From: Bolinopsis microptera
Lineage: Eukaryota; Ctenophora; Tentaculata; Lobata; Bolinopsidae
DNA length: 64,000 bases
Assembly (NCBI RefSeq): GCF_026151205.1
Contig: NC_087077.1
Location: forward strand, 17,592,475 to 17,656,474
Reading direction: 5' to 3'
Position 1 is the stretch's first letter. Each line of letters opens with the position of its first letter. Made by a program: the position numbers and the translations under genes. Positions 1 through 64,000 of this stretch are shown one piece after another. The notes under the pieces were generated by a model. That model was not told the origin of the DNA, ran no database searches, and worked only from the letters and a program-made list of their open reading frames with translations.

Positions 1-162
1 CTCCGTATAGCTCGGAGGGCCCGTAATTGGGCCCGAGTGCTATACGGAATTCCGCCTGCAAGGCGAGTAGGATATGTATTATATCCACCAGCGGGCGCTT
101 GTAATTGTATAAAAGTCAACTATAGACAAGCTCGCCACTATAAATTGTTGTATCCATGGAAT

Positions 163-292
163 TAAACAGGAATTAAACAAACAGGAATGAAACAAACAGG
201 AATTAAACAACAAACAAACAGGAATTAAACAAACAGGAATTAAACAAACAGGAATTAAACAAACAGGAATTAAACAAACAGGAATTAAACAT
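163..292. repeat. 15 bp minisatellite (CAGGAATTAAACAAA)n
   Basis: About eight near-perfect direct copies of a 14-15 bp unit CAGGAATTAAACAAA, with some spacer and one-base variants at the left. Antisense frames read as a monotonous LIPVC repeat, an artefact of the tandem unit and not a gene. Confidence 0.9.
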
Positions 293-1153
293 GAAATTAC
301 CAAAGAGAACACTAACGAACTCGTTTTGGCTATACATCAATTCATAAATACGTTCAGATATAAAACAAAAGCCGAATAAAAGTATGAAAATAGAATTTTA
401 AAATTTAACCGCGTTACAATATCACGAAGTGGAAATAAAATCAAATATAATAATTTAAATGCTAATAAAAATTCTGGATGTGTGCATAAAAGCAAGTCCA
501 AGGAGGTTAGACTTAGAAACTACGATAAGTTGATAGGACGATCAAGGAAATGAGTAGGGGACGTGAAGCGTCAAGCGAGGATTAGGACTTATTCTTAGGA
601 TTTCGAAGGTTTGAACTTCAAACCTTTTACTAATTGTATATAATTATATATCCACCAGCGTGCGCTTTTTAACACGTGACACTGACACACTGATACTATG
701 GTTACCAAATTCGTGGAGACGTTCAGACTAAAGTCTAAGCCGGTGATCTCTATTATAGTATCGATAATCGTTTTGTGTTTACCATTTCAGTTGTGTTTAC
801 CATTTTCATTTCACTAGTTCAGTCGATAAATCTTGAAATGTAGGCCGAAATTTTACGTGTTATTCTATTGTGTTCCCGAAAGATATTTTGCCCTGTTTTT
901 GTTTTGAAACTGCCATTTAAATTGATGTTATGAATTTGATCTTTAACTTTCATATTAAATGTCCATGATCAGACTGTGATCTCGAGCTCTCTGGGTTACT
1001 ACTTTTAAGTGTCCAGCCACTCAGTAGCTGCTACAGAAACTGTAGTAACTGGTTACCCGGGTAACCCTGGTTACCCAGGTAACTGACATGATAATGACAA
1101 CTAACTTGGCAGTAGAGGGCTCTGTGGCGACTGGTGGTGCTTGTTCTGGTTCC

Positions 1154-1390
1154 AGGGAGGGAGAGGGGAGAGAGGTAGAGAAGTATAGAGGAAGAGTAGG
1201 AGAGAAAGAGAGGGAGAGGAGGAGAGAGGGAGATAAAGAGAGAGGGATAGAGGGAGAGCGGGACGTAAGGAGGGTGGGAGAAGGAGAAAGGAAGATAGGG
1301 AGAGTGTGAGAGAGGGATAGAGGGATAGAGGGATAGAGGGAGAGAGGGAGAGAGGGAGAGAGGGAGAGAGGGAGAGAGGGAGGGAGGGCC
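1154..1390. repeat. Polypurine GA/GGGA microsatellite tract
   Basis: About 235 bases are almost entirely purine on the plus strand, ending in regular GAGGGAGA repeats. The open frames across it on both strands are low-complexity (Arg/Glu/Gly on one strand, Ser/Pro/Leu on the other) and are not genes. Just upstream (1047-1084) is a short nested palindrome around GGTTACC. Confidence 0.85.
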
Positions 1391-2029
1391 TATATTTTGA
1401 TCGTTTACATTAAAATATGTAGCTGAAACAATGAGCTGAAACATTATTTGATAGCAGCCGGTTTTTTCGTTCTATAGTCAGTCATTTTGGCCTGTTTTAC
1501 ATCTTAAACCAAAAGCAAAATGATTTTTTCGTAACTTTTCTGAAATCTTGTACATTAATTTGCTGTGATTGTTGCAAACTGAAGCTTCGTGATAAACGCC
1601 CGCTGATGGATATACATGATATCATTCCTCGCCTCGAGGGACGAGGGCGGAACTATCGTATTAAAAACATGTTGAAAGTAAAAGTGAAACTAAATTAAAA
1701 ACGGATCTCTTGAAGAAACTAAAGTAAAAACTAATATCTGTAAGAAAAAGCTCACGCTGGTGGATATAATCCACATCACCTCGACCCGCGGCCGGAAAAA
1801 TCGTATAGCACTCGGGCCCGATGGGCCCTCCGTGCTATACGAAAATATGTCCTCCTCGGGCTAGCGCCCTCGGGGACATATGCAATATTTTGTTCCGCCC
1901 GCGAGTCTCCGGTGATCACAATGCTGGCAAGCATTACCGTCGCCCTTATATTCACAATACTATTTACCCCCTATACTATTATATCCCCTTTATTGTTTTC
2001 CAGGCATTAAGACTTTTTCGAAAGTAGTT

Positions 2030-3180
2030 CAGCAGGTACATTTAAGTTCAAAACATTCTAATTCAATGTTAAAGATGACAGGAATAAGAAATAGTTATAT
2101 GGAGGTTTTTAAGAAATTTGCGCAAAATACGCGCCAGCATGTTATACGAAATTAGGTAAAAAACCCAAAATCGCCATATTCAGGTGCCTTAAAAACCATG
2201 TTAAAATTGAGTTAGAGATCTGAAACTTTGCAGGGCGTCTAGACCTTGTCCAAGTCGACAGTAAAAAAAATTTCATGTTTCAGGAGTATCGGGAAGTGGG
2301 TTTTCTGGAACCCCTGTTTTACAACAGATTGTCGTGAAGATATATAATAATATGTATAGACGCTTTTTGCAGTCAATTGTAGCCTACATTTAAGTGTCCG
2401 TAGATTCAAAAGTATAAAAGATACAGTCATTTCAAACCACAGGTTTTAAAGATAATCGTTTATACTTTACTTTACTTTATATTGAAAAATAATTTATCAT
2501 CATCATCATCACTTGATGACGTCATCAATTTAAGTGTTTTTAAAACTTGATTTTTGACAAAACAACAACTTTTCAAATCGATTTTACACCATTAAAGAGT
2601 AATTTTATTCAAAATCTGAGGACATTTTCATCTTAGATAATTGTTCAAGCATTCTAAAAATCTACCGGAAAAGTTTCCTACCTTACTCCTTCATAAAGAT
2701 ATTTGCTATTGAAGTTAGTGCTTTTTTGAAGAATAATTTTATAAAAACACAAAAGTTGTGAATCAGTATTCTCTGGTGTTGGGCTATCCCTTGGGTTGTG
2801 GAGCTCAATTTTGCTTCTTAAAGGTGTAAATTGTGTTATAGGCTAGTTTTAAAGTTAAAAATCGAAAAGTTGCACACGTGGGGACACGCCCAAATTGATT
2901 TAAAATAGCTAAAATCACTAAAAATTTTGATTTTCACGATTTTTATCAACTTTGGAGTCCCGTTGTGATCCAAGTTCTTTTTGAAATCTTCTGAAACATT
3001 GCATGCTTATCAAACTATATATTAAATACCACTATGCAAAAATTTACGGTGATTCAATATTGTATGCGCACGCAACGTCCGCTCAAAGTTTGCACGTGCG
3101 AAAGGTGAGAATTTTGCTCATTCGTGATTTCGAATATATTCTGCTTTCCACGATATTTAAATGGCATTATCTATGAATTT
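2030..3180. other. AT-rich stretch without recognised feature
   Basis: No open frame, RNA gene or clear repeat was recognised here. There is a short CAT trinucleotide run near 2500. Composition resembles intergenic or intronic DNA. Confidence 0.4.
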
Positions 3181-3900
3181 AATGCCAACTTGAATGAGTA
3201 AAAAGTGCCATATTCAGTCGGTTATCGACAGATATACCTAACTAAACACAAGGAAACGTTTTCAAAGGCAGAATTTCGAAATCGTCGAAATTACCTCCTT
3301 GTTAATGAAGTTTCGACTAGCTGTGTAAATTATCCTGACATTATAATCAAAAAGAGATGATATTTGACCAAAACCCATAATCATGGGTAGAGTGTACCGC
3401 TGCCAGTGTCTCTCTTTTCCAAACAAAAGGAAATGATATTAATTTGAGGAACAGTCCGCTAATGCAAATTGATACCGAGAATGAAATCGGTCGTGATTTT
3501 GAACAAATTCTGCTTTGCCACGACAGTTCAATGTCATTATATATGAATTTAATGACAACTTGAATGAGTATAAAGTGGCATATTCAGTCAGTGATCGACC
3601 GATATGCTTACCTAAACACAAGGAAATGTTTTTAAAGGAAAAATTTCGAAATCTTTGAAATCACCTCCTTATTAATATTAATGAAGTTATGAGTTTACAT
3701 TTCGGCTTTGTAAAGTACCCTGACATTATAATCAAAAATAGATGATATTTGGCCAAAACCCATAATCATGGGTAGAGTGGACCGCTGCCAGTGTCTCTCT
3801 TTCCCAAACAAAAGGCAATGATATCAATTTGAATGACCGTTATCAAATGCAAAATGTTACCGAGAATGAAATCGGTCGCTCGCTTTTCCCATTCATTTAC
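3180..3900. repeat. Tandemly duplicated repeat unit of about 365 bp
   Basis: The stretch from about 3188 (AACTTGAATGAGTAAAAAGTG) restarts at about 3551 with the same order of landmarks: the CATATTCAGTC block, the CACAAGGAAA block, the AAAGAGATGATATTT block, then CCCATAATCATGGGTAGAG. The copies differ by scattered substitutions. The same block in inverted orientation flanks the foldback elements at 9176-9315 and 35396-35540, so it belongs to one dispersed element family. Confidence 0.6.
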
Positions 3901-4112
3901 AATTGAAATAGATTACATGTTATAAATCGAAACTTATTACAATTCGTAAACCATAAATGAGTGGGAAAAGCGAGCGACCCGATTTCATTCTCGGTATCAT
4001 TTTGCATTTGATAACGGTCATTCAAATTGATATCATTGCCTTTTGTTTGGGAAAGAGAGACACTGGCAGCGGTCCACTCTACCCATGATTATGGGTTTTG
4101 GCCAAATATGTA
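3745..4112. mobile_element. Foldback MITE, long inverted arms
   Basis: The arm at about 3750-3893 is repeated almost exactly in reverse complement at about 3970-4110, leaving a spacer of about 75 bp. The outer ends carry the palindrome CCCATAATCATGGG plus TAGAGTGGACCG. Related shorter copies with more degenerate centres lie at 8897-9170 and 35126-35395. No coding capacity. The near identity of the arms implies a recent or gene-converted copy. Confidence 0.75.
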
Positions 4113-4852
4113 TATATATCTCCAGGCTATATTATTATATCGCCCGATGGTATAGCGGGCTACCGCTATATCAGCGGGCTGTGAGAGCGGGCCGGGATAT
4201 ATCATGTTTTCTAGTTCTAACTAGCGGGCTGCACGGTCCTGCTGGCGAAAATATAGCCCGCTGCGGTGGATATGATACTACGGCGTTTAAATTTGTCACT
4301 GTCAACAAAGTTCGAAAATTAACCAAATTTAATGACAAACCGTATCGCCCTTAACTTCCGTTCGTCGGTAGATTACCAATTGTGTCTCATTGTGGTCAAT
4401 CCATAATCGGCCCTTATATAATTTCGTGCATTTAGCATGCTTAAGAATCCTTAAGCAACCCTTTAGTTTTGTGTGTAAGTGATCGAAGGGTCAACTGTCA
4501 CTGATAATTTACATTTAAAAGACTCTTAAATTAAAGCGATCATCGACAGATTATTAACTCCCCACTTGTTTATCGCACGTTTCTAATAATATTAAACATA
4601 TGCCTGTTTGTTTTATGAATATGACTGCACCTCCTGCCTCAGATTTGCGATAAAAAAGAAGACTGTTTAGACGGTAGTGACGAGAGTTTCTGTTCAAACA
4701 ACGATCAGATAGAACAGAATAGTTTAATAAGGGACAATCCAGTTTTGCAATGCATAAACGATAACAGTCGTTCTGAAAATAGAACATGGTTTCGCGAGCA
4801 TGAGCAGGTAATAATGACAATGTTCTGTGAAAATAATTGCAGCAGTTATTTT

Positions 4853-5786
4853 CTTAGTTGTAGTGAACGTACGGAACGTTCACTAAAAATAGTTTGTGAA
4901 CGCGTTTGCTAAAAGATTTTAACGTTCGGAACATAAGGAACGTTAATTGCTATTATGAAATTAAAATGCCGGACATAGCCCAATTATCCGGCAAAGATGC
5001 TGACAGATTAACGAAATTCTCTAAGACGGCAGGTGGACGTTTTCCAGAAACGGCTGATCACTGAGCAATTCCCATGTACCCTAACAACTGATGGTTGGAA
5101 GGATCTATCCTCTCACCCTCTCGTTAACTTCATCCTCGTGCAAAAGCAGGACATTATTTTTCATGACGCGGTTAATGCTACAGGGGTTGAGAAAACTGCG
5201 AATGGTCAGTATGAGATTGTAAAAGCCAAAATTGAAGAAATTGGCGCCGACAGGATTTGCCACGTTGTAACAGACAATCCAAATGTCAATAAATCTCTAC
5301 GACGCTTAATCGAAGCTGATTATGAACACATCATAGGATCATGCTGTGTAACCCACCAGTTCGATCTACTTGCCGAGGATGTCGGGAAGTTGAGCTGGAC
5401 CAAGGAGACATTGTCGAATTGTAACAAAATAGTTACAAATGTGAAGAAACGTTTAGAACCCATTCTCATGTCAATTTGCTAAAACCAGGGGGAACTCGGT
5501 TTGCCACCCAGTTTACTATGTTAGAGAGACTGAAGGGTTCCAAGGATGTCTTGCCAACAAAAGGTGGCTCGAGCTCCATTCCCCCCTACATTCAGTAGGG
5601 TTTTGTGTTCACCCGCGGCTTATCAGGGATATGATCAGCACACGAATCAGGATGTCTGGAAGTTAAAAACTATCGGAAAAATTATCAAAATATTGACTAA
5701 CGTTCACTAACGTTCACAAACGTTCACTACAAAATGATTGGAACGTACGTTCAGTACGACTAAGTTCAGCGTTCACTACAACTAAG
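4853..5786 (+). mobile_element. hAT transposon, internally deleted, with 8 bp target duplication
   Basis: The ends are perfect 17 bp inverted repeats, CTTAGTTGTAGTGAACG and its complement, flanked by the direct repeat GTTATTTT at 4845-4852 and 5787-5794. An 8 bp duplication is the hAT signature. Subterminal GAACGT motifs recur at both ends. The element is 934 bp, far shorter than an autonomous hAT element. GPCR copies B (17612) and C (24451) carry the same site without the insertion, proving the boundaries. Confidence 0.95.
5033..5482 (+). pseudogene. hAT transposase fragment (DUF659-like)
   Basis: An open stretch of about 149 codons contains TLTTDGWKDLSSHPLVNFIL, the TDGW...N(F/Y) signature at the start of the DUF659/hAT transposase core, followed by the downstream VTDNPNVNKSLRRLIE (the D-N-x-N pattern) and GSCCVTHQFDLLAEDV (the C-x-H-x-L-NL-type pattern). 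A full hAT transposase is several hundred residues longer, with a BED finger before this part and a C-terminal dimerisation domain after it; both are missing. It lies wholly within the hAT element and is a remnant. Confidence 0.8.
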
Positions 5787-7575
5787 GTTATTTTACAAAA
5801 TCAGATCAATGGTATAAGTTTTGCAAGCTCCTAGGCAATAACCTTAATAATTTGTTTCATAGACCTGCACTATATTTTTGTCAACGCCCTGATGGTTCTA
5901 TGCCAGGCCTGGAATCAATTTGTGACATTAAAATAGACTGTACAAATGGTGAAGATGAAGTTGGATGTCCGGGCAGATTCTACTGCTATAACCACCTTGA
6001 AAATGTGTCCACAAGCGAAAGGGCAATGTCGGTTTCACTGGATAAGAAATGCGATCAAGTTAAAGATTGCCCAAATAATATGGATGAGTGTAATATTGAC
6101 TGTGATCTAGGCAACATAGCTTCTCCAAAATCCCTCATAAAATCGAATGCTCTCTCGTGTTTAAATCTCATCTTTGGATTAGCTGTTTTGATTCTGAATG
6201 TAAGGAACGGTTATAAAGCAATGAAACGCACAGCCACTAATGTTATTGCGAAAACTGATAGACTTCTTTGCATACAAATATTTGCATATGACTTTATGAT
6301 GGGAATTTATCTTTGCTTCATCGTGCTGGCATCCCTCGTTCTCCGATATACTGGAGGCTATTGTGTACGCTCTGACTGGTGGAGGTCGAGCGTTTACTGC
6401 GATATTTTGGGGGTGATCTTCTCTTTTGCAAGTCACGGATCTCTCTTGATAGTTTCTTTGATGAGTATTGTAAGGAGCATCCAGTGCACTGTATCATTTA
6501 TCAGGATTCCTTATAAAGCCATAATTTTAAGTTCCTGCATCATTTTCACCGTCAACTTGATTCATGTAATACTTCCAGTTGTAAAGCTTCCCCTAATTGA
6601 ACACATCTTCAAATCGAAAATCTTCATGGTGAACATTGCCGAAAATCCCTTATTGAGCTCCTTTGATGAACAGAACATAACAGATCTGCATAACAAATTC
6701 TTTCCAAACCGGACTACTGAGTACATTACAACGATGCTGGATGATTTGAAGCAAATAACAAATATGCCTGAGATCTTCGACTTCAGAATGATTGGGTATT
6801 ACGGGACCACGCCAATCTGCATAAGCAATATATTCAAGGATCAGGAATCTTACCGAGCTTTTAAAATAGGATATTGTACTGCCATATCTGTGCTGTTAGC
6901 TGTAGTTTCAGTATCATATATTTTAATAGTGGTGAAGCATAACAAGTCAGCAGCAATTGCAAACGACAACCAGGGAGATAATCAGCAAAACAACGACCTC
7001 CTTATCAAGGTCTGCTTGATGATCGGATCTCAACTGGTAAGCTGGGTGTCCCTAATAATAACCGCTAACTATTTCATCGGCACTGACGGAAGTTCTGTAC
7101 CAGAATATGTATTTGAAGTTTTCGCCCTGTTTGTGATGCCCATCAACAGTTTGCTTAAACCCAATATTTTACAGTGATATGTATAAAATTGTCAAGCAGA
7201 AAGGTTCATATATTATTAGTGCTATTGTTAATAGAATTAACAAAAGAGTTAATCCATCTGACCAAACAGCAGAGTATGAAATGAACAATATCAATCGGCC
7301 ATGAATTTAACAGACTGAGGAAAGCTGACGAATATCTCATACCATTAACATATTATATGAATAATATGGGTCAGAAGTATTGACACAAATATAGGTAAAA
7401 GCATTTTCCGCTATGACCGTAAAATGTAAAATAAACAAAATGTAACTTGTTTTTCTATCAATATTTACCTTGAATAACATCAGTAATCGTGTGCTATTCA
7501 TGCTGCTGATATTATACACTGTGGAGCCTTTTATCTGCTCAAGAGGGTTTATGCCAAGGATAAGCACATTGCAGT

Positions 7576-8895
7576 AAATTTAACAAAAAAAATAGAATAA
7601 AGAAAAAGAGAAAACAAATTTTACAACGTATTCAGTTTTGGGATATGATTAAGCTGCTGTATGTTAGTTTTTATGTTCGTTTTGTTAGTCAGCTGTTTTA
7701 TTAATTGTGTGTTATTCAATATTCATGTTGCTAATACTTTTATACTATTCAGCTGTTAAATTTTTGCTCATTTTATTTGCTTCAGAATAAAATTGAACAA
7801 AAAAATCAGAATAAAGAAAGAGAAAAAAAAATTGGCAACGTAATCAGTTTTGGGATATGATTAAGCTGCTGTATATTTGTTTTATGTTCCGTTTTGTTAG
7901 TCAGTTGTTTAATTAATTGTGTGTTATTCAATATTCATGCTGCTAATATTTATATACCTATTCAGCTGTTGAATTTTTGTTCTTTTTATTTGCTTAAGAG
8001 TAAAATTTAACAAAAAACAGAATAAAGAAAAAGAGAAAAAAATTTACAACATATTATTAATTAGTTTTGGGATATGATAAAACTGCTGTATATTAGTTTT
8101 TATGTTCCGTTTTGTTAGTCACTATTACTAGTCAGTTGTTTTATTAATTGTGTGTTGGATGAGCACATTGCAATAAATTTAACAAAAAAAATAGAATAAA
8201 GAAAGAGAGAAAACAAATTTGACAACGTATTCAGTTTTGGGATATGATAAATCATAAAGCTGCTGTATGTTAGTTTTTATGTTCGTTTTGTTAGTCAATT
8301 GTTTTTATTAATTGTGAGTTATTCAATATTCATGATGCTAATGTTTATATACTTTTCAGCTGGTAAATTTTGCTTTTTTTTATACTTGCTTAAGAATAAA
8401 ATTTAACAAAAATCAGAATAAAGCAAAGGAGAAAAAAAATTGACATTGACAACGTAATCAGTTTTGGGATATGATAAATCATAAAGCTGCTGTATATTAG
8501 TTTTTATGTTCCGTTTTGTTAGTCAGTTTTTTCATTAATTGCGTGAATATATGTTGTTCAATATTTATGTTGCTAATATTTATTAACCTGGGGACCCCAG
8601 GCTATTATATTTATGTTCATAATCCGAATGGAAATTTGGCGGAATGACAGGCTGAGCGCCGCCCAGTATATATTTATATACCATTCACCTGTTAAATTTT
8701 TGCTCTTTTTATTTTGTATTTGCTGGAGAGTTATATAAAATTGAACAAAAAAAATCAGAAAAAAATTTGACAGCGTACTTAGAGTTAGTTTTTGGATATG
8801 ATTAGGTTATGATAAAACTGCTGTATAATTATATTATTTTAAGTTTTTATGTTCCGTTTTGTTGGTCAGTTGTTTTATTATTTTTGTGTTATTCA
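7576..8895. repeat. 212 bp AT-rich tandem array behind GPCR copy A
   Basis: About six degenerate copies of a unit of roughly 212 bp. Each contains an A-rich CAGAATAAAGAAA block, GTTTTGGGATATGATTAAG, CTGCTGTATATTAG, TTCCGTTTTGTTAGTCAG and GTGTGTTATTCAATATTCATG. The array begins about 270 bp after the receptor stop. Related arrays follow copies B and D at the same relative position. One copy is interrupted by the 95 bp repeat at 8585-8670. Confidence 0.85.
8585..8670 (+). repeat. Short interspersed repeat (CCTGGGGACCCCAGG family)
   Basis: A unit of about 90 bp starting CCTGGGGACCCCAGG, containing TTTATGTTCATAAT, and ending GGCTGAGCGCCGCCCAGTA. Other copies are at 13592-13678, 19745-19817 (3' truncated), 34573-34667 and, inverted, at 61757-61856. 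The ends TACCTGG/CCAGTA are weakly inverted, so it may be a very short MITE, but the family is unknown to me. Confidence 0.7.
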
Positions 8896-8896
8896 A

Positions 8897-9170
8897 TTTG
8901 ACCAAAACCCATAATCATGGGTAGAGTGGACCGTTGGCGTTTCCAGTGTCTCTCTTTTCCGAACAAAAGGAAATGATATTAATTTGAATAATCGTCTGCA
9001 AATGCAAATTGATACCGATAATCATGAAATCGGTCGCTCGCTTTTCCCATTCTGCATTCCACATTCATTCACGGCTTACGAATTGTAATACAGCTTATTG
9101 AATTTGGAAAAGAGAGACACTGGCAACAGTCCACTTTATATCTACCCATGATTATGGGTTTTGGTCAAAT
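8897..9170. mobile_element. Foldback MITE (CCCATAATCATGGG ends)
   Basis: Inverted ends ACCAAAACCCATAATCATGG at 8900 and its complement near 9145-9168 enclose the AGTGTCTCTCTTTTCC / GGAAAAGAGAGACACT inner arms. It corresponds base for base to 35126-35395 in the D unit, and is a diverged relative of the foldback at 3745-4112. Confidence 0.75.
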
Positions 9171-9325
9171 ATCATCTCTTTTTTATTATAAATATAATGT
9201 CAGGATAATTATAATTCACAAAGTCGAAATGTAAACTCATCACTTCATTAATATTAATATTAATAAGGAGGTAAAAGATTTCGAAATTTTACCTTTAGAA
9301 ACATTTCCTTGTGTAGGCATATCTG

Positions 9326-10233
9326 GGAGACCAAACCCACCAGTATCAGAACTAGGTTTTCCAACTGAGTGGGAATATTCAGACGATTGTGACTTTGCTG
9401 ACGAGGACATCGAGAAACTGAGAATTTTCCTTCCTACAGTGAAGGAGATTCTCAAAGACTGGAACCTCCAAGTAAATGAAAGTAAAACTGAATTCAGTAC
9501 CTTCTACCTAGCGAAAAAATCTGATAAAGATACAAACGGTCAGCCATTAGCTAATAACGAACCATGGCGAAGTAACAAGTCACTAGGTTCCTTACTCTGC
9601 ACTGAGAAGGACATTCAAAGAAGAAGAATCCTAGCTGAGATAGCTTTTAAGAACTTTGAATAAGTTTGGCTGTCTGGTAAGAAAATATCCCTTGAAAGAA
9701 AGCTGAGGTTATATGATGCTCAAGTTGTATCTGTATTGATTTACAACTCAAATAGTTGGAGTCCTAAGAAAGCAACCATATAGAAAATGGACACACTCCA
9801 TCGTAGACACCTCAGGTCCATTTTAAACATCAAATGGCCTAAAGGTATGATAAGCAACAAAGCATTGTATGAAAGGTGCAAAGTTGAAAAGTTATCCAAG
9901 CGTATTGAACACCAGCGGTGGAAGATGTTTGGACACATTCTCAGGAGTATGGAGCACACCCCAGCCCAAAACGGCTCTCTCATTTGCTATTGAATCAGAT
10001 AATTTATTCATTGGAAGATTGGGGAGACCTAGAATGAACTTGTTATCGGTTTTAAGAAGTGAAATAAATAATAGAAATTTGCAAATGGACAACCTGTATG
10101 AATTGAACGAAATTAGAGTTATAGCTGCATGCAACAGATGTTGGGAAAATCTTTTTCAAGGGTACAGTTTACCGCATTAAGGTATTTTTAAGAATCATTT
10201 TGGTCGGTAAGATCCTGTTTTATAATAATAATA
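9326..10233 (+). mobile_element. 5'-truncated non-LTR retrotransposon with 11 bp target duplication
   Basis: A LINE fragment bounded by the direct repeat AGGCATATCTG at 9315-9325 and 10234-10244, ending in a (TAA)n-like tail at 10220-10233, the usual result of target-primed reverse transcription. The collinear D unit has the uninterrupted site at 35537-35547. The coding strand holds the reverse transcriptase active-site region as DDCDFADED (about 9384-9410), then ILKDWNLQVNESKTEF, and after a stop the C-terminal segment HRRHLRSILNIKWPKGMISN and HQRWKMFGHILR. Stops at 9661 and 9781 and a frameshift near 9985 show it is dead. Confidence 0.92.
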
Positions 10234-10249
10234 AGGCATATCTGTTGAT

Positions 10250-11290
10250 AACTGACTGAATATGGCACTTTTTACTCATTCAATGCTTTTCATGATTGCA
10301 CGGCTTTGGAAAAGATAATGAGCACTTTGGAAGTGACTTTATGAGCTCTAGCTGCCGCTCTTTAGAGAGCGTTCTGCGTTATTCAGCGTTGCAGTTGTAC
10401 TAATCCGATCCTAAAAGCGGGTCTCATCACTGATACTGTCGCATTAAAAATTACTTTAAAATTGTCATGTGACAATTACCTCAGCATGAGTGATGAGGAA
10501 GTAACCAAGATGTTTTTAACTCTGGGTGTTTGTCAAGCTTCCATAAAAATGTGTTTGAATAAACGTAGGCAGTAGCCATTACATAACTACAAGAAATTCG
10601 AATCAATGATATACAGTTTTAATTTCAATTATATTTCTGATGTTTTTAATAATTTATAATCAAAGCACAAAGCTTATATTAGTTTCTTTCTCGATGTTGA
10701 GTACAAATTGATGTCCGGAAATGTATTAAAAGCATGCCTTATCTGTTAACAACTCCAGCATAATATATTAGCCCCAAACCGAGTAACTTTAGACGTTTGG
10801 GGAAAACATACCAAATATCTTACAATCAGTATTCAGTATCACTAAGGGGAAAAATACAGGTTTTTTGTTCGCCAGAATGTCCAAGCTTCGTTTCTGTGGT
10901 TTCAGAAACATTTTTACGACAAAAAATAGCAATATTATAACTACTTTTTTGTAACTTTGAGGTCCAATAAATATAAATAAAATGAATAAACGCATTTTTG
11001 ATGTCATTAAAAACTACACAAGAATTCAAGAGAATGATTTTATGTCAAGCAGTCAAGCATCAAAAACAACCCTATGTTCCCTGACTGACGTTTGATCAAA
11101 ATAAGCCTGAAAAGGACAATTTCAGCTTTTTTGACTTTAAAAGGTCTAGGTTAATTAATACACCAGCCTTTTGAGATAGGGTAATGAAATCTTACACCCA
11201 TGTAGAACAGTACAGAAACAGATTTTTTGAAAAATTGTAGCTTGCTATCTCAATGATTAGCTAAATTATAGATGTGGATACTGGCGGGGA
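10250..11290. other. Duplicated non-coding stretch of the A/D unit
   Basis: Collinear with 35553-36570 with only scattered differences. Both copies contain short open frames on the minus strand that carry different stops and indels, so they are not conserved coding sequence. No gene recognised. Confidence 0.5.
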
Positions 11291-11400
11291 GGTGATAATT
11301 GTTTGTTTAAATTTTAGGGCGAGCACATGTTCAGGAGGCTGATGAGGTGGATAATTGTTTGTTTACATTTTAGGGCGAGCACATGTTCAGGAGGCTTAAG
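11287..11400. repeat. Two-copy direct repeat of about 60 bp
   Basis: The unit with GATAATTGTTTGTTTA, TTTTAGGGCGAGCACATG and TTCAGGAGGCT occurs twice. The D-unit counterpart at about 36568-36730 has three copies, so unit number has changed since the duplication. Confidence 0.8.
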
Positions 11401-12379
11401 AGACGCTTGTAACGCCTTCTTGTTACCCCCCTGTGAGGGCCTCGAATTATTTTTTGAACGAAAGCTCAAAAATAACCGAGAAATCGACCTTTTTATTAAC
11501 TCATTTTGATGACCGTTTCTAACCTAAAATTGCACGAAAAATCGATTTAGCTAGGTTTCAGAACCTATAATGAAACACTTCCTTATCCCTCAAAATCGAT
11601 GTTTTATAGTTTAGAATGCGAGCAACTTAAGCAACATATATTTTAATCCTTCGGTTCTGCAGCTCTTGACCTAGGGCTGAAACCGAAAGATCGAGGCAAT
11701 CCTCACCTTAACTGATCGAACTTGAGCGAAGAGCAGAGTACGACAAAACACAGCAGGTAAGCAACTCATTTTTGTGACTGTTCCTCACCTGTACAACGTT
11801 GCACGAGAAATCGATTTGAGTTGGTTTTACAGCCCAATAACGCTTCCTTGTTCCTCAAAATTCTTGTGTTGCTCAAACAAAGAACATGTTGATTCTGCAA
11901 CCAAAGAACAAGGTGATTGTCTTGTTAACAACTCGAACAGGTTCTATCACAATTTTCAGAGCAGAGCACGATACTACGATAGCAAAGTCAAAAGAAACAC
12001 AATAAAGGTAGGTGACCAACACCATGATAGAACAATCGTACTATCAACTCAATTATATTTATTCTGAACGTACGGGCAGCCATGCGCTCCGTGATCCAGA
12101 CCAATTGTAATAAAAGTGTCCTGTCGCGTGACGATGATCCGTCCAATCACGACAGGAAGAGTGATCAGACGGATATTATATCGTATGTTTACTTTCCTTA
12201 TCTGTATTTTACCCCTCTGTTGACATTGTTATCTCTACTACAGCTTGGCAATTTCAAGCTGCTCCTATCTGCACCGAGGTACACACGCCATGATTACGTC
12301 ATGCAGAACTAGAAATTGTGTGATCCGTGATCGTTATAATGTAACTGTGCCCACTGCCCATAAACAATGCAAACTGTTG

Positions 12380-12400
12380 GGGGGGGGGGGGGGGGGGGTG
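12380..12400. repeat. G homopolymer run
   Basis: About 20 consecutive G. The D-unit counterpart near 37705 is interrupted by TA and shorter, so length is variable or poorly sequenced. Confidence 0.85.
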
Positions 12401-12451
12401 TAGGACTTATCGTCAGTCATGAACAGAATATTAACATAATTTTTTAGTTAT

Positions 12452-12700
12452 TTAAGTAGACCTGGTCATTTTAAAAAAATCACTTTCCAGCTCCCTTAAA
12501 AAAACAGGGTTCAAATTGACAAGTTGGGTACACCCGAATGCGATGTCGCTCAGATAAGGCAACATCTTCGCCACAACTTTGTTTCCCAAAATCTTGTACC
12601 GCTTCAGATAGCCAATGGAGCGTTCCACGTGGATGCGGGCGATGCTGAATTTTCTGCTGGCTGCTACTTCTTCCGGCATGAACTGAGTCTTGCCCCACAT
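12452..12700 (-). pseudogene. Harbinger-type (DDE_4) transposase C-terminal fragment
   Basis: The minus-strand frame contains RIHVERSIGYLKRYKIL, then an MLPYLSDIAF block and QLVNLNPVFL. This matches the end of the PIF/Harbinger DDE_4 domain, where (R/A)-HVER-x-I-G-x-(L/I)-K carries the last catalytic Glu. About 80 codons remain of a normal protein of several hundred; no N-terminal part or inverted repeats were found. A second copy in the duplicated D unit is at 37816-38025. Confidence 0.8.
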
Positions 12701-13005
12701 CCCCGCTGGGATTCTTAACTACCGGAAGATGTTTTGAGCATTCTGTTAGTCAGTCATGTCGCTCCTTTCAATTATATTTTCTTAGAAAATTAGTGGAATT
12801 GATAAATCTTAAATGAGGGATCTTTTACGATAACATATGATGTCAGAATTCCTAGGTTGGATTTTTGCAGACGTAATATGTGTCATGTGAACGGTCCCTT
12901 ATTGTAATGGCATTGTCTTTTAATGTTAGTATTAATAAGTTATAATATAGATGTTATAAATGATGAATTGGTTATTGTATTCCTAGTATAGATCCCAGAG
13001 TAATT

Positions 13006-13591
13006 TTTTGTTCGCTACTAGATACTATTATTATCACAGGGCAGAGGATACTATGTCGCGACAAATATAATAGAGCAGTCTGGTGGGGATTAGAATTGGA
13101 CCTATCCGTGTATAACAGTGTAGGTGCATATAGGGCCCTGCGATGATATCAAAGTGACCCAAATTGCAAATCGATGTATTTTGGACACTGATTCCAAATC
13201 TGAAATCCCTCTATGACATTGCTTCCCTAATAGTTTATTTGTTATTGTTGATTAACAAAAACACTGCTATTTTCTTATTTTGGACACGTTAAATACCAGT
13301 TAAACGCAAACAGCAAATTCTACTGTTTATGGCCAGAGTTTGGAGTAATACGTTTTAAGTTTATAGTTACCTAGCTTGCTAGTCTTTCTTGCTGAGAAGC
13401 GAGCAAGAGACAGCAAGCTTGAAGCTAGCCTAGAAAACCTTAACCATAAAAGCTGAACTCAACACATAACAGAGTATATGAATTTACATTTAAATGTTTA
13501 TAACATGCTGAGAATGAGATTGCGTCTCGTTGCCGGTTCTAATTTCTGAAACATGAACAATTAAATCAAATATTAACCATTTTGATTACGG
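13006..13591. other. No recognised feature; end of A/D duplication
   Basis: Similarity between the A and D units ends at about 13005 (38345 in D), just after AGATCCCAGAGTAATTTTTT. The rest has no open frame of note. A short imperfect inverted repeat with CTAGCTTGCT/AGCAAGCTTGAAGCTAG lies at 13370-13432. Confidence 0.5.
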
Positions 13592-13678
13592 GTTACCTGG
13601 GGACCCCAGGCTATTATATTTATGTTCATAATCATAGAGATTCGGCGCGGAAAGACAGGCTGAGCGCCGCCCAGTAGA
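13592..13678 (+). repeat. Short interspersed repeat (CCTGGGGACCCCAGG family)
   Basis: Second full copy of the family described at 8585, with a diverged middle (ATAGAGATTCGGCGCGG) and conserved end GGCTGAGCGCCGCCCAGTA. It abuts the LINE fragment downstream. Confidence 0.7.
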
Positions 13679-13694
13679 TTAAGGGTACCATCCG

Positions 13695-14228
13695 TTGATG
13701 GGTAAAATACTCCTGATCGTCCCTGTCTGGAACCCCAGCAAAATCACCGATATAGAAGCAATTGAAAATGTTCAGAGGAACTACACTCGCCGTATCTTAT
13801 GTTGTCAGCAATTGGACTATTGGGACCGTCTTAAGAAGCTGGACCTGCTCTCCCTGCAGAGGCGGAGAGAGCGATACATCCTGATCCATACATGGAAGAT
13901 GGCAAACGACCTTGCTCCAAATGACATCAACATGGTATTTAAGGAAAACGCTCGACATGGCATAAAAGCCATAGTCCCACCACTGAACAACAAATCGCAA
14001 CGATCAGTGGCCACTCATTACGAGAATTCCTTTGGAGTGAATGCAGCGAGACTATGGAACCTCCTCCCACGACAAGTGAACAGTTTAACTGCACAAGGAC
14101 CCTTCAAGGTATCACTTGCTCGATTTTTGGAGACGTTTCCCGTAACCCCGCCAACCAAAGGATACACCGCCTTCACCAACAACTCACTCCTGGAATGGAA
14201 TCTACAGAAAGATCTGAACCAGGAATGA
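13695..14228 (+). pseudogene. Non-LTR retrotransposon RT C-terminal fragment
   Basis: The open frame of 177 codons begins near VWNPSKITDIEAIENVQRNY and continues with DRLKKLDLLSLQRRRERY, LIHTWKMANDL and FGVNAARLWNLLP, the thumb and C-terminal pattern of CR1/Rex-like LINE polymerases (WxP...E-x-VQR; L-x-L-x-SL-xx-RR-xR). The palm motifs and endonuclease are missing, so this is a 5'-truncated copy. Its stop at 14226-14228 fits the natural protein end. It is a different LINE family from those at 9326 and 14336. Confidence 0.8.
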
Positions 14229-14335
14229 ATGGAGGACGTACTAGTTACTGTTGTCCGGAAGCACTCCCTGCCAAACCAACCTAAAGTAAGTACCTGCCTA
14301 GGTCGATCAGGATGAAATCTGGAACGAGTTTCGTG

Positions 14336-15817
14336 TCAACGCTTCTCTCCATTTATCCCTATCACACAGAGTAAACGCAGCTGGTCAGGTTCCATTCCAG
14401 TGTCTTCAAGTAGGACGTCCGGGAAGGTCTTATGTGGTCGTCCTCGATAACGCTGGCCATAGGATGGTTGCCAAAAAAGGAGTTGTTGAGCAGGTTGGTC
14501 CTGTAGACGGTAGACATGTCCTGCAAAACGAAGTCTTCGTGTCTTTATAGTATCTGTCACCGATGGAATCTTTCCGTAAAGAACGGAGTTAGGTGTATGT
14601 GATTTCCATGAGATACCAAAGACCCTTCGTAGCATTCTAGTATAAAACACCGTCTAGTGCTCTAATATCAGCCTTTTTAAGAGTCCAGGTTTCTGCACCA
14701 TACAGCAGGACAGGTTCTACTGCAGTTCGAAAAATCTTAGTCTTGATCTTCCTAGACATATTAGATTTCCAAAAAGCATCTAGACTCTGTAAAGCTTTCC
14801 ATGCGAGGCCTTTCCCTGACATTGATGTCTCTGCTTGTTGAGGCTATAAAGGATCTAGGTACTTAAAGTCATGAACTTCTTCTAAAGGGCTGCCGTTAAT
14901 AAAGACTCTATCGTCTGAGTTGACAGGTCGCGGGATGTTATAGGACATGTATTTGGTCTTATCGATGTTAATAAGGAGACCATAACGGGCTGCTATGTCA
15001 GAAATGCCTTTGGCAAAGGCGGCCATTTTCGCTGAAGCTGTCAGTAATTGTTGCCTAGGTCTTCGGCGAAGTCCAAATCAGCAATGTAGTTACTTCCAAC
15101 TTTAAAACCCATCACGTGGCCCTATTGCCAGTCTAAGTATGAAATCCAGGACGATGATAAAAATGAGAGGTGCAAGAACATCGCCCTGGAGAATTCCGAG
15201 GTTGGTAAAGGAATTCTAAGTTATACCTTCAGGGGTCATGATTTTAGCCTTAGTGTTGATGTAGAGTGACATAATGGCTTTATGATTTTTTTAAGAAAGC
15301 CGTAGGAAGCCAGGATGTCGGGAAGATGCGATCTGAAGATGCAGTCAAAAGGCCTTTGAGAAGTCAATAAACGAGATGACACAAGGAAGCCTGGAAGTTC
15401 ACAACCTCTTCGATGATACGTCTAAGAGCCAGAATCTGTTCACGAGTCCCTCTTCCAGGCCGGAAACCATTCTGGTTGTATCGGAGGCGAGGTTCTATGT
15501 GGCTCCTGATTCGGTTTAGAAGCAGCCTGTTGTAGATTTTCGTGGCAACAGGGAGGATGGAGATGCCTCTGCTATTTTCAGGACAAAAACTTTTTAGCTC
15601 CTTTGGGTATAGGAAGAATGGCAGTGACAAGAAGCTCTTCCGGGGCTTTACCAGTAGCTAGCATGTTGTTGAACAGAGATAGTAAAGGAGTGTCCAAGTC
15701 AACACACTTGTACAGCAGAGGAAGGAATTCCGTCAAAGTAAGTAAGTCCACGGTAAATCTGATTTCAATGCCAAAACTTGCTGTTTGCTCTTTTATATAC
15801 GGGCGAGAAATTTCCAA
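14336..15817 (-). pseudogene. Frameshifted non-LTR reverse transcriptase
   Basis: Minus-strand pieces form one degraded reverse transcriptase in order: TAILPIPKGAKK (about 15600-15640), ENSRGISILPVATKIYNRLL and NQNGFRPGRGTREQI (15430-15570), the active-site box as DLDFAEDL (about 15050-15080, normally xADD), NIDKTKYMSYN (14930-14970), TAVEPVLLYGAETWTLKKAD (14670-14740) and TRRLRFAGHVYRL (about 14510-14550). At least five frame changes separate them. The middle of the palm (15080-15360) is scrambled. Both this copy and the one at 9326 belong to the GAETW/GH(I/V)xR LINE group. Confidence 0.85.
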
Positions 15818-16380
15818 CCTTGTTTTAATATTATGAGTCTTCTCACCCTGGTCCCCTTTACTGCAATCACCGTGATTAACATAGTCCCGTGGGCCTATGT
15901 GAGTACGTATTTAAAGTCACATACGGACACTCCACTCAGACCACCACAGCCCTGGTCACAACCGCGCCGGTTACAGGTCTCTTCTGGGTGATGTGGAGTC
16001 CTACTGTGGTACGGTTCCACCTCTCTGCTATAAAACATAAAAGGGGAAGACTGATACGCATGGCTGGAAAAAATACGGTATCTATACATGTTGGGAGCGT
16101 ACTTAAACCCGCTTATCTATACTTGACATTTTTTCATCGCCTCAATCAATTCTTTAAAAATCTATGATGCAATGCCAGGACAAAAGGAAATCGCGGCATG
16201 TACGGAATCGCGATTTTTCCCATTATTTGCGACACATTTTATGTATAGTTTAATGTATAGTCTGTTAAAAAATCGCGGTATCGCGAATTTTGGCCAAAAT
16301 AATCGCGAAATCCTTTTGTCCCTGTGCAATGCCCGAGGCTGCAGCAGTAGCCGCAACAGCAACTGCAGACACCACGATAA
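15797..16380. repeat. Repeat block shared with 22610-23055
   Basis: Collinear with 22610-23055: both hold CATTTCCAACCTTGTT-like, CATAGTCCCGTGGGCCTATG and CTACTGTGGTACGGTT landmarks followed by GGCTGCAGCAGTAGCCGCAA. This copy has about 150 bp extra (16165-16330). No coding function recognised. It marks the 5' side of the B and C receptor units. Confidence 0.65.
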
Positions 16381-16384
16381 AAAT

Positions 16385-16650
16385 TTATTAAATACAGAAT
16401 AAATGTTTATTAATCCACGAATCAACGTTCGCGGATCGCGCTTTCTCACAAATCAACGCTCTCTTACTGATCAGGATCTTATTTTAGTGCTTAGTCTTAT
16501 GCAAATTTATTTTCGATACAGCATCAAACATGGAATAATTGCTATTGATCAAATATATTATTTTGCTGGTTTCTTAAAAATAATATCTTCAAGAACGGTA
16601 CGCGAGCGTTGATTTCGTGGTATTTATTCGGTATTTAATAAACTATCTTA
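16385..16650. mobile_element. Inverted-repeat element upstream of GPCR copy B
   Basis: TATTAAATACAGAATAAAT with CCACGAATCAACGTTCGCG at 16385-16435 is mirrored by CGCGAGCGTTGATT and TATTTATTCGGTATTTAATA at 16600-16645, giving a MITE-like element of about 265 bp. The equivalent at 23058-23485 is longer by an insertion at about 23224-23389. Confidence 0.6.
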
Positions 16651-16740
16651 GATATAGGGCAGTCAAGTTTTCTTCTTCTTTCTTTCAACGTTGGACAGCA
16701 CTCGTGCAATACCGAATTTTTTGGCAGTCCCTCGAAAATT

Positions 16741-19108
16741 AGTGCCAAGACAAGAACGAGCCATTTAATAATAGGTATATTAATTCAAGTTTTTAATCCT
16801 TGACCTCGTCCTCGGGCTCCAATGACCCACGAGAACCCTTGTCTAAAGAAAAGGTAATAATAACCACGGAAGTGTACAAAAGTCCCACCTCTTTACTCTT
16901 CGCTACGTGCAGATTTTACGAGAGGAACGTGCAGAGATGATGTTGACTATTTCCTTCATCGGAATGTCAATGACACCTCATTGACATACAATAGACCATT
17001 TTATAACAACATAATGAAGAATAGGGACACATTACTTCGATCACCTGAAGACATTCATGCTTGCCCCATGTCGATACACAAATATCCAGTATTGGACACA
17101 ACAAATTGGACTTGTTTGATTCCTGTATAGTACGTCTGTGATGGTTCTCTGATTGCTTAACTGACGAGTGTGGTTGCGGAGGGGAGACTACCGAGCAGTC
17201 AGTAACCCCAGACTCCGATTTTTCTACTGTGCTCAACAGCCTGGATGTGTCTCATTTCCACAGGTAACGAAAAACATAAGAAAATATTTTTCTTTATGAA
17301 TACAACAGTGCGAATGATCACAGATTATTAACTCCCCACTTGTTTATCGCACGTTTCTAATAATAATAAACATATCCCTGTTTGATTATGAATATGACTG
17401 CACCTCCCACTTCAGATTTGCGATAACATAGAAGACTGTTTAGACGGTAAGTGACGAGAGTTTCTGTTCAACCAACGATCAGATAGAACAGAATATTTTA
17501 AAAAGGGACAATCCAGTTGCGCAATGCATAAACAATTACAGTCTTTCTGAAAATAACATATGGTTATACCAGCTGAGCAGTTAATAATGTTCTGTGAAAA
17601 TAATTGCAGCAGTTATTTTTCAAAATCAGATCAATGGTAATAAGTTTTGCAAGCTCCTAGGCTTTAACCATATTTCACTTCCTGCACTATATTTTTGTCA
17701 TTATATGCCTAGCCTGGAATCAATTTGTGACAATAAAATAGACTGTACAAATGGTGAAGATGAAGTTGGATGTCCGGGCAGATTCTACTGCTAAACCACC
17801 CACCCTTGAAACTGTGTCTACAAGCGAAAGGACATTGTGGGTTTCTCCGGATAAGAAATGCGATCATGTTAAAGATTGCCCAAATAATATGGATGAGTGT
17901 AATATTGACTGTGACCTAGGCAACATAGCTTCTCCAAAATCCCTCATAAAATCGAATGCTCTCTCGTGTTCACATCTCATCTTTGATTAGCTGTTTTGAT
18001 TCTGAATGTAAGGAACGGTTATATAGCAATGAAACACACAGCCACTAATGTTATGGCGAAAACTGATAGACTTCTTTTGCATACAAATATTTGCATATGA
18101 CTTTTGATGGAGTTTATCTTTGCTTCATCGTGCTGGCATCCCTCGTTCTCCGATATACTGAAGGCTATTGTGTACACTCTGACTGGTGGAGGTCGAGCGT
18201 TTTTACTGCGATATTTTGGGGGTGATCTTCTCTTTTGCAAGTCACGGATCTCTCTTGATAGTTTCTTTGATGAGTATTGTAAGGAGCATCCAGTGCACTG
18301 TATCATTTATCAGGATTCCTTATAAAGCCATCATTTTTAAGTTCCTGCATCATTTTCACCCTCAACTTGATTCATGCAATACTTCCAGTTGTAAGCTCCC
18401 CCCTAATTGAACACATCTTCAAATCGAAAATCTTCATGGTGAACATTGCCGAAAATCCCTTATTGAGCTCCTTTGATGAACAGAACATAACAGATCTGCA
18501 TAACAAATTCTTCCAAACCGGACTACTGAGTACATTACAACGATGCTGGATGATTTGAAGCAATAAACAAATATGCCTGAGATCTTCGACTTCAGAATGA
18601 TTGGGTATTACGGGGACCACGCCAATTTGCATAAGCAATATATTCAAGGATCAGGAATCTTACCGAGCTTTAAAATTGGATATTGTACTGCCATATCTGT
18701 GCTGTTAGCTGTAGTTTCAGTATCATATATTTTAATAGTGGTGAAGCATACAAGTCAGCAGCATTGCAAACGACAACCAGGGAGATAATCAGCAAAACAA
18801 CGACCTCCTTATCAAGGGTCTGCTTGATGATCGGATCTCAACTGGTAAGCTGGGTGTCCCTAATAATAACCGCTTAACTATTTCATCGGCACTGACGAAA
18901 GTTCTGTACCAGAATATGTATTTGAAGTTTTCGCCCTGTTTGTGATGCCCATCAACAGTTTGCTTAACCCAATATTTTACAGTGATATGTATAAAATTGT
19001 CAAGCAGAAATATATATTATTAGTGCTATTGTTAATAGAATTAACAAAAGAGTTAATCCATCTGACCAAACAGCAGAGTATGAAATGAACAATATCAATC
19101 GGCCATGA
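16741..19108 (+). pseudogene. GRL101-like LDLa-module GPCR, copy B, decayed
   Basis: Collinear with copy C from its first exon, but the ATG is lost (GTGCCAAGACAAG against GTGCAATGACAAG in C). Exon 1 has a nonsense change near 17129 (TAT to TAG after the NWTCLIP motif) and several one-base indels; exon 2 begins near 17417 after an AG acceptor and accumulates more than ten frameshifts through the LDLa and helix regions. The hAT target site is empty here (17612-17619). Sequence similarity to A, C and D remains very high despite the frameshifts. Either recent pseudogenisation or poor base calling would explain that; the substitutions at ATG and TAG favour real decay. Confidence 0.85.
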
Positions 19109-19360
19109 ATTTAACAGACTGACGAATATCTCATAACATTAACATATTAATGAATAATATGGGTCAGAAGTATTGACACAAATATAGGTAAAAGCATTTA
19201 CCGCTATGACCGTAAAATGTAATTTATTTTCTATCAACATTTACCTTGATTAACATCAGTAATCGTGTGCTATCCATGCAGCTGATATTATACACTGTGG
19301 AGCCTTTTATCTGCTCAAGAGGGTTTATGTATGCCAAGGATACGCACATTGCAGTAAATT

Positions 19361-20222
19361 TTAAAAAATAGAATAAAGAAAAAGAGAAAACAAATTTGAC
19401 AATGTATTCAGTTTTGGGATATGATTAAGCTGCTGTATGTTAGTTTTTATGTTCGTTTTGTTTGTCAGCTGTTTTATTAATTGTGTGTTATTCAATATTC
19501 ATGTTGCTAATACTTTTATACTATTCAGCTGTTAAATTTTCGCTCTTTTTTTGTTGTTTAAGAATAAAATTTAACAAAAAATCAGAATAAATAAAATGAG
19601 AAAAAAATTGTCGTTGACAACGTATTCAGTTTTGGGATGAGATGAAGCTGCTGTATATTAGTTTTTATGTTCCGTTTTGTTAGTCAGTTTTTTATTAATT
19701 GCGTGAATATACGTTGTTCAATATTTATGTTGCTAATATTTATTAACTTGGGGATCCCAGGCTATTATATTTATGTTCATAATCCGAATGGAAATTTGGC
19801 GGAATGACAGGCTGAGCTCTTTTTATTTTGTATTTGCTGGAGAGTTATATAAAATTAAACAAAAAATCAGAAAAAAAAATTGACAACGTACTCAGTTTTT
19901 GGATATGATTATGATAAAGCTGCTGTATATTAATTATATTATTATTAGTTTTTATGTTCCGTTTTGTTAGTCAGTTGTTTTATCAATTGTGTGTTATTCA
20001 ATATTTATGTTGCCAATATTTGATATCTATATACTATTCAGCTGTTAAGTTTTTGCTCTTTTTATTTGTTTAAGAGTAAAATTTTACAAATAATCAGAAT
20101 AAAGAAAAAGAGAAAAACAAATTTGACAACGTATTCAGTTTTGGGATGAGATAAAGCTGCTGTATATTAGTTTTTATGTTCCGTTTTATTAGTCAGTTGC
20201 TTTATTATTTTTGTGTTATTCA
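19361..20222. repeat. 212 bp AT-rich tandem array behind GPCR copy B
   Basis: Same unit and position relative to the receptor stop as at 7576-8895, with about four copies and a 3'-truncated 95 bp repeat at 19745-19817. Confidence 0.8.
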
Positions 20223-20239
20223 ATTCAGACAACCTTATA

Positions 20240-20350
20240 ACGTAAATGTGGCACTGTGGCACTTGTGGCACTAACATGTGGCACTTGCGGCACTCACATG
20301 TGGCACTTGCGGCACTATCATATGTAGCATGTGGCACTGATAGTGCCGCA
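20240..20350. repeat. GTGGCACTTGCGGCACT minisatellite
   Basis: Repeats of ACATGTGGCACTTGCGGCACT with one inverted piece (CACTGATAGTGCCGCAAGT). It replaces the expected downstream part of the gag/pol element on the minus strand and includes the last codons and stop of the gag frame. Confidence 0.75.
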
Positions 20351-21208
20351 AGTACGATTTTCAGCCGGCTTGTAGTAAGTTCGGTTATCATTGAAATTTC
20401 TTCCAGCATAACTACTGTCTGCTCTTTCCCCTCTTTGTGCATTGTTAAATGACTTGTTGCGACGCTCATTTTGAAATTTGAAACAGTTCTGTTTAATGTG
20501 ACCTGCTTTGTTACAGTAGTGACAAACTTTCTTAGTCTTTCTTGGTGCTATGCAATTAACAGCCCAGTGGCCATATTTTCCGCAGTTAAAACAATTTCCA
20601 CTAACTTTATTAGAGTTATCAATTTTAGGAGCTTCTGCTTTTAAAATTTCAATTCCGTGTCCGCCAGACGCTTGTTTCCTGGCTTCTAAATTCTTCTCTA
20701 AATCTATAGCGCCCCGATATAAGGTTGCAAAGTCGGGTGTTTTACTATTCATTAAATGAATTGCAATTGAGTTGTTTAGTAGGCTGTACACAAAAATATT
20801 TCGTATATTTGCCTCACGAGCTGCAGATTCAGCTTCGTTGTACGCTTTGCTAGCCATCCTCTGTAATTTTCGGCCAAATTGTTCACAAGTTTCGGAGGGT
20901 AATTGCTTCATTGCAAATAGTTTTGCTCGTGTTTGCTGTCTACTGTCTGGTTCTAGAATATTTCGCAGCCTTTTTTTAAATTCAGTCCAGTTGTTTTTCT
21001 GGTCCGAATTAAGTTTAATAGCGCTCAGTTTCTCATTACTTTCTGTATCGAGATAAGTGAAAAGGAGCCTCCCACGATCCGCTTCCGGAATATTTAAAAT
21101 TCGGGCAAAATTAGACCAAATTTCCAAATATGCATTAAAGTCCTCGCCGTACTTAACAAGAATTGCGCCCGTTGTTTCGTTTTGGCGGACGCTAGATTTC
21201 CATTTCAC
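20318..21208 (-). pseudogene. LTR retrotransposon gag with two CCHC zinc knuckles
   Basis: An open frame of about 296 codons encodes a retrotransposon Gag, the structural protein that packages element RNA. The N-terminal two thirds is helical capsid-like sequence (EIWSNFARILNIPEADRGRL, FKKRLRNILEPDSRQQTRAK). Near residues 209-245 it has two zinc knuckles, CFNCGKYGHWAVNC and CHYCNKAGHIKQNC, then a basic Asn/Arg tail. The frame has no ATG at its start: it opens at a GTG after an upstream stop. A candidate gag start, MATFTEEQVNVIKQETE, lies upstream at 21850-21852 in a separate frame, so the 5' part is broken or carries an insertion. No protease, RT or integrase follows; the element is cut at the minisatellite. 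Confidence 0.85.
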
Positions 21209-21852
21209 ATTTTCTATAATAATTTAAGTATAAGCTCCAATCAGCTCACTTCAATCTTCATAATAATAATATTGATAAATTATGCATCAAATACGGGAAA
21301 CACTCGAAATTCAGTTTAATTGCCGTAGAACTTAACTTGTATCTGTAATTCAAGAAATTGTCAGCAAAGGTAAACTATACTCGTGTACACGTCAATACAC
21401 TACGCGTGCCACGTACAAATTGGGCGTATTACCTAATAGTAATATTTGATATTATACATTACATGCATCATATACATTAAAACACAGTCGCGCCGCGCAT
21501 TCATAGATCACAGGCTATCTTGTATCTATACATCACATCTCCGCAAGCAATCCTCGCGCGCGCGCAACTTTTTCGTTGCATGGTAACGGACGGAATGACA
21601 TCATATTCAGACCCGCCTATCGCGATCTCCAAAATCCACGTTTTTCTGCAAAAACCTCCATTCGTAACCTTTCACTATTGCCTTTTTTCAAAAGGGTGAA
21701 AAGGAAAAAATTTGAGGTTTCCTGCTTGCATGCGAGGTACTGTTGTCCCTCCGGAAAACTACTTTACTTAAATCACTTAACAAATTTTCTTTAGCTTCCA
21801 CTTCTGTTTCTTGTTTAATTACATTAACTTGCTCTTCTGTAAAAGTTGCCAT

Positions 21853-22124
21853 TCTTAATTTTAAACGCCAAACTTGATATAAACAATACCTCAAATATCA
21901 GTGCGGTAGCAGGTTTCTATGTTTGGGCTCTTCCACTTGTCGTACTCTGCGTCGGCGGGCTCAGTCAGCAGTTTGTGTTCGTTGGGCGGGCTCTTTGTTG
22001 GGCGGGCTCTTCGTTTCTCGTCTTCAGTCTCTGTAGCTGTAGGTTGGGCGGGCTCCAGTCTCTGTAGCTGTAGGTTGGGCGGGCTCCAGTCTCTGATGGT
22101 TTAGAGAATGTGCGTGGGCTCTTT
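21853..22124 (-). other. Retroelement leader with GGGCGGGCTC repeats
   Basis: Untranslated leader between the primer-binding site and the first gag ATG on the minus strand. It contains two direct copies of CTGTAGCTGTAGGTTGGGCG-type sequence and several TTGGGCGGGCTC motifs (22000-22090, plus-strand reading). Confidence 0.5.
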
Positions 22125-22137
22125 ATCCTCGTCGCCA
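22125..22137 (-). promoter_or_regulatory. Primer-binding site, tRNA-Ser type
   Basis: The minus strand reads TGGCGACGAGGAT directly after the putative LTR end. This is complementary to the 3' end of a typical animal serine tRNA (...ATCCTCGTCGCCA), which would prime minus-strand DNA synthesis. Its place and orientation agree with the gag frame downstream. Confidence 0.75.
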
Positions 22138-22138
22138 A

Positions 22139-22323
22139 TGTTAACGGGGTTCTTCTCTTGTTTTGTTTTGGGGAACAACGGAAACAACAGTTTAGGAGAA
22201 GTGGTTTAAAATAAACTAACTTTTACGACACGAAACATCTGTATTTATATTACCTGCCGTGCAGGTGCTAACTAGTATTTTGACGTCAAACTAATGTTAG
22301 TGCACGAGCTGACCGGGGTTACA
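22139..22323 (-). repeat. Putative 5' LTR of the gag element
   Basis: Begins TGTTAACGGGG and ends GGGGTTACA on the plus strand, giving the TG...CA termini with imperfect inverted ends (TGTTAACGGGG against TGTAACCCCGG) usual for LTRs; it is one base from the primer site. About 185 bp. An AT-rich TATTTATATT stretch could hold the promoter. No second LTR was found in the window, so the outer boundary is an inference from terminal bases alone. Confidence 0.55.
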
Positions 22324-22609
22324 ATAGTTTAATGAGGCTTAGTCCACCTGCTATGGTCATGTGACCTAGGTCACATGACTTACAACCAATGGACGGCTAC
22401 CTCGCCTAGTTGTCGACCAATGGTAAAATTCCAGTATATTTTGTAACTATCTCTTTTTCTTTAAAGTACTTTATTTAAAGTCAGAGCGGTCACTTAAATG
22501 CATGCTTGAATGAACCGACCCTAATGGTCCTAGACAGGTCACGATCAAACCACCTGTGTCCTGTTCCATATTATCTTAATCATAATTATGCAATTCTATT
22601 ACCTAACAT

Positions 22610-23055
22610 ACGGACGAGACATTTCCAACCTTGTTACTAATATTATGAGTCTTCTCACCCTGGTCCCCTTTACTGTAATCACCGTGATTAACATAGTCCC
22701 GTGGGCCTATGTGGGTACGTATTTTAAGTCACATACGGACACTTCATTCAGACCACCATGACAGCCCTGGTATGGTCACAACCGCGGCGGTTACAGGTCT
22801 CTTCTGGGTGATGTGGAGTCCTACTGTGGTACGGTTGCACCTCTCTGCTATAAAAGGGGAAGACTCGATACCGGTATGGCTGGAAAAAATGCGGTATCTC
22901 TACATGTTGCCCGGTTGGGAGCGTACTTAAACCCGCTTATCTATACCTTGACATTTTTTCATCGCCTCAATCAATTAACAATTCTTTAAAAATCTATGAT
23001 GCGATGCCCGAGGCTGCAGCAGTAGCCGCAACAGAAACTGCAGACACCACGATAA
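22610..23055. repeat. Repeat block shared with 15797-16380
   Basis: Second copy of the block upstream of the receptor units, about 90% similar by eye, lacking the 150 bp present near 16165-16330. Confidence 0.65.
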
Positions 23056-23057
23056 AA

Positions 23058-23485
23058 ATTTAATAAATACAGAATAAATGTTTATTAATCCACGAATCAA
23101 CGCTCGCGGATCACGCTTTCTCACAAATCAACGCTCTCTTACTGATCAGGATCTTATTCTTAGTGCTTAGTTTTACAAATTTATTTTTTGATACAGCATC
23201 AAACATGGAATAATTGCTATTGCAATGAAAGCCAAGCTTAGCATAAGAATATATGTATTTCAATAATGCATAATGGCAGGCAAAATGCAGCGATTTCATT
23301 GGACGAGAGCAACTGTTGGCGATGTTTGACTACAAATGGCAGCGTTTGATCGAAAACCTGGTTTCAGCCCCCCCCCCCCCCCTGTGATTGATCAAATTTA
23401 TATTATTTTGCTGAGTGGTTTTGAAAAAAAAATATCTTCAAGAACGCGAGCGTTGATTCGTGTATTTATTCGGTATTTAATAAAC
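23058..23485. mobile_element. Inverted-repeat element upstream of GPCR copy C, with insertion
   Basis: Same element as 16385-16650. Relative to that copy, about 165 bp is inserted between TGCTATTG (23217-23224) and ATTGATCAAAT (about 23386), flanked by ATTG on both sides and containing a 17-base C run at 23356-23372. Confidence 0.6.
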
Positions 23486-23589
23486 TATCTTAGATATAGG
23501 GCAGTCGAGTTTTCTTCCTTTTTCTTTCAACGTTGGACAGCTGCACTCGTGCATACCGAATTTTTTGGCAGTCCTTGAAAAATAGTGCA

Positions 23590-25080
23590 ATGACAAGAAG
23601 GAGCCATTTAATAATAGGAATATTAATTCAAGTTTTCATCCTTGACCTCGTCCTCGGCTCCAATGACCCACGAGAACCCTTGTCTAAAGAAAAGGTAATA
23701 ATAACCACGGAAGTGTACAAAATTCCACCTCTTTACTCGACGCTACGTGCAGATTTTCGGAGAGGAACGTGCAGATATGATGTTGACTATTTCCTTCATG
23801 AAAATGTCAACGACACCTCATTGACATACAATAGACCATTTTATAACAACATAATGAAGAATAGGGACACATTACTTCGATCACCTGAAGACATTCATGC
23901 TTGTCCCATGTCGATACACATATATCCAGTATTGGACACAACAAATTGGACTTGTTTGATTCCTGTATATTACGTCTGTGATGGTTTCTCTGATTGCTTA
24001 ACTGACGAGTGTGATTGCGGAGGGGAGACTACCGAGCAGTCAGTAACCCAGACTCCGGTCTTCTACTGTGCTCAACAGCCTGGATGTGTCTCATTTCCAC
24101 AGGTAACGAAAACATAAGAAAATATTTTTCTTTATGAATGCAACAGTGCGAATGATGACAGATTATTAACTCCCCACTTGTTTATCGCACGTTTCTAATA
24201 ATAATAAACATATCCCTGTTTGTTTTATGAATATGACTGCATCTCCCACCTCAGATTTGCGATAACATAGAAGACTGTTTAGACGGTAGTGACGAGAGTT
24301 TCTGTTCAAACAACGATCAGATAGAACAGAATAGTTTAAAAAGGGACAATCCAGTTGCACAATGCATAAACAATTACAGTCTTTCTGAAAATAACATATG
24401 GCTTTACCAGCATGAGCAGCTAATAATGTTCTGTGAAAATAATTGCAGCAGTTATTTTTCAAAATCAGATCAATGGTATAAGTTTTGCAAGCTCCTAGGC
24501 TTTAACCATATTTCACTTCCTGCACTATATTTTTGTCATTATAAGCCTAGCCTGGAATCAATTTGTGACAATAAAATAGACTGTACAAATGGTGAAGATG
24601 AAGTTGGATGTCCGGGCAGATTCTACTGCTATAACCACCTTGAAAATGTGTCTACAAGCGAAAGGACATTGTGGGTTTCACCGGATAAGAAATGCGATCA
24701 AGTTAAAGATTGCCCAAATAATATGGATGAGTGTAATATTGACTGTGACCTAGGCAACATAGCTTCTCCAAAATCCCTCATAAAATCGAATGCTCTCTCG
24801 TGTTCAAATCTCATCTTTGGATTAGCTGTTTTGATTCTGAATGTAAGGAACGGTTATAAAGCAATGAAACGCACAGCCACTAATGTTATTGCGAAAACTG
24901 ATAGACTTCTTTGCATACAAATATTTGCATATGACTTTATGATGGGAATTTATCTTTGCTTCATCGTGCTGGCATCCCTCGTTCTCCGATATACTGGAGG
25001 CTATTGTGTACGCTCTGACTGGTGGAGGTCGAGCGTTTACTGCGATATTTTGGGGGTGATCTTCTCTTTTGCAAGTCACG
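23590..25080 (+). CDS. GRL101-like LDLa-module GPCR, copy C, 5' two exons (3' end lost)
   Basis: Exon 1 (23590-24102) starts at ATG with a signal peptide (residues 1-22, IIGILIQVFILDLVLG) and encodes an extracellular region with N-glycosylation sites (NDTS, NWTC) and an LDLa module (CPMSIH...CDGFSDCLTDEC), ending FPQ at a GTAACG donor. Intron 24103-24254 ends CCTCAG. Exon 2 continues in frame with ICDNIEDCLDGSDESFC, completing the second LDLa module; then CDNKIDCTNGEDEVGC and KKCDQVKDCPNNMDEC give third and fourth modules. Helix 1 (LIFGLAVLILNV), helix 2 (YDFMMGIYLCFIVLASLVL) and the start of helix 3 (DILGVIFSFASH) follow. After 25080 the similarity collapses into the blended region, so helices 3-7 are unreadable. 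Exon 1 here is the best guide to the intact gene. Confidence 0.85.
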
Positions 25081-28000
25081 AAGTTCTTTGAGAGTTTTGT
25101 AGGAGCATCGTGCAGCATCCATGCACTGATTACAGATTCTTAAAGCCTCATTTTAATTCTGCATCATTTTCACCCTCAACTTGTTCATGAATACTTCCAG
25201 TTAACCCCCTAATTGAAATCATCTTCCAGTTCGTAAACTTCATAGTGAACATTTCAAAATCCATAATTCTCTTGATGAACAGACCAACAATCCCTTCTGA
25301 CAAATTCTTTCCAAACCGAACTGATCATAAACAGTGCTGATTCAAAGCGAATAACAATTCCTGAGATCTTGACTTCAGAATGATGAATAACAATGGCCGA
25401 GATCCGATTGCATAAGAGTATTAGGGACGCAATTCATTACCTTTTAAAAATTAAGTATCGAATCTGTCGAGCTTGTTTAGATTGATATATATTTAATATG
25501 TGTGTAAGCATAAGTCAGCACAATTGTAAGACAACATGGAGATAATCAGCACAACAACGACCTCCTTATCAAGGTGCTTGATCATCGAAAACTCAACTGA
25601 CCTTCCTATAATCGCTTAACTATTCAGTCCACTGGTAACTGAAGTTCCGTAAATAACGTATTATTATCGGCCTTGCGTTCTGTCCAATATCATTTAGCTT
25701 AACCCATTTTGTGATGCATAACAAGTTTGTAACCAAAAGTTCATATTTTGTAGTATATTGTTAATAGAATTAAAAATAGTTTAATCCTATGACAAACAGA
25801 GTATAAAGAAGAATCCATCTGACCATAATTCAAAATGACGAATATCTCAACGGCCAACATATTATATGAATGATAGGTGAGAATATACTCAAATAGGTTA
25901 AATATTTAGCATATGGGTAAAGTAATTTAATTTCTAAACATTTACCGCTATAACTCAGTAATCGTGTACATCAACAAAATACACTTGTTTCTTTATCTGT
26001 AGCTTGAATCAAGATCGACATTGCATGACTCTGAAAAAATAATAACGAGAAAGATTAAATTCAACAGGGTATTCAAGGATAGAATATTAAGCTAATTTAT
26101 CAAAAATATATAAGTACGATTGATATCAGCTGTTTTATTAATTGTGTTATTGCAATATTAATGCTAATATTTTATTATTAGTCCGTTTTTTTCGCTCTTT
26201 TTTTTGTTGTTTATAATATTCATTATATATATACTAAGTGTTAAATTTTTGCTCATTTTTTTGCTTAAATAAATTACAAAAATCAGAATAGAAAGAAAAA
26301 AAATGGCAAGTATTATTTTGGTATGATTAAGTGCTGATATTTGTTTTATTTCCTTTTGTTAGTCAGTTTTTGAATTAATTGTGTTTATTCAATATTCTGT
26401 GCTAATTAATGAATTTCAGCTGTAAATTTGTTCTTATTAGTTTGTAGATAAAGTTAAATCCGTTTTTAAGAAAATAAAAATTGAATGTATTTTTGATTAT
26501 TAAGCTGCTATATTTTTTATGTTCGTTTTGTTAGTCATTGTTTAATTAGTATGTGTATCAATATATGCGCTATATTTATATATATTCAGCTGTTAATTTT
26601 GTTTTATTTGCTTTAGATAAAATTGAAAAAAAATAAAGAAGAATACAAATTGGCAATTATTCATTTATATTAAGCTGTGTATATTTGTTTTGTTCATTTT
26701 GTTATCAAATTTTTATATTTTTGTTATCAAATTTCATGTTCTTAGAGTAAATGACACTATGTAGATGCTTTAATTTTATTTGCTGGTAAGCTCTTTTATT
26801 TGTAAATTAAAAGAATAAACAGAAAAAAAAATTCATACACTATTATTTTGAATATCAGAATAATATGAATAGAAGAAAAAAAATTGGCACGTATTCAGTT
26901 TTGCCTTTGTATGATTTAATGCTAATTATATTTATGTTCGTTTTGTTGTAGTTGTTTAATTATGTGTATAATATGCTGCTATTTTATATACTATTCAGCT
27001 GTTGAATTTTTGTCTTTTTTTATTTGCTTAAGTAAATTTACAAAAACGAATAATGAAAGAAAAATTTACAAATTATTTTGGATATATAATCTGTATATTA
27101 TTTTATGTTCGTTTTGTATCACTTTACTAGCAGTTGTTTTTTAATTGTGTGTTTTCAATATTATATGCTAATTAATACTATCGCTTAAATTTTGCTCTTT
27201 ATAGTATTTCTTGATAAATTTAAAAAATCAGATAAGAAAGGAAAAATTGATTACAACGCATTCAGTAATGGTATGTAATCAAAGCGTTATATTGTTTTAT
27301 TATTTTATTTCATGTTTATCATGTATTTTATGTCAATATTCATTTGTAATGTTTAACTAAACTTTAAATTTTGCTAAGAAACAATAAAAAAAATTTAAAT
27401 AAATAATTGGAAAAAGCTGCTGTATTATTTTTTGGTTCGATTAATTAGTCGTTATTTAGTTTTTTGTTTTCATTTGTCAAACTTATTAACTTAATTGGGA
27501 CTGTGCATTGTGCATATATGTGGCACATTGCGCAACATGGGCCCCAGCTATTCATATGTACATGTCGATGATAATTTGCCGGAATGACGGCTTGCGCGCC
27601 GCCTAGTAAATTTTAATCATTGAATGGTTATTATAACTTTTTGCTCTTTCTTTCCCTCATTTGTGCATGTTAAATGAAATTTGAACGCATCAATTCTGAA
27701 ATTTTGAAACAGTTTGTTAATAGCTTTTTAGTATGATAAAACTTTCTGTAGTATTTTCTTGATGTATAGATTTATGCCCTTTTGGTCAGTTTTTTCAGTT
27801 AAAACAATTTTCATTCAATTATTTAGTTATCAATTTTAGGGGCTTCTCTTTAAATTTCAATTCTTCCCAGTATTGTTTCCTGTTTTAATTTTTATAAATT
27901 TACTATAACTCCGATATAAAGTGCAAAGGAAATATTTGACTACATTAAGAATTGCAATTGATTGTTTAATTAAAGGCTGTTACATATTTTCGTATTTTCC

Positions 28001-31000
28001 TTCAGTTCAGTTGTTTTATTTTGCTTTTCTAGCACCTTGAAAATATCATGCGTGCGACATTGTTCCAGTTTCGGGTAATTTCCAAAAAGCAAATATTTTT
28101 GAATAGCGTATGCTAATTGTACTGGTATCTAGAATATTTCGCAGCCTTTTTAAATTCAGTCCATTTTTTCCGAATTAAGTTTAATAGCTCAGTTCTCATA
28201 TTTGTAAAGGAAAGTCAAACGGTCCCACTTTATTCCCTCCTGATTGATTTAAAATTTTGAAAATTAAGCCAGGATAATTATAATTCAAAAGTCAATGTAA
28301 CTTCAACATAAATTAGGAGCTTATAGTTTCGAAATTGTACCTTAGAATCATTTCCATGTTGCATATTTGTAATGAGAATGGCCTTTATCTCATTCAATCT
28401 TCATATAAATATTGAAAATTGGATCAAAACGAGCACTTGAAATATTTAATTGCGTAGCTTAACTTGATCTGTAATAAAATCCGTCAAGCGGGTAACTATA
28501 CTCGGAATAATAATGACTGAAACTATCAAAGATTACCTAATAGTTAAATAATAATTTAACTCTGTGAATGCATCTTACATTTAAAAAAGTTGACCGGCGC
28601 AATCATAGATCACAGCTAAAGAAATCGAATCATATTCCAGTTAATCCACAATTTCTGATGCTTTTTAATTGCATGTAACGGACGAATAATATATTCTACC
28701 CTCCTACGCGATCTACAAATATCCAATTTCTAAAAACCTCCATTTCGTACTTTCACTATCCTTTTAAAAGGCCCAAACGAAAAATTTGAGGTTTCTTGGT
28801 GCATACCAAATATTTACCATCAGTAAAACTACTTACGTTAAATATAACAAATTTTTGTTCGCCAATTCCAAGTTCTTGTTATTCATAACTTTTTCGACAA
28901 AAGTTGCCATTTAATTTAAACCAAACTTGATATAAACATGACCTCAATAAAATAAATGAGTAACGCATTTTTTGTTTAAACTTACAACATTCAAGACGTT
29001 TGTGCATCGTCAAAGTTGACCTTGGGTCCTTGTTGGGGCCTTCGATTCTCGAACATTTCGTTTTAGTTTAAGGTCAGTCTTTATACTAGCCTTTTGAAAA
29101 GGCTCCAGTCTTGATGGTTTAACAATGCGTGGGCACTTATCCCGTCGAACAATGTTAACGTAATTTATGCTTGTTTCGGAACACGGAAATAAGTTGGATA
29201 TGGTTAGGAATAAACTATTGTTTTGACATAATTATGATACATGCCGGCAGGTGCAATTTTTTTTAACGTTAGCGACACATGAGACGGCTAAGGGGTGACA
29301 ATTTTTATACATTAGGTAGCCACTTCAGGAAGTTAAACCTAGGTAATGACTTACAACCATGGAGGCTCCGCCTATTGTCGACCAAAGGCAAAAATACCAG
29401 ATATCGACTTTTTTTTTTAAAGTACTTTATTTAAAGTAAGTCACAAAATCATTTTAAGTTAACGACCCTAATGTCCTAACTGTCACTCAAACGATGCTTG
29501 TATGTTCATAATACTAACTTAACTATCAATTTTATACCTAAACGGTCTGATCATTGCCTAGCGCTGATACAATGATAGTAGTCCTTCACCTGGCCAACTT
29601 GCTGAGCACACCGTGAATAACACAGCCCGTGGCTATGGGGACTTTTAGTCCCCATACGGACACTTCATCAAATCGCACCATGACAGGCCTTGAAGTCAAA
29701 ACGCGTTCTGTTCCAGTCAATCTTGTGTTGCTCAATACAAACTGTGATTCGGCACCTCTCAGAAAAAATTGGTGTAACCTCAACCAGGTATACTGAAAAA
29801 ATGCGGTATCCTACATGTACCACGTAGAAGTACTTAAACCCCTTAATCTATAACTGACCAATTTTCATCGCCAACAATTAACATTCTTTAAAACTCAATA
29901 TATTCCTGAGGCTGGCAGCATGCCGCAACAGAAACTGCCACCAATAAAAAGTTATAAATCGTGAAAAGATGTCCATTCACGAATCAGGAAGAATGATCGG
30001 ACGTTCTCACAATCTACCTCTCTTCTTATCGTATTTTACCCTTGACATAGTTTTACAAATTCAATTTTTGATCGAGCTCAAACTGCCGAGGTAATCGCTA
30101 TTGCATGAAACCAAATGTTACCTGATCGATATAATGTATATTGCCCACTGGCCCAAACCTAAGAGCAACTGTTGGGGAGGTTGAGACCTATCGGCCAGCG
30201 TGATGAAAATAAATTTTTTATCATTAAGAGACCCGGCCCCCCAATGTATTTCAAATTAATAATATTGGTGAATTTGAAAAAAACATCTTCAAGAACGCAC
30301 GTAAGGCAGATCTTTTCCGAATTTAGTTACCTAAACTTTAGTATTAGTGCATGGACGTTTCTCCTTTTCTGTCACGTTGGACAGCTGAATTTCTGCTGCT
30401 CCTTCTTTTGGCAGTGACCTTGCCCCAAACCAGTGAATAACAAAAAGAGCCATTTAATAATGGTTTATTCAGTTCATTCACTCCTTGCTCAATTGCTACT
30501 TAGAAAACTAGAGAACCCTTGCTAAGAAAGTAATAATACTACTAAGAATGTCAAATTCTACTTGATTTTGCAGACGTAGTTTCAGGAAACGTGCAGAATG
30601 TGTACTATTCCTTATTGGATGACATCTTTTAATGACATTAAGACATTATATTATACAATAATAAGATAGACACTTACTTGATACCTAGTAAGTCACCTGC
30701 AATTTTTGATTCACCATACCCACGGACACAACAATAGACTTATCATCTGTATAAGTAAGTCATGTGAGGGTTCCTATTGCTTCTGACAAGTATTGCGGAG
30801 GAGTCTACGAGCGTCAGAGCCAAGTTCTGTTTAGGCCAACCCGGAGTTGCGCATTACAGTTACAAAAAAATATTTCTAATAATGAAAACATGCAATGTAA
30901 GATATTAACACCCCAACTTGTTGATCCATTGTCTAATAATAAACAACTCCCTAAATTTCGAAACGTGGAGCGCACTCCACCCAGATTTGCGAACAAGAAG

Positions 31001-31470
31001 ACTGTTAAGGAGGATGCAGTTCTGTTCAGACATTATCAATAAACCAAAAGTTAAAGACATCAGTGACAATGCATAATCAATTACTGTTTCTAAATAACAT
31101 ATGCTTTACCAGCTGAGCACTAATAAAGTTCTGTAAATTTCAGCAGTTATTTTTCTCAATCTGGTAAGTTGCAGCTCTTTACCTATTTCACTTCCTGCAC
31201 TATATTTTTGTCATTATAAGCCTAGGCCTGGAATCAAGTTGTGACAATAAAAATAGACTGTACAAATGGTGAAGATGGAAGTTGGGATGTCCGGGCAGAT
31301 TCTACTTGCTATAACCACCTTGAAAATGTGTCCTACAAGCGAAAGGACATTGTGGGTTTCAACCGGATAAGAAATGCGATCAATTAAAGATTGCCCAAAT
31401 AATATGGATGAGTGTAATATTGACTGTGACCTAGCAACATAGCTTCTCCAAAAGCCCTCATAAAATCGGA
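25081..31470. other. Blended sequence, probable false consensus of two tracks
   Basis: Throughout this stretch, fragments of two different sequences alternate every few bases. One track follows copy B/C order (18245 to about 24530: receptor 3' half, 212 bp array, gag, LTR junction, next receptor exon 1). The other follows the D unit (31762 to about 38800: receptor 3' half, longer array, foldback, duplicated stretch, Harbinger remnant, sequence past 38345). Frames are broken everywhere. Genes should not be annotated here. The left edge is sharp after TTTGCAAGTCACG at 25080; indels fade out by about 31470. Confidence 0.8.
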
Positions 31471-32627
31471 ATGCTCTCTCGTGTTCAAATCTCATCTTTG
31501 GATTAGCTGTTTTGATTCTGAATGTAAGGAACGGTTATAAAGCAATGAAACACACAGCCACTAATGTTATTGCGAAAACTGATAGACTTCTTTGCATACA
31601 AATATTTGCATATGACTTTATGATGGGAATTTATCTTTGCTTCATCGTGCTGGCATCCCTCGTTCTCCGATATACTGGAGGCTATTGTGTACGCTCTGAC
31701 TGGTGGAGGTCGAGCGTTTACTGCGATATTTTGGGGGTGATCTTCTCTTTTGCAAGTCACGGATCTCTCTTGATAGTTTCTTTGATGAGTATTGTAAGGA
31801 GCATCCAGTGCACTGTATCATTTATCAGGATTCCTTATAAAGCCATAATTTTAAGTTCCTGCATCATTTTCACCGTCAACTTGATTCATGCAATACTTCC
31901 AGTTGTAAAGCTTCCCCTAATTGAACACATCTTCAAATCGAAAATCTTCATGGTGAACATTGCCGAAAATCCCTTGTTGAGCTCCTTTGATGAACAGAAC
32001 ATAACAGATCTGCATAACAAATTCTTTCCAAACCGGACTACTGAGTACATTACAACGATGCTGGATGATTTGAAGCAAATAACAAATATGCCTGAGATCT
32101 TCGACTTCAGAATGATTGGGTATTACGGGACCACGCCAATTTGCATAAGCAATATATTCAAGGATCAGGAATCTTACCGAGCTTTTAAAATTGGATATTG
32201 TACTGCCATATCTGTGCTGTTAGCTGTAGTTTCAGTATCATATATTTTAATAGTGGTGAAGCATAACAAGTCAGCAGCAATTGCAAACGACAACCAGGGA
32301 GATCATCAGCAAAACAACGACCTCCTTATCAAGGTCTGCTTGATGATCGGATCTCAACTGGTAAGCTGGGTGTCCCTAATAATAACCGCTAACTATTTCA
32401 TCGGCACTGACGGAAGTTCTGTACCAGAATATATATTTGAAGTTTTCGCCCTGTTTGTGATGCCCATCAACAGTTTGCTTAACCCAATATTTTACAGTGA
32501 TATGTATAAAATTGTCAAGCAGAAAGGTTCATATATTATTAGTGCTATTGTTAATAGAATTAACAAAAGAGTTAATCCATCTGACCAAACAGCAGAGTAT
32601 GAAATGAACAATATCAATCGGCCATGA
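31170..32627 (+). CDS. GRL101-like LDLa-module GPCR, copy D, intact seven-helix half
   Basis: From about 31475 the frame is clean to a TGA at 32625-32627 (about 370 codons). It carries all seven helices: TM1 LILNVRNG region, TM2 MMGIYLCFIVLASLVL, TM3 ending MSIVRS (the DRY position), TM4 IILSSCIIFTVNLIHAIL, a long second extracellular loop with CISNIF, TM5 ISVLLAVVSVSYILIVVKH, TM6 VCLMIGSQLVSWVSLIITA and TM7 with NPIFYSDMYKIV (NPxxY type). The tail ends in EMNNINRP. The LDLa part (31200-31470) is recognisable (CTNGEDE, DCPNN) but broken by about eight one-base indels belonging to the blended region, so the real protein may be complete. A surface receptor signalling through G proteins is inferred from the family; ligand unknown. 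Confidence 0.85.
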
Positions 32628-32904
32628 ATTTAACAGACTGAGGAAAGCTGACGAATATCTCATAACATTAACATATTATATGAATAATATGGGTCAGAAG
32701 TATTGACACAAATATAGGTAAAAGCATTTACCGCTATGACCGTAAAATGTAAAATAAACAAAATGTCGCTTGTTTTTCTATCAACATTTACCTTGAATAA
32801 CATCAGTAATCGTGTGCTATTCATGCTGCTGATATTATACACTGTGGAGCCTTTTATATGCTCAAGAGGGTTTATGCCAAGGATAAGCACATTGCAGTAA
32901 ATTT

Positions 32905-35122
32905 AACAAAAAAAAATAGAATAAAGAAAAAGAGAAAACAAATTTGACAACGTAGTCAGTTTTGGGATATGATTAAGCTGCTGTATATTAGTTTTTATGT
33001 TCCGTTTTGTTAGTCAGCTGTTTTATTAATTGTGTGTTATTCAATATTCATGTTGCTAATATTTATATACCTATTCAGCTGTTAAATTTTTGCTCATTTT
33101 ATTTGCTTCAGAATATAATTTAACAAAAAATCAGAATAAAGAAAAAGAAAAAAAAATTGGCAACGTATTCAGTTTTGGGATATGATTAAGCTGCTGTATA
33201 TTTGTTTTATGTTCCGTTTTGTTAGTCAGTTGTTTAATTAATTGTGTGTTATTCAATATTCATGCTGCTAATATTTATATACTTATTCAGCTGTTGAATT
33301 TTTGTTCTTTTTATTTGCTTAAGAGTAAAAGTTCACAAAAAAACAGAATAAAGAAAAAAAAAAAAATTGGCAACGTATTCAGTTTTGGGATATGATTAAG
33401 CTGCTGTATATTTGTTTTATGTTCCGTTTTGTTAGTCAGTTGTTTAATTAGTATGTGTTATTCAATATTCATGCTGCTTATATTTATATACTATTCAGCT
33501 GTTAAATTTTTGCTCATTTTATTTGCTTCTAAATAAAATTGAACAAAAAAATCAGAATAAAGAAAGAAAAAAAAAATTGGCAAATTATTCAGTTTTGGGA
33601 TATGATAAAGCTGCTGTATATTTGTTTTGTGTTCCTTTTTGTTAGTCAAATGTTTTATTAATTGTGTGTTATTCAATATTCATGTTGCTAATACGTATAC
33701 ACTATTCAGCTGTTAAATTTTTGCTCATTTTATTTGCTTCAGAATAAAATTTAACAAAAAATCAGAATAAAGAAAGAGAAAAAAAATTGGCAACGTATTC
33801 AGTTTTGCCTTTGGGATATGATAAAACTGCTGTATATTAGTTTTATGTTCCGTTTTGTTAGTCAGTTGTTTAATTAATTGTGTGTTATTCAATATTCATG
33901 CTGCTAATATTTATATACTATTCAGCTGTTGAATTTTTGTTCTTTTTTATTTGCTTAAGAGTAAAATTTAACAAAAAACAGAATAAAGAAAAAGAGAAAA
34001 AAATTTACAACATATTCAGTTTTGGGATATGATAAAACTGCTGTATATTAGTTTTTATGTTCCGTTTTGTTAATCACTATTACTAGTCAGTTGTTTTATT
34101 AATTGTGTGTTATTCAATATTCATGATGCTAATGTTTATATACTATTCAGCTGTTAAATTTTGCTCTTTAGAATAAGATATTTGCTTAAGAATAAAATTT
34201 AACAAAAATCAGAATAAAGAAAAGGAGAAAATTGACATTGACAACGCATTCAGTAATGGGATATGATAAATCATAAAGCTGCTGTATATTAGTTTTTATG
34301 TTCTGTTTTTTATTCAGTTGTTTATCAATTGTATTTTATTCAATATTCATGTTGCTAATGTTTATTTACTATTCAACTGTTAAATTTTTGCTTAAGAATA
34401 CAATTTAATAAAAAATCAGAATAAATAAAATGAGAAAAAAATTGTTGTTGACAACGTATTCAGTTTTGGGATGAGATAAAGCTGCTGTATATTAGTTTTT
34501 ATATTCCGTTTTGTTAGTCATTTTTTAAATTAATTGCATGAATATACGTTGTTCAATATTTATGTTGCTAATATTTATTAACCTGGGGACCCCAGGCTAT
34601 TATATTTATGTTCATAATCCGAATGGAAATTTGGCGGAATGACAGGCTGAGCGCCGCTGCCCAGTAAATATTTAAATACTATTCAACTGGTTATGTTAAC
34701 TTTTTGCTCTTTTTATTTTGTATTTGCTGGAGAGTTATATAAAATTGAACAAAAAATCAGAAAATATTTTTACAACGTACTCAGTTCTTGAATAAGATTA
34801 TGATTATGATAAAACTGCTGTATAATTATATTATTATAAGTTTTTATGTTCCGTTTTGTTAGTCAGTTGTTTTATCAATTATGTGTTATTCAATATTTAT
34901 GTTGCCAATATTTGATATCTATATACTATTCAGCTGTTAAGTTTTTGCTCTTTTTATTTGTTTAAGAGTAAAATTTTACAAATAATCAGAATAAAGAAAA
35001 AGAGAAAACAAATTTGACAACGTATTCAGTTTTGGGATATTATGTTAAAATTAAAGCTGTTGTATATTAGTTTTTATGTTCCGTTTTGTTAGTTAGTTGT
35101 TTTATTATTTTTGTGTGATTCA
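32905..35122. repeat. 212 bp AT-rich tandem array behind GPCR copy D
   Basis: About ten copies of the unit described at 7576, with CAGAATAAAG landmarks near 33131, 33345, 33555, 33766, 33977, 34211, 34427 and further. The 95 bp repeat sits in the same register as in the A unit (34573-34667). Confidence 0.88.
34573..34667 (+). repeat. Short interspersed repeat (CCTGGGGACCCCAGG family)
   Basis: Orthologous within the duplication to the copy at 8585-8670, including AATCCGAATGGAAATTTGGC. It was therefore present before the A/D duplication. Confidence 0.75.
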
Positions 35123-35125
35123 ATT

Positions 35126-35395
35126 TGACCAAAACCCATAATCATGGGTAGAGTGGACCGTTGGCGTTTCCAGTGTCTCTCTTTTCCACAAAAAAGGAAA
35201 TGATATTAATTTGAATAATCGTCCGCAAATGCAAATTGATACTGATAATCATGAAATCTGTCGCTCGCTTTTCCCATTCTGCATTCCACATTCATTCACG
35301 GCTTACAAATTGTAATACAGCTTATTGAATTTGGAAAAGAGAGACACTGGCAACGGTCCACTTTATATCTACCCATGATTATGGGTTTTTGGCAA
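35126..35395. mobile_element. Foldback MITE (CCCATAATCATGGG ends)
   Basis: D-unit counterpart of 8897-9170, with inverted ends at 35129-35150 and 35370-35392. Confidence 0.75.
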
Positions 35396-38345
35396 ATCTC
35401 TTTTTTATTATAAATATAATGTCAGGATAATTATAATTCACAAAGTCGAAATGTAAACTCATCACTTCATTAATATTAATATTAATAAGGAGGTAAAAGA
35501 TTTCGAAATTTTACCTTTAGAAACATTTCCTTGTGTAGGCATATCTGTTGATAACTGACTGAATATGGCACTTTTTACTCATTCAATGCTTTTCATGATT
35601 GCACGGCTTTGGAATAGATAATGAGCACTTTGGAAGTGACTTTATGAGCGTTCTGCGTTATTCAGCGTTGCAGTTGTAATAATCCGATCCTAAAAGCGGG
35701 TCTCATCACTGATACTGTCGAATTAAAAATGACTGAAAAATTATCATGTGACAATTACCTCAGCATGAGTGATGAGGAAGTAACCAAGATGTTTTTAACT
35801 CTCGGGTGTTTGTCAAGCTCCATAAAAAAGTGTTTGAATAAACGTAGGCAATAGCCATTACATAACTACAAGAAATTCGAATCAATGATGTACAGTTTTA
35901 ATTTCAATTATATTTCTGATGTTTTTAATAATTTATAATCAAAGCACAAAGCTTATATTAGTTTCTTTCTCGATGTCGACTACAAATTGATGTCCAGAAA
36001 TGTATTAAAAGCATGCCTTATCTGTTAACAACTCCAGCATAATATATTAGCCCCAAACCGAGTAACTTTAGACGTTTGGGGAAAACATACCAAATATCTT
36101 ACAATCAGTATTCAGTATCACTAAGGGGAAAAATACAGGTTTTTGTTCGCCAGAATGTCCAAGCTTCGTTTCTGTGGTTTCAGAAACATTTTTACGACAA
36201 AAAATAGCAATATTATAACTACTTTTTTGTAACTTTGAGGTCCAATAAATATAAATAAAAATGAATAAACGCATTTTTGATGTCATTAAAAACTACACAA
36301 GAATTCAAGAGAACGATTTTATGTCAAGCAGTCAAGCATCAAAAACAACCCTATGTTCCCTGACTGACGTTTGATCAAAATGAGCCTGAAAAGGACAATT
36401 TCAGCTTTTTTGACTTTAAAAGGTCTAGGTTATTTAATACACCAGCCTTTTGAAATAGGGTAATGAAATCTTACACCCATGTAGAACAGTACAGAAACAG
36501 AGTTTTTGAAAAATAGTAGCTTGCTATCTCAATGATTAGCTAAATTATAGATGTGGATACTGGCAGGGAGGTGATAATTGTTTGTTTACATTAATAGTGA
36601 GCACATGTTCAGGAGGCTGAGGCGGTGATAATTTTTTGTTTAAATTTTAGGGCGAGCACATGTTCAGGAGGCTGATGAGGTGATAATTTCTTGTTTACAT
36701 TTTAGGGCGAGCACATGTTCAGGAAGCTTAAGAGACGCTTGTAACGCCTTCTTGTTACCCCCTTGTGAGGGCCCCGAATTATTTTCTGAACGAAAGCTCA
36801 AAAATAACCGAGAAATCGACCTTTTTATTAACTCATTTTGATGACCGTTTCTAACCTAAAATTGCACGAAAAATCGATTTAGCTAGGTTTCAGAACCTAT
36901 GAACACTTCCTTATCCCTCAAAATCGATGTTTTATAGTTTAGAATGCGAGCAACTTAAGCAACATATATTTTAATCCTTCGGTTCTGCATCTCTTGACCT
37001 AGGGCTGAAACCGAAAGATCGAGGCAATCCTCACCTTGACTGATCGAACTTGAGCGAAGAGCAGAGTACGACAAAACACAGGTAAGCAACTCATTTTGGT
37101 GACTGTTCCTCACCTGTACAACGTTTCACGATAAATCGATTTGAGTTGGTTTTACAGCTCAATAACGCTTCCTTGTTCCTCAAAATTCTTGTGTTGCTCA
37201 AACAAAAAAACATGTTGATTCTGCAACCAAAGAACAAGGTGATTGTCTTGTTAACAACTCGAACAGGTTCTATCACAATTTTCAAAGCAGAGCACGATAC
37301 TACGATAGCAAAGTCAAAAGAAACACAATAAAGGTAAGGACCAACACCATGATAGAACAATCGTACTTTCAACTCAATTATATTTATTCTGAACGTACGG
37401 GCAGCCATGCGCTCCGTGATCCCGACCAATTGTAATAAAAGTGTCCTGTCGCGTGACGATGATCCGTCCAATCACGAACAGGAAGAGTGATCAGACGGAT
37501 ATTATATCGTATGTTTACTTTCCTTATCTGTATTTTACCCTCTGTTGACATTGTTATCTCTACTACAGCTTGGCAATTTCAAGGTGCTCCTATCTGCACC
37601 GAGGTACACACGCCATGATTACGTCATGCAGAACTAGAAATTGTGTGATCCGTGATCGTTATAATGTAACTGTGCCCACTGCCCATAAACAATGCAAACT
37701 GTTGGGGTAGGGGGGTGTAGGAGCCTTATCGTCCAGTCATGAACAGAATATTAACATAATTTTTTAGTTATTTAAGTAGACCTGGTCATTTTTTTAAAAT
37801 CACTTTCCAACTCCCTTAAAAAACAGGGTTCAAATTGACAAGTTGGGCACACCCGAATGCGATGTCGCTCAGATAAGGCAACATCTTCGCCACAAATTTG
37901 TTTCCCAAAATCTTGTACCGCTTCAGATAGCCAATGGAGCGTTCCACGTGGATGCGGGGCCGGGAGATGCTGAATTTTCTGCAGGCTGCTACTTCTTTCG
38001 GCATGAACTGAGTCTTGCCCCACATCCCCGCTGGGATTCTTAAATTAACTAACCGGAAGATGTTTTGAGCATTCTGGTTTAGTCAGTCATGTCGCTCTTT
38101 TCAATTATATTTACTTAGAAAATTAGTGGAATTTGATAAATCTTAAATGAGGGATCTTTTACGTATAACATATGATGTCAGAATTCTAGGTTGGATTTTT
38201 GCAGACGTAATATGTGTCATGTGAACGGTCCCTTATTGTGATGACATTGTCTTTTAATGTTAGTGTTAAGAAGTTATATTATAGATGTTATAAATGATGA
38301 ATTGGTTATATTGTATTCCTAGTATAGATCCCAGAGTAATTTTTT
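35396..38345. other. Duplicate of 9171-13005 without the LINE
   Basis: Collinear with the A unit. It carries the empty LINE target site (35537-35547), a three-copy repeat of about 60 bp (36568-36730) and the second Harbinger remnant. Apart from that remnant no coding sequence is supported. Confidence 0.75.
37816..38025 (-). pseudogene. Harbinger-type (DDE_4) transposase fragment, second copy
   Basis: Counterpart of 12452-12700: RIHVERSIGYLKRYKIL and MLPYLSDIAF are kept, and the final part is shifted into another frame by a one-base change near 37820. A six-base insertion precedes the RIHVER motif compared with the first copy. Decayed remnant. Confidence 0.78.
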
Positions 38346-39780
38346 ATTTGCCCCAGGAAACCCTACCGGCTCATGACTACTAAACTAAATGCAGCGTGTG
38401 AAAGGTAAACTCGATGTGACGCGCGACGCCATACGTGCTGTTGAAAATCTATCACCTCTAGCAAGCCCAGCAGGCGGTAAGGTTTTCTGGGTTAGGCCCA
38501 CCGCTTACGAGTTCGCGGCTGAATCGTGGCTTTCGCCCCGATATACTGTCACTAAAAGTAAATTAAATTAAATGACAATGAGGGTCAGTGGTCACAATCG
38601 CCGTGGTACAAGTTGACCATTGTTAATGATCTGGCCCGGCGCGCGCTAACATTTCGAGAAGAAAGCGGCGCGCGCTACTTCGAAGAAATTTAGACGAGCG
38701 ACATCCGTCACGTCAAGCTGTACAAGGCATGCAGCTACTGCACATGCAGCCACATTTACCACAAAAGGCCGGTTAGCACGATAAACGTATACAACGTGTA
38801 TGGACGTATAGTATGGTTATGTAGCAACGCCCGCCTTAACGTGTGATACTCGTAAAATATTTGTTCCAATTCCAATTCTCCGTCGACGCGACGAGTCCAA
38901 CTTGCGCGTCCTGGTAAGTTGTAAACCTACAACGCCTGCCGCGAAATTAAAGCGGCAATAGCAAAGGAAACAACCACATGGTTTTATGGATTGCTGGCAC
39001 ATCGGAAAATTTGCACAAAGTTAGATTTATTAATCATGAGCCACACAAGACAGTTTTAAAATATGAAATATAGCAATTATAGTTGTTCCTTGGGTTCACA
39101 TAGCCATGTGTCTACGCGTACTGCGTGACGTGCTTGTTTCGGTCGTGCGCTACTGCAAGCGAGAGGGCTCTGGTTAGAGCAATTCCTTGGGCAAATTTAA
39201 GCATTTTTTGTGCGTATTTTATTTTTGTTACTTCTATCCCTTTACAAAATTTCATAAATAAAACTACTTTTAATTATTCAATATTGAGTATCATATAAAT
39301 GTAGTTAGTATGAACAATTTAATTATGGCAAACATTTTTAGAATGCGACTGAAAATTTAGGCGCGCCGCGCATATTTTCGCAGATTCACACTGTAGTATG
39401 TAGTATGAAAATCGAGCGCTGACTCGAACACTGCACTATCATATTTTCACAAAATATCTAGCGACGAGTTGTTATTTGTTATTACTTTATTTCATGTGGG
39501 GATTGGTACTTACCGCAAGCAATGCGATATATTATATTAAAGCGTCCGGAAGGACCTTCTATAGGTGTACACTGTTACACACCACGTCACGTTTTCCAGA
39601 TCAACCATTGATATATTGGTACTTCTAATGTGCCCAATAACGGCCCAGCATCTTGAACTGCATGACATCTCCTTCAACCTCATCCCCCAGAAGACGAGCT
39701 TTGAGGTCTCCTAGATTTGTTTATGTAAATTTTGATATTTTACTGTACTATTTTATGTTGTATATAATTTTACGGACGAA
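38346..39780. other. No firm gene; possible LINE tail at its end
   Basis: Unique sequence beyond the duplication, with GC-rich patches near 38630-38700. At 39650-39714 one frame reads HLELHDISFNLIPQKTSFEV before a stop and an AT-rich tail, reminiscent of a LINE protein end, but too short to be sure. Confidence 0.35.
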
Positions 39781-39787
39781 ATGATCC

Positions 39788-39906
39788 CAGGGGGGACTCC
39801 CAACCCACCGCTTCGGCGGGTAGTTGACGCACCTTTCACAAGCAAGAGCCACTTTGGTCTACTTGCTGTGAGGTGTCTCAGCTACATGGGTTGGGGGTCC
39901 CCCCTT
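39788..39906. repeat. Inverted-repeat hairpin element, about 120 bp
   Basis: GGGGGGACTCCCAACCCA at the left is mirrored by TGGGTTGGGGGTCCCCCC at the right, with inner CACCTTTCACAAGCAAG / CTTGCTGTGAGGTG arms also inverted. Small MITE-like foldback. Confidence 0.65.
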
Positions 39907-40131
39907 TTTTAAAAATAATATTAGTTGAAATGGACCACTTCCACTACCTTTAAAAAATCATAAACCAAATCAAACAATGTGCCCAATAATAATATGATGC
40001 TTGTGATTGGTGTGCACCGTACTTTTAGTTGGTGGTGTCCCGTTTATTCGTATTTTCCCCATGGGATTCCTGACCTGTCATTAGTTTTATATGGTATTGA
40101 GGTAGTTGTTGTTGGGGGGGGGGGGGGGGTT

Positions 40132-40484
40132 CAGTGGCGTAACTTAGGCCCCCGCAGACCCCGCTATGCGGGGGGGAGGGGGGGGGGGGGCGCCGGATAA
40201 GGGGGGCGCAATTTTCCTGAATTTTAGGCCCTTTCACTGAAAAAACGCCTTTTTTGTGTATTTCCCTGTCCAATTTAGCGCTCGGTCGACGCGAAAAAAA
40301 TATTTGGGGTACCCTTTTTTTGCTTCAGGGGGCGCTTAAAGCTGTAGGGGGGCGAGAAAAAAAGTACCCAACCTTTTTTTTTTTAATTTTTTTTAATTTT
40401 TAGGGACACAAAAATTTTTAGGGGGGCGCTTTTCGTCACTGAGCGGGGGGGGGGGGGGCGCCAACAGGCAAAGTTACGCCACTG
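40132..40484. mobile_element. MITE with CAGTGGCGTAACTT inverted ends
   Basis: A 353 bp element with perfect 14 bp ends, CAGTGGCGTAACTT and its complement, inserted in a G run. CAGTGGCGTA-type ends are common in animal hAT-like MITEs. The target duplication cannot be read because both flanks are G homopolymers. The interior is dominated by G and T runs. Confidence 0.75.
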
Positions 40485-41479
40485 GGGGGGGGGGGTGTTA
40501 TTGTTTATTGTATGGTTTGTTGTTGGGTTCCTTTTTCTTGTGGTTGCTAGCGGAAGGGTGGTGGCACTCAATCTAACGTATGTAACTCAAGTAGCATGTT
40601 TTCGTCAGCCCCTTCTCATAATTGAACCGACATTCTATTCGTTTAACTTTGGCTCTTTGATTTTATAACTTATGTTTGGACGCGATAATGTCAACCTTGA
40701 ATGAGAACGTTCAGTCGAGCTTAGAGCCACTATTGCTTCCTATCAGTCTCTGACCCCGTACACCGGTAATGAAGTTCTTTATTATGCGGGATCCTCAGAA
40801 AAAATAATATTAATATTAACCAAAAAAACATCAGATAAACAAATTAATATCCTACAACAATATTAATAATAAAACCATTGCTGATCGTATTAGGCTCGTT
40901 ATGATCGACGCCGTGGCGGACCGACATTACCGGTACAAGCCTTTTGCCTGGAGTTAGTTTTATGGTACAATGTAATCGAAGTATAAAACGATCACCCCGT
41001 TTACCTTACAGCTCAACACTAGTTAACCACTGAGATAACTGTGAGGAGGGGGTGGGCTCATTAAAATGTTTAGTGCGGGGTTCTTACTTATGTATGGTTC
41101 AGCTTCTTGTAGTTTCTACTAGTTCATTTTCATGTGTACAGAAGTTTTATTTTTTCAATGTTAGTACGATTTTATCAAGCTCCTGAGTTTCTAAAATGTT
41201 TGCCTAGGGCCCATTTTCTTGTAACCTTTACCCTGAGACTGAGCGATTATGTTTTTTGACTGATTGATAATACATCACAGAGCTGAATTCAGGTGTCAGT
41301 GACTATTAGGACAGAAATCTGCTTTTTAGATAGTCCTGAACATGTACACAACGTGGTTATTAATGAAAGTTTTCATTGTTTGTAGTGGGGCACCATGAGA
41401 ATTAAATACATAAATTATATAATATTATACTATTCAACAAAATTTCCTGCAAAAAAAAAATAATTGTCTACTGTCTAGG
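40485..41479. other. No recognised feature
   Basis: AT-rich sequence without a supported gene or repeat. It may contain the promoter of the small gene that follows, but no motif stands out. Confidence 0.35.
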
Positions 41480-41979
41480 ATGTTATCAGGATCCTTTCGT
41501 AGAGCAGGATCTACTGCCTTCAATGTTGGTAAAACTGTAATTTCACGGAGAATGGCAAATGAGGGACGAAAATCTGCTGCTATCTCCGTTTGTTTGGCCC
41601 ACAAAATGTCAACAACAGCTGTGTCCCATGGTCTAATGACACATACTGATCTGGGTATGTTTTGTCACAGCATTTGCTGTGACTGTTGTGATAAATATTC
41701 AGTAATTTGTATCTAAATCGTTTTCTTTTTTACTGTCTCCATTTTAATAACATTCAATTCCCTCTGGAAGGTGAATTATAATTTGCTTTTGTTTTCCAAT
41801 TATAATTATTTAAATTAATAAAGTTACTTTCAGCTACAGAAGTTGGCACAGGGCTCGGCTTGTTAGCTTCGCTTGAAGTTTTGGAGGGCGCTTCATCCAT
41901 ATCAGAATTAGTGGAGGCAGCTTTAAAAGAATGTATGTTAAATTCTGGCACAAGCTATAATGTCCGTATTCCTTCTTAA
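41480..41979 (+). CDS. Small two-exon gene, function unknown (about 106 residues)
   Basis: Exon 1 (41480-41654) runs from ATG to a GTATGT donor; exon 2 (41834-41979) follows a TTTCAG acceptor and ends in TAA. The lengths (175 and 146) give one continuous frame of 107 codons across a phase-1 intron. The N-terminus, MLSGSFRRAGSTAFNVGKTV, is basic, hydroxylated and without acids, like a mitochondrial targeting peptide; the second exon has an amphipathic stretch SLEVLEGASSISELVEAALK. I do not recognise the family. A TCTAG lies just before the ATG, so 41480 might instead be an internal exon start. Another open exon-like stretch (FVVGSVVGRIVL) after TTTCAG at about 42511 could be an alternative end. 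Confidence 0.45.
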
Positions 41980-43253
41980 ATCATGATGTAAGTTGCACTG
42001 TCGTTTGTGCGTCAGCTCCTCATTTTTTGGGGAACCTTAAAATGAAGTAGCAAGCAGCGACGTTGGTCTTCGATATTAATTCACGTCATCTTACCTTCCA
42101 AAAAAACATCCCCCTGTAGGAATTACGTTTTGGAGCATATAATTGAAATTTTAAATTCCCCTTAGTTTGGCTTTTGTCGCCTCCTGCTGCAATACTGCGC
42201 TCACTACAAACTTTTGGAAGGTAAGATTGCACCATCTGCATCTACATTTCTCATTATTAACAAATTTTAAGTGTCCATGATCTTCATTCCGACAAAGCAA
42301 ATTCCCCAAAAAGTTTGTATTTCTGGAATGTTTTTAACAATAGATGTAGAATTTTTAACAACAGACATCTTAACTAAAAGTTAAAAAGCTTTTTGACCAG
42401 TCTTAAATTAAGTTGACTTAAAAAGCCTCTCCTTGGCCTTCCACTCCCACTCTAAATATGAATGCAACTTTTTTGTTTGATTTTCGTAAAACACAATATC
42501 TTAATTTCAGGTTTTGTGGTGGGCTCAGTAGTCGGGAGAATTGTTCTTACCAAAAACCAAGTGGTACCATATTAGGAGCATCACCTGCTTTAAGATGACT
42601 AATTTATTTTAAGTCGCTTAGAAACTAGAATCATTTCCGCTTTTTGTGATATGTTATAAGATACTGTTAGATACTATTCTGGACAGACAAATATAGATTT
42701 TAAGAAGCCACCCCGTGACCATTATTTATTATCTAAGGCTGACTTTCTAAGTATTAATTTTACCACAATAAAAATTGCAAGATGCTTATTTTTAATTTTG
42801 GGAGGTAGTTTGTTTTAAAATACCGTTGATCATTCAAAGGTTTTCCAAAGGTTGAATTTTGTGATGGTTTTAGGTATATCTAAATTATTTAAAGCTTTAA
42901 ATCATTACACTTTTATGAACACAATTTAACCCCCGTTTGGGAGAAGGGCAAATAATGTCTTCTGGATGACACCCAATTATAGGCCAATTATATTAGTTTA
43001 GCAATACATTGTACAATGTGATATCCTTTCTAATTTATTATTTTTGTAACACTATTTTCACGATTACTGAAAGTGTTTCACTGATCAAATAGATCAAGGA
43101 ATATAATCAAAAAAATGTTTGATTTCCACGATAAATGTTGGGGGGGGGGGGGGGGGAGCGTCAAATAAATAAATTAATATACATAAATACCTATACCTAA
43201 TACCTATTTTGAAATCGGAGGGAATAATAGGTATTTATGAATTATGAGGTTTA

Positions 43254-43285
<32 letters not shown>

Positions 43286-43592
43286 TCGTACTGATTATGG
43301 AGAATGTAAATCTATCGGTTCCTCTTAAACATTTAACATTCAAATTACATTAAAATACGGAATTATTTCAAAGAATATTGAATATTGTTTCGGATAATAT
43401 TGCATAATTACATTGAATCACAGACTTTACTCTTTAGGTACCCATGAAAACAAACTAAACACCACGAGTCGGTGATATTTAGAAGCTCAATGATATCACT
43501 TTTCATCACATACGTGTTTCTTCGTTTACTTTTAGCTCGCTCTTTTCAGACTTCTAGTATTTCCTCTCCTAGTTTCTTAAAGTTACAGGATA
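41980..43592. other. Intergenic, with G and C homopolymer runs
   Basis: Holds a G run at 43140-43156 and a C run of about 28 bases at 43257-43284, each beside near-complementary TTTATTAATATACATAAATACC-like sequence, and an inverted pair CTTACCTTCCAAAA / TTTTGGAAGGTAAG (42091, 42214). No gene supported apart from the possible exon near 42511. Confidence 0.4.
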
Positions 43593-46397
43593 ATGTTGGG
43601 CATTTTGTTTCAATGTTCAAATTCTGTTAAAATAAAGGAATTCATCCTAAAACACTTCTTAATCATCACTGAGGTATGAGTACGATTGTTTATTCTTGTT
43701 TCGTTTTATGCGGTTTTGATATTTTTGTGGGCGATAGATATTAAATAATCTCTCCCCAGTAATAATCCCCTATTGTAATCGTTAACATCCCTTCATTTGA
43801 TCAGGTTATAGCTGTAGTATTAGCGTTTGCTTGGCCGCTTCCCGGATCCAAACTGTCCAACTCAACTGTCTCTCTTTGCATTGTGGCTGTCATATTTTTC
43901 TTTACTGGTAAATTATTCTTAAAGCTAGTAAACAGTACACCTTTGTATAATTATTCAGTTGAAGTGCTTAACGGCTTATCTTGAATCAACAATCGTGTAC
44001 ATGACGATATCTGCATTACAGCTTTATAGAATGAAATTGAAAACATTTTCACATATTTCAGGACTAAAGCTGAAGACAGATGAACTAAAATCAGTCTACA
44101 GGGCAGTTGATGTTGTCATCATTTGTTGTGTTACTTCACTGGTTATTACAACACTCATTCCAGGATACATCGTTCATCAGGTATGTGTTTACATTTAGGA
44201 ATTTATTGCCCCAAAATATCTCATAGTAAACCGATTCGAATTAATGTTGAAACTGAAATTTAATTTCATTTAGTTGTATTATAATCCTTAAAATACACGT
44301 TGCTCCAGTTGCCATTTGATAAGAAAGATGGTTCAAGCAACGGAACCTTTACATTTGGTCCAGATGAACTGAAACTTGGGATAATTCTCTTTAACTGTGC
44401 TCCCGCCACTATCGCTACTGGTATGTATGTTGGACTAATAATTCCTAACCGAATGATTATGATTGACCATATTTTCTTCATATCAAACATCATCAGTTTA
44501 ATACCAGCTGTTCTTTTTCCGAATGCCAAAATCGGTCGACGAACACAATCACATTTTTCATTCGAATCTAACACGAACATAAGTTTCTAAAATCTACATC
44601 TACTTGTGCTGACCTTGTACCTTACTTTTAGGTATAATCATGGTAACGGGAGCTGAAGGTGACGTGGCTGTAGCAGTGGCTGTCTCCACTATCACAAACC
44701 TTGCTGGCTGTTTCCTTACTCCTCTTCTCTTCTCACTCTTCGTAGACGCAGGTTGGAATACAACCTAGTATTTTCAACAGTAGTAATATAGACTAATAGA
44801 ACATTAGGGCGGAAGTGAGTGTTACTCAAAACGTAGCGGAGAGTTTGTTAATATGTATTATGAAATAGTCGAGTATATTAGACAATAGTATAGACAAGAT
44901 GTTTAGCTTTAAAATGAGGTGTTAACTTTCAGAGGCCATGAAAGCAGACAGTACGAAACTGGTGATGAAACTGGGATTGTCACTGATACTACCACTTTTT
45001 GTAGGTTAACAATTTCTCTTTTGTTAAAAAAACTTTAGAAAAGATTCCTTATGTGATTTATCCATGGAAACTGTTTGTAAAGCTCGTAGTGAATAACGAA
45101 AATAATTATTTTCTCAGTACTTCATTATAATGTCTAAAAATAAGACTTGACATCTCAGGTAAAGTAGTGTCCGTGGTGTTCGCTCGTGTGAGAGAGGTCG
45201 TTAAAGTCCACAAAAGGAAAATAGGTTTAGTTCAAAGTATGGGAATCGTCATCATATTGTGGATTAAACTTAGCACCAGCATCAAGAAAGGAACTTTTGA
45301 ATTGATAGCGTGAGTTTTTAGTTTGATAAAAATGTACTTTTGCCGACAGATCAGGGAAGTTATTGTTTGTTTTCTATCTGTATGTCTGTATTTAGTAGGC
45401 AATAATTTTCTACTTATCATTATTAGTACTGTTATCAGTATTAGATAAAACGATTTATTATATTATATTATTTATTTATGAGATTCGCTTTTTACAGGTT
45501 GACTGACATCCTTATACTCATTGGAATAATCATAGCATGTCATCTTCTTCTCTTGCTCCTCAATTTCCTTGTCTCGGTTTCCTTCTGTTTTAAGAGGTTA
45601 GAAATTTAAAAAATTCAGTTAATTTATTGATTACCGAGGACGAGATGAGAGTCTTGCTATGAAACAAAGTACATTTAAACACGCATACCTGATGTATTTT
45701 GTTTCGTAGCAAATGGAGATTCCCTGACTCCCATTTTGTCCTCAGTAATAAACCATGATCGTCCGACTCAAGACTCAAGAGAGAAAAGAATTAAAAGATC
45801 TCAGTGAATAATTTAAAGTATTTGAATCATGTCAATGTACCCTATTCCTACAATGTCGCTAATAACCCACATGTTACTCTCAGGATACACCTGTCAGTAA
45901 TGCTATTACTCTGCTCACAAAAGACTTTAGTGCTCACAGCTGCTATAGCGTCAGCGCTTCCTGACAAAATAGGTCAGTCAAGTCGTGTTTGTGAAATTTT
46001 ATTAGTTGCAATTGCTAATTTTCTGATATGAAGGTTATGAAGATCGTGGAAGGTTTTATTTCAAGCCTGGGTGAGTGTCCCTAGACGGGAAACAGCTTTG
46101 TCATAAACGATTGAATTGTCATGTGAATAGTTTATTAATATTCTATTAATTATTTATTAATTTATTAAATTAATAGTTTATTAATTATCAGGAGACCCAG
46201 CCCTGATACTGCTGCCCTGTTTTATTGCTCATCCTCTACAAATGTTGATAGACTCCTTCCTAATTCAACCTCTTAAAAAATCTCTCCATTTCCCTCTCTG
46301 TGTACCTGGCTTTTGTGCGAAATGTCGCAGTTCTGAAAGAGATGAAACGGACAAGACAGAGAACAATCAAACTAACTACTCTAGTAGCAGGGTGTAG
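43593..46397 (+). CDS. SLC10A7-like sodium/bile acid cotransporter family protein
   Basis: Ten exons join into one frame of 383 codons: 43593-43673, 43805-43907, 44062-44180, 44309-44420, 44632-44751, 44933-45004, 45159-45309, 45498-45596, 45884-45972, 46192-46397. Every junction is GT-AG and phases agree. The product is a polytopic membrane protein of the SBF-like group; human SLC10A7 has about 340 residues and affects Golgi and calcium homeostasis (family knowledge). Matching landmarks are an N-terminal KEFILKHFLIITEVIAVVLA, GLKLKTDELKS (human GLSLKTEEL), FNCAPATIATG, a VSTITNLAGCFLTPLLFS helix, LLLCSQKTLVLTAAIA (human CSTHKSLTLGIPM) and a final IAHPLQMLIDSF (human IYHPAQILLGSV). About ten membrane segments are expected. 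The last six codons and stop come from a transposon end (46379 onward). Confidence 0.85.
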
Positions 46398-49198
46398 TTG
46401 AGTGTGCACTTCGATGTGTACTATTTCTGACAACACAGGGTTGTTTGTTAGGTCGTTCTAAACCAAAATCGTTTAGGTGGACAATTTGTTTCGCTAGAGA
46501 CAACCCTACAGGGCAAATTTTCTAAATTACCCTCAGTCGCGTATACGGGATTTTCGTATTTCGGCTCCTGAAGGTCATAGAGACTTAACTTTTAGCTTAA
46601 AATCACCGCAATGGCCACATTTATATACAACTTACTAATCAATATATGGTCTAAAATTGTTTGTTTCCGAGATATCTGCAAAAAACTAATTTTAAGTTCA
46701 GGCGTAGGCACAAATTTCATCAAATTTGTATCTCCGCTTCTGAAAGTCTTAGAGACTCAAATTTTGGCTTAAAATGACCGCAATGCACATGTTTATAGTG
46801 ACACTATAAAGGTCATAAAGGCCCAAAATGCTTACTTTTGGAAAAAATCCGAGAAAAACTGATTTTCACTGAGGAAGTGAAAAAAATCTACTCTAGAAGC
46901 TAATTGAAATCGAGTATGCAGTTTGGTGTCTACAACTTTTCTAGAAACCAGGTCCTTTGTAAGGTCATTCTGGATCAGAATTGATAAGGTACGCAATTTC
47001 TATCAGTAGTTCCAACCCTAGGGGGGAAATTTCTAAATTACCCTCAGGCGCAAATATATGACTTTTGTATCTCGGCTTCTGAACGTTGTAGGGGCCTCTC
47101 TTTTAGGGGCCTCTATTTTAGCTCAAACTAACTGCAAAGGCCACATTTACATACAAGCTATAAAGCAAAATAGGGTTTATAGTGCTTAGTTTTGGAGATA
47201 TTCATTAAAAACTGTTTTAACTTTCGTGCATCCTTAAATAGTAACATCAAACATGTACTTAATTTTGGTATCCCGGGCTAAAAAAGTCTTACAGGCACTT
47301 TACTTGCAGCACAGCAAAAGTTCAGCATGAACACATTCAGATAATATTTATGAAGCAACACAATTCAGTTTCAGAAGCTCCTTCCAGCTATCTTGTGTTA
47401 TCCCCAAATGTATACGTCTAACCATCTCTCTGGTTACTTCGAACTACTTCAATCCCCAAATTTATACATGAACATCTAAATATCTCGTACTACCACAAGT
47501 TGGGCTCTCTCCAGTACTGTTTGACTATTATGGCTAATCAACTTCAATCCCACCTCATGAAGTAAAATCTACTTTTAGCTACTTTTAATTCTGCTACCAC
47601 CAACACGTTATAATTGTAGCTCTTTCTAGCTCTTTCTAGCCCGAAGTAGCTAGAAGAAGCTAAAATTTGTGGGTACTGTTTGCTAGTGTTAGCTGGATCA
47701 TAGAGCAGAAAGTAGTCTGAGGTTGCTGGAAATAGTGCTAGAATTTGAAGGTGCTGGTGATAGCTGAACAGAGTAGGAGTAAGTCTGAGGTTGCTGAATA
47801 GGGCTAGAATTTGCAGGTGCTAATAGTAGCATAACAAAAATTATTGGATGTTAGTGGAAGCTAGATAGAGCAGGAAGTAGCATTCAGAGATTGCTACAAA
47901 GAGCTAGAGTGGAGATAGCTGAATTGAAGGAAACTAGAAGTAGATTCTACTACATGAGGTTGGATTGGAGTTGATTAGCTATAATAGCCAAAAAGTACTG
48001 GAGAGAGCCCAACTTATGTTAAGACCGGGATCTGGGCTTCATCCCGATCCTTAATTCCGGTCCCGGTCTTAATCCCGGTCCTGGCACTTTTTCCCAGTCC
48101 CAGTCCCGGCCAAAAAATCGGTCCCGGTCGAGCCTTGCTTTTAACGAGATGATAGTAACCAGAGAGATGGTTAGACGTATACATTTAAGGATAACACAAG
48201 ATAGCTGGAAGGAGCTTCTGAAACTGAATTGTGTTGCTTCATAAATATTATCTGAATGTGTTCATGCTGAACTTTTGCTGTGCTGCAAGTAAAGTGCCTG
48301 TAAGACTTTTTTAGCCCGGGATACCAAAATTAAGTACATGTTTGATGTTACTATTTTAGGATGCACGAAAGTTAAAACAGTTTTTAATGAATATCTCCAA
48401 AACTAAGCACTATAAACCCTATGTTGCTTTATAGCTTATATGTAAATGTGGCCCTTGCAGTTAGTTTGAGCTAAAATAGAGGCCCCTACAACGTTCAGAA
48501 GCCGAGATACAAAAGTCATATATTTGCGCCTGAGGGTAATTTAGAAATTTCCCCCCTAGGGTTGGAACTACTGATAGAAATTGCGTACCTTATCAATTCT
48601 GATCCAGAATGACCTTACAAAGGACCTGGTTTCTAGAAAAGTTGTAGACACCAAACTGCATACTCGATTTCAATTAGCTTCTAGAGTAGATTTTTTTCAC
48701 TTCCTCAGTGAAAATCAGTTTTTCTCGGATTTTTTCCAAAAGTAAGCATTTTGGGCCTTTATGACCTTTATAGTGTCACTATAAACATGTGCATTGCGGT
48801 CATTTTAAGCCAAAATTTGAGTCTCTAAGACTTTCAGAAGCGGAGATACAAATTTGATGAAATTTGTGCCTACGCCTGAACTTAAAATTAGTTTTTTGCA
48901 GATATCTCGGAAACAAACAATTTTAGACCATATATTGATTAGTAAGGTGTATATAAATGTGGCCATTGCGGTGATTTTAAGCTAAAAGTTAAGTCTCTAT
49001 GACCTTCAGGAGCCGAAATACGAAAATCCCGTATACGCGACTGAGGGTAATTTAGAAAATTTGCCCTGTAGGGTTGTCTCTAGCGAAACAAATTGTCCAC
49101 CTAAACGATTTTGGTTTAGAACGACCTAACAAACAACCCTGTGTTGTCAGAAATAGTACACATCGAAGTGCACACTCAACTACACCCTGCTACTAGAG
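46379..49198. mobile_element. 2.8 kb palindromic TIR element inserted at a TA
   Basis: Ends CTCTAGTAGCAGGGTGTAG and its complement, with TA on both sides (46377-46378, 49199-49200). Inverted arms of about 1.05 kb (46379-47440 and 48155-49198) are almost identical. The centre contains a second, looser inverted pair (47498-47590 and 47930-48015) and one stretch with repeated TCCCGGTC (48020-48130) found on one side only. No transposase frame. The TA duplication fits Tc1/mariner-like mobilisation, but the family is unproved. Confidence 0.88.
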
Positions 49199-49200
49199 TA

Positions 49201-49895
49201 AACGGAGAAACTACCGCTAATAATGCGGTTTATATAGCGGAAAATCCCTCAGCCTCAGTATAAATATAGGACTTGAAGCAAAGACACTGCTATAATACTG
49301 CAGCTGAGAAGTAGGATTTTCGTACACCTTTATCAGACAAGGAGCATATTCACTTTGCTCAGAATGATGCAAATGAATTATTATTGAATCAAGTATTTAC
49401 TATTTATGGAGCATGCTTGATTTGCGAATGTCAATTACTATTAATTGACAATCAAGGGACCAAATCTATAGTTATAATTTTCACGATTTACTTTATTTCA
49501 AAACAGTCATCAGACTAAAATTAAAACAAAATTGAGGGACTGAAAGAATGAAAAAGTTGGATAACTGACTGACAATGTTTCTTCTTTTTCCCCATTTAGA
49601 ATACAAAGATTAGTACATTTTAGCTTATGATTAATATTATATTTTTACCTATAGTTTACCTAGATAAGATATTTTAATTGAGACCATTCCATAATCAAAT
49701 TATACTGTGAATGATTGGAATTAATTACTTAAATCGGAGTATATTTTTAGAAGCATCTGATATACATTTGGGTTGACCCACTGCATTATGTTCTAATAAA
49801 GTATGACTTATAACACAGTAAGTGTGTTTAGGATGTAAATAACGGAACAAGCTTTAGATTAAGTAAACTTATTAGATAATAAATATTCTGATAGT
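49201..49895. other. Original 3' flank of the transporter gene
   Basis: AT-rich sequence that would have followed the ancestral stop codon before the 2.8 kb element inserted. AATAAA-like signals occur (for example AATAAAG near 49796), so the old 3' UTR and polyadenylation site may be here. No other gene seen. Confidence 0.4.
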
Positions 49896-49904
49896 TAGCT
49901 ATTT

Positions 49905-51446
49905 TAGAATATGGTCAAGTTCGGAGACAACCTGTACATTTTTTACTTTTTTAGAAGTGTGTGGTGGAGCCAGCTCAACACAGACTGAAACTCCCTGATT
50001 ATATGGCTGACAAGACATTTTTCAGGACTTTCTCTGAGTAAAAAAAAAAATTAAAAGGTTGAACGGTTGAGCAGATACAGGTGGTATTAAACAAACCCTT
50101 AAAAGGTGGAGATTTAAGGTGGAGACTGGCTCTGGTTGAAGAAACTTTTGATTAAGGTGGAAAAGGTTATTGGTAACACAAACTACATCAAATTTGCAAT
50201 CTGATGGTATTATCAATATTTTATTTAAGTGCTCAACCGAGGTGGAGAAATTAAATGCACTTTTCAAAGCTGCTCAACCGGGGGTGGAGAAAGGTTTAGA
50301 GAGTTCTAGGTTAGCTAGAAAGTTGCGTCTCGGCCTTTTCTACTTCCCGTTAAATTTTGTTTTTTGAGATAGCGCTCAACAAGGTGGAGATCTTTCATTA
50401 AGAAACAGTAAAAAGCCTGTCAAACATGCCTAAATTCATTGGTTTTATCCTTAATTCTAATCTGCCCTGTTAACTGCTACTGTAGGGGATCATAAAACTG
50501 TTACCCCTTCTGTCTTAAAGCAAAGTGTTCTAGCAAATGAAAAAACTATCAAAGTTGTGAAAAGGTGCTCAACAAGGTGGAGAAATTGTTGATTAAACAT
50601 TAAAACATTAAAAATGCATTAAAACTGGCCCCACCGGGTTGAGTTGAGCTATGGCAGTTGATTTCTGGAAGAAATAACATTGGGTGACCCTTTAGCATGT
50701 ATACAACTCATCAAACTAGCCATCAACCACTCAACCGCGGTGGAGAACCTTGACTTCTGAGGTCAAATTTACGCCCAAATTTGCCAAATTTGAGTCTCCA
50801 CCTATGTTGAGTGTACTTTTCAGCAAGGATGCCTTGTAATATGAGTTGGTAGATGATTTAGAATCATTGGTATTGCAAATGGACTGCCACAGTCACTCTA
50901 CAGCTCCTAAACTACAGAATAAGAGATTTTGAACTGCATGTTATGCTGTCTCCACCTCGGTTGAGCCGATTCTGAGGATCCTATTCTATGAAATATGATT
51001 GGTATAACCCTTAATATTAAATATTAGGACTTTGGAGCAATTAAAAAGCATGAGAGGGTTAGTTCTAGTCACTTATATTAGCTCATGTAGTCAGTTAGCT
51101 GCTCCACCTGTGTTGAGCGGACAAACCTGCTCAACCGGCACTTTTTGAGTACCCACCTGTCTTACGTAACTTAAAATTGTGAAATTTGGAGTAAATATTT
51201 TTTTCATAAGTGATTTACAACTCCTTTATTTTTGTAATTTTCAGGTGGCCACTGTCTCCACCAAGGTTGAGTTATTTAAATTTTGAACCCAGATATCATT
51301 ATAGAAAGGTTAGGAGTATAATATCTGAAGAGCCTGTACCCCTTGGACTGTCAGAGAAATTATAATTAATTTTACCGTTCATGGCAGTGAAATGAGTGTA
51401 ATTAGTGACTGATTTTATGTACAGGTTGTCTCCGAACTTGACCATA
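49905..51446. mobile_element. 1.5 kb TIR element with internal orientation-switched repeats
   Basis: Perfect 30 bp inverted repeats at 49909-49938 and 51418-51447 (starting ATATGGTCAAGTTCGG). Flanking direct copies of TAGCTATTT at 49896 and 51447 suggest an 8-9 bp target duplication, as for hAT or Mutator-like elements. Inside lie about a dozen copies of CTCAACCgnGGTGGAGA: mostly forward on the left (50231, 50272, 50374, 50567, 50729) and mostly reversed on the right (50630, 50794, 50949, 51101, 51255). No coding frame; non-autonomous. Confidence 0.82.
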
Positions 51447-51459
51447 TAGCTATTTAAGT

Positions 51460-52250
51460 GCACAGTTATTTATGATTGTGAATTTGTATCCTGTTTGTAA
51501 TGTTCAATAATTTTGGTTTTTTAGGACGAAGGATAATATTAAGATGTTTTATATAATACCTGACCAGAATCTTTCTGTTTGATAGATAATTTTTGTATTT
51601 TTAATTTATTAAGAGAAATTGGCAATTATCATTGTAATCGATGTATACTTTAAAGTGATCTGTTTATCTAAATGATGTTAAATAAGGATGTAATAATTTT
51701 ATCAGTAAATTTATTATCAGATTATCAACATCGTATTTTAATTGACCAAAAATAGCAGAAAGTTTAATGTGGACTGTTAGAAACTTGGGGCTGGATAATA
51801 AAATGTAGTCTCGGCTAATTCTACAGCTAAAATGTAATACAGTTAACCTTAATACACCGTGCCTCTCTATAATACCAGGTACCTCGATATACCGGGCTTC
51901 TTCTTTTTCCTAAACTTTCAGTTAATTAGCTTGTTTTGTGCAAGAAATGTGGAACATCATAGCTCATATCAATTGAGCTGTATTCCATCACAATACGCGC
52001 AGTCGTGCATTTAAAGCCCCTAATGAGATAAATGGGACGCTTAAAAGGTTATATGAGGGACTACAGAATATACTGGGGATTGGTATCATGTGAAACTCTC
52101 TATAGTGGTTTTTCTATACAAGTGCACCTTTTGTTTCCCATGAAAGGACCAGTATGAAACAAGGCATTGTTGCAATGTCCTCCAGGTCACATCGGTGGGA
52201 TCGTGGATGATTTAATAAATGATTTAGTACCCTGTTAAATTAGCATTCGT
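51460..52250. other. No recognised feature
   Basis: AT-rich sequence with no supported open frame, RNA gene or repeat. Confidence 0.4.
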
Positions 52251-52398
52251 GAGATTTGTCCTTCATTCCTCTGTACATGCACGAATCTGTGGGACGGTCA
52301 GTGACCGTCACGGTCACATACGTGGTTCAGAACGCTGTGCGCGCGATCGCAAAGAGAGCACGTTTCCTTGATTTTTGTAGTGGATTTGTAGTGCTTTT

Positions 52399-54536
52399 CA
52401 CCCCTGTAGTGCTTTTATGTTCCGGGGTAGGTGGGACATGTTTTAGTTTAAAAATGGGTTCTGCCTGTCCCAAACCATCATAAAAATCAAGTTTCGACCT
52501 CTCAACCCACTCGGGCCACTCCCAGGGGCCACGCCCATCCCAAAATGACCGAAATCCAGCTAAATCCAGACTTTAAAATCTTTACCCCTGTAGTGCTTTT
52601 ATGTTCCGGGGTAGGTGGGACATGTTTTAGTTTAAAAATGGGTTCTGCCTGTCCCAAACCATCATAAAAATCAAGTTTCGACCTCTCAACCCACTCGGGC
52701 CACTCCCAGGGGCCACGCCCATCCCAAAATGACCGAAATCCAGCTAAATCCAGACTTTAAAATCTTTACCCCTGTAGTGCTTTTATGTTCCGGGGTAGGT
52801 GGGACATGTTTTAGTTTAAAAATGGGTTCTGCCTGTCCCAAACCATCATAAAAATCAAGTTTCGACCTCTCAACCCACTCGGGCCACTCCCAGGGGCCAC
52901 GCCCATCCCAAAATGACCGAAATCCAGCTAAATCCAGACTTTAAAATCTTTACCCCTGTAGTGCTTTTATGTTCCGGGGTAGGTGGGACATGCTTTAGTT
53001 TAAAAATGGGTTCTGCCTGTCCCAAACCATCATAAAAATCAAGTTTCGACCTCTCAACCCACTCGGGCCACTCCCAGGGGCCACACCCATCCCAAAATGA
53101 CCGAAATCCAGCTAAATCCAGACTTTAAAATCTTTACCCCTGTAGTGCTTTTATGTTTCGGGGTAGGTGGGACATGCTTTAGTTTAAAAATGGGTTCTGC
53201 CTGTCCCAAACCATCATAAAAATCAAGTTTCGACCTCTCAACCCACTCGGGCCACTCCCAGGAAGCACGCCCATCCCAAAATGACCGAAATCCAGCTAAA
53301 TCCAGACTTTAAAATCTTTACCCCTGTAGTGCTTTTATGTTCCGGGGTAGGTGGGACATGTTTCAGTTTAAAAATGGGTTTTGCCTGTCCCAAACCATCA
53401 TAAAAATCAAGTTTCGACCTCTCAACCCACTCGGGCCACTCCCAGGGGCCACGCCCATCCCAAAATGACCGAAATCCAGCTAAATCCAGACTTAAAAATC
53501 TTTACCCCTGTAGTGCTTTTATGTTCCGGGGTAGGTGGGACATGTTTCAGTTTAAAAATGGGTTCTGCCTGTCCCAAACCATCATAAAAATCAAGTTTCG
53601 ACCGCTCAACCCACTCGGGCCACTCCCTGGGGCCACGCCCATCCCAAAATGACCGAAATCCAGCTAAATCCAGACTTTAAAATCTTTACCCCTGTAGTGC
53701 TTTTATGTTCCGGGGTAGGTGGGACATGTTTTAGTTTAAAAATGGGTTCTGCCTGTCCCAAACCATCATAAAAATCAAGTTTCGACCTCTCAACCCACTC
53801 GGGCCACTCCCAGGGGCCACGCCCATCCCAAAATGACCGAAATCCAGCTAAATCCAGACTTTAAAATCTTTACCCCTGTAATGCTTTTATGTTCCGGGGT
53901 AGGTGGGACATGTTTCAGTTTAAAAATGGGTTCTGCCTGTCCCAAACCATCATAAAAATCAAGTTTCGACCTCTCAACCCACTCGGGCCACTCCCAGGGG
54001 CCACGCCCATCCCAAAATGACCGAAATCCAGCTAAATCCAGACTTTAAAATCTTTACCCCTGTAGTGCTTTTATGTTCCGGGGTAGGTGGGACATGTTTC
54101 AGTTTAAAAATGGGTTCTGCCTGTCCCAAACCATCATAAAAATCAAGTTTCGACCTCTCAACCCACTCGGGCCACTCCCAGGGGCCACGCCCATCCCAAA
54201 ATGACCGAAATCCAGCTAAATCCAGACTTTAAAATCTTTACCCCTGTAGTGCTTTTATGTTCCGGGGTAGGTGGGACATGTTTTAGTTTAAAAATGGGTT
54301 CTGCCTGTCCCAAACCATCATAAAAATCAAGTTTCGACCTCTCAACCCACTCGGGCCACTCCCAGGGGCCACGCCCATCCCAAAATGACCGAAATCCAGC
54401 TAAATCCAGACTTTAAAATCTTTACCCCTGTAGTGCTTTTATGTTCCGGGGTAGGTGGGACATGTTTTAGTTTAAAAATGGGTTCTGCCTGTCCCAAACC
54501 ATCATAAAAATCAAGTTTCGACCTCTCAACCCACTC
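52399..54536 (+). repeat. 184 bp tandem array, left arm (about 11.6 copies)
   Basis: TGTAGTGCTTTTATGTTCCG recurs at 52405, 52589, 52773, 52957, 53141, 53325, 53509, 53693, 53877 (one change), 54061, 54245 and 54429: an exact 184 bp period. Copies differ by only a few substitutions, implying recent expansion or conversion. Short open frames repeat with the period and are not genes. Confidence 0.97.
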
Positions 54537-54589
54537 ACATCCTCAATCTTCCGAATGTAGGTACGGACTTCAAAAAACCGAAAAATATA

Positions 54590-55480
54590 CAAAAGTCAAA
54601 AGTCAGTGGGCATACGTTGGCCTTAATAGCTCCGCTGTGTTTTACATTTGAGAGCTGTTGCTTTGCAGATGGCATACTGTACTTACTGGTTCGAGGATTC
54701 CGTCGTAAATATTTGAAAATTCGAATATTTTAGACCTCGCCCATTCGATATTAAAACACCTATATTGTTTTCTCTGAACATGCTGAACGCCTATTTTGTT
54801 TCAGAGACGGTAGATTATTAAATGTTGCATATGATCTGAAAACATGAGGCAAAACGGATTAGAAATGAAGAAGTTATCAAGCATTTTCTGTATCTCGTTA
54901 ACAACATTGACTGGGTGATTATGTAACACCGTGACACGACACCTTAATTGGGCACCCTTAACAATTCCCATAATGTTCAACGAGGTAGTTAACGGGGTCA
55001 CCTGATCACGTGATTAGGTAAACCAATGACCTGATCACACGTAATGAATAAACTCGTTATGCTTCATATCTCTGTCATCTGAGAAGCAGTTCTAATTTTT
55101 TTTTTCAGGACAAACGTTATTCGAATGGCCAAACACAATTTAATAAAATTTAGCTCGATTCGATTATCCAAACTATCAAATAAATGCAAAAATGAACCTT
55201 CATCCGAAAAAAAATTAACTCGAATATTTATCGATTTGACAAATTCCTCGAACCAGGTAGTAGTAAGTCATACCAGAAAGAATTATTACAATTGGGCACT
55301 CAGTGACTGAGCTATTAAAGCCAACGTATGCCCACAAAAAATTAACTCGAATATTTATCGATTTGACAAATTCCTCGAACCAGGTAGTAGTAAGTCATAC
55401 CAGAAAGAATTATTACAATTGGGCACTCAGTGACTGAGCTATTAAAGCCAACGTATGCCCACTGACTTTTGGCCCACCCT
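54590..55480. mobile_element. Degenerate mariner-like MITE inside the foldback core
   Basis: AAAAGTCAGTGGGCATACG at 54597 is mirrored by CGTATGCCCACTGACTTTT at about 55452, the latter continuing GGCCCACCCTGTA, like the TACAGGGTGGGCC ends of some Tc1/mariner-related elements. The left outer end is lost. Contains a perfect tandem duplication of about 126 bp at 55210-55335 and 55336-55461. Confidence 0.55.
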
Positions 55481-55499
55481 GTATTTTCGGCTCAGAATG

Positions 55500-56260
55500 A
55501 TCAGGGTAGCATGAAACATGAACAAAAGTAGTTTCCAGAAAAACTTTGTTTTGATAAAGTTGTTTCGATATAAGTTCGATATACGATTTTGGACTCGAGG
55601 GTTCCCCTTTGTAATGCGATCTCGGAAGGCAGACCTCCCCTTCGCAATACGAGCTCGGAAGCCGGAGCTCTGTTTTCAGAGGTACGTATCGAGAATGACT
55701 CGGACTGAAAATTTTCTAAGTCAAAATTTTTCAAAGTTTTTCTGGAAACTACTTTTGTTCATGTTTCATGTTACCCTGATGATTCTGAGCCGAAAATATT
55801 TTTTTCGGTTTTCGAAGTTCGATATACGATTTTGGACTCGAGGGTTCCCCTTTGTGATGCGATCTCGGAAGGCAGACCTCCCCTTCGCAATACGAGCTCG
55901 GAAGCGGGAGCTCTGCTTTCAGAGGTACGTATCGAGAATGACTCGGACTGAAAATTTCCGAAGTCAAAATTTTTCAAAGTTTTTCTGGAAACTACATTTG
56001 TTCATGTTTCATGTTACCCTGATGATTCTGAGCCGAAAATATATTTTTCGGTTTTCGAAGTTCGATGTACGATTTTGGACTCGAGGGTTCCCCTTTGTAA
56101 TGCGATCTCTGAAGGCAGGCCTCCCCTTCGCAATAGCAGAGCTCCCGCTTCCGAGCTCGTATTGCGAAGGGGAGGCCTGCCTTCCGAGATCGCATTACAA
56201 AGGGGAACCCTCGAGTCCAAAATCGTATATCGAACTTCGAACTTATTCATGTTTCATGCT
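55500..56260. repeat. 240 bp repeat, nearly three copies, with terminal palindrome
   Basis: The unit GGACTCGAGGGTTCCCCTTTG to CCGAAAATATTTTTTTCGGT occurs at about 55590, 55830 and 56076. The third copy folds back on itself at 56090-56215 (CTCGAGGGTTCCCC to GGGGAACCCTCGAG). Long open frames cross this region on both strands only because the period is close to a multiple of three; the predicted protein is the repeat read three times. Confidence 0.8.
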
Positions 56261-56337
56261 ACCCTAATCATTATGAGCCAAAAATATTTTTTTCGGTTTT
56301 TTGAAGTCCGTACCTACATTCGGAAGGTTGTGGATGT

Positions 56338-57955
56338 CAGTGGGTTGAGAGGTCGAAACTTGATTTTTATGATGGTTTGGGACAAGTAGAACCCATTTTT
56401 AAACTAAAACATGTCCCACCGTACCTACCCCGGAACATAAAAGCACTACAGGGGTAAAGATTTTAAAGTCTGGATTTAGGTGGATTTCGGTAATTTGGGA
56501 TAGGCGTGGCCCCTGGGAGTGGCCCGAGTGGGTTGAGAGGTCGAAACTTGATTTTTATGGTGGTTTGGGACAGGTAGAACCCATTTTTAAACTAAAACAT
56601 GTCCCACCTACCCCGGAACATAAAAGCACTACAGGGGTAAAGATTTTAAAGTCTGAATTTTAGCTGGATTTCGGTAATTTTGGGATGGGCGTTGCCCCTG
56701 GGAGTGGCCTGAGTGGGTAGAGAGGTCGAAACTTGATTTTTATGATGGTTTGGGACAGGTAGAACCCATTTTTAAACTAAAACATGTCCCACCTACCCCG
56801 GAACATAAAAGCACTACAGGGGTAAAGATTTTAAAGTCTGGATTTTAAGATTTTAGCTGGATTTCGGTAATTTTGGGATGGGCGTGGCCCCTGGGAATGG
56901 CCTGAGTGGGTTGAGAGGTCGAAACTTGATTTTTATGATGGTTTGGGACAGGTAGAACTCATTTTTAAACTAAAACATGTCCCACCTACCCCGGAACATA
57001 AAAGCACTACTGGGGTAAAGATTTTAAAGTCTGAATTTTAGCTGGATTTCGGTAATTTTGGGATGGGCGTGGCCCCTGGGAGTGGCCTGAGTGGGTTGAG
57101 AGGTCGAAACTTGATTTTTATGATGGTTTGGGACAGGTAGAACCCATTTTTAAACTTAAACATGTCCCACCTACCCCGGAACATAAAAGCACTACAGGGG
57201 TAAAGATTTGAAAGTCTGGATTTTAGCTGGATTTCGGTAATTTTGGGATGGGCGTGGCCCCTGGGAGTGGCCTGAGTGGGTTGAGAGGTCGAAACTTGAT
57301 TTTTATGATGGTTTGGGACAGGTAGAACCCATTTTTAAACTAAAACATGTCCCACCTACCCCGGAACATAAAAGCACTACAGGGGTAAAGATTTTAAAGT
57401 CTGGATTTAGCTGGATTTCGGTCATTTTGGGATGGGCGTGGCCCCTGGGAGTGGCCCGAGTGGGTTGAGAGGTCGAAACTTGATTTTTATGATGGTTTGG
57501 GACAGGCAGAACCCATTTTTAAACTTAAACATGTCCCACCTACCCCGGAACATAAAAGCACTACAGGGGTAAAGATTTTAAAGTTTGGATTTTAAGATTT
57601 TAGCTGGATTTCGGTAATTTTGGGATGGGCGTGGCCCCTGGGAGTGGCCTGAGTGGGTTGAGAGGTCGAAACTTGATTTTTATGATGGTTTGGGACAGTT
57701 AGAACCCATTTTTAAACTAAAACATGTCCCACCTACCCCGGAACATAAAAGCACTACAGGGGTAAAGATTTTAAAGTCTTGATTTTAGCTGGATTTCGGT
57801 AATTTTGGGATGGGCGTGGCCCCTGGGAGTGGCCTGAGTGGGTTGAGAGGTCGAAACTTGATTTTTATGATGGTTTGGGACAGGTAGAACCCATTTTTAA
57901 ACTAAAACATGTCCCACCTACCCTGGAACATAAAAGCACTACAGGGGTAAAGATT
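56338..57955 (-). repeat. 184 bp tandem array, right arm (about 9 copies, inverted)
   Basis: Reverse-complement units with ACAGGGGTAAAG at 56448, 56631, 56816, 57009 (one change), 57194, 57379, 57563, 57756 and 57941, spacing 183-193 bp. Two units carry a 9-bp-longer variant with an extra GATTTTAAG. More diverged than the left arm; very degenerate units continue to about 58200. Confidence 0.95.
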
Positions 57956-58469
57956 CTCGATTTGAATTTTACCAAGATTTCAGTAATTTTGGGATTGACA
58001 TGGCCTCTGGGAGTGGCTTGAGTGGTTCAAGAGCTTGGTCTTTGTGATGGTTAGGGATATGTACTACCTATTTAACCACCAAACATTTTTCAAATACTCA
58101 GCAACACAAATCCCCTCAGGGCCCAGGGGTAAAGATTCTCATTCTCGATTTTTAGGGATTTTTCACAGATTTCAAGCTATTTGGGATGGGCGGCCTGAGT
58201 GGGGTGGATGTGTTACTTAGATTTTCATATCTTATAAGTTTCTATAAAAGTATAAGTACGAGCAGTTTATTGAGACTTCTGACTTCTACTGTCGTAGATT
58301 CTACAATGATAAATTGCGCCAATTATTGTGTCCACATTACAGTGATCAGTAGATTCCTGTCATCATAAATAAAGTATGAACAACCACACGCACCAACGTT
58401 ATAATGTAAAGAGATTAGAATTCATACCATGTTATTATATCACATTACCTGTACTAAAGGGGTTATTGT

Positions 58470-58660
58470 CATGTGTTTTCGATTATCGTGCGATATCAGT
58501 GCGACATAACAATTATCGTGCGATGACAGTACGACATCACAATTATCGTGCGATAAAAAAACGATCCTGCGATAATCACGCGTTTATCGTCAAGTACCGC
58601 GATAATCGTGCACCACAACGATAATCGTCTCGCATGCGATAAACGCGCGATAATCGTTGC
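58470..58660. repeat. TTATCGTGCGAT repeat cluster
   Basis: Many copies of (A)TTATCGTGCGAT and its complement ATCGCACGATAAT-like variants (GCGATAATCGTG, CGATAAACGCGCG) within 190 bp, in both orientations. It lies near the right end of the foldback-like element and may be a set of binding sites; this is inference. Confidence 0.7.
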
Positions 58661-58810
58661 AAGATTAAAATCTGCGAAATGGTCAATATTTTCCACCGTG
58701 AAATATTGTAACGTACGTGCGGCGCGCAAAATCCACTACAAAATTCAGGGAAACGTCTTCTGATCGCAAATATTGTACGGCGCACTGACAAACATCTAGA
58801 TTTCATCGCG

Positions 58811-58893
58811 CCATTTGTCACGCGCGCGACGTACGTACGGCCGGCCGGACGATCGCGCGCGACGTACGTACGGCCGGCCGGACGATCGCGCGC
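58811..58893. repeat. CpG-rich palindromic tandem repeat
   Basis: Two exact copies of a unit of about 38 bp, GCGCGCGACGTACGTACGGC followed by CGGCCGGACGATC, itself composed of short palindromes (ACGTACGT, GGCCGGCC). Striking against an AT-rich background. Confidence 0.85.
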
Positions 58894-59246
58894 GAGTAAA
58901 ATAAGTTGAATCTATGTTATAGCTAGCTGACAGGACCGTATGCCGTGTACTGCAGTCAACGGTGATCTTTGATCTTGTACCTACTATATGGTGACTGGCT
59001 AACTCCTCTCTTTAGGAGGCGAATGCCAGAAATATTCTTGATTCTAGAAGGAATTTGGTATCTATCCGAAGATGAAACAGCGCCCGAAAACATCGGAATT
59101 TCGGGAATTACACCTGCCAACTACTTCAACCATTGACAACCTGCATTTATAGCGTATGTTTGCACGCAAACACTCAGTGCTACTCAGTAGTCAGTACTCA
59201 CAATTCACATCACCTCTCTTTTGCGAATATAAACAACATTACTGCA

Positions 59247-59498
59247 ATGGAACCAAGTAAAATCTTGATTCTCATCGCCCTCGCGTCGTCCTCCTCTCTG
59301 ACTCTGCATAGCCATTTGATGCAATGGGGGAAGGATTGCTGTCACGGATTCGAAAGAGGTCTCCACTTCATCTCAGTCCGTAAACTATTATACGACGAAC
59401 TAGCTTACTTAGACAGACGCAGACGAACCACTGAACCTAGTACATTAAGGATTTCGCTCTTTTTGTTAATGGTTAACAACGTGGCCGTGCCGGTATAA
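59247..59498 (+). CDS. Possible small secreted protein, 83 codons, unrecognised
   Basis: ATG at 59247 opens a frame to TAA at 59496-59498. The first 20 residues (MEPSKILILIALASSSSLTL) resemble a signal peptide; then come a CC pair in GKDCCHGFERG and a basic DRRRR site. That mix would suit a secreted peptide precursor, but no family is recognised and the frame might be chance. The surrounding 58900-59240 stretch has no other feature. Confidence 0.25.
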   Translation: MEPSKILILIALASSSSLTLHSHLMQWGKDCCHGFERGLHFISVRKLLYDELAYLDRRRRTTEPSTLRISLFLLMVNNVAVPV

Positions 59499-59499
59499 A

Positions 59500-61756
59500 A
59501 TCTCTAAAAAAGTGTGTTTCTCGAGCAAAACGCGTAGTTTTGCTAGTACCTCGTTAATTTTTCCAAAATTTTATTTTTCTCACATACAAACGAAAAATTT
59601 GGCGCCCCCTAAAATGGACTTCTAAAACCCAGTGATTCCTGCTCACTCCCGATTTTCCCAATTAACTATTTTTCGTATAACCAATAACGTATTTCGATTC
59701 GTAATTTGGCTGTTCTATCGGCTATCCACGGTGATTTCCATCCAAAAGAGTGTATTATCTGATTGACGTGTATATAAACAAGCAGACAAACTTATTAATT
59801 TGATTACCTTAATATCAAAGATGTCACATAAGATACAGCTTCATGTCATATAATACAGGGGCATCTGACAAAACTATTATCTGCCCGTATTTGGTATTAT
59901 ATTTGCAAGTGAATGATGGGATCCAGATTCCAGAAGAGACCCTAATATGTAATAAAAAATACCAAAAAAGAATTCCTTGCATTTTCGATAAAATTATGGA
60001 TTTCAAATGGCCCCATCATACATCGATTAAAGACTCTGACTGAAGTCGGAATACTGCAGGACAGAATTATGCATCCCAACGGGGCAATAAATTCATTGTA
60101 AGTACTTTTTATAGGATTAGATCTTCTACAGGGCACAGCGCAATTTAGTATGGCTGTCGATACCGTGGTATAAGCACTGGTTGTAAATGTAATGCGAAGC
60201 AAAAATTCGCCCTTATTTTTCAATTTCGTTACGTCTCAATAATCAATATGAACCTTAAAGCACAGGCGTTTTACTACAGTGCTTTGCACTGAACTTTAGG
60301 TGTAGAGGAAGTTACATTTCCCTGAAGGGCCGGTGTCGTTACCAGTAGTTGAGTAGTGTGTTCTCATTTAAGTGTATTCATCTAAACTTATAACGTGTTT
60401 AAGTTCTGTAAAACCGCAGTAACGATCGTCGATCGTGCTTGTGTGTTTAACAATTTGTTTACTTTGATAACACAACAGAGTGTTTTTGCGTTGCTCCGAT
60501 GTATTTCAATGCAGTAGTATGCTTATAGTGGTATAAAATTACTAGTCGAAACTTAAAAACTGAAATTCGATGAATCACGAAGTTTAGGTGTGTTTCTGGT
60601 TTCGTGTTTGAGATGCTATGACGACCCCTTCAAAGATTTGAAACGAATTCAGATTTTAAAGATCAACCAAACCTTCGACTACGGTCGCTTTTTACGATAA
60701 GCACAGTACATCCATGCCAGTTGCCATGTGCATGTACAATGTACATTGGTGCTATATGATTTTGCTTCTTCGATTTTTACCATTAGTGGATGTTCCGCCG
60801 AAATGGTCATTGTTCGGAAATGGATTCTGATCTTTCATCGATTAGCTCTGTATCTGATCTGAAGTATCACTATATATGGTTCGGACCATCTCCTTCACAG
60901 TCCACATCAGTCTCAAACGTGCCGATCTTTCGTCCAAATCTATACAGTATGCATGAACTCGATCAATCGTCAACAAATATAAACATCTGTTAGAGTCTAA
61001 CAGATGTGGTAGGCACTAGGCAGACTGGCAGAGTGTTTCTCTTTTATTTATGTGCCAACTGAACTGGTTTATGTCACATATTTCCTCACGTATTTCCTCA
61101 ACTGTCATCGATTCGTACATTACAGTCATTATTAAAGAATTAAAATCGGGTGTAAAACGATAGAACAATACCAGTAATTTTGATAGACGTTTTCGGCTAT
61201 TAATGTGTTGCTGCTTCGTGATGTTGGTTTCATTTCAGTAAAAGAACTATTATTCAGGCATTTTGATGTCTGAGCATTCATTATCATTATGTATCGTTAC
61301 GTGTAGTGATACTGATACAGACTTTACTGGGCAGGGCCAGCCTCTCTCTTTGCCAAAATACTGAAAGTCAAGAAGTCCTCAGGTATAAACAAACGTCATC
61401 AGATAGATTTGAAAATTTATTTGGCCGTTAAAGAGACTGCATAATATACTAAAATTGTACGTGCACTGTATTGAAGTCTGGTTAAGCTGTCTATCATTAT
61501 ATTTATAAATCATCCTTTTGATTTCTGCAGAACCCTAATTTAACAGTGTTGATGCCGACATGTTTATCATCACATTTAACAGTTGCAAATGTGATAACGG
61601 TAATCGTGACTTTTGGCATAAAACGTCGTCGTTTACATTTTCATTAATTCCTTGTTTTCGATAATCGCCAGACTTTCTTGCTCATTGACATGGCAATTAA
61701 TATGAATCATATAATTATGCATTTCGTCCAATCTGTGTCTTATTCTGCCTTACTAG
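59500..61756. other. Long stretch without supported genes
   Basis: Only short, unconvincing open frames. A perfect hairpin CATCTGTTAGA-G-TCTAACAGATG lies at about 60984-61006. No RNA gene recognised. Confidence 0.4.
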
Positions 61757-61856
61757 GCGGCGCTCAACCTGTCATTCCACCGAATCTCTATTCGGCGGAT
61801 ATGTTTTATGAACATATTTTTATGAACATAATAGCCAGGGGTCCCCAGGTAAATTC
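61757..61856 (-). repeat. Short interspersed repeat, inverted copy
   Basis: Reverse-complement member of the 8585 family: TACTAGGCGGCGCTCAACCTGTCA... at the left and AGCCAGGGGTCCCCAGGTA at the right, with a duplicated ATGTT(T)TATGAACATA middle. It shows the family occurs outside the receptor duplications. Confidence 0.7.
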
Positions 61857-62372
61857 TGCCACAATCATCCCCTTTTAGTTTTGGGCTGTCCAACCCTTTA
61901 TTTAAAATGTGACACGATTTGGAAAAAATAAACATAGTAAATCAATTGTATTTGCAAATACATAAATAAATTGTCGTAGATATAACAAATTTGTCGGGAA
62001 ATAAATAATTCAGGCAAACTTGCCACTTGCATGTGTCAAAGTCAAGAAATATTGCTAGTGTCAAGCAGTGCAATTCCCCTCCAGGAATTTTGCACGTCAA
62101 AAGGTTTGCGTCTGTAATCTGTTATATCATAACGCCCGCTGCTCCAGCATTTTAAAGTTATACCCTTTAGAGCCCATTGACAGAGTAACACTATCACAAT
62201 ATATGCTTTGTGAGTTTTATTCAGCTGTTCTCCTCTAAGCTTTAACTTTAAGACTCCACACACGTTTTATTCTATTTACATTTTCGATTGGTTACGATGG
62301 TCGCAGTTGTTTCGTGTAGGATTGTTTGTTTGTTGTGCATCATTGTTGAGACAAAAACATCATTTATCGGAA

Positions 62373-63364
62373 TCATCCGTGGCCATCTTGAAGCTCCCAC
62401 TTGAGTTCAAACTCCTGGTTTAGCTCTATCTCAACATTAGTGTCTGAGACGACCAGTTTATAAAAGTGGGTGTCTCCGGCTACCAGACTGCTTACCCGGA
62501 TTTGCTGCTTCTTTTCCACTCGGGTCACGGAGATCACTTTCTTGGGAAGCCCGTACACTAGTATCCGTTCGTATTTCATTTTCATCACTCTGAAGTTTAG
62601 AGTTTTATCGGTATTTTGTTTGTAGTTAATAATAGTGTATTTATAGAATATAATGGGTTTCGTACTTCGTTTTAAATCAAATGGTTCGGTTGTTTTTAAT
62701 CGGGGCTGATTCAGTAGATATTCCCAATAAACTATTAATATTATATTGCATTCTTTTTTTCTGTCTCTGGGGTAGTGGGATAGCGTAAATAATTACTTAT
62801 ATAATTTGTAATACCTTCATTATATGAACGGTTGTCCCTACTGTGAGGGAAGCCCCAATAAAAAATGTCTCTAAAAGTTCAAAGTTAAAAATGTCTATTA
62901 TCGTAACGCATGAACCATACAGGAGACGTTTAATTACAGGCTGGAAAATCGTTTTAAATCTGCATTATGTTGTATGCAATTTTATAAATAAGCACGAATA
63001 CAAAAACTCAGTGCTGAAAAATAACTTTGAATTGAGCATCGTTATCATAAGACTATATTATCTGGGTTCGTGTTTCTGGCAAAATAATCTGGCTTATATC
63101 ATATCTTTATTTCATCTCAAAAACTGCAGCACGAATACAATAAATATTTGGTGCTGATACGATAAAAATTTAACATCATGGTTTCAAGACTTACCCTCCC
63201 CTGTATCCCCTCTGTGGCAAAGTAACACTTAGAGAATTATTAACAGCCCTGTAGTTGACCAGAGTGTAGTATTTTGTGTCCAAGCTGTTGGCTGTGTCTC
63301 CGTCGTCAAAGAGCCTGGTACTGTTGGCTTGTCCGGACTCGTCGAGCACCACGATCAGCCGAAC
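62373..63364 (-). CDS. GH31 alpha-glucosidase, last two exons (5' part beyond window)
   Basis: Upstream exon 63195-63364 follows a CACCAG acceptor and ends at a GTAAGTC donor; the last exon 62373-62589 follows CTTCAG. The 170 nt exon leaves two bases that complete a Gly codon in the next exon, so the frame is continuous. The first part, VRLIVVLDESGQANSTRLFDDGD...YYTLVNYRAVNNSLSV, matches the distal beta-sandwich of GH31 enzymes (in GAA and maltase-glucoamylase: ALDxxGxAxGxLFWDDGES), and YERILVYGLPKKVISV matches the C-terminal V-x-G domain. Family members hydrolyse terminal alpha-1,4 glucose from glycogen, starch or glycans. The catalytic domain lies beyond 64000. The usual FWDDG Trp is missing here (LFDDG). 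Confidence 0.85.
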
Positions 63365-64000
63365 CTGGTGCAAGACTTGTGAGATGGCAGAATAATAAAG
63401 ACTAATAATCGGATATTAGTAACAAAGTTGAATGTTTGAAATTTTTGATAATCAAGTACGTGCGACTGAGGAAAACTTTTTAAAAAATTTCTTAATGGTC
63501 GACGTTTTAACGTCATATTTGATATTTATGTTTTCAAATTTTTTGATATGTATATGGTTAAAAATATGGTTAAAATTATCCAACATATTTCTACAATAAT
63601 ATGCCACAGAAAATTTAGTAATAAATACGGCCGAATTACAAATAGGGATTCGAACGCCTAAAACAGTTTATAGAACAATTTATAGAATTAAGTTTATAAA
63701 CTCGTGTCATATTTTTGAGTTCATCTGATATCTGGTTATGATAAAATATGTTTTATTTCATTATTAAGCATACTCGCGTAAGTATTATTTTTAAATATTT
63801 AAGTTTATATTCACATGTAGCCAATATCATTGATGAACTTTATTTTTTTCACTCAGAAACAAAAGCCGTATTAGATATTTATGAATCATAAACGGATGAT
63901 GCTCATTGAACTGTGACCTACTTTCCCTACTCCGCAATCAAATTGCCAAACCAATTATGCATGCTAGCCAGCGACTAGACAAATGACCAAGTCGACGATA
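63365..64000. other. Intron of the GH31 gene up to window edge
   Basis: AT-rich, no exon recognised on the minus strand. Presumed intron separating the C-terminal exons from the catalytic part. Confidence 0.5.

What the first reader, a model, noticed from the sequence alone, without database searches (positions are those of the whole stretch)
25081..31470. Six kilobases that read as a base-level blend of two unrelated sequences
Fragments from two collinear tracks alternate. Example: GAGCAACTGTTGG at 30163 is found at 23306 (B/C track), while ATAATGTA..TGCCCACTG just left of it (30131-30150) is found at 37661 (D track). At 27640-27700 there are remains of the gag region (20420-20500), at 29102-29160 a ghost of the retroelement leader/LTR junction (22085-22145), and at 30590-30640 words from 38205-38270. 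Recombination cannot interleave two non-homologous sequences every few bases along 6 kb; a consensus of mis-stacked reads from two receptor units can. The left edge is sharp and lies inside near-identical receptor sequence, where a mis-join would start.
Basis: partly seen in the sequence, partly recalled or inferred. Interest (0 to 1): 0.85.

Follow-up and report, generated by a model that had tools for sequence, protein, structure and literature searches.

The report
Assembly blend of two neighbouring sequences
Six kilobases of this genome assembly are not real DNA but an averaged mixture of two neighbouring stretches, almost certainly made when the assembly software stacked sequencing reads from two look-alike gene copies on top of each other.

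Summary
The stretch 25081-31186 (X) is a base-level blend of two sequences that lie intact beside it: 18245-24500 (B/C track) and about 31722-38921 (D track). Beyond receptor and array the tracks are unrelated, yet all 3361 bases of 27700-31060 are explained by one or both (2108 both, 713 B only, 540 D only, 0 neither). Replacing D by 30 shuffled copies leaves 25-51 bases unexplained and lowers the score from 4930 to at most 4208. In the receptor part, two receptor copies stacked 30-50 bases out of register account for the damage. Old divergence is excluded: X carries a nested insertion that, of five retroelement copies scored, only the B copy has; the four others are 97-100% identical to B, X only 68-72%. 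A single raw read is excluded by the D component. Best explanation: a misassembled consensus that interrupts an otherwise open receptor frame and adds a false fourth unit. Not a biological feature. No reads were available; the producing step is inferred and could not be reproduced.

The parts
25081..31186 (.). X: base-level blend of the B/C track and the D track; no independent sequence detected
31187..31469 (.). possibly damaged zone: C-type receptor start with 17 small differences to C in 288 columns (11 insertions, 4 deletions, 2 mismatches; counted from 31186)
18245..24500 (+). track 1 (B/C): B receptor 3' part, array, LTR-retroelement remnant with nested element, C upstream DNA and C receptor start
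31722..38921 (+). track 2 (D): receptor (entering X 30-50 bases out of register), long array, downstream DNA; beyond 38351 the genome search listed no other copy except one 87-base match
24786..25080 (+). last clean receptor sequence left of X; 291 of 292 aligned columns identical to its counterpart right of X
31470..31761 (+). first clean receptor sequence right of X, the counterpart of 24786-25080
21160..21705 (.). nested high-copy element of about 546 bases in the retroelement remnant, absent from the 4 other retroelement copies scored
28389..28784 (.). ghost of that nested element inside X (67-79% matches to its genome copies), which ties X to the B copy

Best explanation
X is an assembly artefact. 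Two populations of reads (or corrected sequences), one leaving a receptor copy by the B/C route and one by the D route, were stacked because the receptor and its array are near-identical. They were aligned by force, 30-50 bases out of register in the receptor and with no homology at all after the array, and a consensus was called over the pile. Letters on which the two agree in the forced alignment were kept, mismatched columns were mostly settled for one or the other, and most one-sided columns were dropped, which gives the blend and the excess of deletions. The blend was then joined to the D receptor, so the B-end/retroelement/C-start segment is passed through twice. The real locus most likely has one receptor unit made of the left half before 25081 and the right half after 31761. 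Shown here: the two-source composition, a register slip, the sharp left edge, the open frame across the join. Inferred: that reads were stacked, which program did it, that the slipped receptor copy is D's, and the true unit number.
For: X 27700-31060: 2108 bases shared by both tracks, 713 B only, 540 D only, 0 of 3361 unexplained. With 30 shuffled D partners the score is 4172 +- 20 (maximum 4208) against 4930, and 25-51 bases stay unexplained; with 12 real window stretches 11 score 3989-4192 and the twelfth, the A paralogue of the D track, 4537. Random B partners (3 of 3) and simulated noisy reads of B alone (3 of 3) also score lower, 3671-3741 and 4256-4353. D continues to the end of X: 733 against 637-661 for 12 decoys (unexplained bases 0 against 0-4 do not discriminate there). 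In 25085-25930 (846 bases), with B in register and D shifted by -30 to -50, unexplained bases are 1-3 and the score 1290-1297; shifts of 60 bases or more, and +40, score 1104-1170. B and X share a nested element missing in 4 sibling retroelement copies that are 97-100% identical to B. Joining 24380-25080 to 31762-33000 gives one open frame of 521 codons across the join.
Against: No reads were seen. The consensus step could not be reproduced: a MAFFT majority consensus of simulated reads gave a different mix (6 B + 5 D reads: 0.53 both, 0.32 B, 0.15 D, length ratio 1.04; 5 + 5: 0.43, 0.30, 0.27, 1.19; X: 0.63, 0.21, 0.16, 0.87), and direct global alignments of B and D share only 1-11% of their matches or 4-30% of the letter pairs inferred from X. 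In the receptor part shifts of +-20, whose band includes the in-register receptor, score higher (1334-1348 for B plus D) though they leave 35-38 bases unexplained; and B or A as the shifted copy fits about as well as D (1291 and 1290). In the array part X is largely a subsequence of D with letters missing, so the partner there is not well represented by the short assembled B array. The 521-codon frame is partly expected because all units are homologous.
Confidence: 0.95

Rival explanations
1. X is a single unpolished noisy long read of a real further copy of the B/C segment; the D matches are chance.
For: Against B alone X looks like a raw read: 830 of 3877 template bases deleted, 222 substitutions, 314 inserted bases.
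Against: The D track is present at 1160 against 502 +- 12 for 40 shuffles. Simulated noisy B reads leave 35-48 bases unexplained and score 4256-4353 against 4930 with 0 unexplained (3 of 3 simulations). Two per cent of added substitutions already leaves 8 unexplained.
Confidence: 0.02
2. X is an old, decayed duplicate of the unit, mutated beyond recognition.
For: It is collinear with B/C and D and its frames are broken.
Against: It carries the retroelement and the nested element that, of five copies scored, only B has, yet the 4 sibling retroelement copies are 97-100% identical to B while X is 68-72% like B and them. Decay cannot import letters of unrelated D downstream DNA. The change begins abruptly at 25081 next to sequence that matches D in 291 of 292 columns.
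Confidence: 0.005
3. A wet-lab or read-level chimera: one read whose consensus was called from two different molecules (for example mis-paired strands or a doubly loaded well).
For: It would also give a two-source blend with almost no third-source letters.
Against: Both sources come from the same small locus and are stacked nearly in register at a shared repeat, which a random pairing of molecules does not predict. Assembly or gap-filling explains this directly. Not tested with reads.
Confidence: 0.025

Closest known systems
Homotype or heterotype false duplication in genome assemblies (PMC9516828; abstract and passages seen)
   Same: A falsely repeated segment, sometimes on one scaffold and joined by unsupported sequence, which inflates a gene family
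   Different: In the passages seen, the extra copies come from divergent haplotypes or from read errors; here the extra segment is a letter-by-letter mixture of two different loci
Mosaic consensus from collapsed alleles (one passage seen in the HiCanu paper, PMC7545148)
   Same: One consensus sequence that represents neither source and can break reading frames
   Different: There the sources are alleles; here they are unrelated for more than 3 kb

Membership tests
False duplication (assembly error) | Duplicate holds no sequence of its own | tested here: met
   0 of 3361 bases of 27700-31060 and 1-3 of 846 of 25085-25930 unexplained by the two tracks; 5 of 1575 in the array part 26126-27700
False duplication (assembly error) | Read depth below haploid level, discordant or clipped reads at the edges, gap or unsupported join | not testable with these tools
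   no reads held
Mosaic consensus of homologous alleles | The merged sources are homologous along the whole stretch | tested here: not met
   B 20470-24450 against D 34760-38740 scores 467, below 20 shuffles of D (497 +- 15)
Genuine diverged tandem duplicate | Differences from the parent are its own mutations, not letters of another locus | tested here: not met

The most novel reading that the evidence does not exclude
A real further unit of the B/C type (receptor end, retroelement with nested element, receptor start) exists at this place in the animal or in one haplotype, and its reads were mixed with D reads, so the blend hides a true recent tandem duplication, near-identical to B, instead of creating a false one. 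A longer array in that unit than in B would also account for the D-like array part of X.
Probability: 0.12. Interest if true: 0.15.

Novelty: not a real feature. Interest (0 to 1): 0.12.

Why it matters
Anyone who counts receptor genes, retroelement copies or array lengths here would probably count one unit too many, and would read X as a diverged pseudogene or an old insertion. The signature (each letter explained by one of two neighbouring unrelated stretches, excess of deletions, abrupt start inside near-identical repeat) can be sought from an assembly alone, without reads.

Tried and rejected
A third source for the receptor part was sought by nine-base matches on the diagonals of both strands of the window. 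In one search the listed minus-strand bins reached 5-7, and the plus-strand lists (top 25 only) held receptor tracks and otherwise at most 4. In one search no listed bin outside the receptor tracks and their neighbours exceeded 5. Finer binning then showed the second receptor register at about -40, so no third source is needed. Array sequence as partner in the receptor part was rejected because X there shares no more words with the arrays than the clean receptors do, apart from 1 against 0 at 11 bases.

The consensus rule was not identified. There is no strict base preference in mismatched columns; G is in most parts the letter most often lost. No clear stepwise change of B:D weight along X that would betray consensus windows. 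Direct alignments of B and D with 12 scoring schemes shared 1-11% of their matches with the X-derived pairs; one 1884-base chunk and anchored chunks shared 4-30% of the X pairs. MAFFT simulations did not match X.

Identity of C 24786-25080 with D 31470-31761 was first taken as proof that both are one unit. It is weaker than that, because A matches C in 277 of 278 columns there too, and the receptor unit has 17 of 28 genome matches at 93% or more, the query and three others of this window included.

Paper searches were read as listings only, beyond the passages named. Those aimed at such errors (35, 46, 47) listed related ones but no base-level blend of unrelated loci; this does not show that none is in print. 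The wtdbg2 paper is not held.

Full report
What was checked. The window holds a tandem array of receptor units: A (about 4546-9325, downstream 10234-13015), B (15797-20224), C (22608-25080) and D (31470-35547, downstream 35537-38351), from self-comparison. The unit encodes a 7TM-like protein: of four frames scanned against Pfam only the D frame 31512-32627 has a match, below the cut-off, to 7tm_1 (23.5 bits, cut-off 30.5), and its only solved relative at E 0.01 or better is relaxin receptor 1 (E 1.4e-6). Between B and C lies an LTR-retroelement remnant with a gag-like frame on the minus strand (20318-21208; the gag and zinc-knuckle labels are from memory, no family search was run on it). The stretch in question, X, lies between the C receptor start and the D receptor.

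X is collinear with B/C. A global alignment of 24400-32200 with 17565-25500 shows clean sequence up to 25080, then 58-81% identity per 150 columns outside the array (lower in the array, where X is longer than B), with in the right part about 8% mismatches, 5% insertions and 17% deletions of all columns, until about 31180. X follows the receptor end, the array, the retroelement remnant, the C upstream DNA and the C receptor start in that order.

X is also collinear with D. Between 27700 and 31100 B and D have nothing in common (467 against 497 +- 15 for 20 shuffles). Still, of 25 exact matches of 10 bases or more found in a preset band between X 27300-31100 and D, 22 lie on one rising line of offsets (7007 to 7631) and 3 off it. 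The band allowed +-200 bases, so part of the trend is imposed; the scores are not affected by that. The global score of X against D is 1160; 40 shuffled D sequences give 502 +- 12 (maximum 531) and 8 other window stretches 395-495. The D track continues past 38351, where the homology of D with five other genome copies ends (apart from one 87-base match elsewhere), to about 38921 at X 31171: 733 against 637-661 for 12 decoys. So the second source is the D locus itself.

Joint explanation. A three-way dynamic-programming alignment lets each base of X come from B, D, both or neither. For 27700-31060: 2108 both, 713 B only, 540 D only, 0 neither. With 30 dinucleotide-shuffled D partners the score falls from 4930 to 4172 +- 20 (maximum 4208) and 25-51 bases stay unexplained. 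With 12 other window stretches 11 score 3989-4192; the twelfth, starting at 9700, is the A paralogue of the D track and scores 4537 with 22 unexplained, as expected. Random decoys for B score 3671-3741 (3 of 3) and simulated noisy reads of B alone 4256-4353 (3 of 3) with 35-48 unexplained. The mixture runs along all of this part, without clear steps.

The receptor part. In 25085-25930 B and D are nearly the same, so an in-register blend would be clean, but X is damaged there too. A second register at about -35 to -50 bases accounts for it: 14 nine-base matches in that bin, comparable with 10-19 for the best D-track bin in four positive-control stretches of the right part, and 9 of 12 off-register exact matches of 8 bases or more to D lying at -26 to -50. 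With B in register and D shifted by -30 to -50 the score is 1290-1297, against 1104-1170 for shifts of 60 bases or more and for +40, and unexplained bases are 1-3 of 846. Shifts of +-20 score higher (1334-1348), because their band includes the in-register receptor, but leave 35-38 unexplained. B or A as the shifted copy fits about as well (1291, 1290), so this test shows the slip but not whose copy it is; D is inferred from the right part. The two stacks were thus 30-50 bases out of register and were never re-registered, the mark of a forced or banded alignment.

The array part. In 9 of the 12 hundred-base windows of 26200-27399, 95-100 of 100 X bases match D while 14-30 D bases per window are missing; the other three windows match 87, 79 and 66. 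Unexplained bases are 5 of 1575 in 26126-27700. The assembled B array is too short to be the exact partner here. This detail is not resolved.

Why not biology. Siblings of the retroelement elsewhere in the genome (C3 twice, C6, C8) are 97-100% identical to B and lack the nested element of about 546 bases that splits the B copy. X has a ghost of that element and is only 68-72% like B and the siblings. X therefore derives from the B copy or a near-identical twin of it and cannot be old. No recombination or mutation process known to me interleaves two unrelated sequences every few bases over more than 3 kb.

What it most likely is. Reads leaving near-identical receptor copies by two routes were stacked and a consensus was called. 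Joining 24380-25080 to 31762-33000 gives one open frame of 521 codons across the seam (A: 463), so X with one copy of the 292-base repeat looks inserted into one receptor gene. This is supportive only, since the units are homologous and many near-identical copies exist. The consensus procedure itself could not be reproduced.

Which program. G000 has 264,652,675 bases in 232 contigs, and matches reach 11 Mb or further into each of 13 contigs, C1-C13. This resembles the ctenophore Bolinopsis microptera: 13 chromosome-scale scaffolds, about 254 Mbp by k-mers, assembled with wtdbg 2.4, gaps closed with TGS-GapCloser, polished with pilon (PMC10232365, passages seen). That identification is inference, not tested. 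If right, a consensus over reads binned together, or a gap filled from candidate reads (PMC7476103, passages seen), would be natural culprits. Neither was tested.

Verdict. Observation confirmed, first interpretation supported, not a real feature of the genome. It is worth a flag in the annotation and little more.

Noticed in passing
24500-25081 and genome copies: The receptor unit is dispersed and multi-copy: 17 of 28 genome matches, the query and three others of this window included, are 93% or more identical over at least 538 of 582 bases, on C3, C4, C6, C11 and C12. It looks like a recently expanded, relaxin-receptor-like 7TM family.
   Followed up: partly
21160-21705: A nested high-copy element of about 546 bases inside the retroelement remnant: 35 of the 44 listed genome matches are copies of it at 91-95% (a lower bound; 40 of 852 candidates scored). 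Four sibling retroelement copies lack it, with an overlap of about 5 bases at one empty site that looks like a target-site duplication.
   Followed up: partly
17560-19400: The B receptor frame is broken (longest open frame 91 codons against 463 in A), although B is about 95% identical to C at its start: a pseudogene or residual small indel errors.
   Followed up: no
52397-54536 and 56285-58151: A tandem repeat array with a spacing of 184 bases and an inverted copy of it at about 92%.
   Followed up: no
46377-47438 and 48154-49200: A 98% identical inverted duplication of about 1.06 kb, with about 0.7 kb between the arms.
   Followed up: no
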